In this document: piece by piece, positions 1-64,000 of the stretch | Numbering within the stretch: the stretch's first letter is position 1 | How the letters are laid out: each line of letters begins with the position of its first letter | Assembly: GCF_902806695.1 (NCBI RefSeq) | Contig: NZ_CADCXN010000002.1 | Coordinates: 1 to 64,000, forward strand | Reading direction: 5' to 3' | From: Candidatus Methylobacter favarea | GTDB taxonomy: Bacteria; Pseudomonadota; Gammaproteobacteria; Methylococcales; Methylomonadaceae | DNA: 64,000 nucleotides | Translations under genes and position numbers: made by a program | Notes under the pieces: model-generated | What the model was told of the DNA's origin: nothing | Seen by the model: the letters and a program-made list of their open reading frames with translations, nothing else | Database searches by the model: none

Positions 1-114
1 GCAACCGCTTGGCTGGCGCTGACCCGTGATACCGGTCAGCTCACGCAGCTGACTCATTTTCCCTGGCTTCAATCCGCTCAGGCTCAGGTTAATTTTTGTC
101 CGGGGGCTTTTTGA
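1..114 (+). CDS. C-terminal tail of an unidentified protein (cut by window edge)
   Basis: An open frame enters from the left edge and ends at a TGA at 112-114, giving 37 residues that end in FCPGAF. It contains no stop and its codon use looks coding, but it is too short to assign to a family. It would be the last part of a plus-strand gene. A promoter-like TATAAT lies seven bases after the stop. Confidence 0.45.
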   Translation, partial: ATAWLALTRDTGQLTQLTHFPWLQSAQAQVNFCPGAF

Positions 115-126
115 GATGCGTATAAT
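96..126 (+). promoter_or_regulatory. Possible sigma-70 promoter
   Basis: A perfect TATAAT at 121-126 follows TTGTCC at 96-101 with a long 19-base spacer. It sits just after the stop of the partial gene and points into a 600-base region without a convincing gene. The -10 match is strong; the -35 and spacing are weak. Confidence 0.35.
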
Positions 127-421
127 ACATTGTTTCGCCATTACCCGCGGCTTTACTGTCCCGAACTCTTCAAGTGAAATCCAAAGCCGTCACGATGAAT
201 TTCTGCCGTAACCTGGAAGTTAGGGATAGCAATACTATTATTGCTGCCAGCTTGCAACGGGAACCGGCAGTTTACTTTTGCTGCCCGCCTCTATTATGCT
301 ATTTTCGGGTGACTAAATGGATACCTGGTAATCGGCTGATCCGGTTTACTAATTTTTATTTTATTTCTGTTTACCAGCCTTATTTCAAGCCCAATCGCTA
401 TGTCGCTATCCCTCAAATAAA

Positions 422-451
422 TTGACATCCCCGAGAAAAGTGCGCTAGTAT
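422..451 (+). promoter_or_regulatory. Possible sigma-70 promoter
   Basis: A perfect TTGACA at 422-427 is followed, after 18 bases, by TAGTAT at 446-451 (four of six matches to TATAAT). It could drive the candidate small RNA just downstream or serve as a distal promoter for the operon starting at 730. Confidence 0.45.
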
Positions 452-457
452 TCCAAT

Positions 458-548
458 GACATTGATTTTCGCCAGTGCCTAGCGAAGAGCAGGCGATGCG
501 CGCCTTGCAAGCTGAGTCAATCAACAACCGGACACACCGGCCTTTTTC
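458..548 (+). ncRNA. Candidate small RNA of about 90 nt
   Basis: The stretch starts about seven bases after the promoter-like pair at 422-451. It contains a short TCGCC/GGCGA stem and ends with a CCGG-acaca-CCGG hairpin (528-540) followed by CCTTTTTC, which resembles a short intrinsic terminator. The terminator stem is only four pairs and no known RNA family is recognised, so this is tentative. An alternative is an attenuator for the operon at 730. Confidence 0.25.
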
Positions 549-729
549 AAGGCTGAGCAGGATTGAACAACCGTAGTTTGTAATCTGTGCCTCCTGGCCG
601 TGAATGCATTAATGAACTTGTCGAGTAATTAACAAAATACATCTACCCAACAATAAGATTGGCGAGTTTGAACTATTGAAACCCATAAGAGTTAGTTATT
701 AACTAAATTTATCATTGGGAGATGAAACA

Positions 730-1170
730 ATGAACAATGGACATCCAATCGAAGAAATGCATGCTGATGAATCATCCCATGATCTGAATCTCAGACGTCG
801 CCGATTGATCCGTGGTGCCGCGTATGTTGCACCTATGGTACTAACGTTAAGAAGTGGCTCATTAGCGGCCGCTTCCTCCTGTACGGGTGCAAAATTACTA
901 ACATCTACGACAGACCCTAACGGCCAGCTCGCTTCCTCAACAGGAATCGCGGCAGGCGATACATGCGTTAGCGACCCTGTCACAATGGATTGCCCTAGCG
1001 GCCCTATCAGTGAACCTAAAATTATCCCTGGAAATGGAAGACTTGCAGGAATAGTGACATCAGAAACCGAGGGCTCTAATACACGATATTTTTGCTCCGG
1101 GGTGACCGCTCAAGGCACGCCTGTTGCCATCCTTAGCTCCGCTTCCGCCACTTCTTTTATTAATACATAA
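730..1170 (+). CDS. Small protein with Arg-rich signal-like N-terminus; candidate substrate of the adjacent modification genes
   Basis: The protein has 146 residues. The ATG at 730 is preferred over an in-frame TTG at 715 because a GGGAG ribosome binding site lies about eight bases before it. An acidic leader is followed by four Arg at residues 22-25, the segment LIRGAAYVAPMVLTL, and a small-residue stretch ending near SLAAASSC. This resembles a twin-arginine-type or unusual signal region. The remainder has four Cys (51, 79, 88, 122), is rich in Ser, Thr and Gly, and ends in a Ser/Thr-rich tail. It is the first gene of an operon with a PqqD-like chaperone, an HPr-kinase-like protein and a nucleotidyltransferase, so it may be the peptide they act on. 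No catalytic domain is seen. That substrate role is inference from position and composition. Confidence 0.7.
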   Translation: MNNGHPIEEMHADESSHDLNLRRRRLIRGAAYVAPMVLTLRSGSLAAASSCTGAKLLTSTTDPNGQLASSTGIAAGDTCVSDPVTMDCPSGPISEPKIIPGNGRLAGIVTSETEGSNTRYFCSGVTAQGTPVAILSSASATSFINT

Positions 1171-1183
1171 TTAATTGTGGCTT

Positions 1184-1537
1184 ATGCCGGAGGAATATTT
1201 CACGGAAATTGGTACTACCCATAGCAGCTTTGGTTTGGATAAAAACCGTAGCCTGGTTTTGACCCATGCCGGCCGCGAACTGGCGTGGCAAGAATGGGAT
1301 GACGTTTACATAGTGTATCAGCCTTCCTCAGCGGAAACGCATGTTTTCAACGACACCACCGCAGCTGTATTACAATCTCTGGAGAAGGATGTCCTGACGA
1401 TGGCTGAGATCGGGGATCGAACCGCTCAATGGCTTGATCTTGGGCGTGATGAGTTATCCAGCGGGGATTTATCTTTTGCCCTTGGACGATTGGAGGAATT
1501 GGGTCTGATCGAATGGTCGGGCACAGCCGCCCGATGA
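1184..1537 (+). CDS. PqqD-like peptide chaperone (HPr-rel-A system type)
   Basis: About 117 residues. The body, from LVLTHAGRELAWQEWDD through VYQPSSAETHVFNDTTAAVL to ALGRLEELGLIEW, has the PqqD/RRE pattern: a beta-rich start, the 'thvfN.ta' turn and a winged-helix-like C-terminal half ending in 'L..LgLi'. PqqD-like proteins bind leader peptides and present them to modifying enzymes. The start is uncertain. ATG 1184 is used, TTG 1175 is also in frame, and a GGAGG at 1189-1193 hints that translation may begin further in. The gene lies 13 bases after the small protein's stop, and its TGA overlaps the preferred ATG of the kinase gene (ATGA). Its closest match by context is the PqqD family found beside HprK-related kinase A. 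Confidence 0.75.
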   Translation: MPEEYFTEIGTTHSSFGLDKNRSLVLTHAGRELAWQEWDDVYIVYQPSSAETHVFNDTTAAVLQSLEKDVLTMAEIGDRTAQWLDLGRDELSSGDLSFALGRLEELGLIEWSGTAAR

Positions 1538-2451
1538 GGGTCGGCGATTTGGCTCTCCGGAAATTCAAAAGCCGTCTTGCAACTGAAGGTTTGCAAGTTC
1601 AGTTCGGCCCCTTCGTTATCCGGATGCGATCTGATTTGGCATCCTTCGCTTCGCTTGCTCATCAGCTATATCATCACTATCCCTTGGCATCCGCGACTGC
1701 TATGACCGACTTTCATGTGCAGATTACAAGACCTCGATGGTTGCGCCGCTGGTTGCGCCCCCAATCCCTTTTTACACTGGATGGCCAATCTCCCTTTGCC
1801 CCTTACGCCGTCGAACATGCTTTGCCCGCCCTGGAATGGGGCATCAACTGGTGTATCGCCACCCGAGCCCATCATCTCTTAATGCTGCACGCCGCAGTTG
1901 TTGAACGCGACGGTCAGGCAATTATCTTCCCGGCTTGGCCGGGACATGGCAAATCCACCCTCTGTGCCGCGCTTATCCATTCCGGATGGCGGCTCCTCTC
2001 TGATGAATTCGGCTTAGTACACCCTGAGGATGGAAAATTGCTGCCAATTCCCCGGCTCATTCCGCTCAAGAACGAATCCATCGACGTTATTAGACGTTTC
2101 AGGCCGGGGGCGATAATTGGCCCATCCTTTTTTAATACCCGCAAAGGCACTGTGGCGCATGTCATGCCGTCGGAAGAGAGTATCAGACGCGGACATGAAC
2201 CCGCTGAACCCAGATGGCTGATTTTTCCCCGTTGGGCCGCAGAAGCTTCCCTCACGCTGAAGCCGATACCTAAGAGCGAAGCATTTTTGATGGTTGCCAC
2301 TAATGCCTTCAACTATGAAGTCCTCGATAATACCGCTTTCCATCTTGTTACGGACATGGTGCAGGCGTGTGACTGTTACTCCTTTAGGTATTCGAATCTC
2401 GATGAAGCTGTCACGGCTCTCAATGCTTTGACGAGTTCAGGGCATGGGTAA
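1534..2451 (+). CDS. HprK-related kinase A
   Basis: The protein has 305 residues from ATG 1534, which overlaps the upstream stop as ATGA. An in-frame ATG at 1513 would add seven residues. The central P-loop PAWPGHGKST (about residues 133-142) and the downstream LSDEFG (156-160) match the kinase core of HPr kinase/phosphorylase. H119 in LMLHAA fits the conserved His before the P-loop strand. The family lacks the N-terminal domain of true HprK and is not known to act on HPr. Its partners here are the PqqD-like protein before it and the nucleotidyltransferase after it, with an 8-base overlap. Related kinases in some lasso-peptide clusters phosphorylate the precursor peptide, so peptide phosphorylation is a reasonable guess. 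The true substrate is unknown. Confidence 0.85.
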   Translation: MRVGDLALRKFKSRLATEGLQVQFGPFVIRMRSDLASFASLAHQLYHHYPLASATAMTDFHVQITRPRWLRRWLRPQSLFTLDGQSPFAPYAVEHALPALEWGINWCIATRAHHLLMLHAAVVERDGQAIIFPAWPGHGKSTLCAALIHSGWRLLSDEFGLVHPEDGKLLPIPRLIPLKNESIDVIRRFRPGAIIGPSFFNTRKGTVAHVMPSEESIRRGHEPAEPRWLIFPRWAAEASLTLKPIPKSEAFLMVATNAFNYEVLDNTAFHLVTDMVQACDCYSFRYSNLDEAVTALNALTSSGHG

Positions 2452-3589
2452 AGTAACTGCCCAAACGAGGCTGGCAAATCAGTTACTGCTGGAAGCCATC
2501 AAGAATCCCAAAAACTTGCCCGTATTGTCTCTGGCGGATTGGGAACTTCTGATTCGCATGGGGCGGCGGACCAGGTTGCTCGGAAGGCTGGAAGCCGACT
2601 TGTCCCGAATCGGTCTCCTAGCAGAAATTCCCTCTCGCGCAGCAGATCATCTGCGGGCAGCCCGTAATGTCATCGACCACCGGAACACTTTGGTCAAGTG
2701 GGAAATCAACCGCATCCTATGGGCGCTCAACGGTACTGAGGCCCCGATTATCCTGCTGAAAGGAGCTGCATATGTGCAGGCGAATCTCCCTCCTGCGCAC
2801 GGGCGAATATTCGCGGATGTTGATCTGCTGAGACCGGAGGAACGAATCGAAGAGATTGAGGAAAAATTAAGCCTCCGCGGATGGCTTAAAATGCAGATCG
2901 ATCCTTACGATGACCGTTATTACCGGGTATGGATGCATGAAATACCACCGCTTCGCCATCGAGAGCGAGGAACAGAAATCGATATTCACCATCGAATTCT
3001 TCCGCGGACGAGCCGCCTGAACTCTGATCCCGCGCTTTTATTCGAGGCCGCGCGCCCCCTGGAAGACTCCCGTCTTCACGTCCTTGCGCCTGCCGATATG
3101 GTGCTGCATGCCTTGGTTCATCTATTTCTAGAATGTGATCCTCGGGAGGGCTTGAGGCTTAGAGATTTGCTCGATGTCCACCTGCTTTTTCAACATTATG
3201 GCCAAGAGCAAAGTTTCTGGGATGGCTTGACGCCACGAGCGTACAAGCTGGGTCTGGAGCGTCCGCTGTTCTACGGGCTGCGTTTTGCCCTGCGCTTCTT
3301 CGATACTCCAATTCCCCAAACAGTTAGGTCAGAAATTAAGAATGCAGGGCCGCGCTGGCCGATGCTATGGCTCATGGATCATCTTGTAGCACTTGCAATT
3401 TTGCCGGGTCATCCTGATTATCCTTATCCCTGGGCGACTCTGGCACGCCACCTTCTTTATTTGCGCGCTCACTGGTTAAAAATGCCGCCCCTCATGTTAG
3501 CCCGACATTTACTTTATAAGGCTTATCTGCGATCTCGCGGAGTTCGTGGAAAGGTGGATTTGGCCAAGCTTGATCTCAGGCAACAATAA
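2444..3589 (+). CDS. Nucleotidyltransferase family protein (NTP_transf_5 type)
   Basis: The protein has 381 residues and its start overlaps the kinase gene by 8 bases. The family signature is visible as PIILLKGAAY (101-110) followed by R121-I-F-A-D125-V-D127-LL, the metal-binding acidic pair of the nucleotidyltransferase fold. A later stretch (HEIPPLRHRERGTEIDIHHRI) is also typical. Members commonly sit beside PqqD-like and HprK-like genes, including in some RiPP clusters, but their reaction is not established. It is the last gene of the four-gene operon. A decayed insertion element lies downstream on the other strand. Confidence 0.8.
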   Translation: MGKVTAQTRLANQLLLEAIKNPKNLPVLSLADWELLIRMGRRTRLLGRLEADLSRIGLLAEIPSRAADHLRAARNVIDHRNTLVKWEINRILWALNGTEAPIILLKGAAYVQANLPPAHGRIFADVDLLRPEERIEEIEEKLSLRGWLKMQIDPYDDRYYRVWMHEIPPLRHRERGTEIDIHHRILPRTSRLNSDPALLFEAARPLEDSRLHVLAPADMVLHALVHLFLECDPREGLRLRDLLDVHLLFQHYGQEQSFWDGLTPRAYKLGLERPLFYGLRFALRFFDTPIPQTVRSEIKNAGPRWPMLWLMDHLVALAILPGHPDYPYPWATLARHLLYLRAHWLKMPPLMLARHLLYKAYLRSRGVRGKVDLAKLDLRQQ

Positions 3590-3699
3590 CCTTGTAGCAT
3601 GCTCTCTACTTATTTCTGAATTCAAGCCGAACAGCATCGACTCTAAATTAATTGCGTCTATTTTCTGGTCAGTGTGAGCAATTTTTTGTTATCGACCTT

Positions 3700-4174
3700 A
3701 GCTGCGCTATGCACTATAGCAGGATATCGCCCTGCTCATTGACCACTAGCTGCCCTGTGAAACCATAACGCCAGCCGGTCGATGACTTGCCTCGACCGGA
3801 TTGACTTATCAGTTCTAGGTCGGGATAGCGATATTCTTGCAGACTTTCAAAGCCTTAGAATTAATAAAAACCATGACTTAGGAGGCGGCGCAGTGGCTAT
3901 TCATGAAAGTCGTCAAGTGCGCGATAAGAGTAGGCAAAAGCTCGATAAAAAGGTGGCAGATCAACAGGATGGAAAACGCAGATCGCTCATGTTTACCAAT
4001 ATGATAGATATAAAATCAGTTGCAGGTTCGGTAGCCTGCCTAATGGTAATATGCAAAGCCACTGAGCATTTTGCTATGACTCATGCGAGGTGCGCTGTTG
4101 CGCCTGCGATCGCCATTGATCAGTTGTTTTTCTGGCCAGGCTGGAATGAAAGTCGGGCAAAAATCAGCTACATC
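3700..4174 (-). pseudogene. Eroded IS982-family transposase
   Basis: Read on the minus strand, one frame starts near 4174 with DVADFCPTFIPAWPEKQL. It continues past internal stops through RMSHSKMLSGFAYYH, FYIYHIGKHERSAF, LLICHLFIELLP and VFINSKALKVCKNIAIP. A shifted frame near 3779-3716 then gives TGWRYGFTGQLVVNEQGDIL. This follows the IS982 order: DDFC start, MS..Em...fH, 'fielmP', 'FIDST...VChN.RI', 'GWfyGFKlHLvvN..Gei'. There are several stop codons and at least one frameshift, and the C-terminus is lost. Plus-strand open frames here are chance antisense. An 8-base perfect stem (3775-3799, CCGGTCGA/TCGACCGG) lies inside the remnant. Confidence 0.7.
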
Positions 4175-4401
4175 ATAAAATCACTGTTTATTTCATAAAA
4201 TCGGGTTTTTAAAAAATGCAGGTTAGAGCCGTATTGTTCCTGCTTTTTCTAAAACCTGCCTACTACCGTTCTTATCCCGAACTGAGGTTAACTTTAAAGT
4301 CATTCAGGCCTAGGACTCGACTCGTTTAAATCTAGCAAATAAATCGGTGTTCATAATTTATGCGTACGTCTAGCAAGCCACCATAAAACCACGATTGAAA
4401 A

Positions 4402-6291
4402 TTAATTATTATTCCGCAAAAACGCCTCGAACATTAATAATGACCAAATCGGCGCGCTATAGTCGCGTAAGCCGCTTTGATGCTGGTTGACTATTTGCTG
4501 AAGGAATGTCTGATTAAATAAACCGCATTGGCTAATGTTTTCGCCTAGCAGTGATTCACGCATTTTGTTTTTTAGAGGGCCTTTAAACCAGGCAGCCAGA
4601 GGCACGGCGAAACCCATTTTAGGGCGGTACAAGATATCGTCAGGCAAGTAGTTTTCCAATGATTTTTTAAAGATGTATTTGCCCTCACGCCCTTTAAGTT
4701 TTATTTCCGGCTGCAATCCAGCCATCCATTCAACCAGCTTATGATCCAGCAAGGGTACTCTAACTTCCAGAGCATGCGCCATGCTGGCACGATCTACCTT
4801 CGTTAAAATGTCGCCAGGCAGGTAAGTTTTTATATCCAGATATTGAACCAGCGCCAAAGGGCTCTCTGTTGGTGCTTTATCAGCATATCTTTTAAACACA
4901 TCAACCGCTTGATAGCCTTGTAAATCAGACCTTAATTGTTCACTGAACAGCTTTCTGCGCAGTCCATTGGAAAGCACGGAAACACTGTGAAAATACCCGG
5001 ACATGGAATCACGGGCAATTGATTCAAATGTGGATTTTGCCCGGAAGATTTTCGGCGCCCAATCCGCTTTGGGATAAACTTGTCCCAGCAGGCCAAATAC
5101 CGGTTTTCTGATTACATCGGGCAGCCAATTGCGCATTTGCTCTTCATAAGCATGCCAGCGATAGCGCCGGTATCCTGCCAGATTCTCATCACCGCCGTCA
5201 CCCGATAATACTACCGTCACCTGTTTTTTAGCCAGTTCGCAAACCCTATAGGTCGGTAATGCCGAACTATCGGCATAGGGCTCATCGTAAAGGCCTGCCA
5301 ATTGATCAACCAGGCTGAAATCATCGGGATCGACCTGCTCAACCCGATGCGCGGTATGATAGCGGTCAGCTACTTGCGCGGCGAATTTGGATTCGTTAAA
5401 AGCAGGATCGCCAAAAGAGATTGAACAGGTATTTACGGGATCTGGCGATAAGCCCGCCATTATGGCAACCACAGCGCTTGAATCTACGCCGCCTGACAGA
5501 AATGCGCCTAAAGGCACATCCGCTACCATGCGGATCTTGACGGCCTCCCGCAAGCGTTCTATAAGTTCCTCAGCGGTTGCTTTTTCGTCTTTGAGAGATC
5601 GCGGAGTAAATTTTACATCCCAGTACTGCCGAGGCTGATAAGTTTTGCCGCCCCGTTTTAGCGTTAGGCAATAACCCGGCTCCAGTTTATAAACATTTTT
5701 ATAAATGGTTTTCGGATCAGGCACATAGCCGAAGCCGAAATACTCTTCAACAGCACGGGGATCCAGGATCTTCGGCAGTTCAGGGTGCTCTTTAAGCGAT
5801 TTCAACTCAGAGCCGAAAATAAACTGCCCGTTTGCAAGCTCGGCATAGTAGAGTGGTTTGACTCCCAGGCGATCCCGCGCCAAAAATAAGGTCTGCTTAT
5901 CCCGGTCCCAGACGGCAAAGGCAAACATGCCGCGCAGTCTGTCTACGCACGACTCGCCCCAGGCTTGCCAGCCATATAAAATAACTTCCGTATCGCAGTG
6001 GGTTTGGAAGATATAGCCCATTGCTTCCAGTTCCTTGCGCAATTCCAGAAAGTTATATATTTCACCGTTAAAGGTTAAAACTGCGTTCTTATCATGGCTG
6101 ACCATCGGTTGCTGACCGCTGCTCAGATCGATAATCGATAATCTGCGATGGCCAAAGCCCAAACCTGCTTCTACGTGCAGACCGCCCTCATCGGGGCCGC
6201 GGTGGAATTGACTTTCGTTCATGCGGGAAAGCAACTCCCGATTGATTTCCCGCTTTTCTTTTATATCGAAGATGCCGACAATCCCGCACAT
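4402..6291 (-). CDS. XrtA/PEP-CTERM-associated amidotransferase, asparagine synthase (glutamine-hydrolysing) type
   Basis: The protein has 629 residues. The N-terminal Ntn glutaminase domain begins with the catalytic Cys2 (MCGIVGIF) and carries the HRGPD and FNGEIYNF motifs. The synthetase domain has the PP-loop SGGVDSS near residue 265 and LSGDGGDEN further on. It fits the exosortase-A-system amidotransferase 1 family, which is thought to amidate or otherwise modify a sugar or carrier in EPS production. It is the last gene of the 14-gene minus-strand run, four bases after the glycosyltransferase stop. A housekeeping AsnB role is possible but less likely in this context. Confidence 0.9.
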   Translation of the reverse strand: MCGIVGIFDIKEKREINRELLSRMNESQFHRGPDEGGLHVEAGLGFGHRRLSIIDLSSGQQPMVSHDKNAVLTFNGEIYNFLELRKELEAMGYIFQTHCDTEVILYGWQAWGESCVDRLRGMFAFAVWDRDKQTLFLARDRLGVKPLYYAELANGQFIFGSELKSLKEHPELPKILDPRAVEEYFGFGYVPDPKTIYKNVYKLEPGYCLTLKRGGKTYQPRQYWDVKFTPRSLKDEKATAEELIERLREAVKIRMVADVPLGAFLSGGVDSSAVVAIMAGLSPDPVNTCSISFGDPAFNESKFAAQVADRYHTAHRVEQVDPDDFSLVDQLAGLYDEPYADSSALPTYRVCELAKKQVTVVLSGDGGDENLAGYRRYRWHAYEEQMRNWLPDVIRKPVFGLLGQVYPKADWAPKIFRAKSTFESIARDSMSGYFHSVSVLSNGLRRKLFSEQLRSDLQGYQAVDVFKRYADKAPTESPLALVQYLDIKTYLPGDILTKVDRASMAHALEVRVPLLDHKLVEWMAGLQPEIKLKGREGKYIFKKSLENYLPDDILYRPKMGFAVPLAAWFKGPLKNKMRESLLGENISQCGLFNQTFLQQIVNQHQSGLRDYSAPIWSLLMFEAFLRNNN

Positions 6292-6295
6292 ATTT

Positions 6296-7441
6296 TTATT
6301 CCGGTTTCAAAAGTGAATCATAGACGCTTTTATATTGATCAACCATGGCAGCCAGCGAAAATTGCTGCAATACCCGCTGTTGCGCATGTTGTCCATGCTC
6401 GCGCCGTTTCTGTTCATGGCTGACATAATCGAGAATTTTTTCTGCCATTGCAACAGGATCGCCGGCTTTTGTTAACTGGCCGGTTTTTCCATCTTCAACT
6501 AATTCGGGATTGCCTCCCACATTGGTTGCAATCACCGGCAAGCCCGTAGCCATCGCCTCCAGAATAGTGTTTGAGATGCCTTCTGCCAAAGACGGCAATA
6601 TAAATAAATCCAGCCGACGCATAATTTCAGCCACATCGCTGCGTTCACCGGGCAGCCAGGCGTTGTCCATTAACTGCTTTTCTGTCAGCAAATTTATTGC
6701 TTTTTCTCTTAGCGGGCCGTCTCCCACTATAAATAATTTAAGCTTGGCTTTGATTGCCGGCTGTTGTTCACAGGCATAAATAAATGCCTTTACCAGCGTT
6801 AACTGATCTTTAACGCCATGCATGCGTCCAACAGTGCCTATCACCACTTTTTCTTGAGGGAATGAGCAGGAACAACCCGGCAGTGGAGTTTTGTTTCCTT
6901 GCGGGGGATAAAAAACCGAAGTATCCACACCATTACATATCCGGGTTATTTTTTCCGGCGAAACCTGAATTTTCTCTGTCAAATAATTTTCCAGATGTTT
7001 TGACAACGGAATATATTGCTGGATCAGTGGCTTTACTATTCTTCTAACCCGTTGATATTTGATATTTTTCCCTTCAGGATCAAATATATCCCAGCCGTGT
7101 TCGCCATGTACTCTGTGCTTAATCCCAGCCAGCCATGCAGGAATTTGATATTCTATGGTACCCAGATTTCGTGTGTGGACAATGTCCGGCCTGAGCTGTT
7201 TTAACAACTTATACAGTTGCAGAAATGAGCCCCAGTCCTGACCTTGTTTTTTGTTTAGCTGATAAACCCTTACATCGCTGCGCATAAGACGGTCTTGAAA
7301 ATCGCTACTGTCTGTAAGGGAAATAATGACATGGCGATAGCCATCGGTCGGCATGTTATCAATAAGATTAACCAGGCCATTTTCCAAGCCGCCGATGCCC
7401 AGGCGATAAATAATATGCACAATAAGCGGCGAATTATTCAT
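6296..7441 (-). CDS. EPS glycosyltransferase group 1 (PEP-CTERM-associated sugar transferase 2 type)
   Basis: The protein has 381 residues. It starts LIVHIIYRLGIGGLENGLVNLI, the usual start of this family, and carries the GT-B donor-site motifs GTVGRMHGVKDQ and FILPSLAEGISNTILEAMATG (here in two pieces), with the E-x7-E pattern of GT4 enzymes. It would transfer a sugar from a nucleotide donor to the growing lipid-linked EPS unit in the cytoplasm. It lies six bases after the preceding glycosyltransferase. In related loci an exosortase gene is often found close by; here there is no room for one. Confidence 0.88.
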   Translation of the reverse strand: MNNSPLIVHIIYRLGIGGLENGLVNLIDNMPTDGYRHVIISLTDSSDFQDRLMRSDVRVYQLNKKQGQDWGSFLQLYKLLKQLRPDIVHTRNLGTIEYQIPAWLAGIKHRVHGEHGWDIFDPEGKNIKYQRVRRIVKPLIQQYIPLSKHLENYLTEKIQVSPEKITRICNGVDTSVFYPPQGNKTPLPGCSCSFPQEKVVIGTVGRMHGVKDQLTLVKAFIYACEQQPAIKAKLKLFIVGDGPLREKAINLLTEKQLMDNAWLPGERSDVAEIMRRLDLFILPSLAEGISNTILEAMATGLPVIATNVGGNPELVEDGKTGQLTKAGDPVAMAEKILDYVSHEQKRREHGQHAQQRVLQQFSLAAMVDQYKSVYDSLLKPE

Positions 7442-7447
7442 GCGTTA

Positions 7448-8635
7448 TTATTGAAATAAAGCCGAAAGCTGATTGACGTTTTGCTCCCAACTGAACATGG
7501 CTTTAACAAAATCACGATTGTTATTTGATATTATTTCTGCGCCGTTATCCTGCATTATTTTATCCAACTGCTGAACGATAACGTCAACCTCATCGCCGAC
7601 TGACACATCAAGCGTTTGATCCGAGGGTATGCCTTCCATTGCCGCTGAGGTGGCGACAACGTATTTGGCCATCGCCATCGCTTCCAAAACCTTGTTTTGA
7701 ATGCCTCTGGCGATTCTTAAAGGTGCAACTACCAGTCTGGCATGAGCAACATAGGGGCGCACATCATCAACTGCCCCCGTTACAATGATGTTTTTGTTGT
7801 TTGCAAGCTCACAGACTTCTTTACTCGGCTTGGAACCGACTATATAAAATTTTGCTTGAGGATATTTCTGAAGACGTGGAAAAACAGCGTTTCCAAACCA
7901 GGTTACGGCATCAACATTTGCCCAGTAATCCATTGCGCCGGTAAAAACAAGCGCCTCCTCGTTATCATGGTAAGGAGAGGCAAACAAATGGTCGGGCGAA
8001 AAATGATCCGTATCTACTCCATTATTGATATGAGTGATTTTTCCCTCAAGCTCGGGCGCCAAGCGCTTGAACAAGGCCGCTTCCTGTTCCGAAACAAAAA
8101 AGCTTACTTTGGATTTTTCAGCAATTGTTTTCTCATAGTTAAATAAATATTGTGCTTCCCGTTGATAAATCCATTTAGCCAGACCCTGTTTTTTATCAGC
8201 ATACTGCCGCCATTTATCCGAATCGACATCAACAAAATCGACAATCATATCAATATCGTGTGAGGCGTTAATAAACTGGGCCATAACCGACGAATATATC
8301 AGCACTTTTTTAATCCGGCGTGTTTTTATTATATGATCGACCCAATCCTGCATAGCCTGATTTCGATAATATGGCAGACTTAATGCCTCATTAGTCAGCA
8401 GCCCTCTCAGGCTTTTTATTTTAGCCAACTGCGGCTTCAATCCCATATAAAAGGTTTCAGCGCATAGGGAATCTAATATTTCGGTATATTGCCAGTCATT
8501 GGCATCATCAATAAAGGTGCCCAAATGAATGGTGTATGTGGAGGCTAAATGTTTTAGAAAATGACAGGAGCGTATCTTATCTCCCTTATTCGGCGGATAA
8601 GGAATTCTGTGGGCAAGAAAAAGCAAATCTTTCAT
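7448..8635 (-). CDS. EPS glycosyltransferase (PEP-CTERM/EpsH1-associated sugar transferase 1 type)
   Basis: The protein has 395 residues and begins KDLLFLAHRIPYPPNKGDKI, the hallmark of this family. The C-terminal half is GT-B: VFTGAMDYWANVDAVTWF, IVGSKPS, and a LEAMAMAKYVVAT segment. It should add a sugar to the EPS repeat unit in the cytoplasm. The ATG at 8635 has no evident Shine-Dalgarno sequence, and the 62-base gap upstream contains a 17-codon stub that may mark a deletion. It lies directly upstream of the second glycosyltransferase gene. Confidence 0.88.
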   Translation of the reverse strand: MKDLLFLAHRIPYPPNKGDKIRSCHFLKHLASTYTIHLGTFIDDANDWQYTEILDSLCAETFYMGLKPQLAKIKSLRGLLTNEALSLPYYRNQAMQDWVDHIIKTRRIKKVLIYSSVMAQFINASHDIDMIVDFVDVDSDKWRQYADKKQGLAKWIYQREAQYLFNYEKTIAEKSKVSFFVSEQEAALFKRLAPELEGKITHINNGVDTDHFSPDHLFASPYHDNEEALVFTGAMDYWANVDAVTWFGNAVFPRLQKYPQAKFYIVGSKPSKEVCELANNKNIIVTGAVDDVRPYVAHARLVVAPLRIARGIQNKVLEAMAMAKYVVATSAAMEGIPSDQTLDVSVGDEVDVIVQQLDKIMQDNGAEIISNNNRDFVKAMFSWEQNVNQLSALFQ

Positions 8636-8647
8636 GGCAGAGGAAAG

Positions 8648-8701
8648 TTAAATAATAACTGTCCAGGCGGGTTCATCCGCGCTGTGAAGGTGAATTTTCA
8701 T
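8648..8701 (-). pseudogene. 17-codon stub resembling the start of a second FemAB-like gene
   Basis: An ATG at 8701-8699 overlaps the FemAB stop as ATGA and reads MKIHLHSADEPAWTVII before a TAA. The pattern, with an acidic residue before A-W and hydrophobics following, looks like the first 15 or so residues of FemAB-like proteins; the intact neighbour starts IKILDEANFARWDSFV. It suggests a tandem FemAB paralogue whose remainder was deleted. The match is short, so a chance coupled mini-ORF is possible. Confidence 0.4.
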
Positions 8702-9714
8702 CCGAGGTCTTTTGCCAGCCACGGTCCTGCCATCTGACTTATCCCTAATGGCAATCGCTTCCAGGCGGCGATAAATAAGCGGTATTTCGGATTTAGCGGG
8801 TTGATATCAGGCAGGGCATGAGATTTAACCAATTGAAATTCATAAAACAAGGGTTCCGGCTGAAAGCCCCAGTTCTTTTTAAAGCTGTATGATCCTGTGC
8901 CGATTTTGCTGCGTCCATAGTCGAATATTTTTATACCCTTTTCTACGGACCGGCGCATTACTTCCCAATACATAAAGTCATTGCCCTTTAAACTGCGCGC
9001 CAGACTAGTGCCGCCTCCATAATAAGGCAGGACCTCATCCTTATAATAAAAATTCATGACGCTGCCTATCAACTGGCCATTACGCTCAACCGTCAAGACT
9101 TCGCATTGTTCTTTGAAAACATCTTTCAGCAGCTGAAAATATTTTTTCGGAAAAACCGGCGTTCCGAGATTTCTGACGCTCTCCGAATAGGCAGAAAAAA
9201 GTCGATCTACATTATTATCAATGGTGCTAGTCAACCCGGCGTCGATCCCTTTTCTGACCATCGCCCGCTGCTTTCGAGGGATAGCCAGGAAGTTTTTTTC
9301 AATATCCGGATGCAGTTTTTTTCTGAAGTTGACATATAATTCCTTATACGGTCTTTCCGTTTTCCGGCTTCTGTTTCTCATTTCCAGGTAATCCACACCG
9401 AGTTCATCAGCCAACCGGCACGCTTCCCTGTCAAGTTCTGAACTTGAGCCTTCATTACTGGCGACAATGCCTCCGTAAACGCAAAATGCTGTTGAAACCA
9501 GGGCATTACCAAATAGCAGGCTTTTTATATGCACGAGAGGCAAAATACCTGATATTTTTCCATTGGTTTCGCTATACAGATAATAAGTCTTATGGGCAAA
9601 AGCTTTTTCAATGACGGTTTTCCACCCTGTTTGATGAAAAAAGGTCGCCTCATCTGTTGCTTGCACGAAGCTGTCCCAGCGCGCGAAATTTGCTTCATCC
9701 AGTATTTTAATCAT
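8698..9714 (-). CDS. FemAB-like GNAT-fold protein, XrtA/PEP-CTERM associated
   Basis: The protein has 338 residues. It begins IKILDEANFARWDSFVQA followed by ATFFHQTGWKTVIE, and has two GNAT-like halves, with YYGGGTSLARSLKGNDFMYW and IFDYGRSKIGTGSYSFKK near the end. This matches the FemAB-related family tied to exosortase EPS loci. FemAB proteins use aminoacyl-tRNA to add amino acids, and here an aminoacyl or acyl group may be transferred to a sugar or peptide. The substrate is unknown. It lies between the deacetylase and the first glycosyltransferase. Confidence 0.88.
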   Translation of the reverse strand: MIKILDEANFARWDSFVQATDEATFFHQTGWKTVIEKAFAHKTYYLYSETNGKISGILPLVHIKSLLFGNALVSTAFCVYGGIVASNEGSSSELDREACRLADELGVDYLEMRNRSRKTERPYKELYVNFRKKLHPDIEKNFLAIPRKQRAMVRKGIDAGLTSTIDNNVDRLFSAYSESVRNLGTPVFPKKYFQLLKDVFKEQCEVLTVERNGQLIGSVMNFYYKDEVLPYYGGGTSLARSLKGNDFMYWEVMRRSVEKGIKIFDYGRSKIGTGSYSFKKNWGFQPEPLFYEFQLVKSHALPDINPLNPKYRLFIAAWKRLPLGISQMAGPWLAKDLG

Positions 9715-9756
9715 GCCTTTAACCTGTATATCCCTTTTTAATAGAACAATTACGCA

Positions 9757-10602
9757 TCACTTGAGAAAAATATTTTCCAGGGTATCCCAGCTAAAATCTG
9801 TTAATAGCTGCTTTATTCTATTTTCCATTTTATGCAAATTCAGATAATGCCGTGTTCTGGTTTTAAAACTTAAGCCGCCTTGCCTGGGCTGCCCCGGGTC
9901 AATCTCCCACGGATGAAAGTAAAAAATGCCCGACTGCTTCTCTGTATGGTTTACCCGGTTAAATGCCCATTTTGAGAGCACATACGGGTAGAATCTAAAA
10001 AAGCCGCCCCCGCCGCACGGTATGTTTTTGCCTCCCAGCCTGATCGTAGTGATGGGGAGTTCCTTAAACTCCTGATTTTCTATCGGCTCAAACATAAATC
10101 GTGGAGCATCAGGCATACCGTATAGGTCATGTTTTACCGGATAAATACTGGAACTGTATTTAAAGCCTTCTTCCTGTAAAACATTCAAAGCCCACAGATT
10201 TTTTGCGCTTATTGAATAACTGGCGGCGCGGTAGCCTTTAACTTCATGGCCGCTCATGTCTTCGAGTAATTTTTTGGTACGGGAAACATCATTACGAAAT
10301 TGTTCAGGCGTCTGTTCCGTCACGCGGATATGTTCATAGCCGTGACAGGCAAGCTCATGGCCGTCTTTTATAATTCGCTGAATCAAATCCGGATATCTTT
10401 CTGCGACCCAGCCCAAGGTAAAAAAAGTAGCTTTTATGTTTTTGTCTTCAAATATATCGAGTATCTGATGGGTGTTTTTCTGAACCCGGTGAGGTAGAGT
10501 ATCCCATTGGTCTTTGGCAATATGAGTCTCAAAGGCGGACACCTGAAAATAATCTTCCACATCGACCGTCATGGCATTTTTTCTGGGCATATTTTTAGGC
10601 AT
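9757..10602 (-). CDS. Polysaccharide deacetylase (XrtA/PEP-CTERM-associated DUF3473 type)
   Basis: The protein has 281 residues. AMTVDVEDYFQVSAFE supplies the metal and catalytic Asp of the NodB fold. KATFFTLGWVAERYP and DGHELACHGYEH supply the other motifs, and FYFHPWEIDPGQPR is the C-terminal family extension. It should remove N-acetyl groups from a HexNAc residue of the EPS. The start could instead be Met11 (10572), just before TVDVEDYF. There is no signal peptide, so it may act in the cytoplasm on lipid-linked intermediates. It is followed after 42 bases by the FemAB-like gene. Confidence 0.9.
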   Translation of the reverse strand: MPKNMPRKNAMTVDVEDYFQVSAFETHIAKDQWDTLPHRVQKNTHQILDIFEDKNIKATFFTLGWVAERYPDLIQRIIKDGHELACHGYEHIRVTEQTPEQFRNDVSRTKKLLEDMSGHEVKGYRAASYSISAKNLWALNVLQEEGFKYSSSIYPVKHDLYGMPDAPRFMFEPIENQEFKELPITTIRLGGKNIPCGGGGFFRFYPYVLSKWAFNRVNHTEKQSGIFYFHPWEIDPGQPRQGGLSFKTRTRHYLNLHKMENRIKQLLTDFSWDTLENIFLK

Positions 10603-10624
10603 AGGAATAGTGGCGCAGATTAAT

Positions 10625-11746
10625 TTATTGCAAATAGATTTTTTTTATTTTTGCAACAATTCGATCAGCTGCCTTACCATCCCAAAACTCCGGAACTCGC
10701 CCCGATTTTCCGCCTGTTGCAAGAATATCATCCACGCAGGCTTTAATCTTTTCCGGATCCGTGCCCACTATCGTATTGGTGCCTTGCTCGACAGTAATTG
10801 GCCGTTCGGTATTTTCCCGCAGGGTGATGCAGGGAGTACCCAGCGACGTTGTTTCTTCCTGCAAGCCGCCGGAATCGGTTAGTACCATTTTCGCCGACTT
10901 CATCAATCCCAGCATTTGCAAGTAGCCAACCGGCGGTAGACAGATAATATTCCCGGCATTAATAACATCTAACAGACCGGCTTGTTCAATACGATTACGC
11001 GTCCTCGGATGAACCGGAAAAATAATGGGCAGCTTTTCACTGATGGTGACAATGCTCTTCAACAAGCTTTTTAAAACTTGCGGGTCATCAACATTTGATG
11101 GCCTGTGCATGGTCAGCAAACCATAACTTTCTTCCTGAATATTATGGGCTTTTTCGTACTCCTTCAAGGTTTCGGCAAACGGGATAGCCAGTTTTAGGTT
11201 AGCCAGCAGGGTATCGATCATGACATTACCTACAAAATAAATACGGCTACTGTCTATGCCTTCACTTATCAGGTTCTCTTGTGCACTGCGCTCTGTTATA
11301 AACAGACTGTCCGAAATCTGATCGGTTAATACGCGATTAATTTCTTCAGGCATTTCCCTATCCCGGCTTCTTAATCCGGCTTCCACATGAATGACGGGTA
11401 TCTGCTTTTTAACTGCCACCAAACTGCAGGCAATGGTTGAGTTGACATCGCCGACTACCAGCACTGCACAGGGTTTTACTTTATCCAGCACAGGCTCAAA
11501 CCGAAGCATAATAGTAGCGGTCTGCTGACAATGCGAACCTGATCCTACTTCCAGATCAATATCAGGCTCCGGAATACCCAACTGTTGAAAAAAAGAGGCT
11601 TTCATTGCCTGATCGTAATGCTGTCCGGTATGGACTAAATAGGGCGAAATCTGATCCTGAAATTTTTTCAATTCCTTGATGATAGGTGCAATTTTCATAA
11701 AATTCGGCCGGGCGCCCACTACGCAGACAATTACTTTTTTGCTCAT
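10625..11746 (-). CDS. wecB: UDP-N-acetylglucosamine 2-epimerase (non-hydrolysing)
   Basis: The protein has 373 residues, the usual WecB length. It starts KVIVCVVGARPNFMKIAPII and carries VHTGQHYDQAM, VEAGLRSRDREMPEEINR, LTMHRPSNVDD and DSGGLQEETTSLGTPCITLR, all WecB/MnaA landmarks. It interconverts UDP-GlcNAc and UDP-ManNAc in the cytoplasm. With the dehydrogenase at 17.8-19.1 kb it could lead to UDP-ManNAcA or a related uronate for the EPS. It lies between the ExeA-like ATPase and deacetylase genes, as in other XrtA loci. Confidence 0.93.
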   Translation of the reverse strand: MSKKVIVCVVGARPNFMKIAPIIKELKKFQDQISPYLVHTGQHYDQAMKASFFQQLGIPEPDIDLEVGSGSHCQQTATIMLRFEPVLDKVKPCAVLVVGDVNSTIACSLVAVKKQIPVIHVEAGLRSRDREMPEEINRVLTDQISDSLFITERSAQENLISEGIDSSRIYFVGNVMIDTLLANLKLAIPFAETLKEYEKAHNIQEESYGLLTMHRPSNVDDPQVLKSLLKSIVTISEKLPIIFPVHPRTRNRIEQAGLLDVINAGNIICLPPVGYLQMLGLMKSAKMVLTDSGGLQEETTSLGTPCITLRENTERPITVEQGTNTIVGTDPEKIKACVDDILATGGKSGRVPEFWDGKAADRIVAKIKKIYLQ

Positions 11747-11758
11747 ATTATTGCTATT

Positions 11759-12784
11759 CTATTCTTGCCCGGAATTTTCGTTATAGACATCATCCATATC
11801 CAGCTGCAATAAGATGGCTTTACGCAATAATGCCCGCTCCTTGTTTAAGGTAGTCTGTAAGTTTAAAACTGTTTTCTCCAGAGCTACGAGCCGCTCATCC
11901 ACTGAGCCACTGGAATCTGCTGTTATGGTAACGGAGGCCGGCAGGATATCATGAAACTCATCAGTTACTAGCGACGATTCTTCTTCAATATCAGCAATGA
12001 CCCGGTTAACGGCGGCCAAATCGATTACTTTCAATTCGTCGAGATAGCCGAATAATAATACTCTATCGCATAAGGTGTTTATTCTTCGTGGAATGCCTTG
12101 AGAGTAGCTGCATATTTCATTAAAAACCTCATAATCAAATTGCGGAGTCTGTTCCCATCCTGCTTTCTCCAGCCGAAACAGAATATAATTTTTTGTTTCT
12201 TCTTCATTTAACGGCTTCAATTGATAGGTAGCGACTATGCGTTGTCTTAACTGCTCCATTTCCGGCAAAAAAAGCGTTTCTCCCAATTGCTTCTGGCCTA
12301 TTAAAAAGGTTTGAAACAGTGATTTTCCAGACATTTCGAAATTTGACAGCATCCGCAGCTCTTCCAGGGAGTCTTTTGGAAGATTTTGCGCCTCATCCAC
12401 AATCATGAGAACTCGTTTACCTTCGATCGCCTGCTGTATAAAAAAACGTTCTATTCTGGTTAATAAGGTGGACTTATCTTCACCATCATAAGGAAGTCCA
12501 AAAGTAGCGGAGATGATTTTTAACAGGTCGTCGGCACCGACTTGTGATGAAACCATAATGCCTATGGTAATATTATCATTATTTAAGCTATTGACCAGTT
12601 CCTTGACCAGCATGGTTTTGCCCGTGCCTGGCTTACCGGTGACGACTACAAATCCTTCGCCCTGAGTCAAGCCATAGCGCATGTAGGCCAATGCTCTTCT
12701 GTGCACGGCGCTGTTAAAAAAGAAATCGCTATCGGCAGTCAGTTGAAAAGGCTTCTTATTTAAATTATAAAAACCGTCATACAT
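11759..12784 (-). CDS. XrtA-associated ATPase, ExeA/GspA-like AAA+
   Basis: The protein has 341 residues. YDGFYNLNKKPFQLTADSDF is the typical ExeA-like start. Walker A is GKPGTGKTM, Walker B is VLMIVDEAQN, and the sensor region includes LKPLNEEETKNYI and SQGIPRRINTLCDR. The last 70 residues include a coiled-coil-like stretch. These ATPases occur in nearly every XrtA EPS locus and may help assemble the export machinery. Their exact role is not established. The start lies four bases after the beta-barrel stop. Confidence 0.9.
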   Translation of the reverse strand: MYDGFYNLNKKPFQLTADSDFFFNSAVHRRALAYMRYGLTQGEGFVVVTGKPGTGKTMLVKELVNSLNNDNITIGIMVSSQVGADDLLKIISATFGLPYDGEDKSTLLTRIERFFIQQAIEGKRVLMIVDEAQNLPKDSLEELRMLSNFEMSGKSLFQTFLIGQKQLGETLFLPEMEQLRQRIVATYQLKPLNEEETKNYILFRLEKAGWEQTPQFDYEVFNEICSYSQGIPRRINTLCDRVLLFGYLDELKVIDLAAVNRVIADIEEESSLVTDEFHDILPASVTITADSSGSVDERLVALEKTVLNLQTTLNKERALLRKAILLQLDMDDVYNENSGQE

Positions 12785-12788
12785 AATT

Positions 12789-14384
12789 TTAAAATCTCAT
12801 AAATAAACTGGCTGTTGCGCGGTTTTCTTGAAAGTCATTGGTATTTAAGTCTGACTTTTGATTTAAATGCCGAAATTCTATTCGGCCATTTAGCCGGGGG
12901 GTAATGGATCGGTTCATCCCTATGGCAATATCATAGCGGTCATCCTGGGTCGAGTTTAGGGCCCTTTCTATGTGTTGCCATCCCGGCCGTATATAGGCGC
13001 TGGTTTTGCTGGCAAACCGCCAATTCCAGGTAGCATTAAACCCTCTTACTTTCTCATTATTGCCGGTAACCTGAAATACCCTGTCCTCATTAAAGGCATT
13101 AGCGCTTATCGTGCTTTTGCCCGTATTAAACGACACTGAAAAATTCCATGTTTTTCGTACGATCACTTCATTGGTCAGGGTCGGAATATTTGGGGGACGC
13201 TGGAATTGCTGGCTGATGACCGGATTGGGTATGATATTACCGAATGGATCCTGAACCTGAAAAATCGGTAGCTGCGATAAAATTTCCTGAGTTGTTATAG
13301 TGTCATTATCATGAGTCAATGCCCAGATGGAGCGTCTGGTGCGATAATTTAACGATGTTTGCCAGGTCTTACCGGTATTTAGTCCGATCTGATTATCCCT
13401 GTAGGTTGTAATCCAGTTTATACGTTGTATGGGTGAAATCCTGACGGTGACATAACTATTGTTACCGACCCCTACGGCAATACTATAATGCAGGCTGGGT
13501 ATCCATTGCGCGCCAAGCGTATAAAACAAACCATTTTTATTACTTGAGGTAGTGGTCTGAAACTCATTATTACTATAACCTCCCTGCGCAAAGACGTTGA
13601 AATATTTATTTAAATAGGTTCTTACAGTGGCATTTGAATTTTGAAATTTAACATCATCGCCGCCTTTTCTGTAACTTTCCCGGTTATTATGAGACAGATT
13701 CCATGAAACGCGCCTAAATTTAGTCCCGCTTGTTAATTGAGCCGTTTCCCCAAGCGTTACGGTGTCTGAAATCGGGCTTAAAGGAGATGAGGGATTAGTG
13801 CCTGAGTCGGCGCCGGTTGTGATAGTATCAAAGTTAAGCCGGAAAAGTCCATTGGCATAGCTCCCAAAATGAGGCGTCCAGTACGGCGAAAGGCCAAAGG
13901 TAACCACATTGGTGCTGTTGCCGGCACCGGATATATTGTCATTGGCTATCTGATTATTAGAAAGATTCTGCTGACTGACAGAACTTCTCGAATCTAAAAA
14001 TAATTTATTCTGAACAAATATATTGTGAGAATTGTACTGTAATTGATTATAGGTGTTCAGGCCCTTGTCCCCTCGGGCGTTATACAGATTCTGCATCCGG
14101 TAGTTTAAATTCAGCGTAGTTCGGGCTGATCGTCCAATCACCGAAACGCCGGGACTTACTTCCGTAACAAATGCGTTTTTTTCATTATCTTTTGGAGCTA
14201 ACCTGATATTATCAGAATAAACTTCCTGTACCTGAATAGAAGGTCTTGTTGTCCAGTTAAGGGCAAACGACTGACTGGTATAAAAAAAAATATAAACCGT
14301 GGTCACTCTGATGAATAATACAGATAATTTAAGCAACCTGCGCGCTTCCCTGTTGTCTGTGGCTGAAACCATCTGTGCTTTCAT
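12789..14384 (-). CDS. PEP-CTERM-system outer-membrane beta-barrel protein
   Basis: The protein has 531 residues. An N-terminal hydrophobic segment (about residues 22-42) ends near QSFALNW, consistent with export. The rest alternates polar and hydrophobic residues with many aromatic strand ends and finishes NRATASLFMRF, with the terminal Phe typical of BAM-assembled barrels. It opens with SIQVQEVYSDNIRLAP, typical of the family. It is probably an outer-membrane porin-like part of the EPS export system. A 150-base gap separates it from the tyrosine kinase gene upstream. Confidence 0.85.
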   Translation of the reverse strand: MKAQMVSATDNREARRLLKLSVLFIRVTTVYIFFYTSQSFALNWTTRPSIQVQEVYSDNIRLAPKDNEKNAFVTEVSPGVSVIGRSARTTLNLNYRMQNLYNARGDKGLNTYNQLQYNSHNIFVQNKLFLDSRSSVSQQNLSNNQIANDNISGAGNSTNVVTFGLSPYWTPHFGSYANGLFRLNFDTITTGADSGTNPSSPLSPISDTVTLGETAQLTSGTKFRRVSWNLSHNNRESYRKGGDDVKFQNSNATVRTYLNKYFNVFAQGGYSNNEFQTTTSSNKNGLFYTLGAQWIPSLHYSIAVGVGNNSYVTVRISPIQRINWITTYRDNQIGLNTGKTWQTSLNYRTRRSIWALTHDNDTITTQEILSQLPIFQVQDPFGNIIPNPVISQQFQRPPNIPTLTNEVIVRKTWNFSVSFNTGKSTISANAFNEDRVFQVTGNNEKVRGFNATWNWRFASKTSAYIRPGWQHIERALNSTQDDRYDIAIGMNRSITPRLNGRIEFRHLNQKSDLNTNDFQENRATASLFMRF

Positions 14385-14534
14385 GCTTTAGCTAAATCCG
14401 AATGTATTTACAAAATCAAAATAACAATAACTTTGTTAATTAGAACCAGGGTAAATAATCAAGGCAGCCAAATAGTGCATCTACCTGGCAAATTCGTAAC
14501 TAGCTGTAATATTTCTATTAACACCTCATTAATG

Positions 14535-15434
14535 CTAATGCTCATATTGTCCATATTTGTAGTAATAACTAGCTTCCATACCTACTCTTGATTTATTGAG
14601 TACCGCCAATACTACATCACACGATGCCAATTTATTAACGGACTCCATTACCATACTCTGCAAGGTAGTTTCAGCTTCTATCACCAATACCACCTGACCC
14701 ACTAAGCGCGCCAGAATCTCTCCTTGTGTAGCGGCCAGCAAAGGCGGCGAATCAAATATTACAATTCGGTCAGGGTATCTGTTGCTTAATTGTTTTGCTA
14801 ATAAAATCATCCTGTTACTAGACAGTAATTCGGTAGAATGTTTGTGTCTTTTGCCTGCCGGAATTACACGGAGTCCAGGCATATCGGTTTTAAGCACGAT
14901 ATCTGAAAACTCAACTTCCTGGCCTTCCAGGTACTCAACCAAGCCGGGCGAGGATTTAATCCCCAGGGTTTTCGAAATGGAAGGACGCGCCACATCAGCA
15001 TCAATCAATAACACTTTTTTATCTCTCTCAGTAGCAATACTCATCGCAAGATTAATGGCAGTAAATGTTTTACCTTCACCCGGCACACTACTTGTTATCA
15101 AGATTAAATTTGAGCGTTCAATGCCTGCACTTCCTTCTCCGAAAGCATTATTAACTAATGGCCGCTTGATATTTCTATATTCTTCTATTGTCTGGGTATT
15201 TGAATCCCCAGGCGTAACGAAGCCTAATTCAGCTAACTGCACCCAATTTATATTTGCGGTTTGTTCCCGACTCTTACTATCTGTTTGTTCAATATGAGCT
15301 AGTGGAGGTATTGATTGTTGCCGAGGATCAGGTTCAAGAGAGACTTTACTTAGCTCGAGAGGAAAAGCAGTTTCCTTCTCAGCCGTTTGTTCTTCATTTT
15401 TAGCTTTGTTAAAAGCATTTTCAATGATACTCAT
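14535..15434 (-). CDS. EPS tyrosine autokinase, CpsD/CapB-like, XrtA associated
   Basis: The protein has 299 residues. Walker A is SSVPGEGKTFTAINLA, Walker A' is KVLLIDADVARPS, and Walker B is IVIFDSPPLL. The C-terminus ends ASYYYKYGQYEH, a Tyr cluster that is the usual autophosphorylation site. It works with the chain-length determinant encoded directly upstream to control EPS polymer length. The N-terminal 100 residues are a variable linker. The family is the exosortase-associated tyrosine kinase. Confidence 0.92.
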   Translation of the reverse strand: MSIIENAFNKAKNEEQTAEKETAFPLELSKVSLEPDPRQQSIPPLAHIEQTDSKSREQTANINWVQLAELGFVTPGDSNTQTIEEYRNIKRPLVNNAFGEGSAGIERSNLILITSSVPGEGKTFTAINLAMSIATERDKKVLLIDADVARPSISKTLGIKSSPGLVEYLEGQEVEFSDIVLKTDMPGLRVIPAGKRHKHSTELLSSNRMILLAKQLSNRYPDRIVIFDSPPLLAATQGEILARLVGQVVLVIEAETTLQSMVMESVNKLASCDVVLAVLNKSRVGMEASYYYKYGQYEH

Positions 15435-15475
15435 TTATACCTCTGCATAATTTTTCATCAACTGATGCTTTAAAA

Positions 15476-17032
15476 CTAACCGTTAAGATTGAAAAATTTG
15501 ACTTCCATAACCTCAGCCGCCATAAAACTGATATAAATCATAACTAACCCCAATGCGGCAACGCCATATCGAATTAACTCGATTTTATCTTTTTGTGCCT
15601 GAAGGGCATTAATTTTCATAGACACATTCCCTAATACCGGCAGTCCTGTCAACTGTCTAAGTTGTAGCGTGGACATAATTGTCGGCCTGATAAAATATAA
15701 TAAAAAGGCCATGGCCAGTCCAAGTAAAATGCCGATTACTAATACTGCAGAGAATAAAAGTTCACGATTCGGAGATGAAGGTTTTAGAGGTTTATCGGGT
15801 GCATCAGCAATCTGGAATTTTAATGCTTCCGCCTGATTATCCACTTTCTCGGACATGGTTGCTTGCTCCCTGCTTGCAATGAGTTTTTGATGATTTCTTT
15901 TTAATGAATCATAATCCCTGTTCAGATTTTGGAGCTCAGTTTCGATAGCCAATCTTGAATTCATCTCGTCTCCTATTCTGTCAAGCCGGTGTTTTAATTC
16001 TTCAACTCGCGCTTGGGACGATCCTACCGTAGCTTCCGCCTCGTTAAGCGCTACCTTTATGGTCTGGATATAAGGATTGGCCATTACTTCCGGCTTGGCA
16101 AACATGTCTTTTGTTATATCTTCCTTTTCAGCTTTTTGTTTACTCTTTTGTAAATCCGCTATGGTTTTATTTATTGATACAATTTCAGGGTGCTTTTCAG
16201 TAAATCTTAGTAGAAGCTGTTTTTTCTTTTCAGTAAGGCCTTGTATTCTTGTATCTGCTTCAGTTAAATTTTCAATACTCCCTGTAATTCCCCAATCCTC
16301 ATTAGATTCTTTTATCTCATTTAACTGATCTGATAACACTTGCCGTCGTGACAATGCCTCATTCAACTGCAATTTTGCGTCCTCCAGCAAATTAGCTACT
16401 CCCTGTACCTTGGAAATTTGGTCACCTTCCCCAGGCAACAGCCCAAAATTAGCGCGCTTGAAATTTTCTCTCGCTTTTTCGGCATTTTTTAATCGAGTCT
16501 CATATTCCTGAATTTGTTCATCTATAAATCGCTGTGCGACGTCAGCACCTGAAAGAGTCGACTTATGAGTTTGCTCGGAAAAAACAGTCAATACAGCTTG
16601 TACAACATTTTTCGCAATATCGGGGTTTTTTGCTTCGTATTGTATGGTAAAAATATCAGATGCTCCGCCATTGATTTTAATATCTTTTTTCAAACTCGCC
16701 ATGAGCGCTTGCCGTTCAGGGGCATTTTTCACATCCTTTTCTAAATCTGACAGTTTTATTATCTGTTCGAGATTATTTTGCGTAAACATCAGTAGTTGCA
16801 TGACACGCAGTAATCCCCGGACATCGGATTGAATGGTCATTTCCTGTAGCAAAGGCTGTAACATGGTCCGTGTTTCTACATGAACTTTAGCTTCAGACGC
16901 ATATTTATTAGGCATAGCCGCCACAAATATCCAGCCGCTAAGGCAGACTATCCAAGCTATAATAATAGCCATCCATTTGTATTTTAAAGTGCCTTTTAAA
17001 TAATAGAGGATTTCAGATATCTGGTCTTGCAT
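15476..17032 (-). CDS. EPS chain-length determinant (Wzz/PCP-2 type), XrtA associated
   Basis: The protein has 518 residues. It has an N-terminal membrane segment near residues 20-40 (MAIIIAWIVCLSGWIFVAAM) and a long coiled-coil periplasmic region (about 170-400). A second membrane segment follows near 430-450 (LLFSAVLVIGILLGLAMAF), with a further hydrophobic stretch near the C-terminus. The PDKPLKPSSPNRELLF motif just before the second segment is the Wzz proline-rich signature. It sits in the inner membrane and, with the tyrosine kinase, sets polymer length and links to the outer-membrane export protein. Confidence 0.92.
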   Translation of the reverse strand: MQDQISEILYYLKGTLKYKWMAIIIAWIVCLSGWIFVAAMPNKYASEAKVHVETRTMLQPLLQEMTIQSDVRGLLRVMQLLMFTQNNLEQIIKLSDLEKDVKNAPERQALMASLKKDIKINGGASDIFTIQYEAKNPDIAKNVVQAVLTVFSEQTHKSTLSGADVAQRFIDEQIQEYETRLKNAEKARENFKRANFGLLPGEGDQISKVQGVANLLEDAKLQLNEALSRRQVLSDQLNEIKESNEDWGITGSIENLTEADTRIQGLTEKKKQLLLRFTEKHPEIVSINKTIADLQKSKQKAEKEDITKDMFAKPEVMANPYIQTIKVALNEAEATVGSSQARVEELKHRLDRIGDEMNSRLAIETELQNLNRDYDSLKRNHQKLIASREQATMSEKVDNQAEALKFQIADAPDKPLKPSSPNRELLFSAVLVIGILLGLAMAFLLYFIRPTIMSTLQLRQLTGLPVLGNVSMKINALQAQKDKIELIRYGVAALGLVMIYISFMAAEVMEVKFFNLNG

Positions 17033-17084
17033 AGTTTTTTGCTACCCCTTATTAACATCATAGGTTTAATTTATTACTCAGGTG

Positions 17085-17792
17085 TTAAAAAAATGATTCA
17101 GGTATTATTACAATATCCCCTGGTAAAATTTTCACATTTGCAGACAAATCAGCATTGTCAATCAAGTCATCAATTCTAATTCCAAAATGCTGTTGCTCAC
17201 CATTGATATTACGAATAATACTTGCTCTATTGCCATCCGAATAGGGCCCCAGGCCGCCAACCTGTATCATCAAGTCCAACAAGGTCATATCCTTCTTGTA
17301 AGGAAATGCCTTGGCAGAAAAACGGGCGCTTCCACCCATGCCTATGTTGCCTCCGCCTCCGCCGCCGGCACCCATTCCGCCCCCACCTCCTGCTCCACCG
17401 CCGCTCAATTGACCTACAATTCTAACTTGCTGAGTATAAACGCCCTGAAAGCCGCCTACCATAATGACCACCTGCGGATCCCGGACATATTTAGCCAATT
17501 GTTTCTCCATCACTCTGGCTAGTTGAGATGGCGTTTTTCCACTCGCCAGCAAATCTTCTGCCAATGGAATGGTTATTTTTCCATCCGGTCTTACCGTGGC
17601 TGTGGTCGATATATCTGGATTTCCCCATACAAAAATAGTCACACTATCCCCCGGACCTATGATATAGGTATAGTCAGAAGGAATAACTGCATCTTCTTCC
17701 TGGGTTAGTTGCGGATAACCGCAGCCTGAAGCCAGCAGGACAAGCATAGGAAATGCCAATTTTATTTTCTTTGTTAATCTCACACCCATCAC
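17085..17792 (-). CDS. EPS export lipoprotein, Wza-like (XrtA/PEP-CTERM associated)
   Basis: The protein has 235 residues with a lipoprotein signal ending LLASGC (Cys24). The polysaccharide export domain (YIIGPGDSVTIFVWGNPDIS, TVRPDGKITIPLAED) is followed by a SLBB-like domain (MTLLDLMIQVGGLGPYSDGN, ILPGDIVIIPES). It should form the outer-membrane EPS channel. An unusual feature is a Gly-rich insert at residues 131-154 (17331-17402), where about 18 of 24 residues are Gly, between the two domains. The gene lies between the dehydrogenase and chain-length genes. Confidence 0.9.
   Translation of the reverse strand: MMGVRLTKKIKLAFPMLVLLASGCGYPQLTQEEDAVIPSDYTYIIGPGDSVTIFVWGNPDISTTATVRPDGKITIPLAEDLLASGKTPSQLARVMEKQLAKYVRDPQVVIMVGGFQGVYTQQVRIVGQLSGGGAGGGGGMGAGGGGGGNIGMGGSARFSAKAFPYKKDMTLLDLMIQVGGLGPYSDGNRASIIRNINGEQQHFGIRIDDLIDNADLSANVKILPGDIVIIPESFF
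17331..17402 (-). repeat. Poly-glycine coding insert in the export lipoprotein
   Basis: Twenty-four codons encode almost only Gly with a few Ala, Met, Asn and Ile, in a run of GGN codons. This low-complexity tract lies between the export domain and the SLBB-like domain. Codon choice is mixed, so it is probably a selected linker and not a recent triplet expansion. Confidence 0.8.
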
Positions 17793-17831
17793 CTAAATCA
17801 TTTAAGGTCTATTTTTGAAAGCCGTATAATT

Positions 17832-19127
17832 TCAAAGTCTCCACAACATCACTCCTGCCGGGACTTTATTTCTTTCAAGTTTGGCTTTAACATCTATAAG
17901 TATGCCAGTTTTATTTTCCAGTAATCCTGCAAAATAAGACCAGCCTTTAGCCATAAAATATTGGTGCGGCACTGCTAATAGAAGAGCATTAGCGGGTTTC
18001 AATTCATCTTCATGAGCTGATAAGTGTATATTATATTCTTCCATTACTTCGTGTGAGTCTGCCATAGGGTCAAACACTTGTACATTTACCTGATAATCCT
18101 GCAGTTCCCTCGCTATATCAATGACCCGCGTATTTCTAATGTCAGGGACATTTTCCTTAAAGGTAAAACCCAGAATAGTAACAGTGCTTCCTTTTACACA
18201 TTTTCCTGCTTTGATAAGTTGCTTTATTGTCTGACTGGCGATAAAACTGCCCATGCTATCGTTAATACTTCGTCCTGATAGAATCACTTGGGGTGCATAG
18301 CCCAGGATTGCGGCTTTATAGGTCAGGTAATAAGGATCAACACCTATACAATGACCGCCTACCAGTCCCGGTTCAAAAGTCAAAAAGTTCCATTTGGTTG
18401 AGGCTGCCGCCAGTACATCCCGCGTATCAATATCCATTTTATTAAAAATCAATGCTAATTCATTCATCAATGAAATATTTAGGTCCCTTTGAGTATTCTC
18501 AATTACTTTTGCCGCTTCCGCTACTTTGATTGTAGCCGCTCTATGTACGCCGGCAACCACAACTGATTCATAGACTGCGGCCACTATTTCCAGGGTCTCA
18601 GGCGTATCCCCGGACACTACTTTGGTAATTGTTTTGAAGGTGTGAACTTTATCGCCGGGATTAATCCGTTCCGGCGAGTAGCCGACATTAAAGTCGATCT
18701 TCCACTTTAAGCCTGATTCCTGTTCCAGCACCGGAATACATTCTTCCTCGGTGGCGCCAGGATAAACGGTTGATTCATAAACAACGATATCATTTTTTTT
18801 AAGTTGCTTGCCAATGATTCTGGAGGCATTGATAACCGGTGACAAATCAGGTTGTTTAGCATTATTAACAGGAGTGGGCACTGCAATAATATGAAAGTCT
18901 GCCTTTTTTAAGTCGCCGGCATCATAAGTATATATAATTTTTGCTGCTTCCAGATCAGGCGAACTCACTTCATTTGTTCTTTCAATGCCTTTCTTCAGCT
19001 CCCCGATTCGGTTAGAGTTAATATCAAATCCAATTACCTGGCCAATCTTTCCGAATTCTACCGCCACCGGTAAGCCGACATAACCTAAACCGACAACCGA
19101 AATTTTCCTGTTATGCTTATTCATCAA
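17832..19127 (-). CDS. Nucleotide sugar dehydrogenase (UDP-HexNAc/UDP-Glc 6-dehydrogenase, TviB/WbpA-like)
   Basis: The protein has 431 residues. The NAD-binding start is [18 protein letters not shown]. The catalytic Cys lies in [17 protein letters not shown], and [16 protein letters not shown] is the C-terminal UDP-binding motif. It oxidises a UDP-hexose or UDP-HexNAc at C6 to the uronic acid. The TviB/WbpA branch (UDP-GlcNAc or UDP-ManNAc) looks more likely than UDP-glucose dehydrogenase because of its sequence style and the epimerase partner. It overlaps the upstream epimerase gene by four bases. Confidence 0.9.
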
Positions 19128-20134
19128 TCTATCCCGTAAAAATCTTTATACCATTTAACAAAATTTTTAATTCCGTTTTCCAGTAGCGTTGCCGGCTTAT
19201 ATCCCAGATCGTTAACCAAATCTGAAACATCCGCATAAGTATCGGGAACATCGCCCGGCTGTAGCGGCAGAAAATTCTTCATTGCCTCTTTACCCAAACA
19301 TTTTTCCAGTGTTTCAATGAATTCCAGTAAATTAACAGGATTATTGTTGCCGATGTTATATATCCTGTAGGGAGCCATACTTGTACCAGGATCAGGGTTC
19401 TCACTTGCCCAGCTGGAATTTATCTGGGCCGGCTTATCAATAACCCTTAAAACGCCTTCCACAATATCATCTATATAGGTAAAATCGCGGCGATGATTCC
19501 CATAGTTAAACACGTCTATCGGTTTTCCTTCAATGATATTGCGCGTAAACATAAACAGCGACATATCAGGCCGTCCCCATGGGCCATACACAGTAAAAAA
19601 GCGCAAGCCGGTCGTGGGCAAATGATAAAGATGACTATAGGTATGAGCCATCAATTCGTTGGCCTTTTTACTGGCCGCATACAAAGAAACAGGATGATCA
19701 ATATTGTCATGGATTGAAAACGGCATTTTGGTATTCGCTCCATAAACAGAACTGGAAGAAGCATAAGTCAGATGCTCAACAGCATTATGTCTGCATCCTT
19801 CCAGTATATTAATGAAGCCGACTATATTCGAATCAATGTAGGCATGCGGATTGGTAATTGAATATCTTACCCCCGCCTGGGCTGCCAGATGCATGACTCG
19901 CTGAACTTTCTCCTTGGCAAAAAGATTTTCTACCCCCTGCCGATCAGCAATTTCAAGTTTTATAAATTTAAACTTCTCATAGTCACGCAATCTCTGCAAT
20001 CTTGCCAGCTTTAAATTGACATCATAATAATCATTCAGATTATCTATCCCGACAACTTCATCACCCCGTTCCAGCAATCTTATACCAAGCGTTGAACCTA
20101 TAAATCCGGCCGCTCCTGTTACCAGTATTTTCAA
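19124..20134 (-). CDS. NAD-dependent UDP-sugar epimerase (UDP-glucuronate 4-epimerase type)
   Basis: The protein has 336 residues. It has the Rossmann start [15 protein letters not shown] with [14 protein letters not shown], which is typical of UDP-glucuronate 4-epimerases. The catalytic YAASKKANE (Tyr-x3-Lys) follows the SSSSVYG serine motif. It should interconvert UDP-glucuronate and UDP-galacturonate or an N-acetylated counterpart. Together with the overlapping dehydrogenase gene it provides an acidic sugar for the EPS. Confidence 0.9.
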
Positions 20135-20184
20135 AATTGACTCCTAATTAATTGTAGATAAGTATAAAAATGATTCATTAAAGA

Positions 20185-22623
20185 TCAACTGCTTCTAGTT
20201 TTAGTTATAGTTTCCTTCAATAATGTTTCCGCGGCATTTTTATCAGAAAAGCTCCCTTTTCTTCCTGCTAGCTCAAGTGCCTGTTTAAGCTCTGAAATTG
20301 CAGCGCCATTATTGCCATTTTTGTAATGCGCAAAGCCTAAATGGTATCTAAACACCGGAACATCAGGAGCTGTATTAATTATGTGTTCTAATATTTTTAC
20401 TCCTTCATTTATCTTACCTTGCTTGATGATTGCCCAGGCATAAGTATCTCTGAAATAAGCTTGCTCAGAGTTTTTAAATTTTTCGCTAAGATCAACAGCT
20501 CTTTTCAGCTTTTTTTCATCAGTAAAATGTTCGCTTAAAACACTGGCCAAATTATTGATCGCTATATCCAGCTGAGGATTTTTAGCCAGTAATGACTCAT
20601 ACATCGAAACAGCGGAATCGTAATCTCCCTGTAATTCATACAATGAAGCAAGCGATAATGACAGTTTCACATTTTCAGGATTTTGCTTGAGTCCGTCCTG
20701 ATACAATTCAATAGCACTTTTATTGTCATTTTGCGCCAGTTTTATATTGGCTAATGAAATATATAACTGTGGAATTTTAGGATTAACTTTAATAAGATTG
20801 GTTAGTAATACTGACCCTTTATCAAACTTTTTATCAGCCAAGTACAAATCGCCCAGAAGGATGCCCGCGGAAAAATTATCGGGCCTTTTTAATAGTGCCT
20901 TATTTAAAAAAGCCACCATTTCACTGCGTTTATTCATATGCTCATAGCAGCGTGCCATATAGCCCAGAGCATCACTATTTTCGGGGAACTTTACTAATAA
21001 TTCTTTATACAACCCGACCGCCCTGGAGCATTCGCCCTGGGCCTGAAGAATTTGAGCCTGCAAATAGGTGGCAAGGTCATTGGCGAGCGGATTAGAAGAA
21101 TCCTGGATTTTTTTCACCCCAGCCTTTGCATTATCCCAGTTATTATCTGCTATATTTATCTTAACCAGCTTTTCGAGCAGGGCAATATTGTCCGGTCTAA
21201 GCCTTATCGCCTTTTCTAAAAGTTCCTTTGCATATTTAATATTTTTACTCTTCAAAGCTTTATCATAAACGTACGCCAAGGCCTGGAAATTTGTCGGGTT
21301 AGCCTGCAACGCCATCGAAAATTTTCTGTCAGCCTGTTTCTGATCGCCCTTAGCCAAAAACGCTTCCGCTAATAAAATCAGGGCCTCATCAGAGTCTGGC
21401 TTACTCCACATAACGCTATTTAACAAGTCAATGGCTTGATCATACTGTTTATTTACAAACAATAATCTTGCCCGTAAAATTTTTCCATCGTCGAAATTTG
21501 AGTTTGCCTCCAAAATTTCGTCAACCATCCGCTTTGTTGCCAGGTAATCTTTTTGGTCAAATGCAATTTTTGCTAAAATAGTTTTTGCTGTAAGGCCGAC
21601 ATTCGAGTTCTCTTCCAGCTCTATAACACGATTAAGTACTTTCCTGGCTTCATTAAAGTTCTCGCTTACTATCATCCAGTTGGAAAGATCAAGCAACATA
21701 CGTGGCTGATTCTTATGCTTTTCAGTAAGTTGGTGAAATTGCTCTTCAACCTTTTCTTTATTGGTAACGAACAGGAAATCAAGCAGCATTAACTCTGCCT
21801 TGACATTATCGGGCTCTTCGTCAATAAGCCCCCGCAATACTTCTTCAGCTTCTTTTGTTTTTCCCGACTGTGAATATATTTTAGCCAGCGCAATTTTAAA
21901 CTCCTGGTTCTCAGGAGATAAGCTAACCAATTTCTGATAATCGGAAATAACAGCATCTATATTTTCTGTTTTTGCATCCAGCTGAACTTTAAAAAGATGC
22001 TGGGATATGTTTTTGGGATCGGATTTTATGGCTGTATCTATTAAAGCCAAAGCCTGAGTGAAATCTCCCTTTTCAGTGTAAACTAAAGCTTTCAAAGACA
22101 AGGCATCGGTAAAGTTAGGATTCACCTTTAATATGCCATCAATGATGGCAAGGGCTTCATCCGGTTTTTTTTGCCGGATAAGTGCCGAAGCTTTTAAGGC
22201 AAGCGCTTCCGGATTCTGGCTTGAATCCTTTAAAACAACTTCAGCCTGTTCCAATGCCGCATCGATCTCTCCAAACAAAAGTTGCACTTTCCCCAGCTTT
22301 AATCTGGCCTCAGCATAGGTGGGAGCCAACTCTATTGTCTTTATCAGGTTTTCCCGCATCGCTTTAAACTGCCTGTTTTTCTCATCCAGCAAGGCCAGAT
22401 AATAATAAGTTTCAGCGGTATCCTTATCTGACTGGCCGGCCGTTTTTAATTCAAGCTTCGCTTTTTCATATTCTCCTTTATTGAAGTATTCAACTCCGCG
22501 TTGCAAATGTTCTTTTGATTCTTCCTCACTATTACATCCACCCACTAATAGTATTACCGGCAAAATGGATATAATTATTAATTTTTTTTTATCATCGTGA
22601 TAAAGATCAAACATTCTAATCAA
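20185..22623 (-). CDS. prsT: PEP-CTERM system TPR-repeat lipoprotein PrsT
   Basis: The protein has 812 residues. A lipoprotein signal ends LLVGGC (Cys30). From about residue 40 to the end, tandem TPR repeats run (for example AETYYYLALLDEKN, PEALALKASALIRQKKPDEA, ADNNWDNAKAGVKK), with A/G, Y/F and P at TPR positions. Length and order match PrsT, the large TPR lipoprotein of exosortase EPS loci, thought to act as a scaffold for export. It is the first gene of the 14-gene minus-strand run. The start might be Met4. Confidence 0.92.
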   Translation of the reverse strand: MIRMFDLYHDDKKKLIIISILPVILLVGGCNSEEESKEHLQRGVEYFNKGEYEKAKLELKTAGQSDKDTAETYYYLALLDEKNRQFKAMRENLIKTIELAPTYAEARLKLGKVQLLFGEIDAALEQAEVVLKDSSQNPEALALKASALIRQKKPDEALAIIDGILKVNPNFTDALSLKALVYTEKGDFTQALALIDTAIKSDPKNISQHLFKVQLDAKTENIDAVISDYQKLVSLSPENQEFKIALAKIYSQSGKTKEAEEVLRGLIDEEPDNVKAELMLLDFLFVTNKEKVEEQFHQLTEKHKNQPRMLLDLSNWMIVSENFNEARKVLNRVIELEENSNVGLTAKTILAKIAFDQKDYLATKRMVDEILEANSNFDDGKILRARLLFVNKQYDQAIDLLNSVMWSKPDSDEALILLAEAFLAKGDQKQADRKFSMALQANPTNFQALAYVYDKALKSKNIKYAKELLEKAIRLRPDNIALLEKLVKINIADNNWDNAKAGVKKIQDSSNPLANDLATYLQAQILQAQGECSRAVGLYKELLVKFPENSDALGYMARCYEHMNKRSEMVAFLNKALLKRPDNFSAGILLGDLYLADKKFDKGSVLLTNLIKVNPKIPQLYISLANIKLAQNDNKSAIELYQDGLKQNPENVKLSLSLASLYELQGDYDSAVSMYESLLAKNPQLDIAINNLASVLSEHFTDEKKLKRAVDLSEKFKNSEQAYFRDTYAWAIIKQGKINEGVKILEHIINTAPDVPVFRYHLGFAHYKNGNNGAAISELKQALELAGRKGSFSDKNAAETLLKETITKTRSS

Positions 22624-23509
22624 CCTGCTGAAAATTTATTTTAAAAAAGCTGTTCCGCACATACGCGGCAAGGGCCAACTCTCTCTCTTTTCTTATTTGA
22701 AAATGCCCTGCATTAGTCCCCCTGTACTTCCCTAGCAGTATAGTCAAGATCTATGCTGCTTTTTGAAGCCTATGACTTCTGCGCCATGTATTGAATTATA
22801 AAATGTGGACTAAAATTACCGAGTTAAGTATAAGCTATTGATAATTATTATAATAATATTATCATGAAAATTATTTTATAAGGCATTAAGTGAAAATCTT
22901 TCAAGTTTCCAATAGGTTACAGACCAGCTAATGTAGCTGACTTAAAGTGATGCTTCAACTCCGATTTTTCTTAAAATCCCAGCCCCTTCATTGAAAGGTT
23001 AAGGACTGGAAAGTCAGGCCCTGGATGGCAATCACCGCTAGAGTGCGGCATAAATTGAATAACTCAATAAATTGACCAAAACCAGATTACATTGACAGGC
23101 AGAATTGACAGGCAGAATCGAACTCTCCATCACGAAACTCTTTAATCTGATCAATCAAAAGTACTGGCAATAAAGAATCTGCAAAGAGAGACTTTATGAA
23201 CCGTTATTTTTTATCTGTTTTGCAGATGAGCATTTAACGCTTTGGCACAGTTGCCGGAAAACATCGTCTTTCTCGCTTGTCCGGGCAAATTATGAAGTGC
23301 CGAATTGACTTTCTTCGTTAGCAACAAAAATGAGTCGACGTCTGGCACATTTATGAATCTTGAAGATGTAAAGGCGCTGAATATTATTGAACTTGACAGG
23401 ATAAAACCTGGGCATACTTCGATTGCTGCAATTTCACTCTTACCAGTAAGATTAACGGTAAAAACGCTTCACTATTTCAAACATTAATAGGGAGTACTGA
23501 AAAATGCCA
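22624..23509. other. Gene-poor stretch upstream of prsT
   Basis: I see no intact gene in these 0.9 kb. The half next to prsT should carry the promoter of the EPS run, and around 22839-22864 there is a very AT-rich imperfect palindrome. A 13-base tandem duplication lies at 23091-23116. The short plus-strand frame around 23305-23487 has no recognisable product. Confidence 0.4.
23091..23116. repeat. 13-base tandem duplication
   Basis: The unit ATTGACAGGCAGA occurs twice in direct, head-to-tail order at 23091-23103 and 23104-23116. It may be replication slippage in decaying DNA. A paired binding site is the alternative, since each copy begins with a TTGACA-like hexamer. Confidence 0.7.
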
Positions 23510-23674
23510 TCACGACCGGCGCCTAGTAGTTCCGTTCTGCCTTATCTGTTCGGCCCCATCTTCTTCTAAATACTCTTTCGAGTGCTTAACATCATTAGTT
23601 ATTTTGGACAGCCGTTCGTCAATATCTTCCAGCATTTCAATTAACTTATAACGAACCTCATCATATTCTTTCAT
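23510..23674 (-). pseudogene. N-terminal fragment of a DksA/TraR-like protein
   Basis: The frame has 54 codons from ATG 23674 and a nearby AGGATTTAGG. It reads MKEYDEVRYKLIEMLEDIDE then RLSKITNDVKHSKEYLEEDG and AEQ before running into unrelated Arg-rich residues. The coiled-coil start with the acidic 'E..FAEQA' position resembles small DksA/TraR zinc-finger proteins. The zinc-finger half (CxxC...CxxC) is missing, so it is either a truncated remnant or an unrelated small coiled-coil protein. Confidence 0.4.
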
Positions 23675-23777
23675 CCTAAATCCTGCTTGTTCTCGAGCTT
23701 GAGCGCACTTAATTCAACAGCTTGCTCTATACTAAACTTTGAGTTCCAGGTATTTATTACTATATCCTACCACTTTC

Positions 23778-24666
23778 ATGCAAAATGACATACATCAACT
23801 TCTGAAATCAGGTCATTTTGCGCAAGCCACATTAAATTCTCCTTACTCTATGCTACCTGCTTGCTGGCGGACAATTGCTGATAAAAGATATGCCCCTGCG
23901 CGGGCAAAACTACACTAGCGCATATGTTGCAAAGCCGTTAGGTTTAAACTATCAGCACATTCAATTTATCAGTGATATTTTACCGGCGGATAATATGGGC
24001 GCTTCTGTTTTTAATGTAAAAACCTTAAGTTCAAATTTCATCGCGGCCCGGTCTTTAATCAAATGATTGTAGCTGATGATTTAACCGCGCGCAGCCCAAA
24101 GCGCGCTGCTGCAATCCATGGAAGAGCATCAGGTTGGGTTGAAGGAAAAACCTATCCATTACCAAAACCTTTTTTTGTGATTGCTACCCAAAACCCGTCC
24201 ATCAAATAGCATCATCTCCCTTTCCGGAGTCGCAACTGGACTATTTTTTTAATGTGCCTTGAGCCCTGTTACCACGATCGCAAAGTAGAAAGATTATTAC
24301 GCACCGGGCAGAGTCTGCATAGCTTGATTGAATCACTGTCTGTGCCTTGCCCTCAGAACAGCTGCAGCTCATGCAAAACGCTGTTACCAAAGTTTATATT
24401 TCAATGCCTTACTCGATTATAGTCCGGCCATTAATAACTTCACACGCAGATCATCAGCCTGTTACTGCTGTGGCCTTTCGCCAAGCGCCGGGTTAGCGCT
24501 GTTTACGACCGCCAAACCCTGGGCCTTTAAGGATTCAGAGCAGCGCTGTTTTTCTGAAGATCTTGCAAGCGATGTTGCAGGCTATGGCCGGGCGGGGATC
24601 GTTTAAGATCGGGTAACAATATTTCAGAAGCCATTATCGCGCCTGGATAAAGTTGCCGTGCTATGA
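23778..24666 (+). pseudogene. Eroded MoxR-family AAA+ ATPase
   Basis: From ATG 23778 a shifting frame can be followed along a MoxR protein. It runs through ILLTLCYLLAGGQLLIKDMP, LGLNYQHIQFISDILPADN, GASVFN, VADD, PFPESQLDYFFNVP and GLSPSAGLALFTTAKPWAF to LASDVAGYGRAGIV. The Walker A expected after KDMP (GVGKTT) now reads LRGQNYT, and stops and frameshifts interrupt the frame several times. The final TGA overlaps the ATG of the next remnant (ATGA at 24663-24666), showing a former two-gene operon with a DUF58 protein. Confidence 0.75.
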
Positions 24667-25560
24667 AATCTCTTTCATTAAAGGAAGGCTTTTTGCCCAG
24701 CCGGTTAGTTTTCGGTGAAAAAGCTGATAATGAGGCGGTAACGCTGAATCCTCGCCGGATATTTATTTTCTTACAAGCCGAGAACTCGCTTTCTTTTATA
24801 ACAATAATCTCGCCTATGTACTGGCTTTTTTATCAACCAATATTTTTTTCATTACCATTCTCATAGCTATAATTCACTTGCTGGGCTGATTCCGTTTAAA
24901 AGCCCGAGTAAAGCCGTTTTTGCCGGCGAGCCGCAGAATTTGAAATTCATATTAATAATCTCGTTAATATCGAACTTTATACTCTGCAGCTTGGCCTTCA
25001 AAAGATTGAAGATATGATAATCCCGGCGCAGATCAAGACGGTCCTCACGCTTTAGTCAATCACTTAAAAAGAGGCTGGCACGAAGTGGGAAGAGTTAATG
25101 TTTCCAGTACATTTTCGTGGACATTGTTTCGTAGCTGGAAGCCTCGCAAATTAAACTTAAAGTTCGGGTTTACTGGGATTCTCACCTCTGAAAATACCTC
25201 TTTCCTAGACGCCATCGAGCCAATCTCATGGAGGATTTAGCAAAAAAGGCGCTAATGATTTTTATGGCTGGAGAGGAGTTTTCTGATGACGATTCCATCG
25301 AACATTTTCCTAAAAGCCTTTGCTAAAGACAGGGCCTGTTCAGTCAACAATACGGCAGTAAGAATTCAGCAGAAATTCAGCTGGATTATGACTATGCGCT
25401 CGGCATTAGTCATGAAGAACGCCCAATCCAATTATGCCGTTGGCTGGTTGATGCAGAAAAAGCCGGAATATCTTATAGCTTCTCATTGCCCGAATTAAAA
25501 CTTCCGCCTGCCCAGGACCCCTGGCATTATAAAAATTGAAGTGTTGCGCTACGGTAAGAA
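24663..25560 (+). pseudogene. Eroded DUF58-family protein gene (partner of the MoxR remnant)
   Basis: The first frame reads LNPRRIFIFLQAENSLSFIT and the membrane stretch ISPMYWLFY. Later frames give FAGEPQNLKFI, KRGWHEVGRVNVSS, FRSWKPRKLNLKF, KGANDFYGWRGVF, KAFAKDR and LDYDYALGISHEERPIQL followed by CRWLVDAEKAGISYSFSLP. This is the DUF58 order, including the 'F.G.R.Y..GD...I.WkafAr' core in broken form. Multiple frameshifts and stops are present. MoxR-DUF58-transglutaminase gene sets are common; a transglutaminase start may have followed but is lost at the IS5 remnant. Confidence 0.75.
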
Positions 25561-25659
25561 TTCAGATCCGAATGATTTGAAGAGATTTAACAGCCTGACC
25601 TCCAGGCTTAGGTTTTGTTGATATTTTGTCTGATAAAGTTAAGTTTTGGCCATTTTCAG

Positions 25660-26281
25660 CGGGAAAAGCCGAATAGAGCAGAACTAACAGACGAAGCGTG
25701 GCACACCTTGTATGGACTGCTCTTATTGGATTCCAGGGTTTACTTAGTCTGGGGGTAAAAATGCCGGGGTTTTCTAGACACCGTGCTGTAGAGAGGGCCA
25801 TAGCGGTTATTGCAGGCCGCACTGGGCAAGTGGAGCGCACTGCTCAAACGCTTTGCAAGCGGGTGCAGGTAGAGCCTCTGACCGAGCTTGCATAAAAGCT
25901 GTAGCCCAACGTCCTGATTGGCAACACATCCTGATCGACAGTACGGGTGCACATGACTACGACAGTGCCGCGCGAGCCTTGTTGCAGTTGACTCGGCTCG
26001 GGGCAGGCGCTCTTCTTGGCGATAAGGGTTATGACAGCGATGCCTTTGTCGAAGCCATCCGGAAACAAGGTATGCAGCCTTCAATGCACTTCTTAGCAAG
26101 AGGTTGCAGCGCGTCATAGTCATTGGTTTCTCTATAATGAATGTCATCTGATTAAATGTACTTTCGGTAAATCAGATATTAGCGGCGAATGTTCTCACGA
26201 TTTGAAAAGCTCTTTGAAAAGCTCTTCAGAAACTACATGGGCTTCATCCGTTTCGTTTCAGCTCTGATTTGGCTGCAATAA
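25660..26281 (+). pseudogene. Eroded IS5-family transposase
   Basis: Across several frames the order of an IS5-type transposase can be read: AELTDEAWHTLYGLLL, KCRGFLDTVL, LLQAALGKWSALLKRFA, KAVAQRPDWQHILIDSTGAH, LLGDKGYDSDAFVEAIRKQG, HWFLYNECHLIKCTFGK, then MFSRFEKLFRNYMGFIRF and VSALIWLQ before a TAA. It carries the DDE Asp in LIDST, the second Asp in LGDKGYDSD, and a changed C-terminal Glu region. Internal stops and frameshifts make it inactive. A short internal duplication of GAAAAGCTCTT lies near 26210-26230. Terminal inverted repeats could not be set. Confidence 0.75.
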
Positions 26282-27216
26282 AATGTCAACAGAACCTAAC
26301 AACCCGAGATAACGTCATCGGGGAACCGATGAAAAGATCATAAAACCGATTTGAGGGAACTGTGGGGAAAGAGTCAAGCTTGAACCTATAAAAAACCAGC
26401 ATGCCCAGCGCAGAATAAGGCAAAAGTGCTATGACCGGAATTCAAGCTTTAGCACACCTGATTTGCGGCTTTAACAGGGCCAGCGGAGATGAATCAGATT
26501 GGAGAGGAATTGGGCTTTGGCAGGCGCAAAGTCATTCCATAGGGCAACTGTAACTCCACCGGCCGATGTAAAGATAACAACTTGGCGTTTATTGGCTATT
26601 TCCATAAAACCCTGAGCCAGCCTTAAAGGATCTGAGCACGCTAAGGTTAGGGGCATTTATCCGATTAATACGGGGAATTAATTTAGGGTTTAATGGAGTA
26701 GTAATTTTTGCCTGCCGGTCAACATATATTGATAATTAAGATGTTCGGCCTGAAAAAAAGGCCTGACGATGAGAATATCTAATGAATGTCACGACAGGAT
26801 ATAAAACTTTTACGCTGGGAGGATCCCAAGCCAATAAAATAACACGCAACAAGGGAACACCCCTTGAAGATAGAGCTAATGGTGAGTACGATGTCTAGAC
26901 CCTGCAAGGAGATTTGATTGATAGCTTCCAAAACTTAAAGTGAAAGAGGTTAGTTCTCTCTGCTTAGACGGTACTTATCGGTAAAACCTGTTGGCGCACT
27001 ACCGAAAGCACAGATATACTTTATTGCTCGAAACTCTGATCAAGGAATATAGCAAGGACCCTGTATATCCCTCTTTTATCGTCAAAATATTTCATTTCCA
27101 TTAGTTTAGAAACAAAAATAGCATTAAAATCAATGGCCGCATTTATCTGTGCCACACCAGAAACAGGCCGACCCTGCCCAAAACTCTGTATTGAGATGCG
27201 CCGCCTGTGAGCCCTG
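26282..27216. other. Intergenic decay region
   Basis: No gene is recognised in these 0.9 kb. A 38-codon frame at 26782-26898 (start MNVTTGYKTFTLGGSQANKI) reads on after its stop into more plausible protein sequence, which suggests another eroded gene of unknown family. The hairpin GGCCTGAAAAAAAGGCC lies just upstream of it. The rest looks like further decayed DNA. Confidence 0.35.
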
Positions 27217-27978
27217 TTAAAATCGGGCGGAGGCTACCTTTTCTTTAAGAAGCCTGGGTATTTCTATTTCAGAACAAAGGCTGTAGCCTTTTTTATAATC
27301 ATTTAGCCATATGGAATTAGAAAGAATTTCTTTTAAATCTATTTCAAAAGGAATTCTTTCTCCCTTAAATTGACAAGGCTCGCCTATACGCTTCATAGTG
27401 ACTCCTTTCTTGCAAATAATGCGGGCCAATGCATTGGTACATAAAAAGTACCATTTTTTTATGTTGCTTTCCTGGCTATATAGTGCCGCGGCACGAAATA
27501 ATCCCCAGATAATACTCCGTTCAATTTGTTGGCTGCGGCGGAATGAAATTACATTATCTCCTTTTTTGGATTCCTCATTCTCATCCAGAACAAGATTCTC
27601 ATCCAGTCCCAGAGGCGGATCGCAATCTACATTCCGTCTTCTGATTTCTTTTACCAGGCACAATCTTGAAATTTCAATAGCAGAATCAAAAGCATTATTA
27701 TCAATTGTTTTAGTAATAATCCCGTGTTGTTCCAGGGGCAGTGGATGTTCATTATTAAAAACCATCCGCATAGCGCCGACCCATTGCCTCGTGTGTCTGG
27801 CGCGAACTATAAAATGCACAGAAAACTGATCCCATTTATCAATTTCCTGCTCTGTGGGGAAATCGTGCTTGTTTTCAAAGCCCATTTCTTCACAATAAAC
27901 TTGATATCTTATTCCGTAATGCTGTTTTTTACTTTCCGGGGTATCTGCTAAAAATACTTCAAAATGCTTATCAAACAT
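27217..27978 (-). CDS. PEP-CTERM/exosortase-A-associated acyltransferase (LuxI-like GNAT)
   Basis: The protein has 253 residues. It starts FDKHFEVFLADTPESKKQHY with GIRYQVYCEEMGFE next, and has RARHTRQWVGAMRMVF and EISRLCLVKEIRRR, the GNAT core seen in this LuxI-related family. It is found with XrtA EPS loci and probably transfers an acyl group, but the acceptor is unknown. A GAGAGAAG ribosome binding site precedes the ATG. It belongs to the EPS set by family but is cut off from it by the 4.6 kb graveyard. It is not a confirmed autoinducer synthase; no LuxR partner lies nearby. Confidence 0.88.
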   Translation of the reverse strand: MFDKHFEVFLADTPESKKQHYGIRYQVYCEEMGFENKHDFPTEQEIDKWDQFSVHFIVRARHTRQWVGAMRMVFNNEHPLPLEQHGIITKTIDNNAFDSAIEISRLCLVKEIRRRNVDCDPPLGLDENLVLDENEESKKGDNVISFRRSQQIERSIIWGLFRAAALYSQESNIKKWYFLCTNALARIICKKGVTMKRIGEPCQFKGERIPFEIDLKEILSNSIWLNDYKKGYSLCSEIEIPRLLKEKVASARF

Positions 27979-28604
27979 AATTATCTTCTCTCTTGATTGA
28001 TTTATGGGTAGTTAGAATTATTTGATAAAGTTTAATAAATAGTCTCCGAAATAAAGCATAATTTACCTAGTTTAATATGGGTTTAAAAACCGGCGCCCTT
28101 AATTAGATATGCGCACCAGATAATAAAAAAGCTTAAAGAAGCCTCTCTGTGCCTTATATTATTGAATGAGATTAAAAACTCTTTAAGTCAATATTAACTT
28201 TCTTTGGGTAAAACTCTAACCGAGGTTTATTAAAAAAAACTTAAGTAAATATACTAATCCTTTCAAAGGATGAATCCATTGCTTGTCGAAATAACAATTA
28301 AGCGTCGACGTCACCTAAATTCAGAACTTATCCGTCCAGTAGTGGCAGAATTGCTCTGTTTAAAAAACGAAATTGGCGAAAAATTTAGTTAATCCGCCGT
28401 TGTCACGGGCAGAATTAAAAGGGTCAAAAAAATGGGTAGCCGGTTGCTGACGGTTAAATAATTAAACATATAACAAAGCTTCGAATATTTGATTGCAGGT
28501 AATCATATTCCATCCTTGATACCCTAAAAATTCTTATGCCCTTATAATCACTACCGCTAGCAAAATAGTTTTAAAATAATCTAAATAAAAACAGGAGAAA
28601 GAAT
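27979..28604. other. AT-rich intergenic region with divergent promoters expected
   Basis: These 0.6 kb separate the divergent genes at 27978 (minus) and 28605 (plus). I see no coding sequence and no known RNA. The ribosome binding site AGGAGAAAG ends shortly before 28605. The stretch is strongly AT-rich. Confidence 0.45.
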
Positions 28605-29168
28605 ATGGCTGCAACCCCTTCAAACATGCTGCCTTTGGGCACCCTGGCACCGGACTTTAATTTATCTGATACTATGACGGGCTCTCATAAAACCTTGCAA
28701 GCGTTAAAAGGAGAAAAAGGCACAGTGGTAATGTTTATTTGTAATCATTGCCCTTATGTTCTCCATGTTAAAGACCAGTTAATCGATATTGCCAGACATT
28801 ACCAAAAAGAAGGCATTCATTTCATCGCTATCAGTTCCAATGATATTAAGGAGTATCCCCAGGATGCGCCTGATAAAATGAAACAGATGATGGCAAGCTG
28901 GGGGCAGCCTTTTTCTGCTTATCTGTATGATGAAAGCCAGGAAATTGCCAAAGCCTATCAAGCTGCCTGTACGCCGGACATTTATGTATTTGATAAAAGT
29001 TTGGCCTGCGTTTATCGCGGACGCCTGGACGGCGCCACACCTAAAAACGATATTCCGCTTACAGGCGAAGATTTACGGGGTGCTCTGGATAACTTACTGG
29101 CAGGAAAAGCTATCAGTGAAAAGCAAATCCCCAGCATCGGTTGCAATATAAAATGGAAAGCCGCATAG
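28605..29168 (+). CDS. Thioredoxin-family / AhpC-TSA-like redoxin
   Basis: The protein has 187 residues. LAPDFNLSDTMTG begins the redoxin fold, and the active site is VMFICNHCPYVLHVK with Cys46 and Cys49 in a CxxC arrangement. ACTPDIYVFD contains the cis-Pro loop, and YRGRLDGATPKND is typical of this subfamily. There is no signal peptide, so it is cytoplasmic. It probably reduces disulfides or peroxides, but its partner is unknown. It appears to be a single-gene unit with a good Shine-Dalgarno sequence. Confidence 0.88.
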   Translation: MAATPSNMLPLGTLAPDFNLSDTMTGSHKTLQALKGEKGTVVMFICNHCPYVLHVKDQLIDIARHYQKEGIHFIAISSNDIKEYPQDAPDKMKQMMASWGQPFSAYLYDESQEIAKAYQAACTPDIYVFDKSLACVYRGRLDGATPKNDIPLTGEDLRGALDNLLAGKAISEKQIPSIGCNIKWKAA

Positions 29169-29371
29169 CTTTGAGAGACGCTAGACCATCCGCACCTTAA
29201 CGATTACAGTTTTTTAGGCAATCGCAGATTAAGGAGGCAGGTCTATCTGGCTAGTCAGCTATGTTAACCCTGCTTTCCTGCAGGGTCAGGTTTAATAGCC
29301 CATTTGAAACGAGTCCATCTCAGGAATCATCAGTAGTATTATCAACGCCCCTTTTTTGTTATCGAATTTAC

Positions 29372-31648
29372 ATGGCAATACCTGCTTATTCTCTTTTAGA
29401 AAATCTTGCTTTCAATTTCATTATTTTTGAATTGGATTATTCTACTCATCCTTCGAGAATTTCTGCTGTCATTAAACATGTTAATCGTTCTGCAACAACG
29501 CTTTTAGGCTACAGTGAAAAAGAACTTGTAGAAAAGCCGCTTGCTGTTATTTTTGCGCCGGAAAATGAAACGCAGCAATGGCAGACCGCCATTAAAAATT
29601 TAGCCGCTGAAAATCTCAGCAAAAGCTTTAAGGGAAAAATAGTTACCAAAGCGAATAAGGAAATCCAGGCAGTCTTATCCTTTTCGCTCTTACCGGGCGA
29701 AAAGCCGGAAAAAACCGTCATTTTGCTTATCCAGAAACTTGAGGTCAAGAAGCCGCAAGATAAAGACGTATTTATAATGCATAGGGCTGTGGAACAAAGC
29801 GCCAGCGCAGTAATTATTACTGATCTTAACGGCCGCATTGAATATTTGAATCCGAAGTTCACTGAACTCACCGGCTACACCGCCGCAGAACTGATTGGAC
29901 AAAGCGCCGGCATTCTGCATCCCGACGATAGGTATAAGGAACATTATCATGCCATGCGAGAAATGCTTTTCAGCTGGGGAGAATGGCGCGGAGAAATAAA
30001 AAACCGGAAGAAAAACGGCGAAGTTTATTGGTCTCATGAATGCATCAGCGCTATTAAAAATGACCAGGGCGAGATAACTCACTTTTTAACTGTTGAAGAA
30101 GATATTACCCGAAAAAAACAAGTGGAGTCAGCATTGTCCGAAAGTGAAGAACGTTTCCGGCAGATGGCGGAAATGACCGGCGAATGGTTATGGGAGCAAG
30201 ATCCCGACGGTTATTATACCTATAGCAGCACCGCCGTTAATCAAATTCTCGGTTTTAAACAAGAGGAAGTTATCGGCAAACACTATACCGAGTTTTTAAC
30301 CGCCCAGGATAAAGTAGACCAGCAGTCTTATGTCGGAAACCGGCAACCGTTTTATGCTCTGATTAATCATTATCACCATAAAGACGGACATGAGGTCCTT
30401 ACCGAATCGACCGGCTTGCCGATTATCGGCGCCGACGGGAAACTGCTCAAATGGCGCGGCGTCGATCGGGATATTACCGCCAAAAAACATTTTCAGGACG
30501 CGCTCATAGACAGTGAAAAACGTACCCGGCTTATTATTGAAAGCTCCTTAAGCGCCATTGTCATCATGAATTCATTCGGGATCATTATCGACTGGAATCA
30601 CCACTCCGAAAAAATGTTCGGCTGGTTGCGCATGGAAGCGATAGGGCAACATCTGGAAGAGTTAATCATACCGATGCGTTTTCGAAGCGCTCATCGACAG
30701 GGACTGAAAGAGTTTCTGCATTCCGGCAAAGGCCCCTTCTTAAACCGGCAGATTGAGCATGTGGCCTTGCGTCGTGATGGTTCTGAATTTCCTGTTGAAT
30801 TCAGTGTTTCCCCTTTGAAATTAGGCAATGCCTATATATTCAGCGGCTTTATCCATGACATTACGGCTCGCAAAGCCGCCGAGCGGCAAATCCGCCAGGC
30901 GCAGGTTAATCTGGCCATTGCCCAAAGCGAAATCAAGATAGCCCACCAGATTCAGGCTTCCCTATTACCCTCCGCCCCAATTAAGTCCGAGCACTTTGAA
31001 ATAACCGGCTTTTGCTTGCCTGCCCATCAGGTAGGAGGTGACTATTTTGATTACTTTTTTCGCAATAAAGACTATCTGGATATGGTTATTGCTGATGTTT
31101 CCGGTCATTCCGTCGGTCCGGCGCTTTTTATGGTGGAAGCCCGCAGCGCTATCCGAACCCAAGCAAGCGGGACATGGACACCTTCAGAAACATTAAAGAT
31201 AATCAATAATTTTCTCTTTAGGGATTTGAATAAAGCAGATTTCTTCATTACTCTTTTTTATCTGCAGTATGACCTTACCACTCATCAATTAAGTTTTGCC
31301 AATGCAGGTCATCCGCCGCCTTTATTGCTCAGATCTTTACAATCTGAATGCACCCAACTCGACGCTGACGGACTGATACTCGGTATACGCGAAAATGTAG
31401 TTTTTGAGGAAAAAAAAACGTCTCTGTCACAAGGCGATCTGATTCTTTTTTATACCGACGGATTAACGGAAGCAGAAAATGTCCAAGGTGAGTTTTTTGG
31501 CATAAAGCGCGTCAGTGAAATTTTCATACGCTACGCCCACCAAGGCCCGCAGGCGATTATTGACGCTTTGCTGGAGCAGTTAAAGCAATTTTGCCAAAGC
31601 GAATCATTTAAAGATGATGTAACCTTAATGATATTCAAACGCAGGTAA
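29372..31648 (+). CDS. Multi-PAS sensor with PP2C-type (SpoIIE/RsbU) phosphatase domain
   Basis: About 758 residues if it starts at ATG 29372 (MAIPAYSLLENLAFNF); an upstream in-frame ATG at 29261 adds 37 residues with poor fit. Four PAS domains follow one another over about residues 10-510, with repeats such as ITDLNGRIEYLNPKFTELTG and 'DITRKK/DITAKK/DITARK' linker ends. A short coiled coil (about 520-545) leads to the phosphatase domain: HQVGGDYFDYFF, MVIADVSGHSVGPALFM, FANAGHPPPLLL, FYTDGLTEAEN and KDDVTLMIFKRR. It probably senses a cytoplasmic signal and dephosphorylates an anti-sigma antagonist or a similar partner, but none is encoded next to it. Confidence 0.88.
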   Translation: MAIPAYSLLENLAFNFIIFELDYSTHPSRISAVIKHVNRSATTLLGYSEKELVEKPLAVIFAPENETQQWQTAIKNLAAENLSKSFKGKIVTKANKEIQAVLSFSLLPGEKPEKTVILLIQKLEVKKPQDKDVFIMHRAVEQSASAVIITDLNGRIEYLNPKFTELTGYTAAELIGQSAGILHPDDRYKEHYHAMREMLFSWGEWRGEIKNRKKNGEVYWSHECISAIKNDQGEITHFLTVEEDITRKKQVESALSESEERFRQMAEMTGEWLWEQDPDGYYTYSSTAVNQILGFKQEEVIGKHYTEFLTAQDKVDQQSYVGNRQPFYALINHYHHKDGHEVLTESTGLPIIGADGKLLKWRGVDRDITAKKHFQDALIDSEKRTRLIIESSLSAIVIMNSFGIIIDWNHHSEKMFGWLRMEAIGQHLEELIIPMRFRSAHRQGLKEFLHSGKGPFLNRQIEHVALRRDGSEFPVEFSVSPLKLGNAYIFSGFIHDITARKAAERQIRQAQVNLAIAQSEIKIAHQIQASLLPSAPIKSEHFEITGFCLPAHQVGGDYFDYFFRNKDYLDMVIADVSGHSVGPALFMVEARSAIRTQASGTWTPSETLKIINNFLFRDLNKADFFITLFYLQYDLTTHQLSFANAGHPPPLLLRSLQSECTQLDADGLILGIRENVVFEEKKTSLSQGDLILFYTDGLTEAENVQGEFFGIKRVSEIFIRYAHQGPQAIIDALLEQLKQFCQSESFKDDVTLMIFKRR

Positions 31649-31866
31649 ATTCAATAACCTGATGCCGGTATGCATCAACTTCCAAGCTCGTCCTCCAGGC
31701 TGTTATCCGTTGTGGTAGCCAGAAGCCGATCACCCAGTTTCTACTCATCGCGATCAAGTGCAGGCTCCTTCTTTCTTCGGCTGTCGGATAAGGCTAGCGA
31801 GAGAAGATTAAAAATTATGAAATTGATATGGGAACTCTCATATTGATACCAGTGGCTATTTTTCTA

Positions 31867-32163
31867 TCAGCTTAAAAAATCAATGATAGCCTTATTTTTT
31901 GGGGCGCTTGCAGATGCATCCGCTTGCGTAATCTGATGCCGTATAAGCGTCAACTTTTTAACATAGCTGAGTGTTGGCTTCAGTTTCTCATCGATATTTG
32001 CAGTGCCAATATCATTTTTTAATCGATCAAAGACAGCTTCACCGATACCCAATTCGGCAGAAGCATCTTTAAAAGGAAGGAGCGCCGCCACTGGAAATTT
32101 CAACAGCGCGCTCTGCTTTTTCTTGCCGCCCCGTGAATTTAAAGAAGCTTCAAAATATTTCAT
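31867..32163 (-). pseudogene. Possible truncated AhpD/carboxymuconolactone-decarboxylase-like fragment
   Basis: The frame has 98 codons. The middle, IDEKLKPTLSYVKKLTLIRH then QITQADASA, resembles the 'k.r..l.Fa.KLT..p..vt..Dv..L' segment of peroxidase-related AhpD-like proteins. The catalytic CxxxH region normally lies before it and is not seen, and the last 40 or so residues typical of the family are missing. It has no clear Shine-Dalgarno sequence. It may instead be an unrelated hypothetical protein. Confidence 0.35.
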
Positions 32164-32911
32164 TTAATAAAAATGAACTTCGGCAATATTGTGATAAGGG
32201 CTTGTTCGCCTAAGGCTGAGGTTATTCGAAATGCTGTAATGCAGATTTTTTCAGCCAATTTCTCAACCGCATCGGCATGTGTTTATCGGCATAGCCCAAC
32301 TCAAAAGTTTAATGATCTGTCGGCGTGGGATACCTCACTATCAATTTTGTTTCTCTTATAGGTTACTGGTATAGCTGGTCAAATGAAAAGTTATTTTTAT
32401 AAATTAATAATCATAGTGAAATCAAGGAGCGCCGGGCGATTATTACTCCTCTGAAACCAGAGTCTATACGCAATATATGAAGATCGAATAATTCATAGTT
32501 AATATGAAACTATAGGTTTTACCTAGAACACTTGTGCTTGTCAAGGTTAGCTCGGCCTTACAAGGCGCCAGCAAGGCTCGCCTGTAACGGCTGATCTGTC
32601 GGCTATAGACAGGTCCGGGGTGCCGGCAACACGGGGGCACGGTGGAGACAAAAGACAAGCTGACGTGATACAAGGCTGACTTGGCGTGTCGTGTTGCCGC
32701 TGTCGAGGGCATAGGTGACCTCCAGCCGCAGAGCTTCTGAATAAGGACGAGGCAGGGCGGGGCACATCAGTGACAACTAAAGCTTTACAGTTTAACAATT
32801 CTCTTGATCATAGGCGACAGATCATTGCTCTAGTTTCCACTGCCGGCCAGACCCGCAGCCATTAATAATCAAAGGATATAATTGATTTTGTCGTAATCTT
32901 AACCTCACTCG
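32164..32911. other. Intergenic region with a GC-rich block
   Basis: No gene is recognised. About 32530-32790 is clearly richer in GC than its surroundings and contains long antisense-type open frames without a recognisable product. It may be a fragment of a mobile element or of transferred DNA. The flanking parts are AT-rich and show no structure I can name. Confidence 0.4.
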
Positions 32912-33355
32912 CTATTCAACCTTTTCCACATCAAACACCGTGCCGCGAATGGCAATGACTTTTACCCGTGTATTGATATCACAATCTTCGCCATGAACTT
33001 TCCAGATAGAATCATCCACTTTTATTTTACCCTGCCCGTTTTTTATCGGCTCGTACAAACTGAATACACGGCCTATGTATTGGGCGCCGCGTTTGTTTAA
33101 CAAAGGCTGGTCCGTTTCTATAGGATGTTTTTTGCCATAAAACTTCCAGGCCCCGATCGCAGCAAGCGACAATACGGAAAAAATAAACATCTGTATGTCC
33201 ATGCTCAGCGCAGGCATCAGCCATAACAGGCAGCCGGTTATAAAGCCGGCAGCCGCCAGCCACATAAAGAAAAAGCCGGGGGTCAGTATTTCCAGAACCA
33301 AAAAGAGGAGCGCCAATACCCACCAATACCAAAAAACAAATTCCAGTTCAGCCAT
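32912..33355 (-). CDS. NfeD-like membrane protein
   Basis: The protein has 147 residues. The N-terminal half holds two to three membrane segments (FWYWWVLALLFLVLEIL, FFFMWLAAAGFITGCLLWL, MFIFSVLSLAAIGAW). The C-terminal half is a small OB-fold domain (IKVDDSIWKVHGEDCDINTR then VKVIAIRGTVFDVEKVE). Short NfeD proteins of this kind partner with the SPFH protein encoded three bases upstream and help organise membrane microdomains or protein quality control. Confidence 0.88.
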   Translation of the reverse strand: MAELEFVFWYWWVLALLFLVLEILTPGFFFMWLAAAGFITGCLLWLMPALSMDIQMFIFSVLSLAAIGAWKFYGKKHPIETDQPLLNKRGAQYIGRVFSLYEPIKNGQGKIKVDDSIWKVHGEDCDINTRVKVIAIRGTVFDVEKVE

Positions 33356-33358
33356 AAT

Positions 33359-34279
33359 TTAACTTTTTTTAGTCATGGCTGCTTTAGCCAGTTCGGTAAT
33401 GCCCCCGAGGGCGCCAATGACATTTGATGCTTCCAGGGGCATAAATACCAGTTTGCTGTTGTCAGCAGAGGCAATGCTTTTTAAAGATTCAATATATTTC
33501 TGTGCGACAAAATAATTAACCGCCTGTATATCGCCTTTACTGATTGCTTCCGATACCATCAAGGTTGCTCTGGCTTCAGCCTGAGCCAGACGTTCGCGCG
33601 CATCGGCATCGCGGTAAGCGGCTTCCTTGCGGCCTTCGGCATCAAGAATAGCCGCCTGCTGCGCGCCTTCCGCGCGCAAAATTTCGGATTGCCGCAAACC
33701 TTCTGCTTCGAGGATAGATGCGCGCTTTAAGCGCTCGGCTTTCATTTGTCTGCCCATCGCTTCAACCAGATCTTTGGGCGGCGCAATGTCCTTGATTTCA
33801 ATCCGGGTCGCCTTGATTCCCCAGGGCGTCGTCGCATCGTCTACAACGGTAAGCAGTCTGGCATTGATATTATCCCGGCGGGACAGCAACTCATCCAGAT
33901 CCATTGATCCCATGACGGTGCGAATATTGGTCATTACCAGATTCAGAATGGCCCAGTCCAGTTTGCTGACTTCGTAGGCGGCTTTGGCGGCATCCATGAC
34001 CTGGTAAAAAACCACGCCGTCAACCGTAACCATCGCATTATCCTTGGTAATGACTTCCTGGGACGGCACATCCATCACCTGTTCCATCATAATCATCTTC
34101 CTGCCGATACGGTCAATAACCGGCATGATAATGTTCAGCCCCGGCGTCAGCGTATTGGTATATTTTCCAAAGCGCTCCACCGTATATTCCATGCCCTGGG
34201 GAACGGACTTGACACTCATAAATACCAGCACGACAGCAAAAACAAGTAATACCAAGACAAATACGCTAAATCCGCCCAT
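33359..34279 (-). CDS. qmcA: SPFH/stomatin-like membrane protein, QmcA type
   Basis: The protein has 306 residues. One N-terminal membrane segment ([20 protein letters not shown]) is followed by the SPFH domain ([51 protein letters not shown]). An Ala/Glu-rich coiled coil follows ([19 protein letters not shown]). This is the paraslipin/QmcA layout. It forms large oligomers at the inner membrane with the NfeD-like protein encoded next. The gene order qmcA-nfeD is widely conserved. Confidence 0.9.
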
Positions 34280-34545
34280 CGGGGCCTCCTGATTTTTATA
34301 ATTATGTGGCTTTTTGTAGGACTGACTTCAGCCGCCACTGATTGAAATGACCCTTACCTGGGGATGCTAAAGCCGCAGCTACAGGATAATCTTAAGCGCT
34401 GCTTCAATGTTATGCCCTAAATTCGTAGTAGGCATCGTCTTTATTAAAGTGAAGCCTTAAAATAATACGATAGGCAGTTGCAATAAGACGCCCAACTAAA
34501 TAATAATGCAAATCTTGCCGGATAAAAGTTTAAACAGGTAAATAT

Positions 34546-34818
34546 ATGATAATAGCCGCATTTAACTTAGGAATAGTAACGCTCCTTTTTTTCATTATAG
34601 GAATGATCAAGCCAAAGTGGGTTTTATTCTTTTTGAAAAAACCCGACAGGTTTATGGTGCTGATTATTTCGGCCGTTTTATTCATGATCAGTGCTACCCT
34701 TTACGGAGAAGGGAATCGGCGGGAGGAGATGAAAGCCGCTTCTAAAAAAACGGCTCCTCAAAATACGTCGCCAATGCCGTCTCCTATTCCTGTGCCTAAA
34801 ACATCAGAGGCCAAATAA
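34546..34818 (+). CDS. Small two-helix membrane protein, unknown function
   Basis: The protein has 90 residues. Two membrane segments (AAFNLGIVTLLFFIIGMI and MVLIISAVLFMISATL) flank a short loop, with KPKWVLFFLKKPDR between them. A charged, Pro/Ser-rich tail follows (NRREEMKAASKKTA then PSPIPVPKTSEAK). The start follows a ...AACAGGTAAAT stretch that can serve as a ribosome binding site. No family is recognised. The gene stands alone. Confidence 0.6.
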   Translation: MIIAAFNLGIVTLLFFIIGMIKPKWVLFFLKKPDRFMVLIISAVLFMISATLYGEGNRREEMKAASKKTAPQNTSPMPSPIPVPKTSEAK

Positions 34819-35238
34819 ATGCGGCTCAGTGATTTTTAATGGAGCACTAGCCAATCAACCATTACACTTACATCTAAAACCGTTGCCTGCCTGTAATTAT
34901 TGAATAATAATCCGACAATCAGCGCTTAGGGCTTCGGCTGCAGAAACACAAGTTCCCGTCTGTTTTGTCAGAAATCGTGATTCTGACTCTTATGGCAAAA
35001 CAGACGTCCGAATAAAAATCTTCGCTGTAAATCCCATTCATTGCTGCATAAGAATTCCTGACAGCCGGCTTTTGTGAATTTTGCTGCCGCCTGATGCATC
35101 GAGAGATAAGCATGAAAAAACTTGTCTGAGCTAAAATAAATAATTTCTTGCCGTTGCGAGTAAATTGAATGATGCTAATATCAATGGCCGGTTTATAGCG
35201 TTTTTTGCATTATTTGTCTCTTACACAGGAGCGCCTCC
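34819..35238. other. Intergenic region with a long hairpin
   Basis: No gene is supported in these 0.4 kb. It contains the strong inverted repeat at 34957-35006. The last bases carry the ribosome binding site (CACAGGAGCG) for the ParA-like gene at 35239. Confidence 0.45.
34957..35006. repeat. 50-nt hairpin with perfect 11-bp outer stem
   Basis: CGTCTGTTTTG (34957-34967) is the exact reverse complement of CAAAACAGACG (34996-35006). An inner TCAGAA/TTCTGA stem (34968-34986) lies just inside it, so the whole element folds into a nested hairpin. No T-run follows immediately, so it is not an obvious intrinsic terminator. It could be a REP-like element, a protein-binding site, or an mRNA 3' structure of the small membrane protein gene. 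Confidence 0.75.
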
Positions 35239-35985
35239 ATGAAGGTACTGGCTTTATACAGCATAAAAGGTGGCGTTGGTAAAACCTCAAGCGCGGTAAA
35301 TCTGGCCTTTATTGCTGCCCGAAACGGCTACCGGACCCTGGTATGGGATCTGGACCCCCAAGGAGCCAGCAGTTTTTACTTTCGCATCAAGCCTAAAGTG
35401 AAAGGCGGCAGTAAAGAGTTAATTGCCGGAAAACGCGAGCTGGACGGATTAATTAAAGGCACTGATTTTGAGCATCTGGATTTATTACCCTCGGATTTTT
35501 CATTCAGAAACCTGGACCTGGTTCTCGATGACAAGAAAAAACCGACCCGGCAACTTAAAAAACTCCTTAAGCCGCTGGCAGCAGAATATGATTTCATTTT
35601 TCTGGATTGCCCGCCCAATATTTCATTATTGTCAGAAGCTGTTTTTGAAGCGTCTGATATTTTACTGTCGCCGGTCATACCTACGATATTGTCTTTAAGA
35701 ACCCTGGAACAATTAAAAAAATTCATTGCCGACCAGAAGCTGGACCAATTAATACTCATGCCGTTCTTCGGTATGGCCGACCGGCGTAAAAAAATGCACA
35801 GGGAGATAATGCAAAGCATGATCAAGGACAACCCGGACATTCTTGGAATAGCCATTCCGTACGCCAGCGATATCGAACGTATGGGCGTGGAGCGCATGCC
35901 TCTTGGCGGCTACATCAATAAAAGCCGCTCCACCGATGCCTACAATGAACTATGGCAGGAAATTCTGGCTCGCATTAACGCCTGA
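35239..35985 (+). CDS. ParA/MinD-family ATPase (orphan)
   Basis: The protein has 248 residues. The deviant Walker A is KGGVGKTS at residues 10-17, with the signature Lys10. LVWDLDPQGASSFYF is the Walker A' region and DFIFLDCPPNISLL is Walker B. It is a cytoplasmic ATPase that probably positions a cargo or partner on nucleoid or membrane. No ParB or parS site is seen, and the MgtE gene downstream is unrelated, so its cargo is unknown. A strong ribosome binding site (CAGGAGCG) precedes the ATG. Confidence 0.88.
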   Translation: MKVLALYSIKGGVGKTSSAVNLAFIAARNGYRTLVWDLDPQGASSFYFRIKPKVKGGSKELIAGKRELDGLIKGTDFEHLDLLPSDFSFRNLDLVLDDKKKPTRQLKKLLKPLAAEYDFIFLDCPPNISLLSEAVFEASDILLSPVIPTILSLRTLEQLKKFIADQKLDQLILMPFFGMADRRKKMHREIMQSMIKDNPDILGIAIPYASDIERMGVERMPLGGYINKSRSTDAYNELWQEILARINA

Positions 35986-36064
35986 TTTTCAAATAATCCT
36001 TGTTCTTTAGCTTATTGGAAGACCGGGCCGAAGCGAAGCAAAATTAATACACACATCTACTTTT

Positions 36065-37519
36065 ATGGAAGAATCCTCTAACAAAGTTCATTCTGCGCAA
36101 TTCTTGCAGCATTATCTGGAAGAAGTTATCACGTTGCTCGAAAAACAGCAGATGGAGAAATCGCTTGTTGAAAGAAGCCCTACGACTAATCATGAACTGG
36201 TAGAGACTGTTCTGCATAATCAGCAGCAAACCCGTCTTCAGGAAATGTTTGCGCCCTTGCATCCGGCCGATATCGCCCATATTCTCGAATCGCTTCCCCT
36301 GGATCAGCGCAAGACCGTCTGGAATGCAATTAAAACCAGCCATGACGGACAGATTCTGCTGGAAGTATCCGATGCTGTGCGGGAAACATTAATTTCAGGG
36401 ATGGAAGCTGAAGAACTGGCGACGGTAGCTGCCCAATTAGACACTGACGAAATAGCAGATCTCGCGCCCGATATCCCCAAACGGGCTATGCTGAAAATTC
36501 TCAGGTTGTTGAACAGCAAAGAGCGCAAGCACTTGAATGACGTGTTAGCGTATCCCGAAGATCAGGTCGGGGCGCTGATGCATTTTGGCATGATTACCAT
36601 CAGAGAAGATCTGAATTTAAAAGCTGTTAAAGCCTATATCCGAAAACTTAAGAAATTACCGAGCCACACGGATAAATTATTTGTGGTTGATCAGAACGAT
36701 GTCGTCAAAGGTATTTTACCGTTGCAAAGACTCCTTACTTATTCCTCTATCCGGCAAGTAGCCGAAGTGATGGTGACCGATTTTATCCGGTTTCAGGTTG
36801 ACCAGAATACTGACGAAGCGGCGCGGGCGTTTGAGCGCTATGCGCTGATTTCAGCGCCGGTAGTCGATAATAACGGCAAGCTTCAGGGCCGGCTCTGCAT
36901 TGATTCCATTATGGATTTTATCCGCGAAGAAACAGACGAAGACCTGCTTTTGCAAGCCGGAGTCTCGGAAGAAGAAGATTTATTTTCCAGTGTCTGGAAA
37001 AGTGCGAAAAATCGCTGGGGCTGGCTTTTAATCAACATAGCCACGGCATTTATTTCCACCCGTATTATCGGCCTGTTTGAAAATGTTATTCTGCAACTGG
37101 TGGCATTGGCGTCATTAATGCCGATTGTGGCAGCTACCGGCGGCAATACGGGCAATCAGACCAGCATGCTCATTATCCGCTCACTGGCGCTGGGACAAAT
37201 TAGCCCGGCAAATGTGCGCCGATTGATAAAAAAGGAAGTGGCGCTTGCCATACTGAATGGCATTCTTTTAGGCATTGTTGTCGGCGGAGCGGTTATGCTG
37301 CTTTATCAGGATGAGGCGCTGGCCGGTGTAATGGCCATAGCCATATTTATCAACTTGCTGGTCGCGGTAGTGGTCGGACTGAGCATTCCCTTGCTGCGTC
37401 ATAAATTAGGCAAGGATCCCGCCATAGGCACGAGTGTCATGCTGACTTCCATCACTGACGCAATGGGATTCTTTATATTGCTAGGTCTGGCCAGCCTGTT
37501 TTTAATTCATACGCTCTGA
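36065..37519 (+). CDS. mgtE: Magnesium transporter MgtE
   Basis: The protein has 484 residues. The N-terminal helical superfamily domain (HPADIAHILESLPLDQRKTV) is followed by two CBS domains (about 145-265; YPEDQVGALM starts the linker). The channel domain of five membrane helices follows, with ASLMPIVAATGGNTGNQTSM and LAILNGILLGIVVG characteristic. It is an inner-membrane Mg2+ channel gated by cytosolic Mg2+ through the N and CBS domains. It converges with the NAD synthetase gene only 11 bases away. Confidence 0.93.
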   Translation: MEESSNKVHSAQFLQHYLEEVITLLEKQQMEKSLVERSPTTNHELVETVLHNQQQTRLQEMFAPLHPADIAHILESLPLDQRKTVWNAIKTSHDGQILLEVSDAVRETLISGMEAEELATVAAQLDTDEIADLAPDIPKRAMLKILRLLNSKERKHLNDVLAYPEDQVGALMHFGMITIREDLNLKAVKAYIRKLKKLPSHTDKLFVVDQNDVVKGILPLQRLLTYSSIRQVAEVMVTDFIRFQVDQNTDEAARAFERYALISAPVVDNNGKLQGRLCIDSIMDFIREETDEDLLLQAGVSEEEDLFSSVWKSAKNRWGWLLINIATAFISTRIIGLFENVILQLVALASLMPIVAATGGNTGNQTSMLIIRSLALGQISPANVRRLIKKEVALAILNGILLGIVVGGAVMLLYQDEALAGVMAIAIFINLLVAVVVGLSIPLLRHKLGKDPAIGTSVMLTSITDAMGFFILLGLASLFLIHTL

Positions 37520-37530
37520 TTCGACAAGAA

Positions 37531-39141
37531 TCAAATTCCTCGGTAGCCCGAAGTAATCGGATAGCGCCGGTCGCGGCCAAATGCTCGGGCAGTAATTCTG
37601 ATGCCCGGCGGAGATTGCCGGCGTTTATATTCATTTCTATCTACCAGCGTTATGGCTCTGGCTACATCCTCGCGCTTGAAACCTGCGGCTATTATTTCTT
37701 CAGCGGATTGATCCAGTTCTATATAACGCTCAAGTATGGGATCTAAAATTTCATACGGCGGCAACGAATCCTCGTCAACCTGATCGGGTGACAACTCGGC
37801 AGAGGGGGGCCGGCTGATGACCCGCGGCAGTATCACTTCAGACAGCGAATTGCGATAACGCGCCAGCCGGTAAACCAGCAGCTTGGGAACATCTTTAATC
37901 GGCGCAAAACCGCCCGCCATATCGCCATACAGCGTAGCGTAGCCGACGCTCATTTCGCTTTTATTACCTGTTGTCAACAGCAGCTTGCCGTGCTTGTTCG
38001 ATATGGCCATTAAAGCCACCCCTCGACAGCGCGCCTGAATATTCTCTTCTGTGGTATCCTTAGCGGCACCTGCAAACACTTCCGACAACATAACCGTGAA
38101 GGCATTAACCGCAGGCTCTATTGGAATAATATGGTTTTTAACCCCTAATGCCTGAGCTTCCAGTAAGGCGTCTTCCATACTCATGTTCTGAGTATAGCGC
38201 GACGGCATCAGTACGGCTTCAACCTTGTCAGGCCCCAGCGCATCGACCGCCAGGGCCAGAACCAGCGCCGAATCAATGCCGCCGGACAAGCCCAGAATGG
38301 CGCCCTGAAAGCCGTTTTTCCGCACATAATCCTTAATGCCCAGAACCAGGGCCTGATACTCGCTGGAAATTTCATGGTAAGGCGGCGCGCAACTGCTTTT
38401 TATGGGTTTATTGCCGTCAAACTCAACCACACTGATCTGTTCCTCAAACTCTGCCGCTCGAAATACGATCCGCCCGTGCTGGTCGGCTATAAAGGAAGCG
38501 CCGTCAAATATCAACTCATCCTGTCCGCCGACTTGATTGACATACACCAAAGGAATCTGCGCGGCTTTGACTTGTCGGCAAATAATCGCTTCGCGCTGAT
38601 GGATTTTTCCGGAGTGAAAAGGCGAAGCGTTAAGTGTTAGTAACAAGCTTGCCCCTGCTTGTTTAGTAGCATCAATAATGCCCTTTTTCCAAACATCTTC
38701 GCAAATCGTCAATCCTATAAAAATGCCGTTAAACTCAAACACACAGGGCTTGGCGCCGGCAGAAAAATAACGCTGTTCATCAAAAACCCCGTAATTAGGC
38801 AACACCTGTTTGTGATAGCGGGCCAGAATTACGCCCTGATGCAGCACTGCCGCACCGTTATATAGTTTACCCTCTTCATATTCAGGAAATCCCACCACCA
38901 GCGCAATATCAGCAACACGCTCGGCAAGCTGATAAACGGCATTATTGGCTGCCGTAATAAAATCGGTGCGCAATAACAGGTCTTCGGCGGGATAGCCGGT
39001 AATCGTAAGCTCGGGAAAGACAACAATATCGGCGCCTAACTCATCACGCGCATGGCTAGCGGCTTGAATGATATTGTCAACATTGGCGGCTATATTGCCG
39101 ACCAGGAAGTTGATTTGGGCCAGGGCTATTTTCAGAGACAT
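37531..39141 (-). CDS. nadE: Glutamine-dependent NAD+ synthetase
   Basis: The protein has 536 residues. The N-terminal nitrilase-type glutaminase domain has Glu44 in VVFPELTITGYP, a Lys in YHKQVLPNYGVFDE and the Cys in GLTICEDVWK. The C-terminal synthetase has the PP-loop LGLSGGIDSALV near residue 288 and GDMAGGFAPIKDVPK. It converts deamido-NAD to NAD in the cytoplasm, using ammonia from glutamine. Full length for the two-domain form. Confidence 0.93.
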   Translation of the reverse strand: MSLKIALAQINFLVGNIAANVDNIIQAASHARDELGADIVVFPELTITGYPAEDLLLRTDFITAANNAVYQLAERVADIALVVGFPEYEEGKLYNGAAVLHQGVILARYHKQVLPNYGVFDEQRYFSAGAKPCVFEFNGIFIGLTICEDVWKKGIIDATKQAGASLLLTLNASPFHSGKIHQREAIICRQVKAAQIPLVYVNQVGGQDELIFDGASFIADQHGRIVFRAAEFEEQISVVEFDGNKPIKSSCAPPYHEISSEYQALVLGIKDYVRKNGFQGAILGLSGGIDSALVLALAVDALGPDKVEAVLMPSRYTQNMSMEDALLEAQALGVKNHIIPIEPAVNAFTVMLSEVFAGAAKDTTEENIQARCRGVALMAISNKHGKLLLTTGNKSEMSVGYATLYGDMAGGFAPIKDVPKLLVYRLARYRNSLSEVILPRVISRPPSAELSPDQVDEDSLPPYEILDPILERYIELDQSAEEIIAAGFKREDVARAITLVDRNEYKRRQSPPGIRITARAFGRDRRYPITSGYRGI

Positions 39142-39156
39142 GAAGAAGACGTAAGG

Positions 39157-39267
39157 TTAAGGTGCAAAAAGAAAAGCAGCTACTTCTTTCCCGGCGCCGC
39201 GGTGGAATCTATGCTTAAAAGGTAAATCATGTAAGAATTTACCTGCTAAAACATCTTGCCATTGCAT
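39157..39267 (-). pseudogene. Short remnant resembling the start of a Uma2-family (DUF820) endonuclease
   Basis: The frame has 36 codons from ATG 39267 and a GAGG eight bases upstream. Its first residues, MQWQDVLAGKFLHDLPFK, resemble the opening of Uma2/DUF820 nuclease-fold proteins ('W.ev....L.dlPfKiElne'). The match ends after about 18 residues and the frame stops soon afterwards, so only the beginning of the gene remains. It could be a chance frame. Confidence 0.35.
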
Positions 39268-39586
39268 AACTATACCTCAATAAAAAGGATTTTCCGTAGA
39301 GTGTCTGCATCAGTAAATCGCTCAAAATCAATATAAGGATTTATTATCATTAGCCCAATCATTGAGTATTGTCATACCGGGAATCCGTTTTATGAGTTGA
39401 CAAATAGCCGGTTAAATCTTAATACTGATTTTACCTGCGCTGGGCAGAGTATGGCGTTTACCAGAGAAGAATATCAAGGGATCATTTAAATTTTCATCGC
39501 CATGGATTTTCCAAAAATTTATTAACGAATTGCCGAATATGGACGCCTCTTTTTTTAATTTGCATTTGATGCAGGACAGGTAAAAA
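39268..39586. other. AT-rich gap between the Uma2-like remnant and sucD
   Basis: I see no gene, known RNA or strong repeat here. Scattered short frames (for example one starting MAFTREEYQGII near 39451) are too short to interpret. No strong terminator for sucCD was found. Confidence 0.35.
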
Positions 39587-40453
39587 TTACAAACATCCTT
39601 TCATCGCAAGGCCGATATCAGTCGGAGAACTCACCACCTCAATCCCTGCCGCTTTAAGCGCGGCAACTTTTCCTTCCGCCGTGCCCTTGCCGCCGGTCAC
39701 AATAGCGCCGGCATGTCCCATGCGCTTGCCGGGCGGCGCGGTTTGTCCGGCAATATAGGCCACTACCGGCTTGGTGACATGAGCTTTAATGTAATCGGCT
39801 GCCTCCTCTTCTTCGCCGCCGCCAATTTCACCGACCATGACGATGCCTTTGGTCTGCTCATCGGCCTGAAAGCGGCTGAGCACATCGACAAAGTTCAGGC
39901 CGTGGATCGGATCGCCGCCTATGCCTACGCAGGTGCTTTGTCCCAAGCCCTGGTTCGTCGTTTGATAGACGGATTCGTAGGTTAATGTGCCTGACCGCGA
40001 AACGATGCCGATTGATCCCGGCAAATGTATATTACCCGGCATAATGCCGATTTTACATTCGCCCGGCGTAATCACGCCCGGACAGTTCGGGCCGATTAAC
40101 AATGCCCCGGCGCCGGCCATAGCCGCCTTAACCCGCAGCATTTGTAAGATCGGAATGCCTTCGGTGATGCAAACGATGATTTTAATTCCCGCGTCCACCG
40201 CTTCCAGGATGGCGTCCGCCGCATAAAAAGGCGGCACATAAATGACGCTGGCACCCGCTCCGGTGATACGTACTGCTTCTTCTACAGTATTAAACACCGG
40301 CAGGCCCAAATGAATTTCCCCGCCGCGCTCCGGCGTGACGCCCCCTACCAATTTTGTGCCGTAGTCCACAGCCTGCTGAGAATGAAAAGTCCCTTGTTTG
40401 CCGGTAAACCCCTGGCACAGAACTTTAGTCTCTTTATTAATCAAAATGCTCAT
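39587..40453 (-). CDS. sucD: Succinyl-CoA synthetase, ADP-forming, alpha subunit
   Basis: The protein has 288 residues. It starts [20 protein letters not shown], the CoA-binding Rossmann domain. [20 protein letters not shown] and the phosphohistidine segment [19 protein letters not shown] are plain. It forms the TCA-cycle succinyl-CoA synthetase with SucC, whose gene it overlaps by four bases. The malate-CoA ligase (MtkB) of the serine cycle is a close relative, but no serine-cycle gene lies nearby. Confidence 0.93.
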
Positions 40454-41616
40454 GCGGCCTCCGCCAGTGCAACAACTTGTTCGGCAGCGTGAGCCAGGTC
40501 ATCAGCTGCAAAAAGATTAAAACCTGAATTGCTTAACAAGGCTCTGCCCTGTTCGGCATTGGTTCCTTCCAGCCGCACTACCACGGGTACATTTACATGC
40601 ACTTCCTGCACTGCCGCCAAAATTCCCTCTGCGATAATGTCGCACTTCACGATGCCGCCGAATATATTGACCAGCACCGCCTTGACGCTATGATCAGAAA
40701 GAATCAGCTTGAATGCTTCGGATACTTTTTCAATGCTCGTGCCGCCGCCTACATCAAGAAAATTGGCCGGCATGCCGCCTTTCAGTTTGACCAGATCCAT
40801 GGTTGCCATGGCCAGTCCGGCGCCATTCACCATGCAGCCTATGTTGCCCTCAAGGGTAATATAATTAAGCCCGTATTGCTGCGCCTTGTTTTCCTTTTCA
40901 TCTTCCTGGCCCGCATCTTTCATCGCCAGGATATCGGGATGGGCTGCGACCGCGTTATCATCAAAATTAATCTTGGCGTCCAGCGCGAACAAATCGCCTG
41001 TCTGCGTTTCCACCAGCGGGTTAATTTCAATCTGGCTGGCGTCTTTTGCTAAAAATAATTGGTACATGCCCTGCATTATTTTTTCCAGGGCTTTGATTTG
41101 CTGGCCTTTAAGCGTAAGGGCATAGGCGATTTTCCGGCATTGATAGGCCTGTAAACCCGCTGCCGGGCTGACTTGCAGGGACAGTATCTGCTCAGGCGAT
41201 TCTTTAGCGACTGTTTCAATATCCATACCGCCTGCCGCCGAGGCTATAAAAATTATCCGCTCACTGCCCCGGTCGACCAGCAGGCTGAGATAAAACTCTC
41301 TTTTAATCGGATAGGTTTTTTCTATCAATAGCGTATTGACCGGCAATCCTTCTTCTCCAGTCTGATGGGTAATCAGTCGGGTTCCCAGCATTTGCCGGCT
41401 AAATTCTGCGACTTCGGCAAGGCTTTTCGCCAATTTTACGCCCCCCGCTTTACCTCGGCCCCCGGCATGAACCTGGGCTTTAACAACCCAACCATCGCCG
41501 TCCAGCTGTCTGGCAATTTGCCCGGCGCTTTCCGGCGTTATCGCTTGCTGTCCATCCGGCACAGGTATCCCGTAATTGCGAAATAACTGTTTGGCCTGAT
41601 ACTCATGAATATTCAT
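40450..41616 (-). CDS. sucC: Succinyl-CoA synthetase, beta subunit
   Basis: The protein has 388 residues, the usual SucC length. It starts [20 protein letters not shown]. It has the ATP-grasp motifs [18 protein letters not shown] and IEINPLV, and [18 protein letters not shown] plus [11 protein letters not shown] of the C-terminal domain. It binds the nucleotide and succinate side of the reaction and pairs with SucD, encoded next. A divergent promoter region of 170 bases separates it from pilS. Confidence 0.93.
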
Positions 41617-41786
41617 TTATTGCTCCTGATTGCCCGGTAATCCGGACGTGTATTGAGGTGTATTTTGAGTATTTTCTCAAGTATTTGCATAACTGCTATG
41701 CTTATTTAAAACCTGCTCACGGCGTTTAATCCGGAATTATTACTTATTCTAACCAAGTAACTAATAAAACGCTCAATTAAAACAAA

Positions 41787-43415
41787 ATGCCTGCAATTGT
41801 CCCTGACACTATCTTTCCCTGCCCTTTTTCAAAAGGCTACGGTATTCCTGCTTCCCAAGCCTGGTTATTGCTGAAAGCTTTTTTAATTTACCGCTTTATG
41901 CTGGCTTGCCTGTTTATCATTTTATTTTACAGCAGCTTTGGTCCTTCTTTACTCGGCGCGAACAATCATCAATTATACCTCTACAGCAGTGCAGGCTACT
42001 TAATTCTCTCAATCTTGTCCGGTATCTGTATTTTCCGCCGGCTCACAGGCTACATCTTGCAGGCGCAGCTGCTCATTTTTACCGACATACTCATTCTCAC
42101 CTTGCTAATGCATGCGTGCGGAGGCATTAAAAGCGGCATGGGCATTTTGCTCGCTGTATCAATTGCGTCAGGGGGCTTGTTAATCGGCGGACGCTGCGCC
42201 ATGTTTTTTGCCGCACTGGCCAGTCTGGCAGTTTTGACCGAACAGATTTTTGCCGATTACGCCCAAGGTCTGCAAACCGCCTCTTACACGTATGCCGGCA
42301 TGCTGGGCGCCTCGTACTTTACCATTGCCCTGCTGTCCTATATTCTCGCGCAGCGCAGCGAACAGATACTCCAGCTTGCCAACCAGCAGAAACAGACCAT
42401 ATCCAAACTGGAAGAACTCAACCAGTATATTATTCAGCATATGCAATCAGGCATTATCATTGCCGGTAAGGACGAAACCATTCAAATGGCCAATGAAGCT
42501 TCTCTGCGGCTGGCCCATTTACGGGTTCAGCCCGGTAATCTTGCGTCCATTTCAAAAGAGTTATCACTGGCTTTTCAGGGCTGGCTGGCTGATTCCGAAC
42601 AGAATCTTGTGTTGCTGCAACTGCCGGATCAATCAGAAATTCCTGTTCGTTTCATGCTCCTGCCAACCCGTCATGAAATTCTTTATATGATTATTCTGGA
42701 AAATATCACTCTGTATAATCAGCGTCTGCAGCAAAGCAAACTGGCTTCCTTAGGCCAATTAACCGCCAGCATTGCTCATGAAATACGCAATCCCTTAGGC
42801 GCCATAAGCCATGCCGGCCAGCTGTTGTCAGAAAATCCCCGGTTATCCTCCCAAGACCGCCGCTTGACAGAAATTATTCAGACTCATTCCACACGCGTTA
42901 ATCATATCATTGAAGATATTTTACAACTTTCCAGAAGAACCGCTTCCAATAGGGAAAAGCTCCAGTTAAAGCCCTGGCTGAACAATTATATGAAAAATTT
43001 CATACTGGAACATGCCGTTAATGCCGATACCTTCAAAGCATCGCATACGGATGAATCGTTATGCGCATTGATGGACCCCAATCACTTGAAACAGATTCTC
43101 GATAACCTGTGCCAAAACGCGCTGAAATATGGAAAACCTGAAGTCGGCCAGATACTACTATCCGCCCGGCGCTTCCAGCAGATGCCCTGCATAGAAGTCA
43201 TTGATAACGGCGGGGGAATCAGTCATGAGCACATAAGTCATCTGTTTGAGCCGTTTTTCACCACTTCACCCAGCGGCACAGGACTGGGGCTTTATATTTC
43301 CAAAGGGCTGGCGGAGTTAAATCAGGCAAAATTGAGCTATCATTTAACTGACGATAAACAGAGCTGTTTCCGGCTTTGTTTACTGGATGCCGAACATAAA
43401 ATAATTGAGATATGA
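41787..43415 (+). CDS. pilS: Sensor histidine kinase PilS
   Basis: The protein has 542 residues. Six membrane helices lie in the first 190 residues (for example FMLACLFIILFYSSF, YLILSILSGICIF, LLIFTDILILTLLMHACGG). A PAS-like region follows, then the H-box SIAHEIRNPLGAISHAGQLL and the ATPase motifs DNLCQNALKYG, DNGGGI and GTGLGLYISKG. The six-helix sensor plus the adjacent PilR-type regulator identify PilS, which controls pilin transcription through sigma-54. Its end overlaps pilR by four bases. Confidence 0.88.
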   Translation: MPAIVPDTIFPCPFSKGYGIPASQAWLLLKAFLIYRFMLACLFIILFYSSFGPSLLGANNHQLYLYSSAGYLILSILSGICIFRRLTGYILQAQLLIFTDILILTLLMHACGGIKSGMGILLAVSIASGGLLIGGRCAMFFAALASLAVLTEQIFADYAQGLQTASYTYAGMLGASYFTIALLSYILAQRSEQILQLANQQKQTISKLEELNQYIIQHMQSGIIIAGKDETIQMANEASLRLAHLRVQPGNLASISKELSLAFQGWLADSEQNLVLLQLPDQSEIPVRFMLLPTRHEILYMIILENITLYNQRLQQSKLASLGQLTASIAHEIRNPLGAISHAGQLLSENPRLSSQDRRLTEIIQTHSTRVNHIIEDILQLSRRTASNREKLQLKPWLNNYMKNFILEHAVNADTFKASHTDESLCALMDPNHLKQILDNLCQNALKYGKPEVGQILLSARRFQQMPCIEVIDNGGGISHEHISHLFEPFFTTSPSGTGLGLYISKGLAELNQAKLSYHLTDDKQSCFRLCLLDAEHKIIEI

Positions 43416-44749
43416 AAAAACCGCTGACATTGCTTGTAGATGACGAACCGGATATTCGCGAGCTATTGGAAATCACCCTTAACAGAATGAATATTCAAAC
43501 CTATTGCGCTGAAAGCATAGGCAGCGCCCGGTTTTTATTGCAGCAAAAAGCATTTGATCTGTGCCTGACCGATATGAAGCTGCCGGACGGCAACGGTCTG
43601 GAGCTGGTTGATACCATACAGGCCATGCCGGCTCCTATCCCTGTGGCTGTTATTACCGCACACGCCAATATGGATACCGCGATTCTGGCGATGAAAAAAG
43701 GGGCCTTTGATTTTATCTCCAAACCCGTTGATCTGGCGGCGCTCAGACAGATTATTATCAGCGCCTTAAAACTTTCCGACCCCGCTAATGCGAGAGAAAG
43801 ACGAACCCGCCATACCCTGTTAGGCGAGTCATCGGTCATGCGGGAGATCCGGGCAAAGATAGACAAGCTGGCACGCAGCCAGGCGCCTGTTTATATCAGC
43901 GGCGAATCCGGCTCGGGCAAGGAATTGGTGGCAAGGCTGATCCATCAGCAGAGCGCCCGCCGCGACAAAGCTTTTATCGCTATTAACTGCGGCGCAATTT
44001 CCCATGAGCTGATGGAAAGCGAATTTTTCGGCCATAAAAAGGGCAGCTTCACGGGCGCGGTCAGCGATAAAAAAGGCTTTTTTCAGGCGGCCGAAGGCGG
44101 TACCTTATTTCTCGATGAAATTGCTGACTTGCCGCCTTCCCTCCAGGTTAAACTGCTGCGCGCCATTCAGGAAAAAAGGATCCGTCCTGTTGGAGAACAG
44201 CAGGAAATACCGGTAGATGTCCGTTTGCTGAGCGCCACCCACCGCAATCTGGCAGATATGGTTCAGGCCGGGAATTTCAGGCAGGATTTATATTACCGCA
44301 TCAATGTTATTGATCTTCATGTGCCGCCCTTGCGTGAGCGGGTCATCGATATTCCAGCGCTTACAGAGCATATTTTAGCCAGGCTCAGCGGCAATGCGGA
44401 TCAGCCGTTTTTATCGGCGCCGGCGCTAGAGGCGCTGCAGCGGTATCAATTTCCCGGCAATATTCGCGAACTTGAAAATATTCTCGAAAGAGCGCTTGCT
44501 CTATATGACGGTAAAAGCATAGAGGTAGAGGATTTGAACCTGCCGGCCGGAGCGCAAAACCTGCCTTACTCTCCGGCATACGATCCGGCTCTGGAATCAT
44601 TGGAAGAGTATCTGGAAGCCACTGAAAAAAATGCAATTACGATGGCATTGGCTGAAAACAGATGGAATAAAACAGCTGCCGCCAAACAGCTGGGGCTTTC
44701 TTTCAGGTCGTTGCGCTACCGCCTGAAAAAGCTCGCTCTGGATAATTAA
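43412..44749 (+). CDS. pilR: Sigma-54-dependent response regulator PilR
   Basis: The protein has 445 residues. The receiver has DDEP at 10-13 and the phospho-acceptor Asp54 in [11 protein letters not shown]. The AAA+ domain has [18 protein letters not shown] and [19 protein letters not shown]. The C-terminal Fis-type helix-turn-helix is [20 protein letters not shown]. It activates sigma-54 promoters, typically pilA. Paired with PilS. The short EPS-specific PrsR regulator is similar, but its kinase PrsK differs from the six-helix PilS seen here. Confidence 0.9.
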
Positions 44750-44781
44750 CCAGCCGTTGATGCTCTGGGTTATCCGGCAGT

Positions 44782-45258
44782 TTAAGCCCGGTATTTATCC
44801 ATCGCTTCAAGCTTTTGAATGGCATCCTTTATTTTCGCTTCAGTCTCGGCATCCAGCTCATTATTTTTATAGACTTTTTCCAGCAATCCTTCGGCAACCA
44901 ATGCCTCTTTTATCCAGCGTTTGGTAAAACGGTAATTATAATAAGCGGTGGCAATTTCTCCCGTTTTTGGATCTTTTATGCCTTTTTTGCCGGAAGCCTG
45001 GGCCCGCTGCGCTTCATTTACTGCAGCCGATTTAATTATTTCAGGCTTCTTCTGTTTGTCTTCCGCCATTTTATTTGCAGCTGAAGTTACAGACGGTTTC
45101 TCAACAGCCAGAGGCATTGATGGTTCTACCGGCCCCAGTTGTTGGTCAGGTCTGACTGTGGGTGTTATGGATTTAGCATTTGCTTTGCGTTCATTCACCA
45201 TGACGTAAACAACATAAGCCACAAAAATAGTAGTTAATATAAACAACCCTTCACTCAT
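44782..45258 (-). CDS. Hypothetical protein with one N-terminal membrane helix
   Basis: The protein has 158 residues. An N-terminal membrane segment (EGLFILTTIFVAYVVYVMV) is followed by a Lys/Pro/Ala-rich linker (about 25-95). A C-terminal globular part follows (TGEIATAYYNYRFTKRWIK to LEKVYKNNELDAETEAKIKD), which looks like a small helical domain. I do not recognise the family. It converges with pilR and lies in a different transcription unit from the ubi genes. A membrane-anchored accessory role is all that can be suggested. Confidence 0.65.
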   Translation of the reverse strand: MSEGLFILTTIFVAYVVYVMVNERKANAKSITPTVRPDQQLGPVEPSMPLAVEKPSVTSAANKMAEDKQKKPEIIKSAAVNEAQRAQASGKKGIKDPKTGEIATAYYNYRFTKRWIKEALVAEGLLEKVYKNNELDAETEAKIKDAIQKLEAMDKYRA

Positions 45259-45435
45259 AACGGCTTTCCCCTCTCTAAATTAATTTATAATTATCACAGC
45301 TCTTAAATTAAGGGCATGCCGGCCCGCAGGCACACTAATCACCCAGTTTCGAATATACCAGAAGCGAGCGAGACTGGTAAACTCCAAACCGGAACAAATA
45401 GCGCTTTTTTGGCATTCAAGTCAAAAAGTTAAAAA

Positions 45436-46656
45436 TTACCAGCACGCTTGGCCTTTTGCCAACCTGGGCAAGTCCTCGCGTAAACCCATTGCATACTGAT
45501 TAAAATAAGTTTTTAGCAAAGCCGTATCATTAACCCGGTTCATCCCTGCTGAACGCATACCGACAAAAGGCGGCAATGTCAGCTGATAGATTTTGTTAAT
45601 GACATCCATGCTGGCCATCATTACTAAATTATCGCCCTTACGCCAGCGCTCGTAACTGCGCAGAAATCTTGAACTCGATAAAGGCCTTCTTTCCTGTCTG
45701 GTTTTGATCACCAGTTCAGCAATTGCCGCGGCATCCAGAAGCCCGGCATTCGCGCCCTGTCCGGCTAAAGGATGCATGACATGAGCCGCATCCCCGATCA
45801 AGGCGAAGCGCTTATCAGTATACCGCCTCGCGTATTGAAAGCGTAAAGGAAACGCAGCCCGAGGACCTGCTGCCAGCATTTTTCCCAGAATGCCGCCTGA
45901 AGCTTTCTCCAGCATTTGCAGAAAGTCTTCATCATTAAGCGCTAAATATTTTTTGGCTGTTTCGGATTTTAATGTCCAGACTATTGAACACTGTCCATTT
46001 TTTAACGGCAGAAATGCCAGCGGGCCTTCGTCCAGAAAACGCTGCCATGCCGTGGCCTGATGACTTTTTTCAGTGGTCACGGTAGCAACCAGGCCGGACT
46101 GATGATAGTCCCAGCCGGTAACTTCTATTCCCATCATAGTCCTTAATGCCGACTCGCTCCCATCGGCCGCGATAACCAGTTCAGCTTCAAGAAGGCGGCC
46201 GTCATCCAGTTTCACCTGTCGCGCCTTGGCGTCAAGCTGGAGTTCCGAGACAAGTACAGAAGTCAAACAAATCGCCGAAGGCAAGGTAGCCAATTCATCC
46301 CATAATGCCGCTACCGTCACTCTATTTTCGACTATATGGCCCAGTTCACTAGAGTCGGTGTCGGCACAATCAAAATGCAATTCGCCTCCCCCTCGCGCAT
46401 CAAAAACCCGCATGTCGCGGTAAGCGCAAACTCCGCGCTGCATCATGCCCGGCCATGCGCCCACCCTTTCCAGAATATTTTGAGAGGCTTTGGTTAAGGC
46501 GGAAACGCGAATATCGACGGACCCGGCAGGCCATTTTCTTTCCGGATTATGTCCATCCAGCAGGGCGACCTTGACGCCGCCATGCGCCAAAGCACACGCT
46601 GCTGTTGCCCCTGCCATGCCGCCGCCGACAATAATCACTTCATAGCGATCAGCCAC
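45436..46656 (-). CDS. ubiI: FAD-dependent ubiquinone hydroxylase, UbiI type
   Basis: The protein has 406 residues. The FAD Rossmann start is YEVIIVGGGMAGATAACALA. RVSALTKASQNILERVGAW, LVIAADGSESALR and LIGDAAHVMHPLAGQGANAG are the Ubi monooxygenase signatures. It probably hydroxylates the ring at C5 during ubiquinone synthesis, based on its place after ubiH, as in the ygfB-pepP-ubiH-ubiI order. UbiF activity cannot be excluded from sequence alone. It starts five bases after ubiH. Confidence 0.88.
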   Translation of the reverse strand: MADRYEVIIVGGGMAGATAACALAHGGVKVALLDGHNPERKWPAGSVDIRVSALTKASQNILERVGAWPGMMQRGVCAYRDMRVFDARGGGELHFDCADTDSSELGHIVENRVTVAALWDELATLPSAICLTSVLVSELQLDAKARQVKLDDGRLLEAELVIAADGSESALRTMMGIEVTGWDYHQSGLVATVTTEKSHQATAWQRFLDEGPLAFLPLKNGQCSIVWTLKSETAKKYLALNDEDFLQMLEKASGGILGKMLAAGPRAAFPLRFQYARRYTDKRFALIGDAAHVMHPLAGQGANAGLLDAAAIAELVIKTRQERRPLSSSRFLRSYERWRKGDNLVMMASMDVINKIYQLTLPPFVGMRSAGMNRVNDTALLKTYFNQYAMGLREDLPRLAKGQACW

Positions 46657-46661
46657 TGCTG

Positions 46662-47873
46662 CTATTTCCTGCCGCCCAGCCGCGGCATAGGCCCTGCAAG
46701 TCCCATGGCATTGCGGGCAAGCAGGCTTTTTGCAACAGCAACCTGATCGAATATAGCCAAACCGATATTTCTGGCCGCCGCCAAAGCCAGCCAGTCATTG
46801 GAAAAAATCCGCACGAGGGCATCAGTAAAGCCAATAACCCGATCATGATCTTTTTGCCGGGATTCCGCATAAGCGCGTAAAAATTCGGCAGCGCCAATAT
46901 CCTTGTCTTCCTCATGCTTTTTTATAAGCATTTCCGCCAGTTGCGCCACATCACGCAGTCCGAGGTTAAACCCTTGTCCGGCCACAGGATGCAATTGATG
47001 CACAGCATTGCCGACAATTACCGCGCGTCCTGAAACCATTTTCATTGCGCGTATAAGCGATACAGGAAAAGCGCAGCGTGGAGCTGCCATAGATAGCTCC
47101 CCGAGTTTATAACCAAAACATTGCTGCAGCTCAGCCAGAAAGTCAGCCTCGCCGCCCGATATTAGCCCCCCGGCATCTTCATTAGTTCGCGTCCAGACTA
47201 CGGCGCAGTGATCATATCCCACGGGTAATAGAGCCAAGGGTCCGGAAGGGGTAAAACGCTCATAAGCCGTATTATTGTTGGGAAGGGACGACTTTACTAG
47301 AGTGATCATGGCTGTTTGGCCATAGTCTGTTTTTTGCTGCGGTATGTCCAGAAGGCTACGAACTGATGAGTTGCCTCCGTCAGCCCCGACCAGCAATTTT
47401 GCGGCTACGCCCAGTGATTCGTTTCCCTGCTTTAAACTGATGCAAATCTCTTCATCGCCCGACATTAAACCGGCGACGCGGGCAGGACAAATCACGGGTA
47501 TATTAGCCGCATTAACCAGATTTGCCACATGCTCTTCAATGTCCCGCGCAATGACCACATAGCCCAGCGCGGGGACGTTTTCATTTTGCGCAGATAAGCG
47601 GGTTTTGCCAAAATGGCCGCGATCAGAAATGTGAATATTTTTTATCGCTGTGGCAGCCTGGCTTAGGCCTTTCCAGATGCCGAGCGCTTCCAGCATTTTC
47701 ACTGTGCCGGCGGCTAAGGCCAGCGCTCTGCCGGCGGCTGGCGAGGCCTGCAATTGTTTACGGGTGCTGGCTTCAATAATAGCCATCCGCAAGCCGGTTT
47801 CTTTTAACGCCAGCGCCAGACAATTGCCGGCCAGCCCGCCGCCGGCAATTAATAAGTCATAATCATGCTGCAT
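46662..47873 (-). CDS. ubiH: 2-octaprenyl-6-methoxyphenol hydroxylase
   Basis: The protein has 403 residues. It has the FAD site YDLLIAGGGLAGNCLALALK, GRALALAAGTVKMLEALGIW, KLLVGADGGNSSVRSLL and IVGNAVHQLHPVAGQGFNLG. The Asn in GNAVHQLHP, against GDAAH in UbiI, is the usual UbiH mark. It adds the C1 hydroxyl in aerobic ubiquinone synthesis at the membrane. Its start overlaps the pepP stop by one base. Confidence 0.9.
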   Translation of the reverse strand: MQHDYDLLIAGGGLAGNCLALALKETGLRMAIIEASTRKQLQASPAAGRALALAAGTVKMLEALGIWKGLSQAATAIKNIHISDRGHFGKTRLSAQNENVPALGYVVIARDIEEHVANLVNAANIPVICPARVAGLMSGDEEICISLKQGNESLGVAAKLLVGADGGNSSVRSLLDIPQQKTDYGQTAMITLVKSSLPNNNTAYERFTPSGPLALLPVGYDHCAVVWTRTNEDAGGLISGGEADFLAELQQCFGYKLGELSMAAPRCAFPVSLIRAMKMVSGRAVIVGNAVHQLHPVAGQGFNLGLRDVAQLAEMLIKKHEEDKDIGAAEFLRAYAESRQKDHDRVIGFTDALVRIFSNDWLALAAARNIGLAIFDQVAVAKSLLARNAMGLAGPMPRLGGRK

Positions 47874-49183
47874 CAGGCGGCCTGCATTAATGCTTCAATT
47901 TCTGCTATGGTTTTGGGCGCCCCGCTGGTCAAAATTTCGGGGCCGCTCTCAGTTACCAGAATATCATCCTCTATGCGTATGCCTATGCCGCGCCATTTTT
48001 CATCAACTGCGGCGCAATCGGCCGGGATATACAAGCCCGGCTCTACGGTCAGCACCATGCCCGGCTCCAGCAAGCGCCACTGCTGATCGACTTTATAAGC
48101 ACCGACATCATGGACATCCATGCCCAGCCAATGGCCAATCCTGTGCATATAAAACTGCTTGTATTTTTCATCTTTGATCAGCTTTTTCAGCTTGCCCTTG
48201 AGCAGTCCCAAAGACACCAGCCCTTCAGTCAGCACTTCAACCGAAGCATCATGGGCAAAATGCCACGGCAGGCCCGGTTTAATTTGCTCAATGGCAGCTC
48301 TCTGCGCATCCAGCACCAGCTGGTAAAGCTGTTTTTGCGGCCCGCTGAAGCGCCCGGAAACGGGAAAGGTGCGGGTAATATCGGCGGCATAATGGTCGCA
48401 CTCGGCGCCCGCATCGATAAGCAGCAAATCTCCGTTTTTCAGTTTCTCCGAGTTTTCGGTATAGTGCAATACACAGGCATTTTTCCCGCCGGCGACAATC
48501 GAAGGATAGGCAACGGCCCGCAGTCCATCCTGGATAAAATGGTAAAGTATTTCAGCTTCTATCTGGTATTCATAGAGCCCGGGCTTGCACTTCTGCATGG
48601 CTTTAACATGGGCATTGGCAGATACTTCAGCGGCGCGGCGCATTAATTTAAGCTCGCCGTGACTTTTAAACAGGCGCATTTCGTGAAGTATGTGTTCAAG
48701 CGAAACCAGCTCGCCGGGGGCAGCAATGCCGGTTCGCGACTGGCTGCGAATATGATTTATCCAGTCCAGCAGACTGTGATCCAGATCTGAATCGCGGCCC
48801 ATCGGATAAAAAACCTTGCTCTTGTTTTCCAGCATGCCCGGTAAAATTTCATCCAGGTCATCAATCGGAAATGAGTCATCAGCTTCATAATGCCCTGTCG
48901 CACCTTCCAGTCCCGCATGTGCGCCTTCCCAGAGAGCTTTTTTTTCATCGAACTCGCGGCAAAATAAAATGTATTCGCCCTGGGCGCGCCCGGGGATAAA
49001 GACCGCCAGCGAATCAGGTTCATTGAAACCGGTCAAGTAATAAAAATCGCTATCCTGCCGGAACGGGTAATTCACATCGCGGTTACGGGTGCGGGTGGCT
49101 GCACTGCTTATAAGCCCAATATTGCCTTCTCCGATATGCTGCATTAATCGCTTGCGTCGTTTTTTAAATTCACTCTGTCTCAT
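47873..49183 (-). CDS. pepP: Xaa-Pro aminopeptidase
   Basis: The protein has 436 residues. The N-terminal domain has FPFRQDSDFYYLTGFNEPDS-type sequence (seen as NYPFRQDSDFYYLTGFNEPD). The metal ligands lie in LLIDAGAECDHYAADITR, YMHRIGHWLGMDVHDVG, LTVEPGLYIPAD and IGIRIEDDILVT. It removes N-terminal residues preceding proline in the cytoplasm. Length matches PepP of gammaproteobacteria. It lies between ygfB and ubiH as in Escherichia coli. Confidence 0.93.
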   Translation of the reverse strand: MRQSEFKKRRKRLMQHIGEGNIGLISSAATRTRNRDVNYPFRQDSDFYYLTGFNEPDSLAVFIPGRAQGEYILFCREFDEKKALWEGAHAGLEGATGHYEADDSFPIDDLDEILPGMLENKSKVFYPMGRDSDLDHSLLDWINHIRSQSRTGIAAPGELVSLEHILHEMRLFKSHGELKLMRRAAEVSANAHVKAMQKCKPGLYEYQIEAEILYHFIQDGLRAVAYPSIVAGGKNACVLHYTENSEKLKNGDLLLIDAGAECDHYAADITRTFPVSGRFSGPQKQLYQLVLDAQRAAIEQIKPGLPWHFAHDASVEVLTEGLVSLGLLKGKLKKLIKDEKYKQFYMHRIGHWLGMDVHDVGAYKVDQQWRLLEPGMVLTVEPGLYIPADCAAVDEKWRGIGIRIEDDILVTESGPEILTSGAPKTIAEIEALMQAA

Positions 49184-49193
49184 CTATTCTCGC

Positions 49194-49715
49194 CTAGTGA
49201 ACGGTACTGCCGGGGTTATCGCTTAAATCTTCGCGCAGCAATAACACAGCAGACCGCAGATATTCAGTAACTTCCATAAAAGCGCTTTCGTCCTCCTCGC
49301 CTTCAGCTTCTACATCCAGTTTGGTAAATTCGGCAATGTCTTTCATTATCTCGGCCGAATCTCCGGGCCATTCTGTAGCTGTATAAACAGAGCCTACTCC
49401 AAACAGAAATCCCTGACACCAGTCTTTCAGGGCTATAATCTGTCCGCTTAACGAGACTTCATCCTCCGGCAGAAACAGGTCAAATTCAAACTCTTCACTG
49501 TCCAGTAATCGTCGGGTTTCTTCGAACAGCCGGATCAGTAAACCCTGTTCTTCATTAATTACCGGCGCACCATTACTGAATAGCTCGGCTAGCCACCTGG
49601 CGCTGTCGGCATAGGCATTAACGCATAATATGCCAGTCGCCACCCCGTGAGCTTCAGCCGCTGAAATTTCCGCGTTACTTTTTTTAAATAATGCATTAAT
49701 TACCTGATAAGCCAT
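49194..49715 (-). CDS. ygfB: YgfB/YecA-family (UPF0149) protein
   Basis: The protein has 173 residues. AEAHGVATGILCVNAYADSA, a Leu/Asp/Glu-rich middle (DLFLPEDEVSLSGQIIALKD) and WCQGFLFGVGS, with EDESAFMEVTEYLRSAVLLL near the end, match the UPF0149 family. The protein is acidic and probably cytoplasmic. In Pseudomonas, YgfB influences gene expression; its role here is not known. It is the first gene of the ygfB-pepP-ubiH-ubiI run and divergent from the zapB-like gene. Confidence 0.88.
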   Translation of the reverse strand: MAYQVINALFKKSNAEISAAEAHGVATGILCVNAYADSARWLAELFSNGAPVINEEQGLLIRLFEETRRLLDSEEFEFDLFLPEDEVSLSGQIIALKDWCQGFLFGVGSVYTATEWPGDSAEIMKDIAEFTKLDVEAEGEEDESAFMEVTEYLRSAVLLLREDLSDNPGSTVH

Positions 49716-49874
49716 ATTTCTTCCCTAATAATATTAACATCGCTAAAAAAATATTGATTATGCTACCATTTATGATTAACTTGAATAATATTTGTTAACT
49801 TTGAATCGCCGGACAAGTTAGTGTAACCCTATTTGAGGCATCATCGCTACAAGATCAAGCTCTCAGTTACCATC

Positions 49875-50102
49875 ATGAACAATTCAGAAACAAGTCAAAT
49901 TTTGGACATCAAAGACCTCGAAGACAAGCTGGACAGGCTCATCGAGCAGTATAATGCCCTGAAAACAGAAAACACTGCGCTGAAATCCAGGGAGGAAGCA
50001 TTGGTTACGGAAAAAGAACACTTGCTGGAAAAAACCACCTTAGCAAGAAGCCGCGTCGAAGCCATGATCACGCGGCTGAAGGCAATGGAACAGGGCTCAT
50101 GA
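49875..50102 (+). CDS. ZapB-like coiled-coil protein (TIGR02449 type)
   Basis: The protein has 75 residues, nearly all one coiled coil (DLEDKLDRLIEQYNALKTEN, KSREEALVTEKEHLLEKTT). The ATG at 49875 is preferred over an upstream TTG at 49833 because family members begin close to the coil. It is encoded directly before zapA, with an ATGA overlap, so a role in the division ring or in ZapA regulation is likely. Distinct from Escherichia coli ZapB in sequence. Confidence 0.8.
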   Translation: MNNSETSQILDIKDLEDKLDRLIEQYNALKTENTALKSREEALVTEKEHLLEKTTLARSRVEAMITRLKAMEQGS

Positions 50103-50398
50103 GTCGAAATCTTCAGCCTTTATCGCTCACCATTCTGGGTAAGGAATATAAAATTGCCTGCGAACCCGAGGAACGGGATAACCTGATCCGTTCTGCCCAG
50201 GAAATTGATGAGCAAATGCGCAAAATAAGAGATTCCGGCAAAGTGATAGGGGCTGATAGAATAGCTGTCGTGACCGCGCTTAATCTGGCTCATGAACTTC
50301 GATCAATGAAAAACCAGAACGCCAGCCTGACCAAAAGCCTGAATGAATGCATGGGCAAGATGCTGCATAAAATAGAAAAGGTTTTAGAAACCAAATAA
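50099..50398 (+). CDS. zapA: Cell division protein ZapA
   Basis: The protein has 99 residues. LSLTILGKEYKIACEPEERD and NLIRSAQEIDEQMRKIRDSG, then IAVVTALNLAHEL, are the ZapA hallmarks, followed by a C-terminal coiled coil. It binds FtsZ and bundles protofilaments in the cytoplasm. It overlaps the ZapB-like gene by four bases and precedes the 6S RNA gene by 20 bases, the conserved gammaproteobacterial order. Confidence 0.92.
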   Translation: MSRNLQPLSLTILGKEYKIACEPEERDNLIRSAQEIDEQMRKIRDSGKVIGADRIAVVTALNLAHELRSMKNQNASLTKSLNECMGKMLHKIEKVLETK

Positions 50399-50409
50399 AC
50401 GCGCTAAAA

Positions 50410-50415
50410 TATAAC
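50410..50415 (+). promoter_or_regulatory. -10 element of the 6S RNA promoter
   Basis: TATAAC lies four bases before the first paired base of the 6S RNA, at the right distance for a start near 50420. A good -35 is not obvious at the 3' end of zapA. Confidence 0.5.
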
Positions 50416-50418
50416 CGT

Positions 50419-50600
50419 GCATTTCCTGCAGCGTTCGAGAATGTACTGGGTGTTTCCTGAACCTGTTATTACCCCGGGAGCTGATACTGGTGATAGTGTG
50501 CATGCCCGTTTTACACGGGAAGCCTGATAGAGCCAGCCAAGTTCCCACTTGAACTTCCGGTTCAAGGGCGAAAGTACATCACGGCGCAGGCGGGAGATGC
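50419..50600 (+). ncRNA. ssrS: 6S RNA
   Basis: About 182 nt directly after zapA, where ssrS lies in gammaproteobacteria. The ends pair as a closing stem: GCATTTCCTGC at 50419-50429 against GCAGGCGGGAGATGC at 50586-50600. The 3' half contains CACTTGAAC...GGTTCAAGGG and CGGCGCAGGCGGGAGATG, close to the conserved 3' arm of Escherichia coli 6S. It folds to mimic an open promoter and binds sigma-70 RNA polymerase, mainly in stationary phase. A short T-run follows the end. The usual neighbour fau (ygfA) is not present downstream. Confidence 0.88.
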
Positions 50601-50699
50601 ATTTTTATACGCTTTCCCGTTCCAGCTTCGGATTTCTTCTCTACAAAGCCCCCTCCGCTGACAAGCCTGTAAGTCCATCGATTTTCCAGCCTGTTAAAA

Positions 50700-52025
50700 A
50701 TGAGCCTGCGCTATCAAATCAATGTAAGGATTCTGTTTTCTTCCCTGTGTATTTTAATCCTCGGCGGATCGATAGCAATCTGGCAGGCGCGCAATGCCGT
50801 CAATAAAGAAATCGATTCATCCATTAATCTCGCCGTACAACTGATAACATTCGGCTTCTCACAGCCATCGCAAACCACGTTTAAGGACACTGACTGGCCG
50901 TCCAAACTTAATTTCCTGAAACAGACTCGGCATTTAAACATTCAGATCAGACAACCCTCAGGACAGATAATCAGCTTTGCCCGCCAAAACCGTCAAATTG
51001 GTACTGGCGACAGCCCTCCATCCTGGTTTATTAATCTCGTGGCGGATAAGTATCCCCAAGCCGAACATCAAATCACCGGCCTCAGAGGAGAGCAAGTTAC
51101 TTTAATATTTGAAGCCAACCCCCTCGATGAAATAACCGAAGTCTGGCAAGAAAGCGTTACCTTTTTTCTTTCACTTTTTCTGCTGACGGTGCTTACTTTT
51201 TTGGCAATCAATCTGGCTTTTAACAAGGCCTTGAAATCCATTACTATTATTGTAGACGCTCTAAAAATCATTGAAACAGGACATTACCAGCAAAAACTGC
51301 CTGATTTTTCCATTCTGGAATACGACAGTATTGCCAAAGCTATCAATCATTTGAGCAGCAAGCTGAGTGCCGGCCAACAGGAAAATCGCGCATTAACCCA
51401 GCATTCCCTGGCAATACAGGAAGATGAACGGCAGCGGCTTTCACAGGAGCTGCATGACGAACTGGGGCAGTCATTGACTGCCATCAAAGTAATGGCGGTG
51501 ACAGCCGCCCGCGAAAAAGCGGATATTAAAAAAACCACGGACTCTATTATCAGCGTTTGTGATCACCTGATGACGGTAGTGCGCTCGATGATGCATCAAC
51601 TGCACCCCTTGATATTAACCGAACTGGGCCTGAAAGCGACACTGGAAGACCTGTTAAATCACTGGTCGGCAAGAAATCCGGAGTTAAAACTCGCTATAGT
51701 TTGCCCTGATGAAGTCAATAAGCTGGAGCAAAAAATCACGATCCAGGTATTCAGGATCGTGCAGGAATGCTTGACCAATATTGTTCGTCATGCTGAGGCC
51801 GAAAAGGCTATTATCAGCCTGGCAATCGTGAACTCATCAACAACGGATAGATCACTTCAATTACGAGTAACAGACGAGGGTCAAGGTTGTGTTTTAGAAA
51901 TGATTAAAACAGGTTTTGGCTTATTGGGCATGAGAGAGAGGATCAACAGCTTGGAGGGCCAATTGACTATCCAAACCCAACCGCAGCAAGGCATGAGCAT
52001 TACTGCGAATATTCCGCTGAAATGA
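50700..52025 (+). CDS. NarX/LiaS-like sensor histidine kinase (HisKA_3)
   Basis: The protein has 441 residues. Membrane helices lie at about 9-29 (ILFSSLCILILGGSIAIW) and 150-172 (VTFFLSLFLLTVLTFLAINL), bounding a periplasmic sensor of about 120 residues. A HAMP-like segment follows, then the H-box DERQRLSQELHDELGQSLTA and the ATPase motifs VQECLTNIVRHAEA, DEGQG and GFGLLGMRERI. It signals to the LuxR-type regulator encoded with an ATGA overlap. The stimulus is unknown. Confidence 0.9.
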   Translation: MSLRYQINVRILFSSLCILILGGSIAIWQARNAVNKEIDSSINLAVQLITFGFSQPSQTTFKDTDWPSKLNFLKQTRHLNIQIRQPSGQIISFARQNRQIGTGDSPPSWFINLVADKYPQAEHQITGLRGEQVTLIFEANPLDEITEVWQESVTFFLSLFLLTVLTFLAINLAFNKALKSITIIVDALKIIETGHYQQKLPDFSILEYDSIAKAINHLSSKLSAGQQENRALTQHSLAIQEDERQRLSQELHDELGQSLTAIKVMAVTAAREKADIKKTTDSIISVCDHLMTVVRSMMHQLHPLILTELGLKATLEDLLNHWSARNPELKLAIVCPDEVNKLEQKITIQVFRIVQECLTNIVRHAEAEKAIISLAIVNSSTTDRSLQLRVTDEGQGCVLEMIKTGFGLLGMRERINSLEGQLTIQTQPQQGMSITANIPLK

Positions 52026-52684
52026 ACGGCTCGATCAAAGTGATATTAGTCGATGATCATGCAGTCGTGCGTGCGGGCTTTCGAATGCTGCTGTCGACCG
52101 ACGATACTATTGATGTGATAGCTGAAGCCGAACGGGGCGAACAGGCTTGCCAGCTATACCTGGAAAAACAACCGGATGTCATGGTGCTGGACTTATCCCT
52201 GCCGGGCATAGGCGGACTGGAGAGCATACGGCGTATCTGCAGCCGCGACAGTAACGCCAAAATACTGGTTTTCAGTGTTCATGATGAAGCGGTTTATGTC
52301 AATCGGGCCATGGAGTCCGGGGCAAAAGGCTATATTACCAAGCATGCTCACCCAAACATATTGGTGACGGCCATCCAGAAAATCGCCCAAGGTGAAACGT
52401 ATATTGAACAGGGTTTGATGAAATACGAGGGAGCCAGCCCGGGCTCAGGTTGGGAATCCCGCGAAACCGATTACCAAACCATTATCGATTCGCTGTCCGC
52501 CAGGGAATTCGATGTATTCCTGCTGCTGGCAAAAGGCTTGACTGCGCATAAAATCGCTGACGAGCTTTGCCTGGGCTATAAAACCATTGCCAACTACGGT
52601 ACGCAGATACGCAGCAAACTCAAGGTCTCAACCGTGGCCGAGTTGGCTCATATTGCTATTATCTTGGGAATTATGAAGCAATAA
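52022..52684 (+). CDS. NarL/FixJ-family response regulator
   Basis: The protein has 220 residues. The receiver has DD at 11-12, phospho-acceptor Asp57 in VMVLDLSLPG, and KHAHPN near the conserved Lys. A LuxR-type helix-turn-helix ends the protein (LSAREFDVFLLLAKGLTAHK, then IADELCLGYKTIANYGTQIR). It is the cytoplasmic partner of the kinase encoded just before it. Its target genes are not visible in the window. Confidence 0.9.
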   Translation: MNGSIKVILVDDHAVVRAGFRMLLSTDDTIDVIAEAERGEQACQLYLEKQPDVMVLDLSLPGIGGLESIRRICSRDSNAKILVFSVHDEAVYVNRAMESGAKGYITKHAHPNILVTAIQKIAQGETYIEQGLMKYEGASPGSGWESRETDYQTIIDSLSAREFDVFLLLAKGLTAHKIADELCLGYKTIANYGTQIRSKLKVSTVAELAHIAIILGIMKQ

Positions 52685-52871
52685 CCAAACCTCTCTTGGG
52701 GATAAAGCCAGTGATCGGGACGAGTTCTGCACTCCCCCATCCGCCCGCGAAAGCAATGAAGCTGCACAGTCAAGAGGCAATCCCTGATTTTCAGGCCGAA
52801 GTCTGAAACCGGGAAAGCAATTTGATTAATTAGCTTTAATCGGCCCTGCTCCGCTATTTAAAAATTCCCGG

Positions 52872-54458
52872 CTACGCCTGACTATCGAGATAATCTTCGT
52901 AATTGCCATTAAAATCGACAATGCCGGACGGTGTTAGTTCTATAATCCGCGTTGCCAGAGACGATACGAATTCCCGGTCATGACTGACGAAAATCAGGGT
53001 GCCTGGATAATTTTCCAGAGCTGTATTGAGCGATTCTATGGATTCCATATCCAGATGGTTAGTGGGTTCATCCATGACCATAATATTATTTCTCTGCAGT
53101 ATCAGTTTGCCAAAAATCATGCGTCCCTGTTCGCCGCCGGAAATAACCTTGACGGACTTATGAATATCGTCCTGCGAAAATAACAGCCGGCCTAAAGTGC
53201 CGCGTATGGCTTGATCGTCATCCGAGTCCTTGCGCCATTGCCCCATCCATTCGATCAATGACATATCGTCGGTAAAATCGTCGGCATGATCCTGGGCAAA
53301 ATAACCCACTTCCGAGTTTTCGGACCACTTGACTTCACCGGCATCGGCTGTTAAATCGCCCACCAGTGTCCGCAGCAACGTGGATTTTCCAATGCCGTTG
53401 GGGCCGATCACGGCGATGCGCTCCCCGACCGCAATCATCAGATCCAGGTTTTTGAATAAAGGCTGTTCATCATAGCCTTTACTTAATCCCTGAACTTCCA
53501 GCGCCAAACGGTGCAGCTTTCTGGTTTGATCAAAGCGGATAAAAGGATTGGCGCGGCTTGAAGGTTTAACTTCATCCAGCTTGATTTTTTCGAGTTGCCT
53601 GGCGCGCGAAGTGGCCTGTTTGGCTTTTGATGCATTAGCGGAAAAGCGGCTGACAAAGGTTTGCAGCTCGGCAATCTGGGCTTTTTTCTTGGCGTTTCCA
53701 GCCAGCAGGCGCTGCCGCACTTCAGTAACGGCGGTCATATATTCATCATAGTTGCCGGGGTAAACACGCAATTCGCCATAATCCAGATCGGCCATGTGGG
53801 TGCAGACGCTGTTTAAAAAATGGCGGTCATGGGAGATGATTATCATCGTGCAGTTACGCTCGTTAAGTATGTTTTCCAGCCAGCGTATGGTATTGATGTC
53901 AAGATTGTTGGTAGGCTCATCCAGCAGCATAATATCGGGGTTTGCGAACAGCGCCTGCGCCAGCAGCACTCGAAGTTTCCAGCCCGGAGCTACCGTGCTC
54001 ATGGGGCTAAAATGCTGTTCCAATGGAATATCCAGACCCAGCAATATCTCCCCTGCTCTCGATTCGGCCGTATAGCCGTCCATTTCGGCAAACTCCACTT
54101 CCAGTTCGGCAACCTGCATGCCTTCTGCTTCAGTCATTTCCGGCAGAGCGTAAATGCGGTCGCGTTCCTGTTTGACTTTCCAGAGCTCTTTATGACCCAT
54201 AATAACCGTGTCAATAACGCTGGATTCTTCAAATGCAAATTGGTCCTGGCGCAGATTGCCCAGCCGTTCGTTGGGACTCACGCTGACATTGCCCGCTGAG
54301 GGTTCAAGATCGCCGCTTAATATTTTCATCAGGGTCGATTTTCCGCAACCGTTTGCGCCGATCAGACCGTAACGGTTGCCGTCTCCGAATTTGACGGAGA
54401 TATTTTCAAACAGGGGTTTAGCCCCGAACTGCATGGTAATGTTAGCTGTAGAAATCAA
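52872..54458 (-). CDS. ybiT: ABC-F ATPase, YbiT type
   Basis: The protein has 528 residues. Two ABC domains have Walker [10 protein letters not shown] and GPNGIGKST and Walker B motifs [11 protein letters not shown] and [11 protein letters not shown]. The first signature is the unusual [10 protein letters not shown] and the second is SGGEQGRM. The interdomain linker is charged ([20 protein letters not shown]), and there are no membrane helices. These proteins bind ribosomes and help at difficult elongation or initiation steps. Length and start match YbiT. Confidence 0.9.
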
Positions 54459-54511
54459 GATAAGTTCCGAAGATTAAAGGTAAAAAAGGCTTTGGTTGGC
54501 AAGATTATGAA

Positions 54512-54585
54512 TTCACCACGAAAAGCACGGAGATCACGAAGAAGGCAATAATAATCTTCGTGGACTTCGTGCTCTTCTTAGTGAA
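54512..54585. repeat. CACGAAG-type palindromic element
   Basis: TTCACCACGAAAAGCACGG at the left end and its near-complement at the right end (ACTTCGTGCTCTTCTTAGTG) form a long imperfect hairpin. About 25 of 31 bases match between left arm and inverted right arm. The repeating CACGAAG core is common in dispersed palindromic repeats of many environmental bacteria. It lies between ybiT and the NYN gene. Confidence 0.75.
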
Positions 54586-54638
54586 TATAAGAAATAATTT
54601 AATGTTTTCAAGCACGCGAGGTTGTGCTTGCGAATATT

Positions 54639-55118
54639 TTACAGTAACAACTTATCTTCAATGGCTATAAATCGTTCAGTTGCATTTATCAGTGAAGGGG
54701 CGGTCAGCGCCGGCACGCCATACACCTCTGTTGCTACATGATAAGCGTTTCTGATTTTATTTAACAGCAAGTCAAAATCTCCATCTCCTGATAAAAGAAT
54801 AATGACATTGACCTCGGGCGCGTACTCGATAACATCCAGAGTAATGCCCACGTCCCAGTCGCCTTTCGCAGAGCCGTCCATACGCTGGATATAGGGTTTC
54901 AGTTTCACTTCAAAACCGATATTTCTGAGTATCTGCTGGAAGCCCTGCTGCTTGCTGTCGCCTTTGTCGATGGCATAAGCAAACGCCGCCACAAGCTCCC
55001 TGTTGGCAGTGGCCTGAGACCAGAAGGCATGGTAATTAAAATGCCGTTGATAGCTCTCTTTAACAGTGTAATAAATATTCTGCACATCGGCAAAGATAGC
55101 GACTTTTTCCCTGTGCAT
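54639..55118 (-). CDS. NYN-domain (LabA/DUF88-type) protein
   Basis: The protein has 159 residues. REKVAIFADVQNIYYTVKES holds the first Asp of the PIN-like nuclease site, and VGITLDVIEYA and VIILLSGDGDFDLLLNKI hold the others. NYN proteins are usually Mg2+-dependent ribonucleases, some acting in RNA turnover. It is cytoplasmic. It is followed upstream by the PpnP gene on the same strand after 31 bases. Confidence 0.88.
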   Translation of the reverse strand: MHREKVAIFADVQNIYYTVKESYQRHFNYHAFWSQATANRELVAAFAYAIDKGDSKQQGFQQILRNIGFEVKLKPYIQRMDGSAKGDWDVGITLDVIEYAPEVNVIILLSGDGDFDLLLNKIRNAYHVATEVYGVPALTAPSLINATERFIAIEDKLLL

Positions 55119-55149
55119 GACGGCTCGCAGTGAAATTTATCCGGACTAC

Positions 55150-55458
55150 TTAAGCTGAACAGCAATAGTCAGCAGGCGGTTTGGCTTTTACAGTGAATTT
55201 GGCGTTGGCAGGTAGTTTAAAAAATTCGCCGGTTTTTATGCTTTGCCACTGCTCTGCTTCAGGCAGTAAAACATCAAGATCAGCATTGATCATTTTTATC
55301 GCTTCCTTGTCGGCAGTATTAAACATGTAGTCATCAAACAGCATGAATCCCAGCTTTTTTAACGTACCGTCGCCTAGATGAAGCATCCGGCTGCTGACAT
55401 TGCCATTGAAATAAATATTAACTTTCCTGATAACCGACACGTTATTAAATTCTGACAT
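55150..55458 (-). CDS. ppnP: Pyrimidine/purine nucleoside phosphorylase, PpnP family
   Basis: The protein has 102 residues. VNIYFNGNVSSRMLHLGDGT, LGFMLFDDYMFNTADKE, LDVLLPEAEQWQSIKTGEFF and ADYCCSA match the small cupin-fold PpnP (DUF1255) family. It cleaves nucleosides with phosphate to free base and pentose 1-phosphate. It is slightly longer at the N-terminus than the Escherichia coli form. Confidence 0.9.
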   Translation of the reverse strand: MSEFNNVSVIRKVNIYFNGNVSSRMLHLGDGTLKKLGFMLFDDYMFNTADKEAIKMINADLDVLLPEAEQWQSIKTGEFFKLPANAKFTVKAKPPADYCCSA

Positions 55459-55952
55459 TGATTGTTCTTTGGCAAGAAGAAATTAGTAAGACCGCATGAT
55501 ACCAGAATGTTGAGCAATGAATGTGTATTGCGGACTAATGTTGCCAAAGATAGTAGCTGAGTAGCTGGGAAAGCACGCGGTTTAATCAATATTCCTTGCT
55601 GATATTAGACCTCGGCCTTCAGGCCGAAAGGCGCGCCCCGCAACAAGCGAAGCGACGTTGCTTTCTGGGGCGAGGAGTGGGAGTGGGATGCAGGCCCAAT
55701 CATTGGCTTCATCCTGCAGGGAGGTTTCCTTATGGCTTTTTATATCAATTCAAGAAATCTTGGATCCGCAACAGCCGCGAGCGACCCCCCTTTTTTTAAG
55801 ACTGAAGGCTTTCTGATTAATTTTGCTTGAAATTAATTATCGTTTATACCAAAACCTGAAAATTTCCTGCTTTAAACCCTTTGTCCGCAACTGTTTTTTT
55901 AAGATAGTCTAATCTTAAGATTTAATAAAATTCTTTAAATTCTGAGTAATTC
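55459..55952. other. Intergenic region with two strong hairpins
   Basis: No gene is supported in these 0.5 kb. It holds the hairpins at 55613-55672 and a T-run near 55792-55798 (CCCCCCTTTTTTT). The 150 bases before the hybrid kinase gene are AT-rich. The plus-strand frame across the hairpins has no recognisable product. Confidence 0.4.
55613..55672. repeat. Tandem hairpins
   Basis: CGGCCTTCAGGCCG (55613-55626) is a near-perfect palindrome. It is followed by CGCCCCGCAAC (55634-55644) pairing with GTTGC plus GGGGCG (55657-55672) around a short bulge. The GC-rich structure stands out in AT-rich DNA. It could be a REP-like pair or part of a structured RNA that ends at the T-run near 55798. Confidence 0.55.
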
Positions 55953-58900
55953 ATGTCAAAAGCTTTATCATCATCGGAATATCTCAAACGAAATTTTATT
56001 TCTTCTCTAGTCATTATCTGCGCCGTCATCGGCGCCTCTTCCCTGTTGGTAATGATGTTGAGCGATTCATTCAATCACTGGGGAATAATACTGACTGAGC
56101 GGCAGGATACCGTCTTTGACACGGCCCTAATGACGATGCTGAGCACGCTGCTTTTATGGCTTTTTTCACTGCGTCCCCTGCTGCTGAAAATCGGCCGCAT
56201 TCAGGCGCAGGCAGAAGAGCAGGCGCGCCTGAATTCAGATCTTCACTCGGCTTTGGATGCTCATGCCCTGGTCAGTATTGCCGATATCGAGGGTAAAATA
56301 TTTTATGTCAATGACAAATTCTGCAAAATTTCCGGCTATACGCAAAAAGAACTTATCGGCCAGGATCATCGTATCGTTAATTCCGGCTATCATGATAAGG
56401 ACTATATTCGCAACCTGTGGCGTACTCTTGCCAGAGGACACCATTGGAAAGGCGAATTTTGCAATCGCAGCAAAAACGGCGCTTTATACTGGGTAGACAG
56501 CACCATTGTGCCTTTGTGGGGAAAGGATGGCAAGCCGTGCCAATACATTTCGATACTTCGCAATATTACCGTAGCAAAAGAGCATGAAGCTAAACTGACA
56601 GCGCTCAAACTCGCGCTTGATGCCTGTAGCGAAATGATCTTTATTACCGATCCCCAAGGCTATATCCAATACGCTAATCCTGCTTTATACCTGTCAGCAG
56701 GCTGGACCGGGGAAAATTTTCCGGGGCGCCGGCCGAACCTTCTGAATAGCCCTAATGCTGATCAAAAAATTCTAGCCGAGATGCAGGAAAGGCTCGGCTG
56801 TGGTGAAGGCTGGTCGGGTCAATTACTCAACCGGCGCCGTAATAACAGCCTGTCCGCAAAGCAAGCCCCGGCCAGCGAAACCCCAGACTATTGGGCGCAA
56901 ATCAACATTACCCCGATTCTGAACACAGACGGCACATTAGTCGGTTACGTCCAGATTCAGCAAGATATCACTGAGCAGATACAACGCGAAGCGGAGCTGC
57001 AAATAGTACAGGAAGACGCTACAGCTCGACTGCATATTGCCGAAGCATTGCAATTAACTCAGCCGTTAAGCCAGCGCTTTGCTCATGTGCTGGATATTTT
57101 ATTCGAGCTCAAAGGCATCGACAAGCAGCATAAAGGCGGCATATTTCTGAAAGCGCCAGGCGAAGATTATCTGGACAGCTTCGTGCTGCAAGGAGAATCT
57201 GGCGAAGAGTTTATGGCTGGAGAAAAACATATTCCCGTGGATGCCGATATATGGAATAGCGCCTTTCTTTCCGGCAAGCTTTTCATTGCCGAGCAGTGTT
57301 TTTGCAATTCCTGTCAACGCATACAAGCTCATGGACATTATATCGTGCCCATTGCCGCCGGCGAAGATATCTTCGGTATATTGTTTTTATATACCGATTC
57401 TTTTCCGTCTCAAAGCGATAACCGTATCACTCTGCTCAGGGAAATAGGAGAAAAAATGGCGCTCGCCGTGTTGCGGGAGCAAGCCAAAGCAGCGCTTGAA
57501 TCGGCGCGTGATGAAGCCGTGCATGCCGCGCTTATAAAAAGCGAGTTTCTAGCCAATATGAGCCATGAAATCCGCACTCCGATGAATGGAGTTCTCGGCA
57601 TACTGGATATTTTAAAAGACTCAAAGCTGTCGCCGGAACAATCTGATCTGGTGCAAATGGCGGCCAATTCAGCCGAGGCATTGCTGGATATCATCAATGA
57701 TATTCTGGATTTTTCCAAACTTGAGGCGGGCAAAATTGAAATTGAGCATATTGAGTTCGAGTTGCCTGCCCTGGTAGAGGATGTCTGCTCGCTTTTGGCG
57801 GGCCGTGCGCATGCCAAGGGCCTGGAATTAAACTGCTTTCTGCCGATGAATCTGCCATTGAGGTGGCAAGGCGATCCCACGCGTATCCGCCAGGTACTCA
57901 CTAACCTGATAGGTAATGCCGTTAAATTTACCGATCAGGGCGAGATATCGGTAAAGGCCAGTATGGCTGAATCGATGGAAGAAAAATCAGGGCTGCGCTT
58001 TAGTGTAAAGGATACCGGCATCGGCATTTCCACCGAAGTACAGGCGCGATTATTTCAGGCTTTTTCTCAAGCCGACAGTTCTACCGCCCGCCGTTTCGGA
58101 GGAACAGGCTTAGGTCTTTCTATCAGCAGGAGCTTGGTCTATCTTATGGGAGGGGAAATTGGGGTAGAAAGTGTTTTGGGATTCGGAACCAGATTCTGGT
58201 TTACCCTGCCCTTAAAGCCTTCGAATATTAATACTCCGCCTCCTCTTCTCGATATCGCCGGCAAACGCGCACTCATCGTAGATGACAACGCCACTAATCG
58301 CATTATTCTGGAGCACTATCTAAGCCACTGGGGTATCGCCGCCAAAGCAGTGGATAACGCCCCGGCCGCATTAAGCGAGCTGGAAGCCGCCGTTTCGAAT
58401 AACAGGCCTTTTGATATTTTGCTTTCGGATCTGCATATGCCCGGAATGGACGGGCTTGCGTTGATAAAAGCAATAACCGAACGACCCGCTATCGCGGCCA
58501 TACCGCGTTTATTATTAACCTCAGGAGCTTGTGGGGATAATAAAACAAGATCAGCACTGGGAATTGCCCAAAGTCTGTTAAAGCCGGTGCGTCAATCCCA
58601 ACTCTTCAACGCCATTAGCGCCGCCATACAGCCTTCCGCCCGGCAGCCGTTGCCAGCAAGTAAAACGAAGACACCGCTGCCTGACTACAGTGGTAAAAAA
58701 ATCTTGGTAGTAGAAGACAACCAGGTTAACCAGAAAGTAATACTTTCCCTGCTTGCCAAATTTAATCTTAAACCCGATCTTGCTGAAAACGGACGGCTGG
58801 CGCTGGAGCAACTGAAGCGGCAAACTTATGATCTCATATTAATGGATTGCCAAATGCCGGTTATGGACGGCTATGAGGCTACCCGCCTGTTGCGGGCGCG

Positions 58901-59486
58901 GGAAATAGTCGAAGGCTGCTCTTTTCGCCTTCCGGTAGTCGCGCTTACCGCTCATGCTGTATCCGGGGAACGAGAAAAATGTCTGAGCGCGGGAATGGAT
59001 GATTATCTGAGCAAACCTATTGTGCGCAATGAATTAGCCGCGGCATTATCGCGCTGGCTGGCTGAGGACGCAGCAGGCAGGCCGGACGCATCTTGCCATG
59101 CTGATGCCATACCGGAAAAACCGGCCCCGATTTTTTGGGATAAAGCCACCGCCCTCAATCGCCTGGAAGGCGATGAAGAACTTCTGGCTGAAATGATTGC
59201 GCTATTTCTGCAGGATGCTCCCTTAAGGCTGAGCGAGCTGAATGAAGCCCTGCTGCAGAATAATTATCTCGCGCTGGCCGATGCGGCTCATGCAGTCAAG
59301 GGAATGGCAGTGCATTTTTGCGCAGCAACAGTTATTTCTCTTGCATCCGAACTCGAACAAAATGCTCGTACTCATACCAACATGGCCGGACTTCGGCTGA
59401 TGACGGAACAATTGAGTGAGGCTACCCGCAATCTGATCGAGAACCTGCTGCAAAAACAAGGACAGCCTTATGAACAACGAATTTAA
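55953..59486 (+). CDS. Hybrid sensor histidine kinase with PAS, GAF-like, two receiver and Hpt domains (BarA-like layout)
   Basis: The protein has 1177 residues. Two membrane segments lie near the N-terminus (FISSLVIICAVIGASSLLVM; TALMTMLSTLLLWLFSLRPL). PAS domains run at about 95-215 and 215-345, with a GAF-like region at about 365-505. The H-box is FLANMSHEIRTPMNGVLGIL, and the ATPase includes NLIGNAVKFT and GGTGLGLSIS. Two receivers follow (ILLSDLHMPGMDG and LILMDCQMPVMDG), then a C-terminal Hpt domain (AHAVKGMAVHFCAA). Phosphate would pass His-Asp-His-Asp to an unknown output regulator. The next gene overlaps by 17 bases. Confidence 0.92.
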   Translation: MSKALSSSEYLKRNFISSLVIICAVIGASSLLVMMLSDSFNHWGIILTERQDTVFDTALMTMLSTLLLWLFSLRPLLLKIGRIQAQAEEQARLNSDLHSALDAHALVSIADIEGKIFYVNDKFCKISGYTQKELIGQDHRIVNSGYHDKDYIRNLWRTLARGHHWKGEFCNRSKNGALYWVDSTIVPLWGKDGKPCQYISILRNITVAKEHEAKLTALKLALDACSEMIFITDPQGYIQYANPALYLSAGWTGENFPGRRPNLLNSPNADQKILAEMQERLGCGEGWSGQLLNRRRNNSLSAKQAPASETPDYWAQINITPILNTDGTLVGYVQIQQDITEQIQREAELQIVQEDATARLHIAEALQLTQPLSQRFAHVLDILFELKGIDKQHKGGIFLKAPGEDYLDSFVLQGESGEEFMAGEKHIPVDADIWNSAFLSGKLFIAEQCFCNSCQRIQAHGHYIVPIAAGEDIFGILFLYTDSFPSQSDNRITLLREIGEKMALAVLREQAKAALESARDEAVHAALIKSEFLANMSHEIRTPMNGVLGILDILKDSKLSPEQSDLVQMAANSAEALLDIINDILDFSKLEAGKIEIEHIEFELPALVEDVCSLLAGRAHAKGLELNCFLPMNLPLRWQGDPTRIRQVLTNLIGNAVKFTDQGEISVKASMAESMEEKSGLRFSVKDTGIGISTEVQARLFQAFSQADSSTARRFGGTGLGLSISRSLVYLMGGEIGVESVLGFGTRFWFTLPLKPSNINTPPPLLDIAGKRALIVDDNATNRIILEHYLSHWGIAAKAVDNAPAALSELEAAVSNNRPFDILLSDLHMPGMDGLALIKAITERPAIAAIPRLLLTSGACGDNKTRSALGIAQSLLKPVRQSQLFNAISAAIQPSARQPLPASKTKTPLPDYSGKKILVVEDNQVNQKVILSLLAKFNLKPDLAENGRLALEQLKRQTYDLILMDCQMPVMDGYEATRLLRAREIVEGCSFRLPVVALTAHAVSGEREKCLSAGMDDYLSKPIVRNELAAALSRWLAEDAAGRPDASCHADAIPEKPAPIFWDKATALNRLEGDEELLAEMIALFLQDAPLRLSELNEALLQNNYLALADAAHAVKGMAVHFCAATVISLASELEQNARTHTNMAGLRLMTEQLSEATRNLIENLLQKQGQPYEQRI

Positions 59487-61326
59487 TTTCCATGAACTGA
59501 AAGCCGCCGATCGCCTGCCCTCCCCTTCCGGAACCGCACTGGCTATCATGCAACTCGTGCAACGCGAAAATTCGACTGCCCAGCAGGTGGCGCATTTAGT
59601 CCAGAGCGATCCGGCCTTGAGCGGCCGAGTCTTGCGTTTTGTCAATTCCGCCGCGTTCGGGGTAGGAAGATCTATCGCCAGCGTTCAGGAAGCCGTATTA
59701 ATGATGGGTATGCAGGCAGTCCGTAACTTTGCGCTAAGCCTTTCCCTAATCGGTATCCAGCATAATAGCCGTTGTCAGGGATTCGATTACGCCCTCTACT
59801 GGTCAGACTCCCTGCTGCTGGCCGTAGCTATTGCCAGCATTACCGCTCGCGAGCGCACTGTTGCCCCCGAAGAAGCGTTTACCTTGGGACTGCTCGCAGA
59901 CATCGGTCGTCTTGCTTTGGCGACTGCATGGCCGGAAACTTATGGCGAATGTTGTAATCCCGCACAGGCCGATAGAATTCTCGCCATGGAGCAGGAGCGT
60001 TTTGCAATTGATCATGAAACCTTGAGCCTGATGCTGCTAGCCGACTGGGGATTGCCGGGGATATTTCTGGATGCGCTGAAACATAGTCTGGACTCGGAAA
60101 TAAGAGAGCTGTCAAGAGCGGCCCGTTTTGCCAGACAATTGGCTTTCGCCCGGCACATAGTTCATTATTGTTTAGCCAATGAGGCTAATCAAGCAGTCCT
60201 GTGGCCCACTTTAGAAACGGAAGCAAGTCAGCATGCCCTGGACAAGACAGCTTTGTTAAAGCTCACTGATGAGATAATCATGAATTGGCACGATTGGGGA
60301 AAACTGATTGGACTGAAAACGGCTATTCGTCATGACTTGCCGGAAAAACCCATAGCCACGAAAGAGACTTTACCAGGCCTGAACTTGTTGCTCGTGGATG
60401 ACGACGCCATGATGCTTGCCCGCCTTTCCAAACAACTTGCAGCGGCGGGGCATAGTGTTCAAGTTTGCAGGAACGGCGAGCTGGCGCTGAAATATGTAAT
60501 TGAGCATAATCCCCATCTTGTGATCACAGATTGGCGCATGAAGCCCACAGATGGAATTCAGCTCTGCAAAATCCTGCGCGCTTCAAACTTTGGAAAAAAT
60601 ATTTATTTTATCATGCTTACCGCTACTGAAAGTGAGGATGCCTTAGTGGAAGCTTTCGATGCCGGAATTGACGATTATGTGACCAAGCCTGTCAGTCTGC
60701 GGGTGCTTTTGGCCCGCGTCCAGGCCGGGCAGCGTATTATTATGCTGCAGCAGGAGCTTGAAAAGGAGCGCCGAAACATTGAACGCTATTCGGCTGAATT
60801 GTCGGTAGCTAACCGGCGCCTTGAACATATGGCAAATACGGATCTGCTTACGGATTTACCCAACCGCCGCCATGCCATGAGCCGATTGCAGGAAGAGTGG
60901 ACAATGGCGCAAAAGTTCCAACGCCCCTTGAGCATTTTAATGCTGGATCTGGACTATTTCAAATCGGTAAACGATACGCTGGGCCATAACATCGGGGACA
61001 AGGTATTGGCGCATACAGCCAATATCATACGCGAAACTTTGCGCGTCAACGACCTTCCGTGCAGGCTGGGGGGCGAAGAATTTCTGGTGATTGCTCCCAA
61101 TACTGATACTGCCGCCGCCCTGCAATTAGCCGAGCGTATTCGCCGCGGCATTGAAAAAAACCAGCTAGTAAAAATTGCATTTACCCGCCCTGTTACCATC
61201 AGTATCGGCGTAGCTACTTCCACAGCAGCCAAACCGGATTGGGAAGATCTGATAAATCTTGCAGATCAGGCTTTGTATCGGGTAAAGCGAGGCAATCGTA
61301 ACGGTGTTCAGCTCGCCCAACAGTAA
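59470..61326 (+). CDS. HDOD-receiver-GGDEF protein, probable diguanylate cyclase
   Basis: The protein has 618 residues. An HDOD domain (about 12-225; SPSGTALAIMQLVQRENST, GRVLRFVNSAAFG) precedes a receiver at about 305-420 (LLLVDDDAMMLARLSK, LVITDWRMKPTDG). A GGDEF domain follows at about 450-615, with NTDLLTDLPNRRHAMSRLQE and the active GGEEF motif. It should make cyclic di-GMP when its receiver is phosphorylated, probably by the hybrid kinase encoded just upstream. Putting HDOD in front of the receiver is less common. Confidence 0.9.
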   Translation: MNNEFNFHELKAADRLPSPSGTALAIMQLVQRENSTAQQVAHLVQSDPALSGRVLRFVNSAAFGVGRSIASVQEAVLMMGMQAVRNFALSLSLIGIQHNSRCQGFDYALYWSDSLLLAVAIASITARERTVAPEEAFTLGLLADIGRLALATAWPETYGECCNPAQADRILAMEQERFAIDHETLSLMLLADWGLPGIFLDALKHSLDSEIRELSRAARFARQLAFARHIVHYCLANEANQAVLWPTLETEASQHALDKTALLKLTDEIIMNWHDWGKLIGLKTAIRHDLPEKPIATKETLPGLNLLLVDDDAMMLARLSKQLAAAGHSVQVCRNGELALKYVIEHNPHLVITDWRMKPTDGIQLCKILRASNFGKNIYFIMLTATESEDALVEAFDAGIDDYVTKPVSLRVLLARVQAGQRIIMLQQELEKERRNIERYSAELSVANRRLEHMANTDLLTDLPNRRHAMSRLQEEWTMAQKFQRPLSILMLDLDYFKSVNDTLGHNIGDKVLAHTANIIRETLRVNDLPCRLGGEEFLVIAPNTDTAAALQLAERIRRGIEKNQLVKIAFTRPVTISIGVATSTAAKPDWEDLINLADQALYRVKRGNRNGVQLAQQ

Positions 61327-61506
61327 CTTTTTTAATATTTTTGTTTCTAGAGCTTTTACTGGATAATCTCTCTTACTTTATCCCCTTATCTTCACCTTCA
61401 AATAAAGTTTACGAGAAAATTGAGGAAAAATATAAAAGGTAAAATCCGTTATTTTATTCGGCAGAGTTGAAGTTAAAGCTTTCAAAAAAGCATTTTCCTC
61501 TGATAA

Positions 61507-62658
61507 TCACTTGTATCCGGTCAATTCAACATAGCCCTGACCTGAAATTGATTTGCCGTTTTTTATACCTTTGACGCTGACAGCCCCTTCCCAATAACGA
61601 TAGCTGACATTGAGTTCCTGATCGTTGATTAAGGGAATAACATCCACTTCAAGATTCTGGCCGGGTATGGATAAATGCCATTTAGAGGGATAAATACTAT
61701 GTGAATGAGGGCTCTTCCAGGTATCCAGGACTTTAATTTTTACATCCTGCTTCCTGAGGGTTATTTTCGAGCTGTCTGCCAAAATAACAGAACCGGAACT
61801 GTTGCTGTCTTGCTGCCCGTCTTTGCGCCTTAATCGATAGAACATTAATTCACTGTTATCAGCAAACTGGAGCGCGAACCAGTCCCATCCGGCCTGTTCA
61901 TCCGACAAGGAACTTGTGCTCCATTCCCTGTCCATCCAGCTATCGCCCATAACGGAAAATTTATTGTCCCCAATATTGATGCTTCCCTCCGTCGTTAATC
62001 GCGGATAGGAATAATAATAAGAGGCATTGCCGGGTTTTTCACTTTTCCGGCTCAATCCCTGTTCTCCTTGTAAAACCAGGTCCTTTCGCGCCTTAAGTAT
62101 TAAATCAATAGCAAATTCAGGTCCTTTGGCCTGCAGCCGTAACGGAAAGTCTGAATTGTCCAGGGATGATGCCGACCAGTCATGCAGCCAAACCTGATAT
62201 TTTTTATTTGATGTTCCCGCCAGATTATTACCCGTACGGCTAAATCGTTCATCAGTATAAAAATGGTTCTCCTCTACATCCGTCACGGTAAAGTGCGCCA
62301 TATACAGTTGATTGTTGCGCCAGACAGATTTTGAGGGTGGAGTATCGGCCTTCAAAGCGAAGCGAAAAAAAGTCAGCTCATAACCAAACTTTCGGCCATA
62401 GGGATTTTTCAGATTACCTGTGAAATACCACCATTCGGTCCGGTATCGATTGTGCGCGCCGTGATCGGCTGGAAACGAGAATTTTCGAGGCTTTAACGCA
62501 TGGGCAAAATTTTCCTCCTCATCCCGAGACAATATCTGGCCAAAAGAGCCATCCTCGGCAGGAGGAGTAAGCATTGAAAATGTGAAAGTCTGCCGCCAGA
62601 AAATTATCAGAAAGGCAAGCAACACTATCGCCAGAACAATAAACTTCCTCTCTCTCAT
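61507..62658 (-). CDS. AttH/CrtC-like lipocalin-domain protein
   Basis: The protein has 383 residues. An N-terminal hydrophobic helix (FIVLAIVLLAFLIIFW) suggests export or membrane anchoring. The body has DHGAHNRYRTEWWYFTGNLK, YELTFFRFALKAD, VMGDSWMDREWSTSSLSDEQ and GWDWFALQFAD, the AttH/lipocalin-like family linked to carotenoid hydratase CrtC. It usually accompanies a FtsX-type ABC transporter, as here, and overlaps the permease gene by four bases. The substrate is unknown, probably hydrophobic or lipid-like. Confidence 0.88.
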   Translation of the reverse strand: MRERKFIVLAIVLLAFLIIFWRQTFTFSMLTPPAEDGSFGQILSRDEEENFAHALKPRKFSFPADHGAHNRYRTEWWYFTGNLKNPYGRKFGYELTFFRFALKADTPPSKSVWRNNQLYMAHFTVTDVEENHFYTDERFSRTGNNLAGTSNKKYQVWLHDWSASSLDNSDFPLRLQAKGPEFAIDLILKARKDLVLQGEQGLSRKSEKPGNASYYYSYPRLTTEGSINIGDNKFSVMGDSWMDREWSTSSLSDEQAGWDWFALQFADNSELMFYRLRRKDGQQDSNSSGSVILADSSKITLRKQDVKIKVLDTWKSPHSHSIYPSKWHLSIPGQNLEVDVIPLINDQELNVSYRYWEGAVSVKGIKNGKSISGQGYVELTGYK

Positions 62659-64000
62659 TCTATGCGCAAGGCCTCGGCTGGCTTGATTCGAGCCATTTTC
62701 AGGGCTGGAAAAATTCCGGCAAGAACTGCTGCGATGAAGGCCAAAGCCAGGCCTTGATACACTACCATGGGATCAAAATGGAACGCCATGGTCCAGCCGA
62801 ATGAGCGTTCATACACCACAAAAATCAATACATAAGCTACGACATAACCGACAGGAATGGCAAATAGCCCGGCAATCAGCCCCATCAAGCCGGTTTCACC
62901 GATGACCAAAAATGTTAATTGCCTTCGTGTCAGACCTATAGCGCGTAAAATCCCCAACTGCCGGGTTCGCTCAAACTGCAAAGCCATCAAGGTACTCAAA
63001 ACGCCGACAAAAGCGACCGCTGCCGACAGCCAGCGTAATGTTTCAGTAACAGTAAAAGTCTGCTCAAATACTTCCATGGAGGCTTTATAAATATCCTTAT
63101 CAGATTTTACCGATTGTTGCCCGGTCAGTAATTTATACAGCTGATTTTCAAGCTGTTTTAGATCTGTATGCTTCCTGGCATATACGCCGATGCCGGAATA
63201 TCCTAAATCAGGCCAATACCGTTGGTAATTTTGCCGGCTCATGCTCAAATGCCCTTGATCCCCGCTATAATCTGCATAAACGGCTATAACTTCAAAAGGT
63301 TGTTTGCCTTTGTCAGTCTGCAACAGAATTTCTTGACCTATCCTGATAGCATGATAATACGCATAAGGCTCAGTTACCATGACTGTCTGCTGCTGCTCAA
63401 ATCTGTCCCAAAGGTCGTCATTAACCTTATCCTTGAATATGAAGCCTTTGCGGGACTGCGGATTCAGTTCGAATACAGACACTTTGGTAAATTCATCATT
63501 AGCGATAAGTTTAGTGTGCAATGCGCTACTGAGCATTTGCACATCAGGCAGGTCAGCCAGCCTTTTCTTTAGTTGATGTTCCTCAATAGCCCTCCCGCCT
63601 ATTATCTTCTCGCCCGGCAGAGTCACATAAAGATCTGCTGCCAAACTGGCTTGCACCCATTCTGTCACCGTCTGGCGCAAACTGCCTATCATTAATTCCA
63701 TGCCGATCGTTGCCGAAACGGCAATCATCAATGCGGCCACGGCAATGCCTGTTCGGCTGATCTCGGACGAAATCGTACGTACAGGCAAGCGTCCGGCAAT
63801 GCCGAGGAAACGCCCGAAAAGTTTATCCGTCATCTGGACGAGCCCCAAAGTAAAAGCCGGTGTCAACAAGGCAAATCCAAACACTATAATGAAAATGCCG
63901 GCCAACCCCCAGCTAACGCTTTGAGCTGAAGAAAGCGCCAAAGCCAGCCCGCCGGCTATTAATATGAAACCTGTTAGCTTCGCCCCGCTGACTAGCTGGC
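62655..64000 (-). CDS. FtsX-type ABC transporter permease (5' end beyond the window)
   Basis: At least 448 residues, open to the right edge, where more codons read KLTGFILIAGGLALALSS in frame before the TTG at 63941. It therefore begins outside the window. The C-terminal FtsX domain has ATLRWLSAAVAFVGVLSTLM-like membrane segments, RQLGILRAIGLTRRQL, and a final GIFPALKMARIKPAEALRIE. Periplasmic regions lie between membrane helices. It is the membrane part of an ABC exporter, with the AttH-like protein encoded directly after it. The ATPase gene should lie further to the right. Confidence 0.9.
   Translation of the reverse strand, partial: QLVSGAKLTGFILIAGGLALALSSAQSVSWGLAGIFIIVFGFALLTPAFTLGLVQMTDKLFGRFLGIAGRLPVRTISSEISRTGIAVAALMIAVSATIGMELMIGSLRQTVTEWVQASLAADLYVTLPGEKIIGGRAIEEHQLKKRLADLPDVQMLSSALHTKLIANDEFTKVSVFELNPQSRKGFIFKDKVNDDLWDRFEQQQTVMVTEPYAYYHAIRIGQEILLQTDKGKQPFEVIAVYADYSGDQGHLSMSRQNYQRYWPDLGYSGIGVYARKHTDLKQLENQLYKLLTGQQSVKSDKDIYKASMEVFEQTFTVTETLRWLSAAVAFVGVLSTLMALQFERTRQLGILRAIGLTRRQLTFLVIGETGLMGLIAGLFAIPVGYVVAYVLIFVVYERSFGWTMAFHFDPMVVYQGLALAFIAAVLAGIFPALKMARIKPAEALRIE

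Follow-up and report, generated by a model that had tools for sequence, protein, structure and literature searches.

The window analysed here, the first 64,000 nucleotides of a Candidatus Methylobacter favarea contig (NZ_CADCXN010000002.1), carries four confirmed open reading frames on its forward strand between positions 730 and 3589. A gene for a 146-residue protein, the proposed substrate (730..1170), is followed by genes for a PqqD-like protein (1175..1537), an HprK-like kinase (1513..2451) and an NTP_transf_5 protein (2444..3589). The PqqD-like frame opens with a TTG, its earliest in-frame ATG lying at 1184. The kinase probably starts at 1534, equivalent to the ATG used in most relatives, which overlaps the PqqD stop codon as ATGA. 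This gene set, small first gene included, had been named in an earlier sequence-only reading, and the reading frames and family scores bear it out. The kinase scores 415.8 bits against TIGR04352 (HprK-related kinase A; cut-off 200) and the PqqD-like protein 56.9 bits against TIGR04353 (cut-off 35), making both members of HPr-rel-A; the NTP_transf_5 protein scores 179.8 bits against PF14907 (cut-off 31.2).

The translated first gene has the features ascribed to it in that reading, an Arg-rich start (R22-R25), four Cys and a Ser/Thr-rich C-terminal end. Profile searches returned nothing for it in NCBIfam up to E 0.1, and its best Pfam match was no better than E 0.14. The operon also proved, as first described, to lack a lasso cyclase or peptidase gene. 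The identical four-gene order was found in many distant genomes, so the operon is not a chance arrangement, and at one locus (L184) the kinase and transferase are fused.

The putative modifying enzymes and the PqqD-like protein

The presumed catalytic residues are invariant, as counted on proteins of ordinary length only: H126, K147, D164 and E165 in 97/97 kinases, and D125, D127 and D180 in 89/89 transferases. The four kinase residues were compared by eye with the His-Lys-Asp-Asp set of lasso kinases, and a kinase profile searched against PDB sequences reached HprK just at E 0.007 or weaker.

The PqqD-like protein had been taken for a leader-binding (RRE) type, and both its sequence and its predicted structure point the same way. 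Its best PDB chain by sequence is TfuB1 (E 3e-5). The alignment used (A5) holds 50 of the 80 PqqD-like proteins that a pattern found in the 103 loci described below, window included, and 49 of these 50 match TIGR04353. The predicted structure (pLDDT 88.5) has the wHTH fold with N-terminal strands seen in leader-bound RREs. TbiB1 is its top row in Foldseek (E 2.3e-3, with none at 1e-3 or better), and VIA gives TbiB1 a Z of 8.8, where unrelated winged-helix rows reach about 8. The predicted model resembles lasso RREs.

The first gene and its candidate acceptor

We counted the first gene across 103 kinase loci (L032-L054 and L059-L138), reduced to 102 by one duplicate (L075 equals L047 over the last 250 kinase residues). 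The sequence-only reading had taken this gene for the substrate and had pointed to its conservation beside the enzymes as the matter to examine; it adjoins them in 91 of the 102 loci, and the computation supports it as the likely substrate. The N-terminal HMM behind this count was built from 22 sequences, 21 of them within the counted loci, and in loci independent of its training the figure is 70/81. The search was run at E 1 with --max, and the weakest accepted match (L094, 2.5 bits) was checked by eye. No first gene was seen at three of the 102 loci. In 20 further loci, hand-picked from 61 for family spread before exopolysaccharide genes were sought, the HMM found the first gene in 15 and inspection by eye found it in L186, while it was not found at L176, L177, L178 and L185.

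A profile of the class B first genes (A4, which took 46 of the 64 class B proteins) matches 20 of 61 relatives, and every one of these belongs to the 24 genomes whose kinase exceeds its cut-off. Twelve of the 20 contributed sequences, the independent part being the other eight together with absence in 37 kinase-negative genomes (those under the cut-off, six of which have weak kinase matches). In one of the 20 (G035) the match lies on another contig (C432), away from the kinase. The 24 genomes common to two separate searches were counted by hand, and all statistics here ignore shared ancestry.

The conserved part of the first gene is the RRRRLIRGAAYVAP motif. In the window, residues 22-47 (793..870, forward strand) comprise RRRR, a hydrophobic stretch, a YVAPMVLTL leader core and an AxA-like end; R23, R24, L26, P35, T39 and L40 are near-invariant in alignment A3. 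This segment appears to combine a Tat signal with an RRE leader. A Tat function is suggested by the twin Arg preceding the hydrophobic stretch, with R24 present in 40/40 class A proteins, a matching Arg in 46/46 class B proteins, and the partner Arg kept in 90% or more. Tat models match few class A proteins, and weakly (TIGR02811 4/40 and TIGR01409 1/40, best E 0.013; PF10518 2/40, E 0.074). For the 46 class B proteins, the matches include no Tat model. The genome encodes TatC (238.7 bits). As a leader, YVAPMV fits the [Y/W]xxPx type of the linear polyphosphorylated peptides (LPP); among relatives the Pro is common and the LPP-consensus Tyr rare. A Pro common to the leaders of every first gene was considered and rejected, many class B proteins having Gly instead. 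The predicted substrates span about 120-300 residues, and AlphaFold2 folds the window's protein at pLDDT 63 and pTM 0.35 (40-row alignment).

Downstream of the leader, 34 of 39 class A proteins have a Ser at Pro+15 (P35 and S50 in the window) and four more have one at Pro+14; the spacing was counted on 39 of the 41 proteins, L186 and L187 falling outside the search expression. Class B proteins space their Ser differently from the leader position. Ser50 (877..879, forward strand) is the likely phospho-acceptor, because its spacing matches the consensus of the LPP system of Bacillota, in which the Ser at Pro+15 is the proven phosphorylation site, S3 of the core, according to the available text of that report (PMC13381572). 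An acceptor elsewhere, with enzymes and substrate unchanged, seems unlikely to us. The candidates would be the Ser of a C-terminal SCWxS(F/L/I) end, counted by eye in 31/40 class A proteins, or several Ser/Thr; YLxxT(M/F/W) forms the C-terminus of many class B proteins, and paeninodin-type HprK-like lasso kinases target a C-terminal Ser (PMC9266682, as available). Yet the SCWxS end is missing from the window's protein and eight others of the 40, and its Cys may give it a structural role, whereas the Ser at Pro+15 shows the LPP spacing.

The exopolysaccharide neighbourhood

Many of the bacteria with this gene set have exopolysaccharide (slime-layer) genes as well, a context that the sequence-only reading did not mention. 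In the window, an XrtA/PEP-CTERM-type exopolysaccharide locus occupies 4402..22623 on the reverse strand, outside the operon, with NCBIfam scores over cut-off for TIGR03108, 03088, 03087, 03019, 03006, 03015, 03016, 03018, 03007 and 03027. A PrsT-like protein falls under its cut-off (292.3 against 312.2 bits), and no XrtA over cut-off was found in the window's genome. The adjacent gene (4402-6291), of the asparagine-synthase family, encodes the exopolysaccharide amidotransferase TIGR03108 (1075.8 bits, cut-off 816.9) and not a lasso cyclase (257.5 bits against the model NF033535, cut-off 525). This XrtA-type marker is over cut-off in 24/24 kinase-positive relatives and in 30 of all 61, six of the 30 being without the kinase. 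The cassette lies immediately before a TIGR03108-type gene in 9 of the 20 picked loci. Exopolysaccharide genes are near the cassette in 29 of 103 loci, a figure that includes the duplicate and three loci (L079, L048 and L103) where, sugar genes aside, the assignment rests on a single match of TPR or ATPase type; a stricter count gives 25/102.

The system is associated with the XrtA/PEP-CTERM locus and, in many relatives, also with the sigma-54 promoter of that locus. The PEP-CTERM promoter, an activator box plus sigma-54 site, precedes about half of the first genes, the window's excepted: no 17-nt box ending in TTTACA with a sigma-54 site was found upstream of it. The window holds five one-mismatch box matches, all away from the operon and no more than shuffled sequence can yield. 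The TTTACA half of the pattern was taken from the available part of PMC1569441 and the TGTCR half from the first-gene upstream rows, which makes the upstream count partly circular. In the TTTACA permutation test TTTACA itself was counted in the permutation mean, and it overlaps the second-ranked hexamer, ATTTAC (9).

Neighbour clustering also brought up a trypsin-like protease (PF13365) in 21/102 loci. Among the 61 relatives it is present in 22 of the 24 kinase genomes, and TIGR03108 is over cut-off in 26 of the 27 protease genomes, four of these 26 being without the kinase. The protease was rejected as a fifth part because its distribution tracks the exopolysaccharide marker and not the kinase.

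Proposed role and relation to known systems

The operon probably places a phosphate tag on one Ser of a small exported protein before export. The reading that we favour, with somewhat better than even confidence, is that of a Tat-exported, protein-sized counterpart of LPP in which S50 is phosphorylated, receives a second tag and serves the exopolysaccharide matrix. The first gene would encode the substrate, whose N-terminal segment would act as a Tat-type export signal and as a leader (xxPxVLTL) held by the PqqD-like RRE. The RRE would present the leader-bearing protein to the HprK-like kinase, which would phosphorylate Ser50, 15 residues past the leader Pro and at roughly position 3 once the protein is mature. 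To this phosphate the NTP_transf_5 enzyme would then add either a hexose, the modification reported for PsmN, or a nucleotide. Once tagged, the protein would leave via Tat, lose its leader to signal peptidase and serve the XrtA-type matrix. A bolder form, possible but doubtful, has the Tat signal doubling as a RiPP leader and the extended phospho-Ser linking the secreted protein to, or priming, the XrtA-type exopolysaccharide; the bond would then be a protein-polysaccharide phosphodiester, assembled with the toolkit of peptide natural products.

The classical role of HprK is that of a regulatory protein kinase, and this, together with the Tat-like twin Arg and the linkage to the exopolysaccharide locus, would suit a different and, we think, quite unlikely arrangement: the PqqD-like protein as a mere Tat proofreading chaperone, the enzymes acting on an exopolysaccharide-pathway regulator, sugar or lipid, and the first protein a co-expressed matrix protein. 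However, the PqqD-like protein resembles RREs, kinases and transferases of these types modify peptides where tested (PMC13381572 and PMC9266682, as available), and the conserved Ser at Pro+15 would be left unexplained. A remnant or variant lasso or RiPP cluster making a small cyclised peptide, with the 4402-6291 protein as cyclase, is very improbable: RRE, kinase and transferase do occur in paeninodin-type clusters (same sources), that protein matches the lasso cyclase model and the cassette often directly precedes such a gene, but its lasso score is below cut-off and its TIGR03108 score well above, TIGR03108 also occurs without the kinase, the operon has no B2-type peptidase, and the substrates are protein-sized.

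Returning to the tagged-protein reading, the kinase and PqqD-like protein belong to HPr-rel-A, with no difference found. The NCBIfam model descriptions seen do not state a substrate or function for these families. Within the library searched, no paper naming them turned up, and literature searches pairing exosortase with HPr kinase or PqqD, or RiPP with twin-arginine, returned nothing on this system. If our reading is true, this widespread pair (TIGR04352/TIGR04353) would gain a substrate and a role.

In the paeninodin/pseudomycoidin-type lasso clusters, as described in the available part of PMC9266682, an HprK-like kinase acts on the C-terminal Ser of the precursor and the NTP_transf-type enzyme PsmN leads to a hexose on the phospho-Ser. 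The operon shares with them a kinase of this type for a precursor Ser, an RRE (B1) and an NTP_transf-type enzyme. It differs in having no lasso cyclase or B2 peptidase, a predicted acceptor near the mature N-terminus and a protein-sized substrate.

The LPP system, as far as the available text of PMC13381572 describes it, likewise combines an RRE, an HprK-like kinase and an NTP transferase with no cyclase, and its precursors have a conserved N-terminus and a variable remainder, a Pro-x-V-L leader and a Ser at Pro+15; its LppN was without detectable effect in B. subtilis. Its hosts are Bacillota, whereas those of the operon are proteobacterial and carry the exopolysaccharide locus. The LPP leader reads YxxPxVLxHQxIxFET, in contrast to the Tat-type RR signal with AxA-like site. 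A dedicated archaeal-type SpI peptidase and a dedicated MsbA-like exporter set LPP apart: the window's genome has no TIGR02228 match, with no such peptidase in the operon or its first neighbours, and no MsbA-like exporter is among the eight proteins at 730-9714 or the ten at 9757-22623, the contig end lying upstream. If true, our reading would take RRE-guided phosphorylation beyond small peptide natural products, to exported proteins with several Cys, and would name the acceptor residue.

With the PEP-CTERM/EpsH (XrtA) system and its PrsK-PrsR-sigma-54 regulon (PMC1569441, as available) the operon shares a genomic neighbourhood, and many relatives' first genes have the PrsR-type promoter (17-nt box ending in TTTACA, spacer, sigma-54 site). 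No PEP-CTERM end was seen among the first-gene C-termini inspected; unlike PEP-CTERM proteins, the first genes examined carry an N-terminal RR-type signal. Exosortase-type exopolysaccharide loci would thereby gain, if the proposal is true, a modified protein.

The operon and its first gene

Four closely packed plus-strand genes lie in the first 3.6 kb of the window, which begins at base 1 of contig C2. They encode a 146-aa first protein (ORF 730-1170), a PqqD-like protein (ORF 1175-1537; TIGR04353, over cut-off), an HprK-like kinase (ORF 1513-2451, probable start 1534 with an ATGA overlap; TIGR04352, over cut-off) and an NTP_transf_5 protein (2444-3589) that fits PF14907. TIGR04353 and TIGR04352 are named "HPr-rel-A system PqqD family peptide chaperone" and "HprK-related kinase A" in NCBIfam, and a literature search by the names and accessions of both HPr-rel-A families found no paper. 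The first gene gave no significant family match in NCBIfam or Pfam.

The sequence-only reading had guessed that the first gene encodes the substrate of the enzymes beside it. The core of this guess holds and gains detail: the first gene is their conserved partner, and its modification is still a prediction. An N-terminal HMM found an upstream ORF with a common N-terminal pattern in 91 of 102 unique kinase loci, and in 70 of 81 once the 21 loci that built the model were removed. The 11 loci without a match comprise four cut by a contig end, four with a diverged RR-type first gene and three with none. Among 20 further loci, the first gene was recognized by HMM in 15 and by eye in one, and was not found in four.

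First genes are of two kinds, class A (that of the window) and class B. A class B profile matched 20 of 61 relatives. All 20 belong to the 24 genomes whose kinase is over cut-off, and the 37 others gave no match (Fisher p 1.7e-12, the profile being partly built from 12 of the 20 matching genomes). Nineteen of these matches adjoin the kinase; the remaining one is on another contig (G035, a genome of the same family, f1, as that of the window). Of the four kinase-positive genomes that lack a class B match, three have class A first genes instead (loci L033, L040 and L052), and in the fourth the contig is cut (L034). The first gene belongs to the system. Two further matches, in G024 and G031, are limited to the C-terminal domain of class B and lie away from a kinase; in the former (G024:C1:2154271-2154651) the domain is part of a 2056-aa ORF and has no RR leader. 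Another relative, G052, has one weak class B match interrupted by stop codons.

Anatomy of the first protein and the proposed acceptor serine

Alignment of 40 class A proteins, that of the window among them, and 46 class B proteins revealed one N-terminus in common: RR-x-[FL]-x-[KR]-[GA] leads into a hydrophobic stretch that has TL close to its end, and a short polar segment and an AxA-like site follow. Judged by eye, this would be a Tat-type signal; curated Tat models matched class A weakly and class B not at all. R24 is present in 40/40 class A proteins and the corresponding Arg in 46/46 of class B, which is marked by a CxGxSPGYW domain. The remainder is hypervariable except for Cys residues and an SCWxS-like C-terminal end that 31 of 40 class A proteins have, that of the window not among them. 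Two short first genes of about 130 aa (L186:4367-4753 and L187:6401-6790) end in FTCFASLQMPRG and have Ser-Ala-Ile in place of the leader Pro of the others.

In the linear polyphosphorylated peptides (LPP) of Bacillota, the precursor consensus YxxPxVLxHQxIxFETxxS is cleaved after T, and Ser3 of the core, at leader Pro +15, is the sole phosphorylation site of the kinase LppK (PMC13381572, 2026). The window's protein is similar, with Y32-V-A-P35-M-V37-L38 followed by S50 at Pro+15. Across 39 class A proteins, some of them close relatives, the Ser is at Pro+15 in 34, Pro+14 in four and Pro+16 in one. Ala occupies Pro+12 in 34/39; with cleavage at that point the Ser would become residue 3, just as it is in LPP. 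Past Pro+12 no other position is so uniform (Ala +13 in 20/39, Cys +19 in 17/39, Ser +14 in 14/39). The invariant Ser of class B lies within SGNxS, deeper in the mature part, and the Pro+15 rule, read from these alignments, is limited to class A.

Exopolysaccharide neighbourhood and promoter elements

An XrtA/PEP-CTERM-type exopolysaccharide locus adjoins the operon on the opposite strand. Thirty of 61 relatives have TIGR03108, the amidotransferase used as a marker of this exosortase-linked system, over cut-off. These include every one of the 24 kinase-positive genomes, 10 of which carry the TIGR03108 gene ≤2.5 kb from that of the kinase. With plain sugar genes excluded, homologues of exopolysaccharide genes from the window occur in 29 of 103 kinase stretches (25 of 102 after dropping one duplicate and three weak cases) and in 16 of 20 further stretches. 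In 9 of those 20, glycosyltransferase 03088 and amidotransferase 03108 flank the cassette; these counts are of kinase loci alone. Of 398 genomes surveyed in the phylum, 34 have XrtA over cut-off, 61 the kinase and 24 both (Fisher p 1.4e-14, ancestry ignored). The 37 kinase genomes under the XrtA cut-off include that of the window, which has a full XrtA-type locus (window 4402-22623), yet its best exosortase match (G000:C102:86494-87270) reaches 142.5 bits vs the cut-off of 208. A trypsin-like protease (PF13365; for example L043:4634-5410 and G000:C95:21684-22439) occurs as one copy each in 27 of 61 relatives, 26 of them with TIGR03108 over cut-off. In 21 of 102 loci its gene lies near that of the kinase, and the protease may belong to the XrtA-type system in general.

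Proteobacterial PEP-CTERM genes are described as preceded by a box of 17 nt that ends with TTTACA, then a 32-92 nt spacer and a sigma-54 site (Haft et al., 2006, PMC1569441). Before the first genes of 105 loci, sigma-54 sites with a score of at least 9 of 11 were found in 54 (4.5 expected from Markov shuffles) and of at least 10 of 11 in 22 (0.5 expected). TTTACA stands at the right interval (spacer 51-87 nt) in 23 of 49 loci with a sigma-54 site of this kind within 260 bp, vs a mean of 1.3 across all 60 permutations of its letters. The box TGTCRNNNNNNTTTACA scores at least 10 of 11 in 56 of 104 loci vs 0.48 expected, in a test that is partly circular. Owing to these elements, many members look like part of the PEP-CTERM regulon; the window's operon is excluded, since the box and the sigma-54 site were both sought upstream of it and are both absent. 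Elsewhere in its genome the box occurs 10 times, vs once for the reversed pattern. Two of these PrsR-type boxes precede a PEP-CTERM protein, at distances of 174 and 542 nt (G000:C52, about 46042-47800), and a third (G000:C109:1304-1320) is 212 nt upstream of a protein ending in VPEP.

The putative modifying enzymes and comparison with LPP

The PqqD-like family resembles RiPP recognition elements (RREs). TIGR04353 is matched by 49 of 50 aligned members, and the best PDB chain by alignment is the lasso RRE TfuB1 (E 3e-5). Foldseek with the AF2 model (pLDDT 88.5) placed TbiB1 and other RREs on top at E 2.3e-3 or weaker, and VIA-align superposed the model on TbiB1 with Z 8.8 (3.5 Å, 88 residues), some unrelated winged-helix chains scoring about 8. 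Kinase residues H126, K147, D164 and E165 are kept in 97/97 sequences and transferase residues D125, D127 and D180 in 89/89. One locus (L184:3968-6085) has a single 706-aa ORF in which the kinase is fused to NTP_transf_5. In pseudomycoidin, PsmN leads to a hexose on phospho-Ser (PMC9266682); LppN, the LPP NTP transferase, is reported to have had no effect in B. subtilis (PMC13381572).

On this reading the first protein is probably exported and has a putative RRE leader; it would be phosphorylated, probably at Ser50, and tagged further, and the product would serve an exopolysaccharide system. The SpI peptidase and exporter that an LPP cluster has of its own were looked for and neither was found; we therefore keep the system apart from the LPP class, whose pathway the operon would resemble in how it works.
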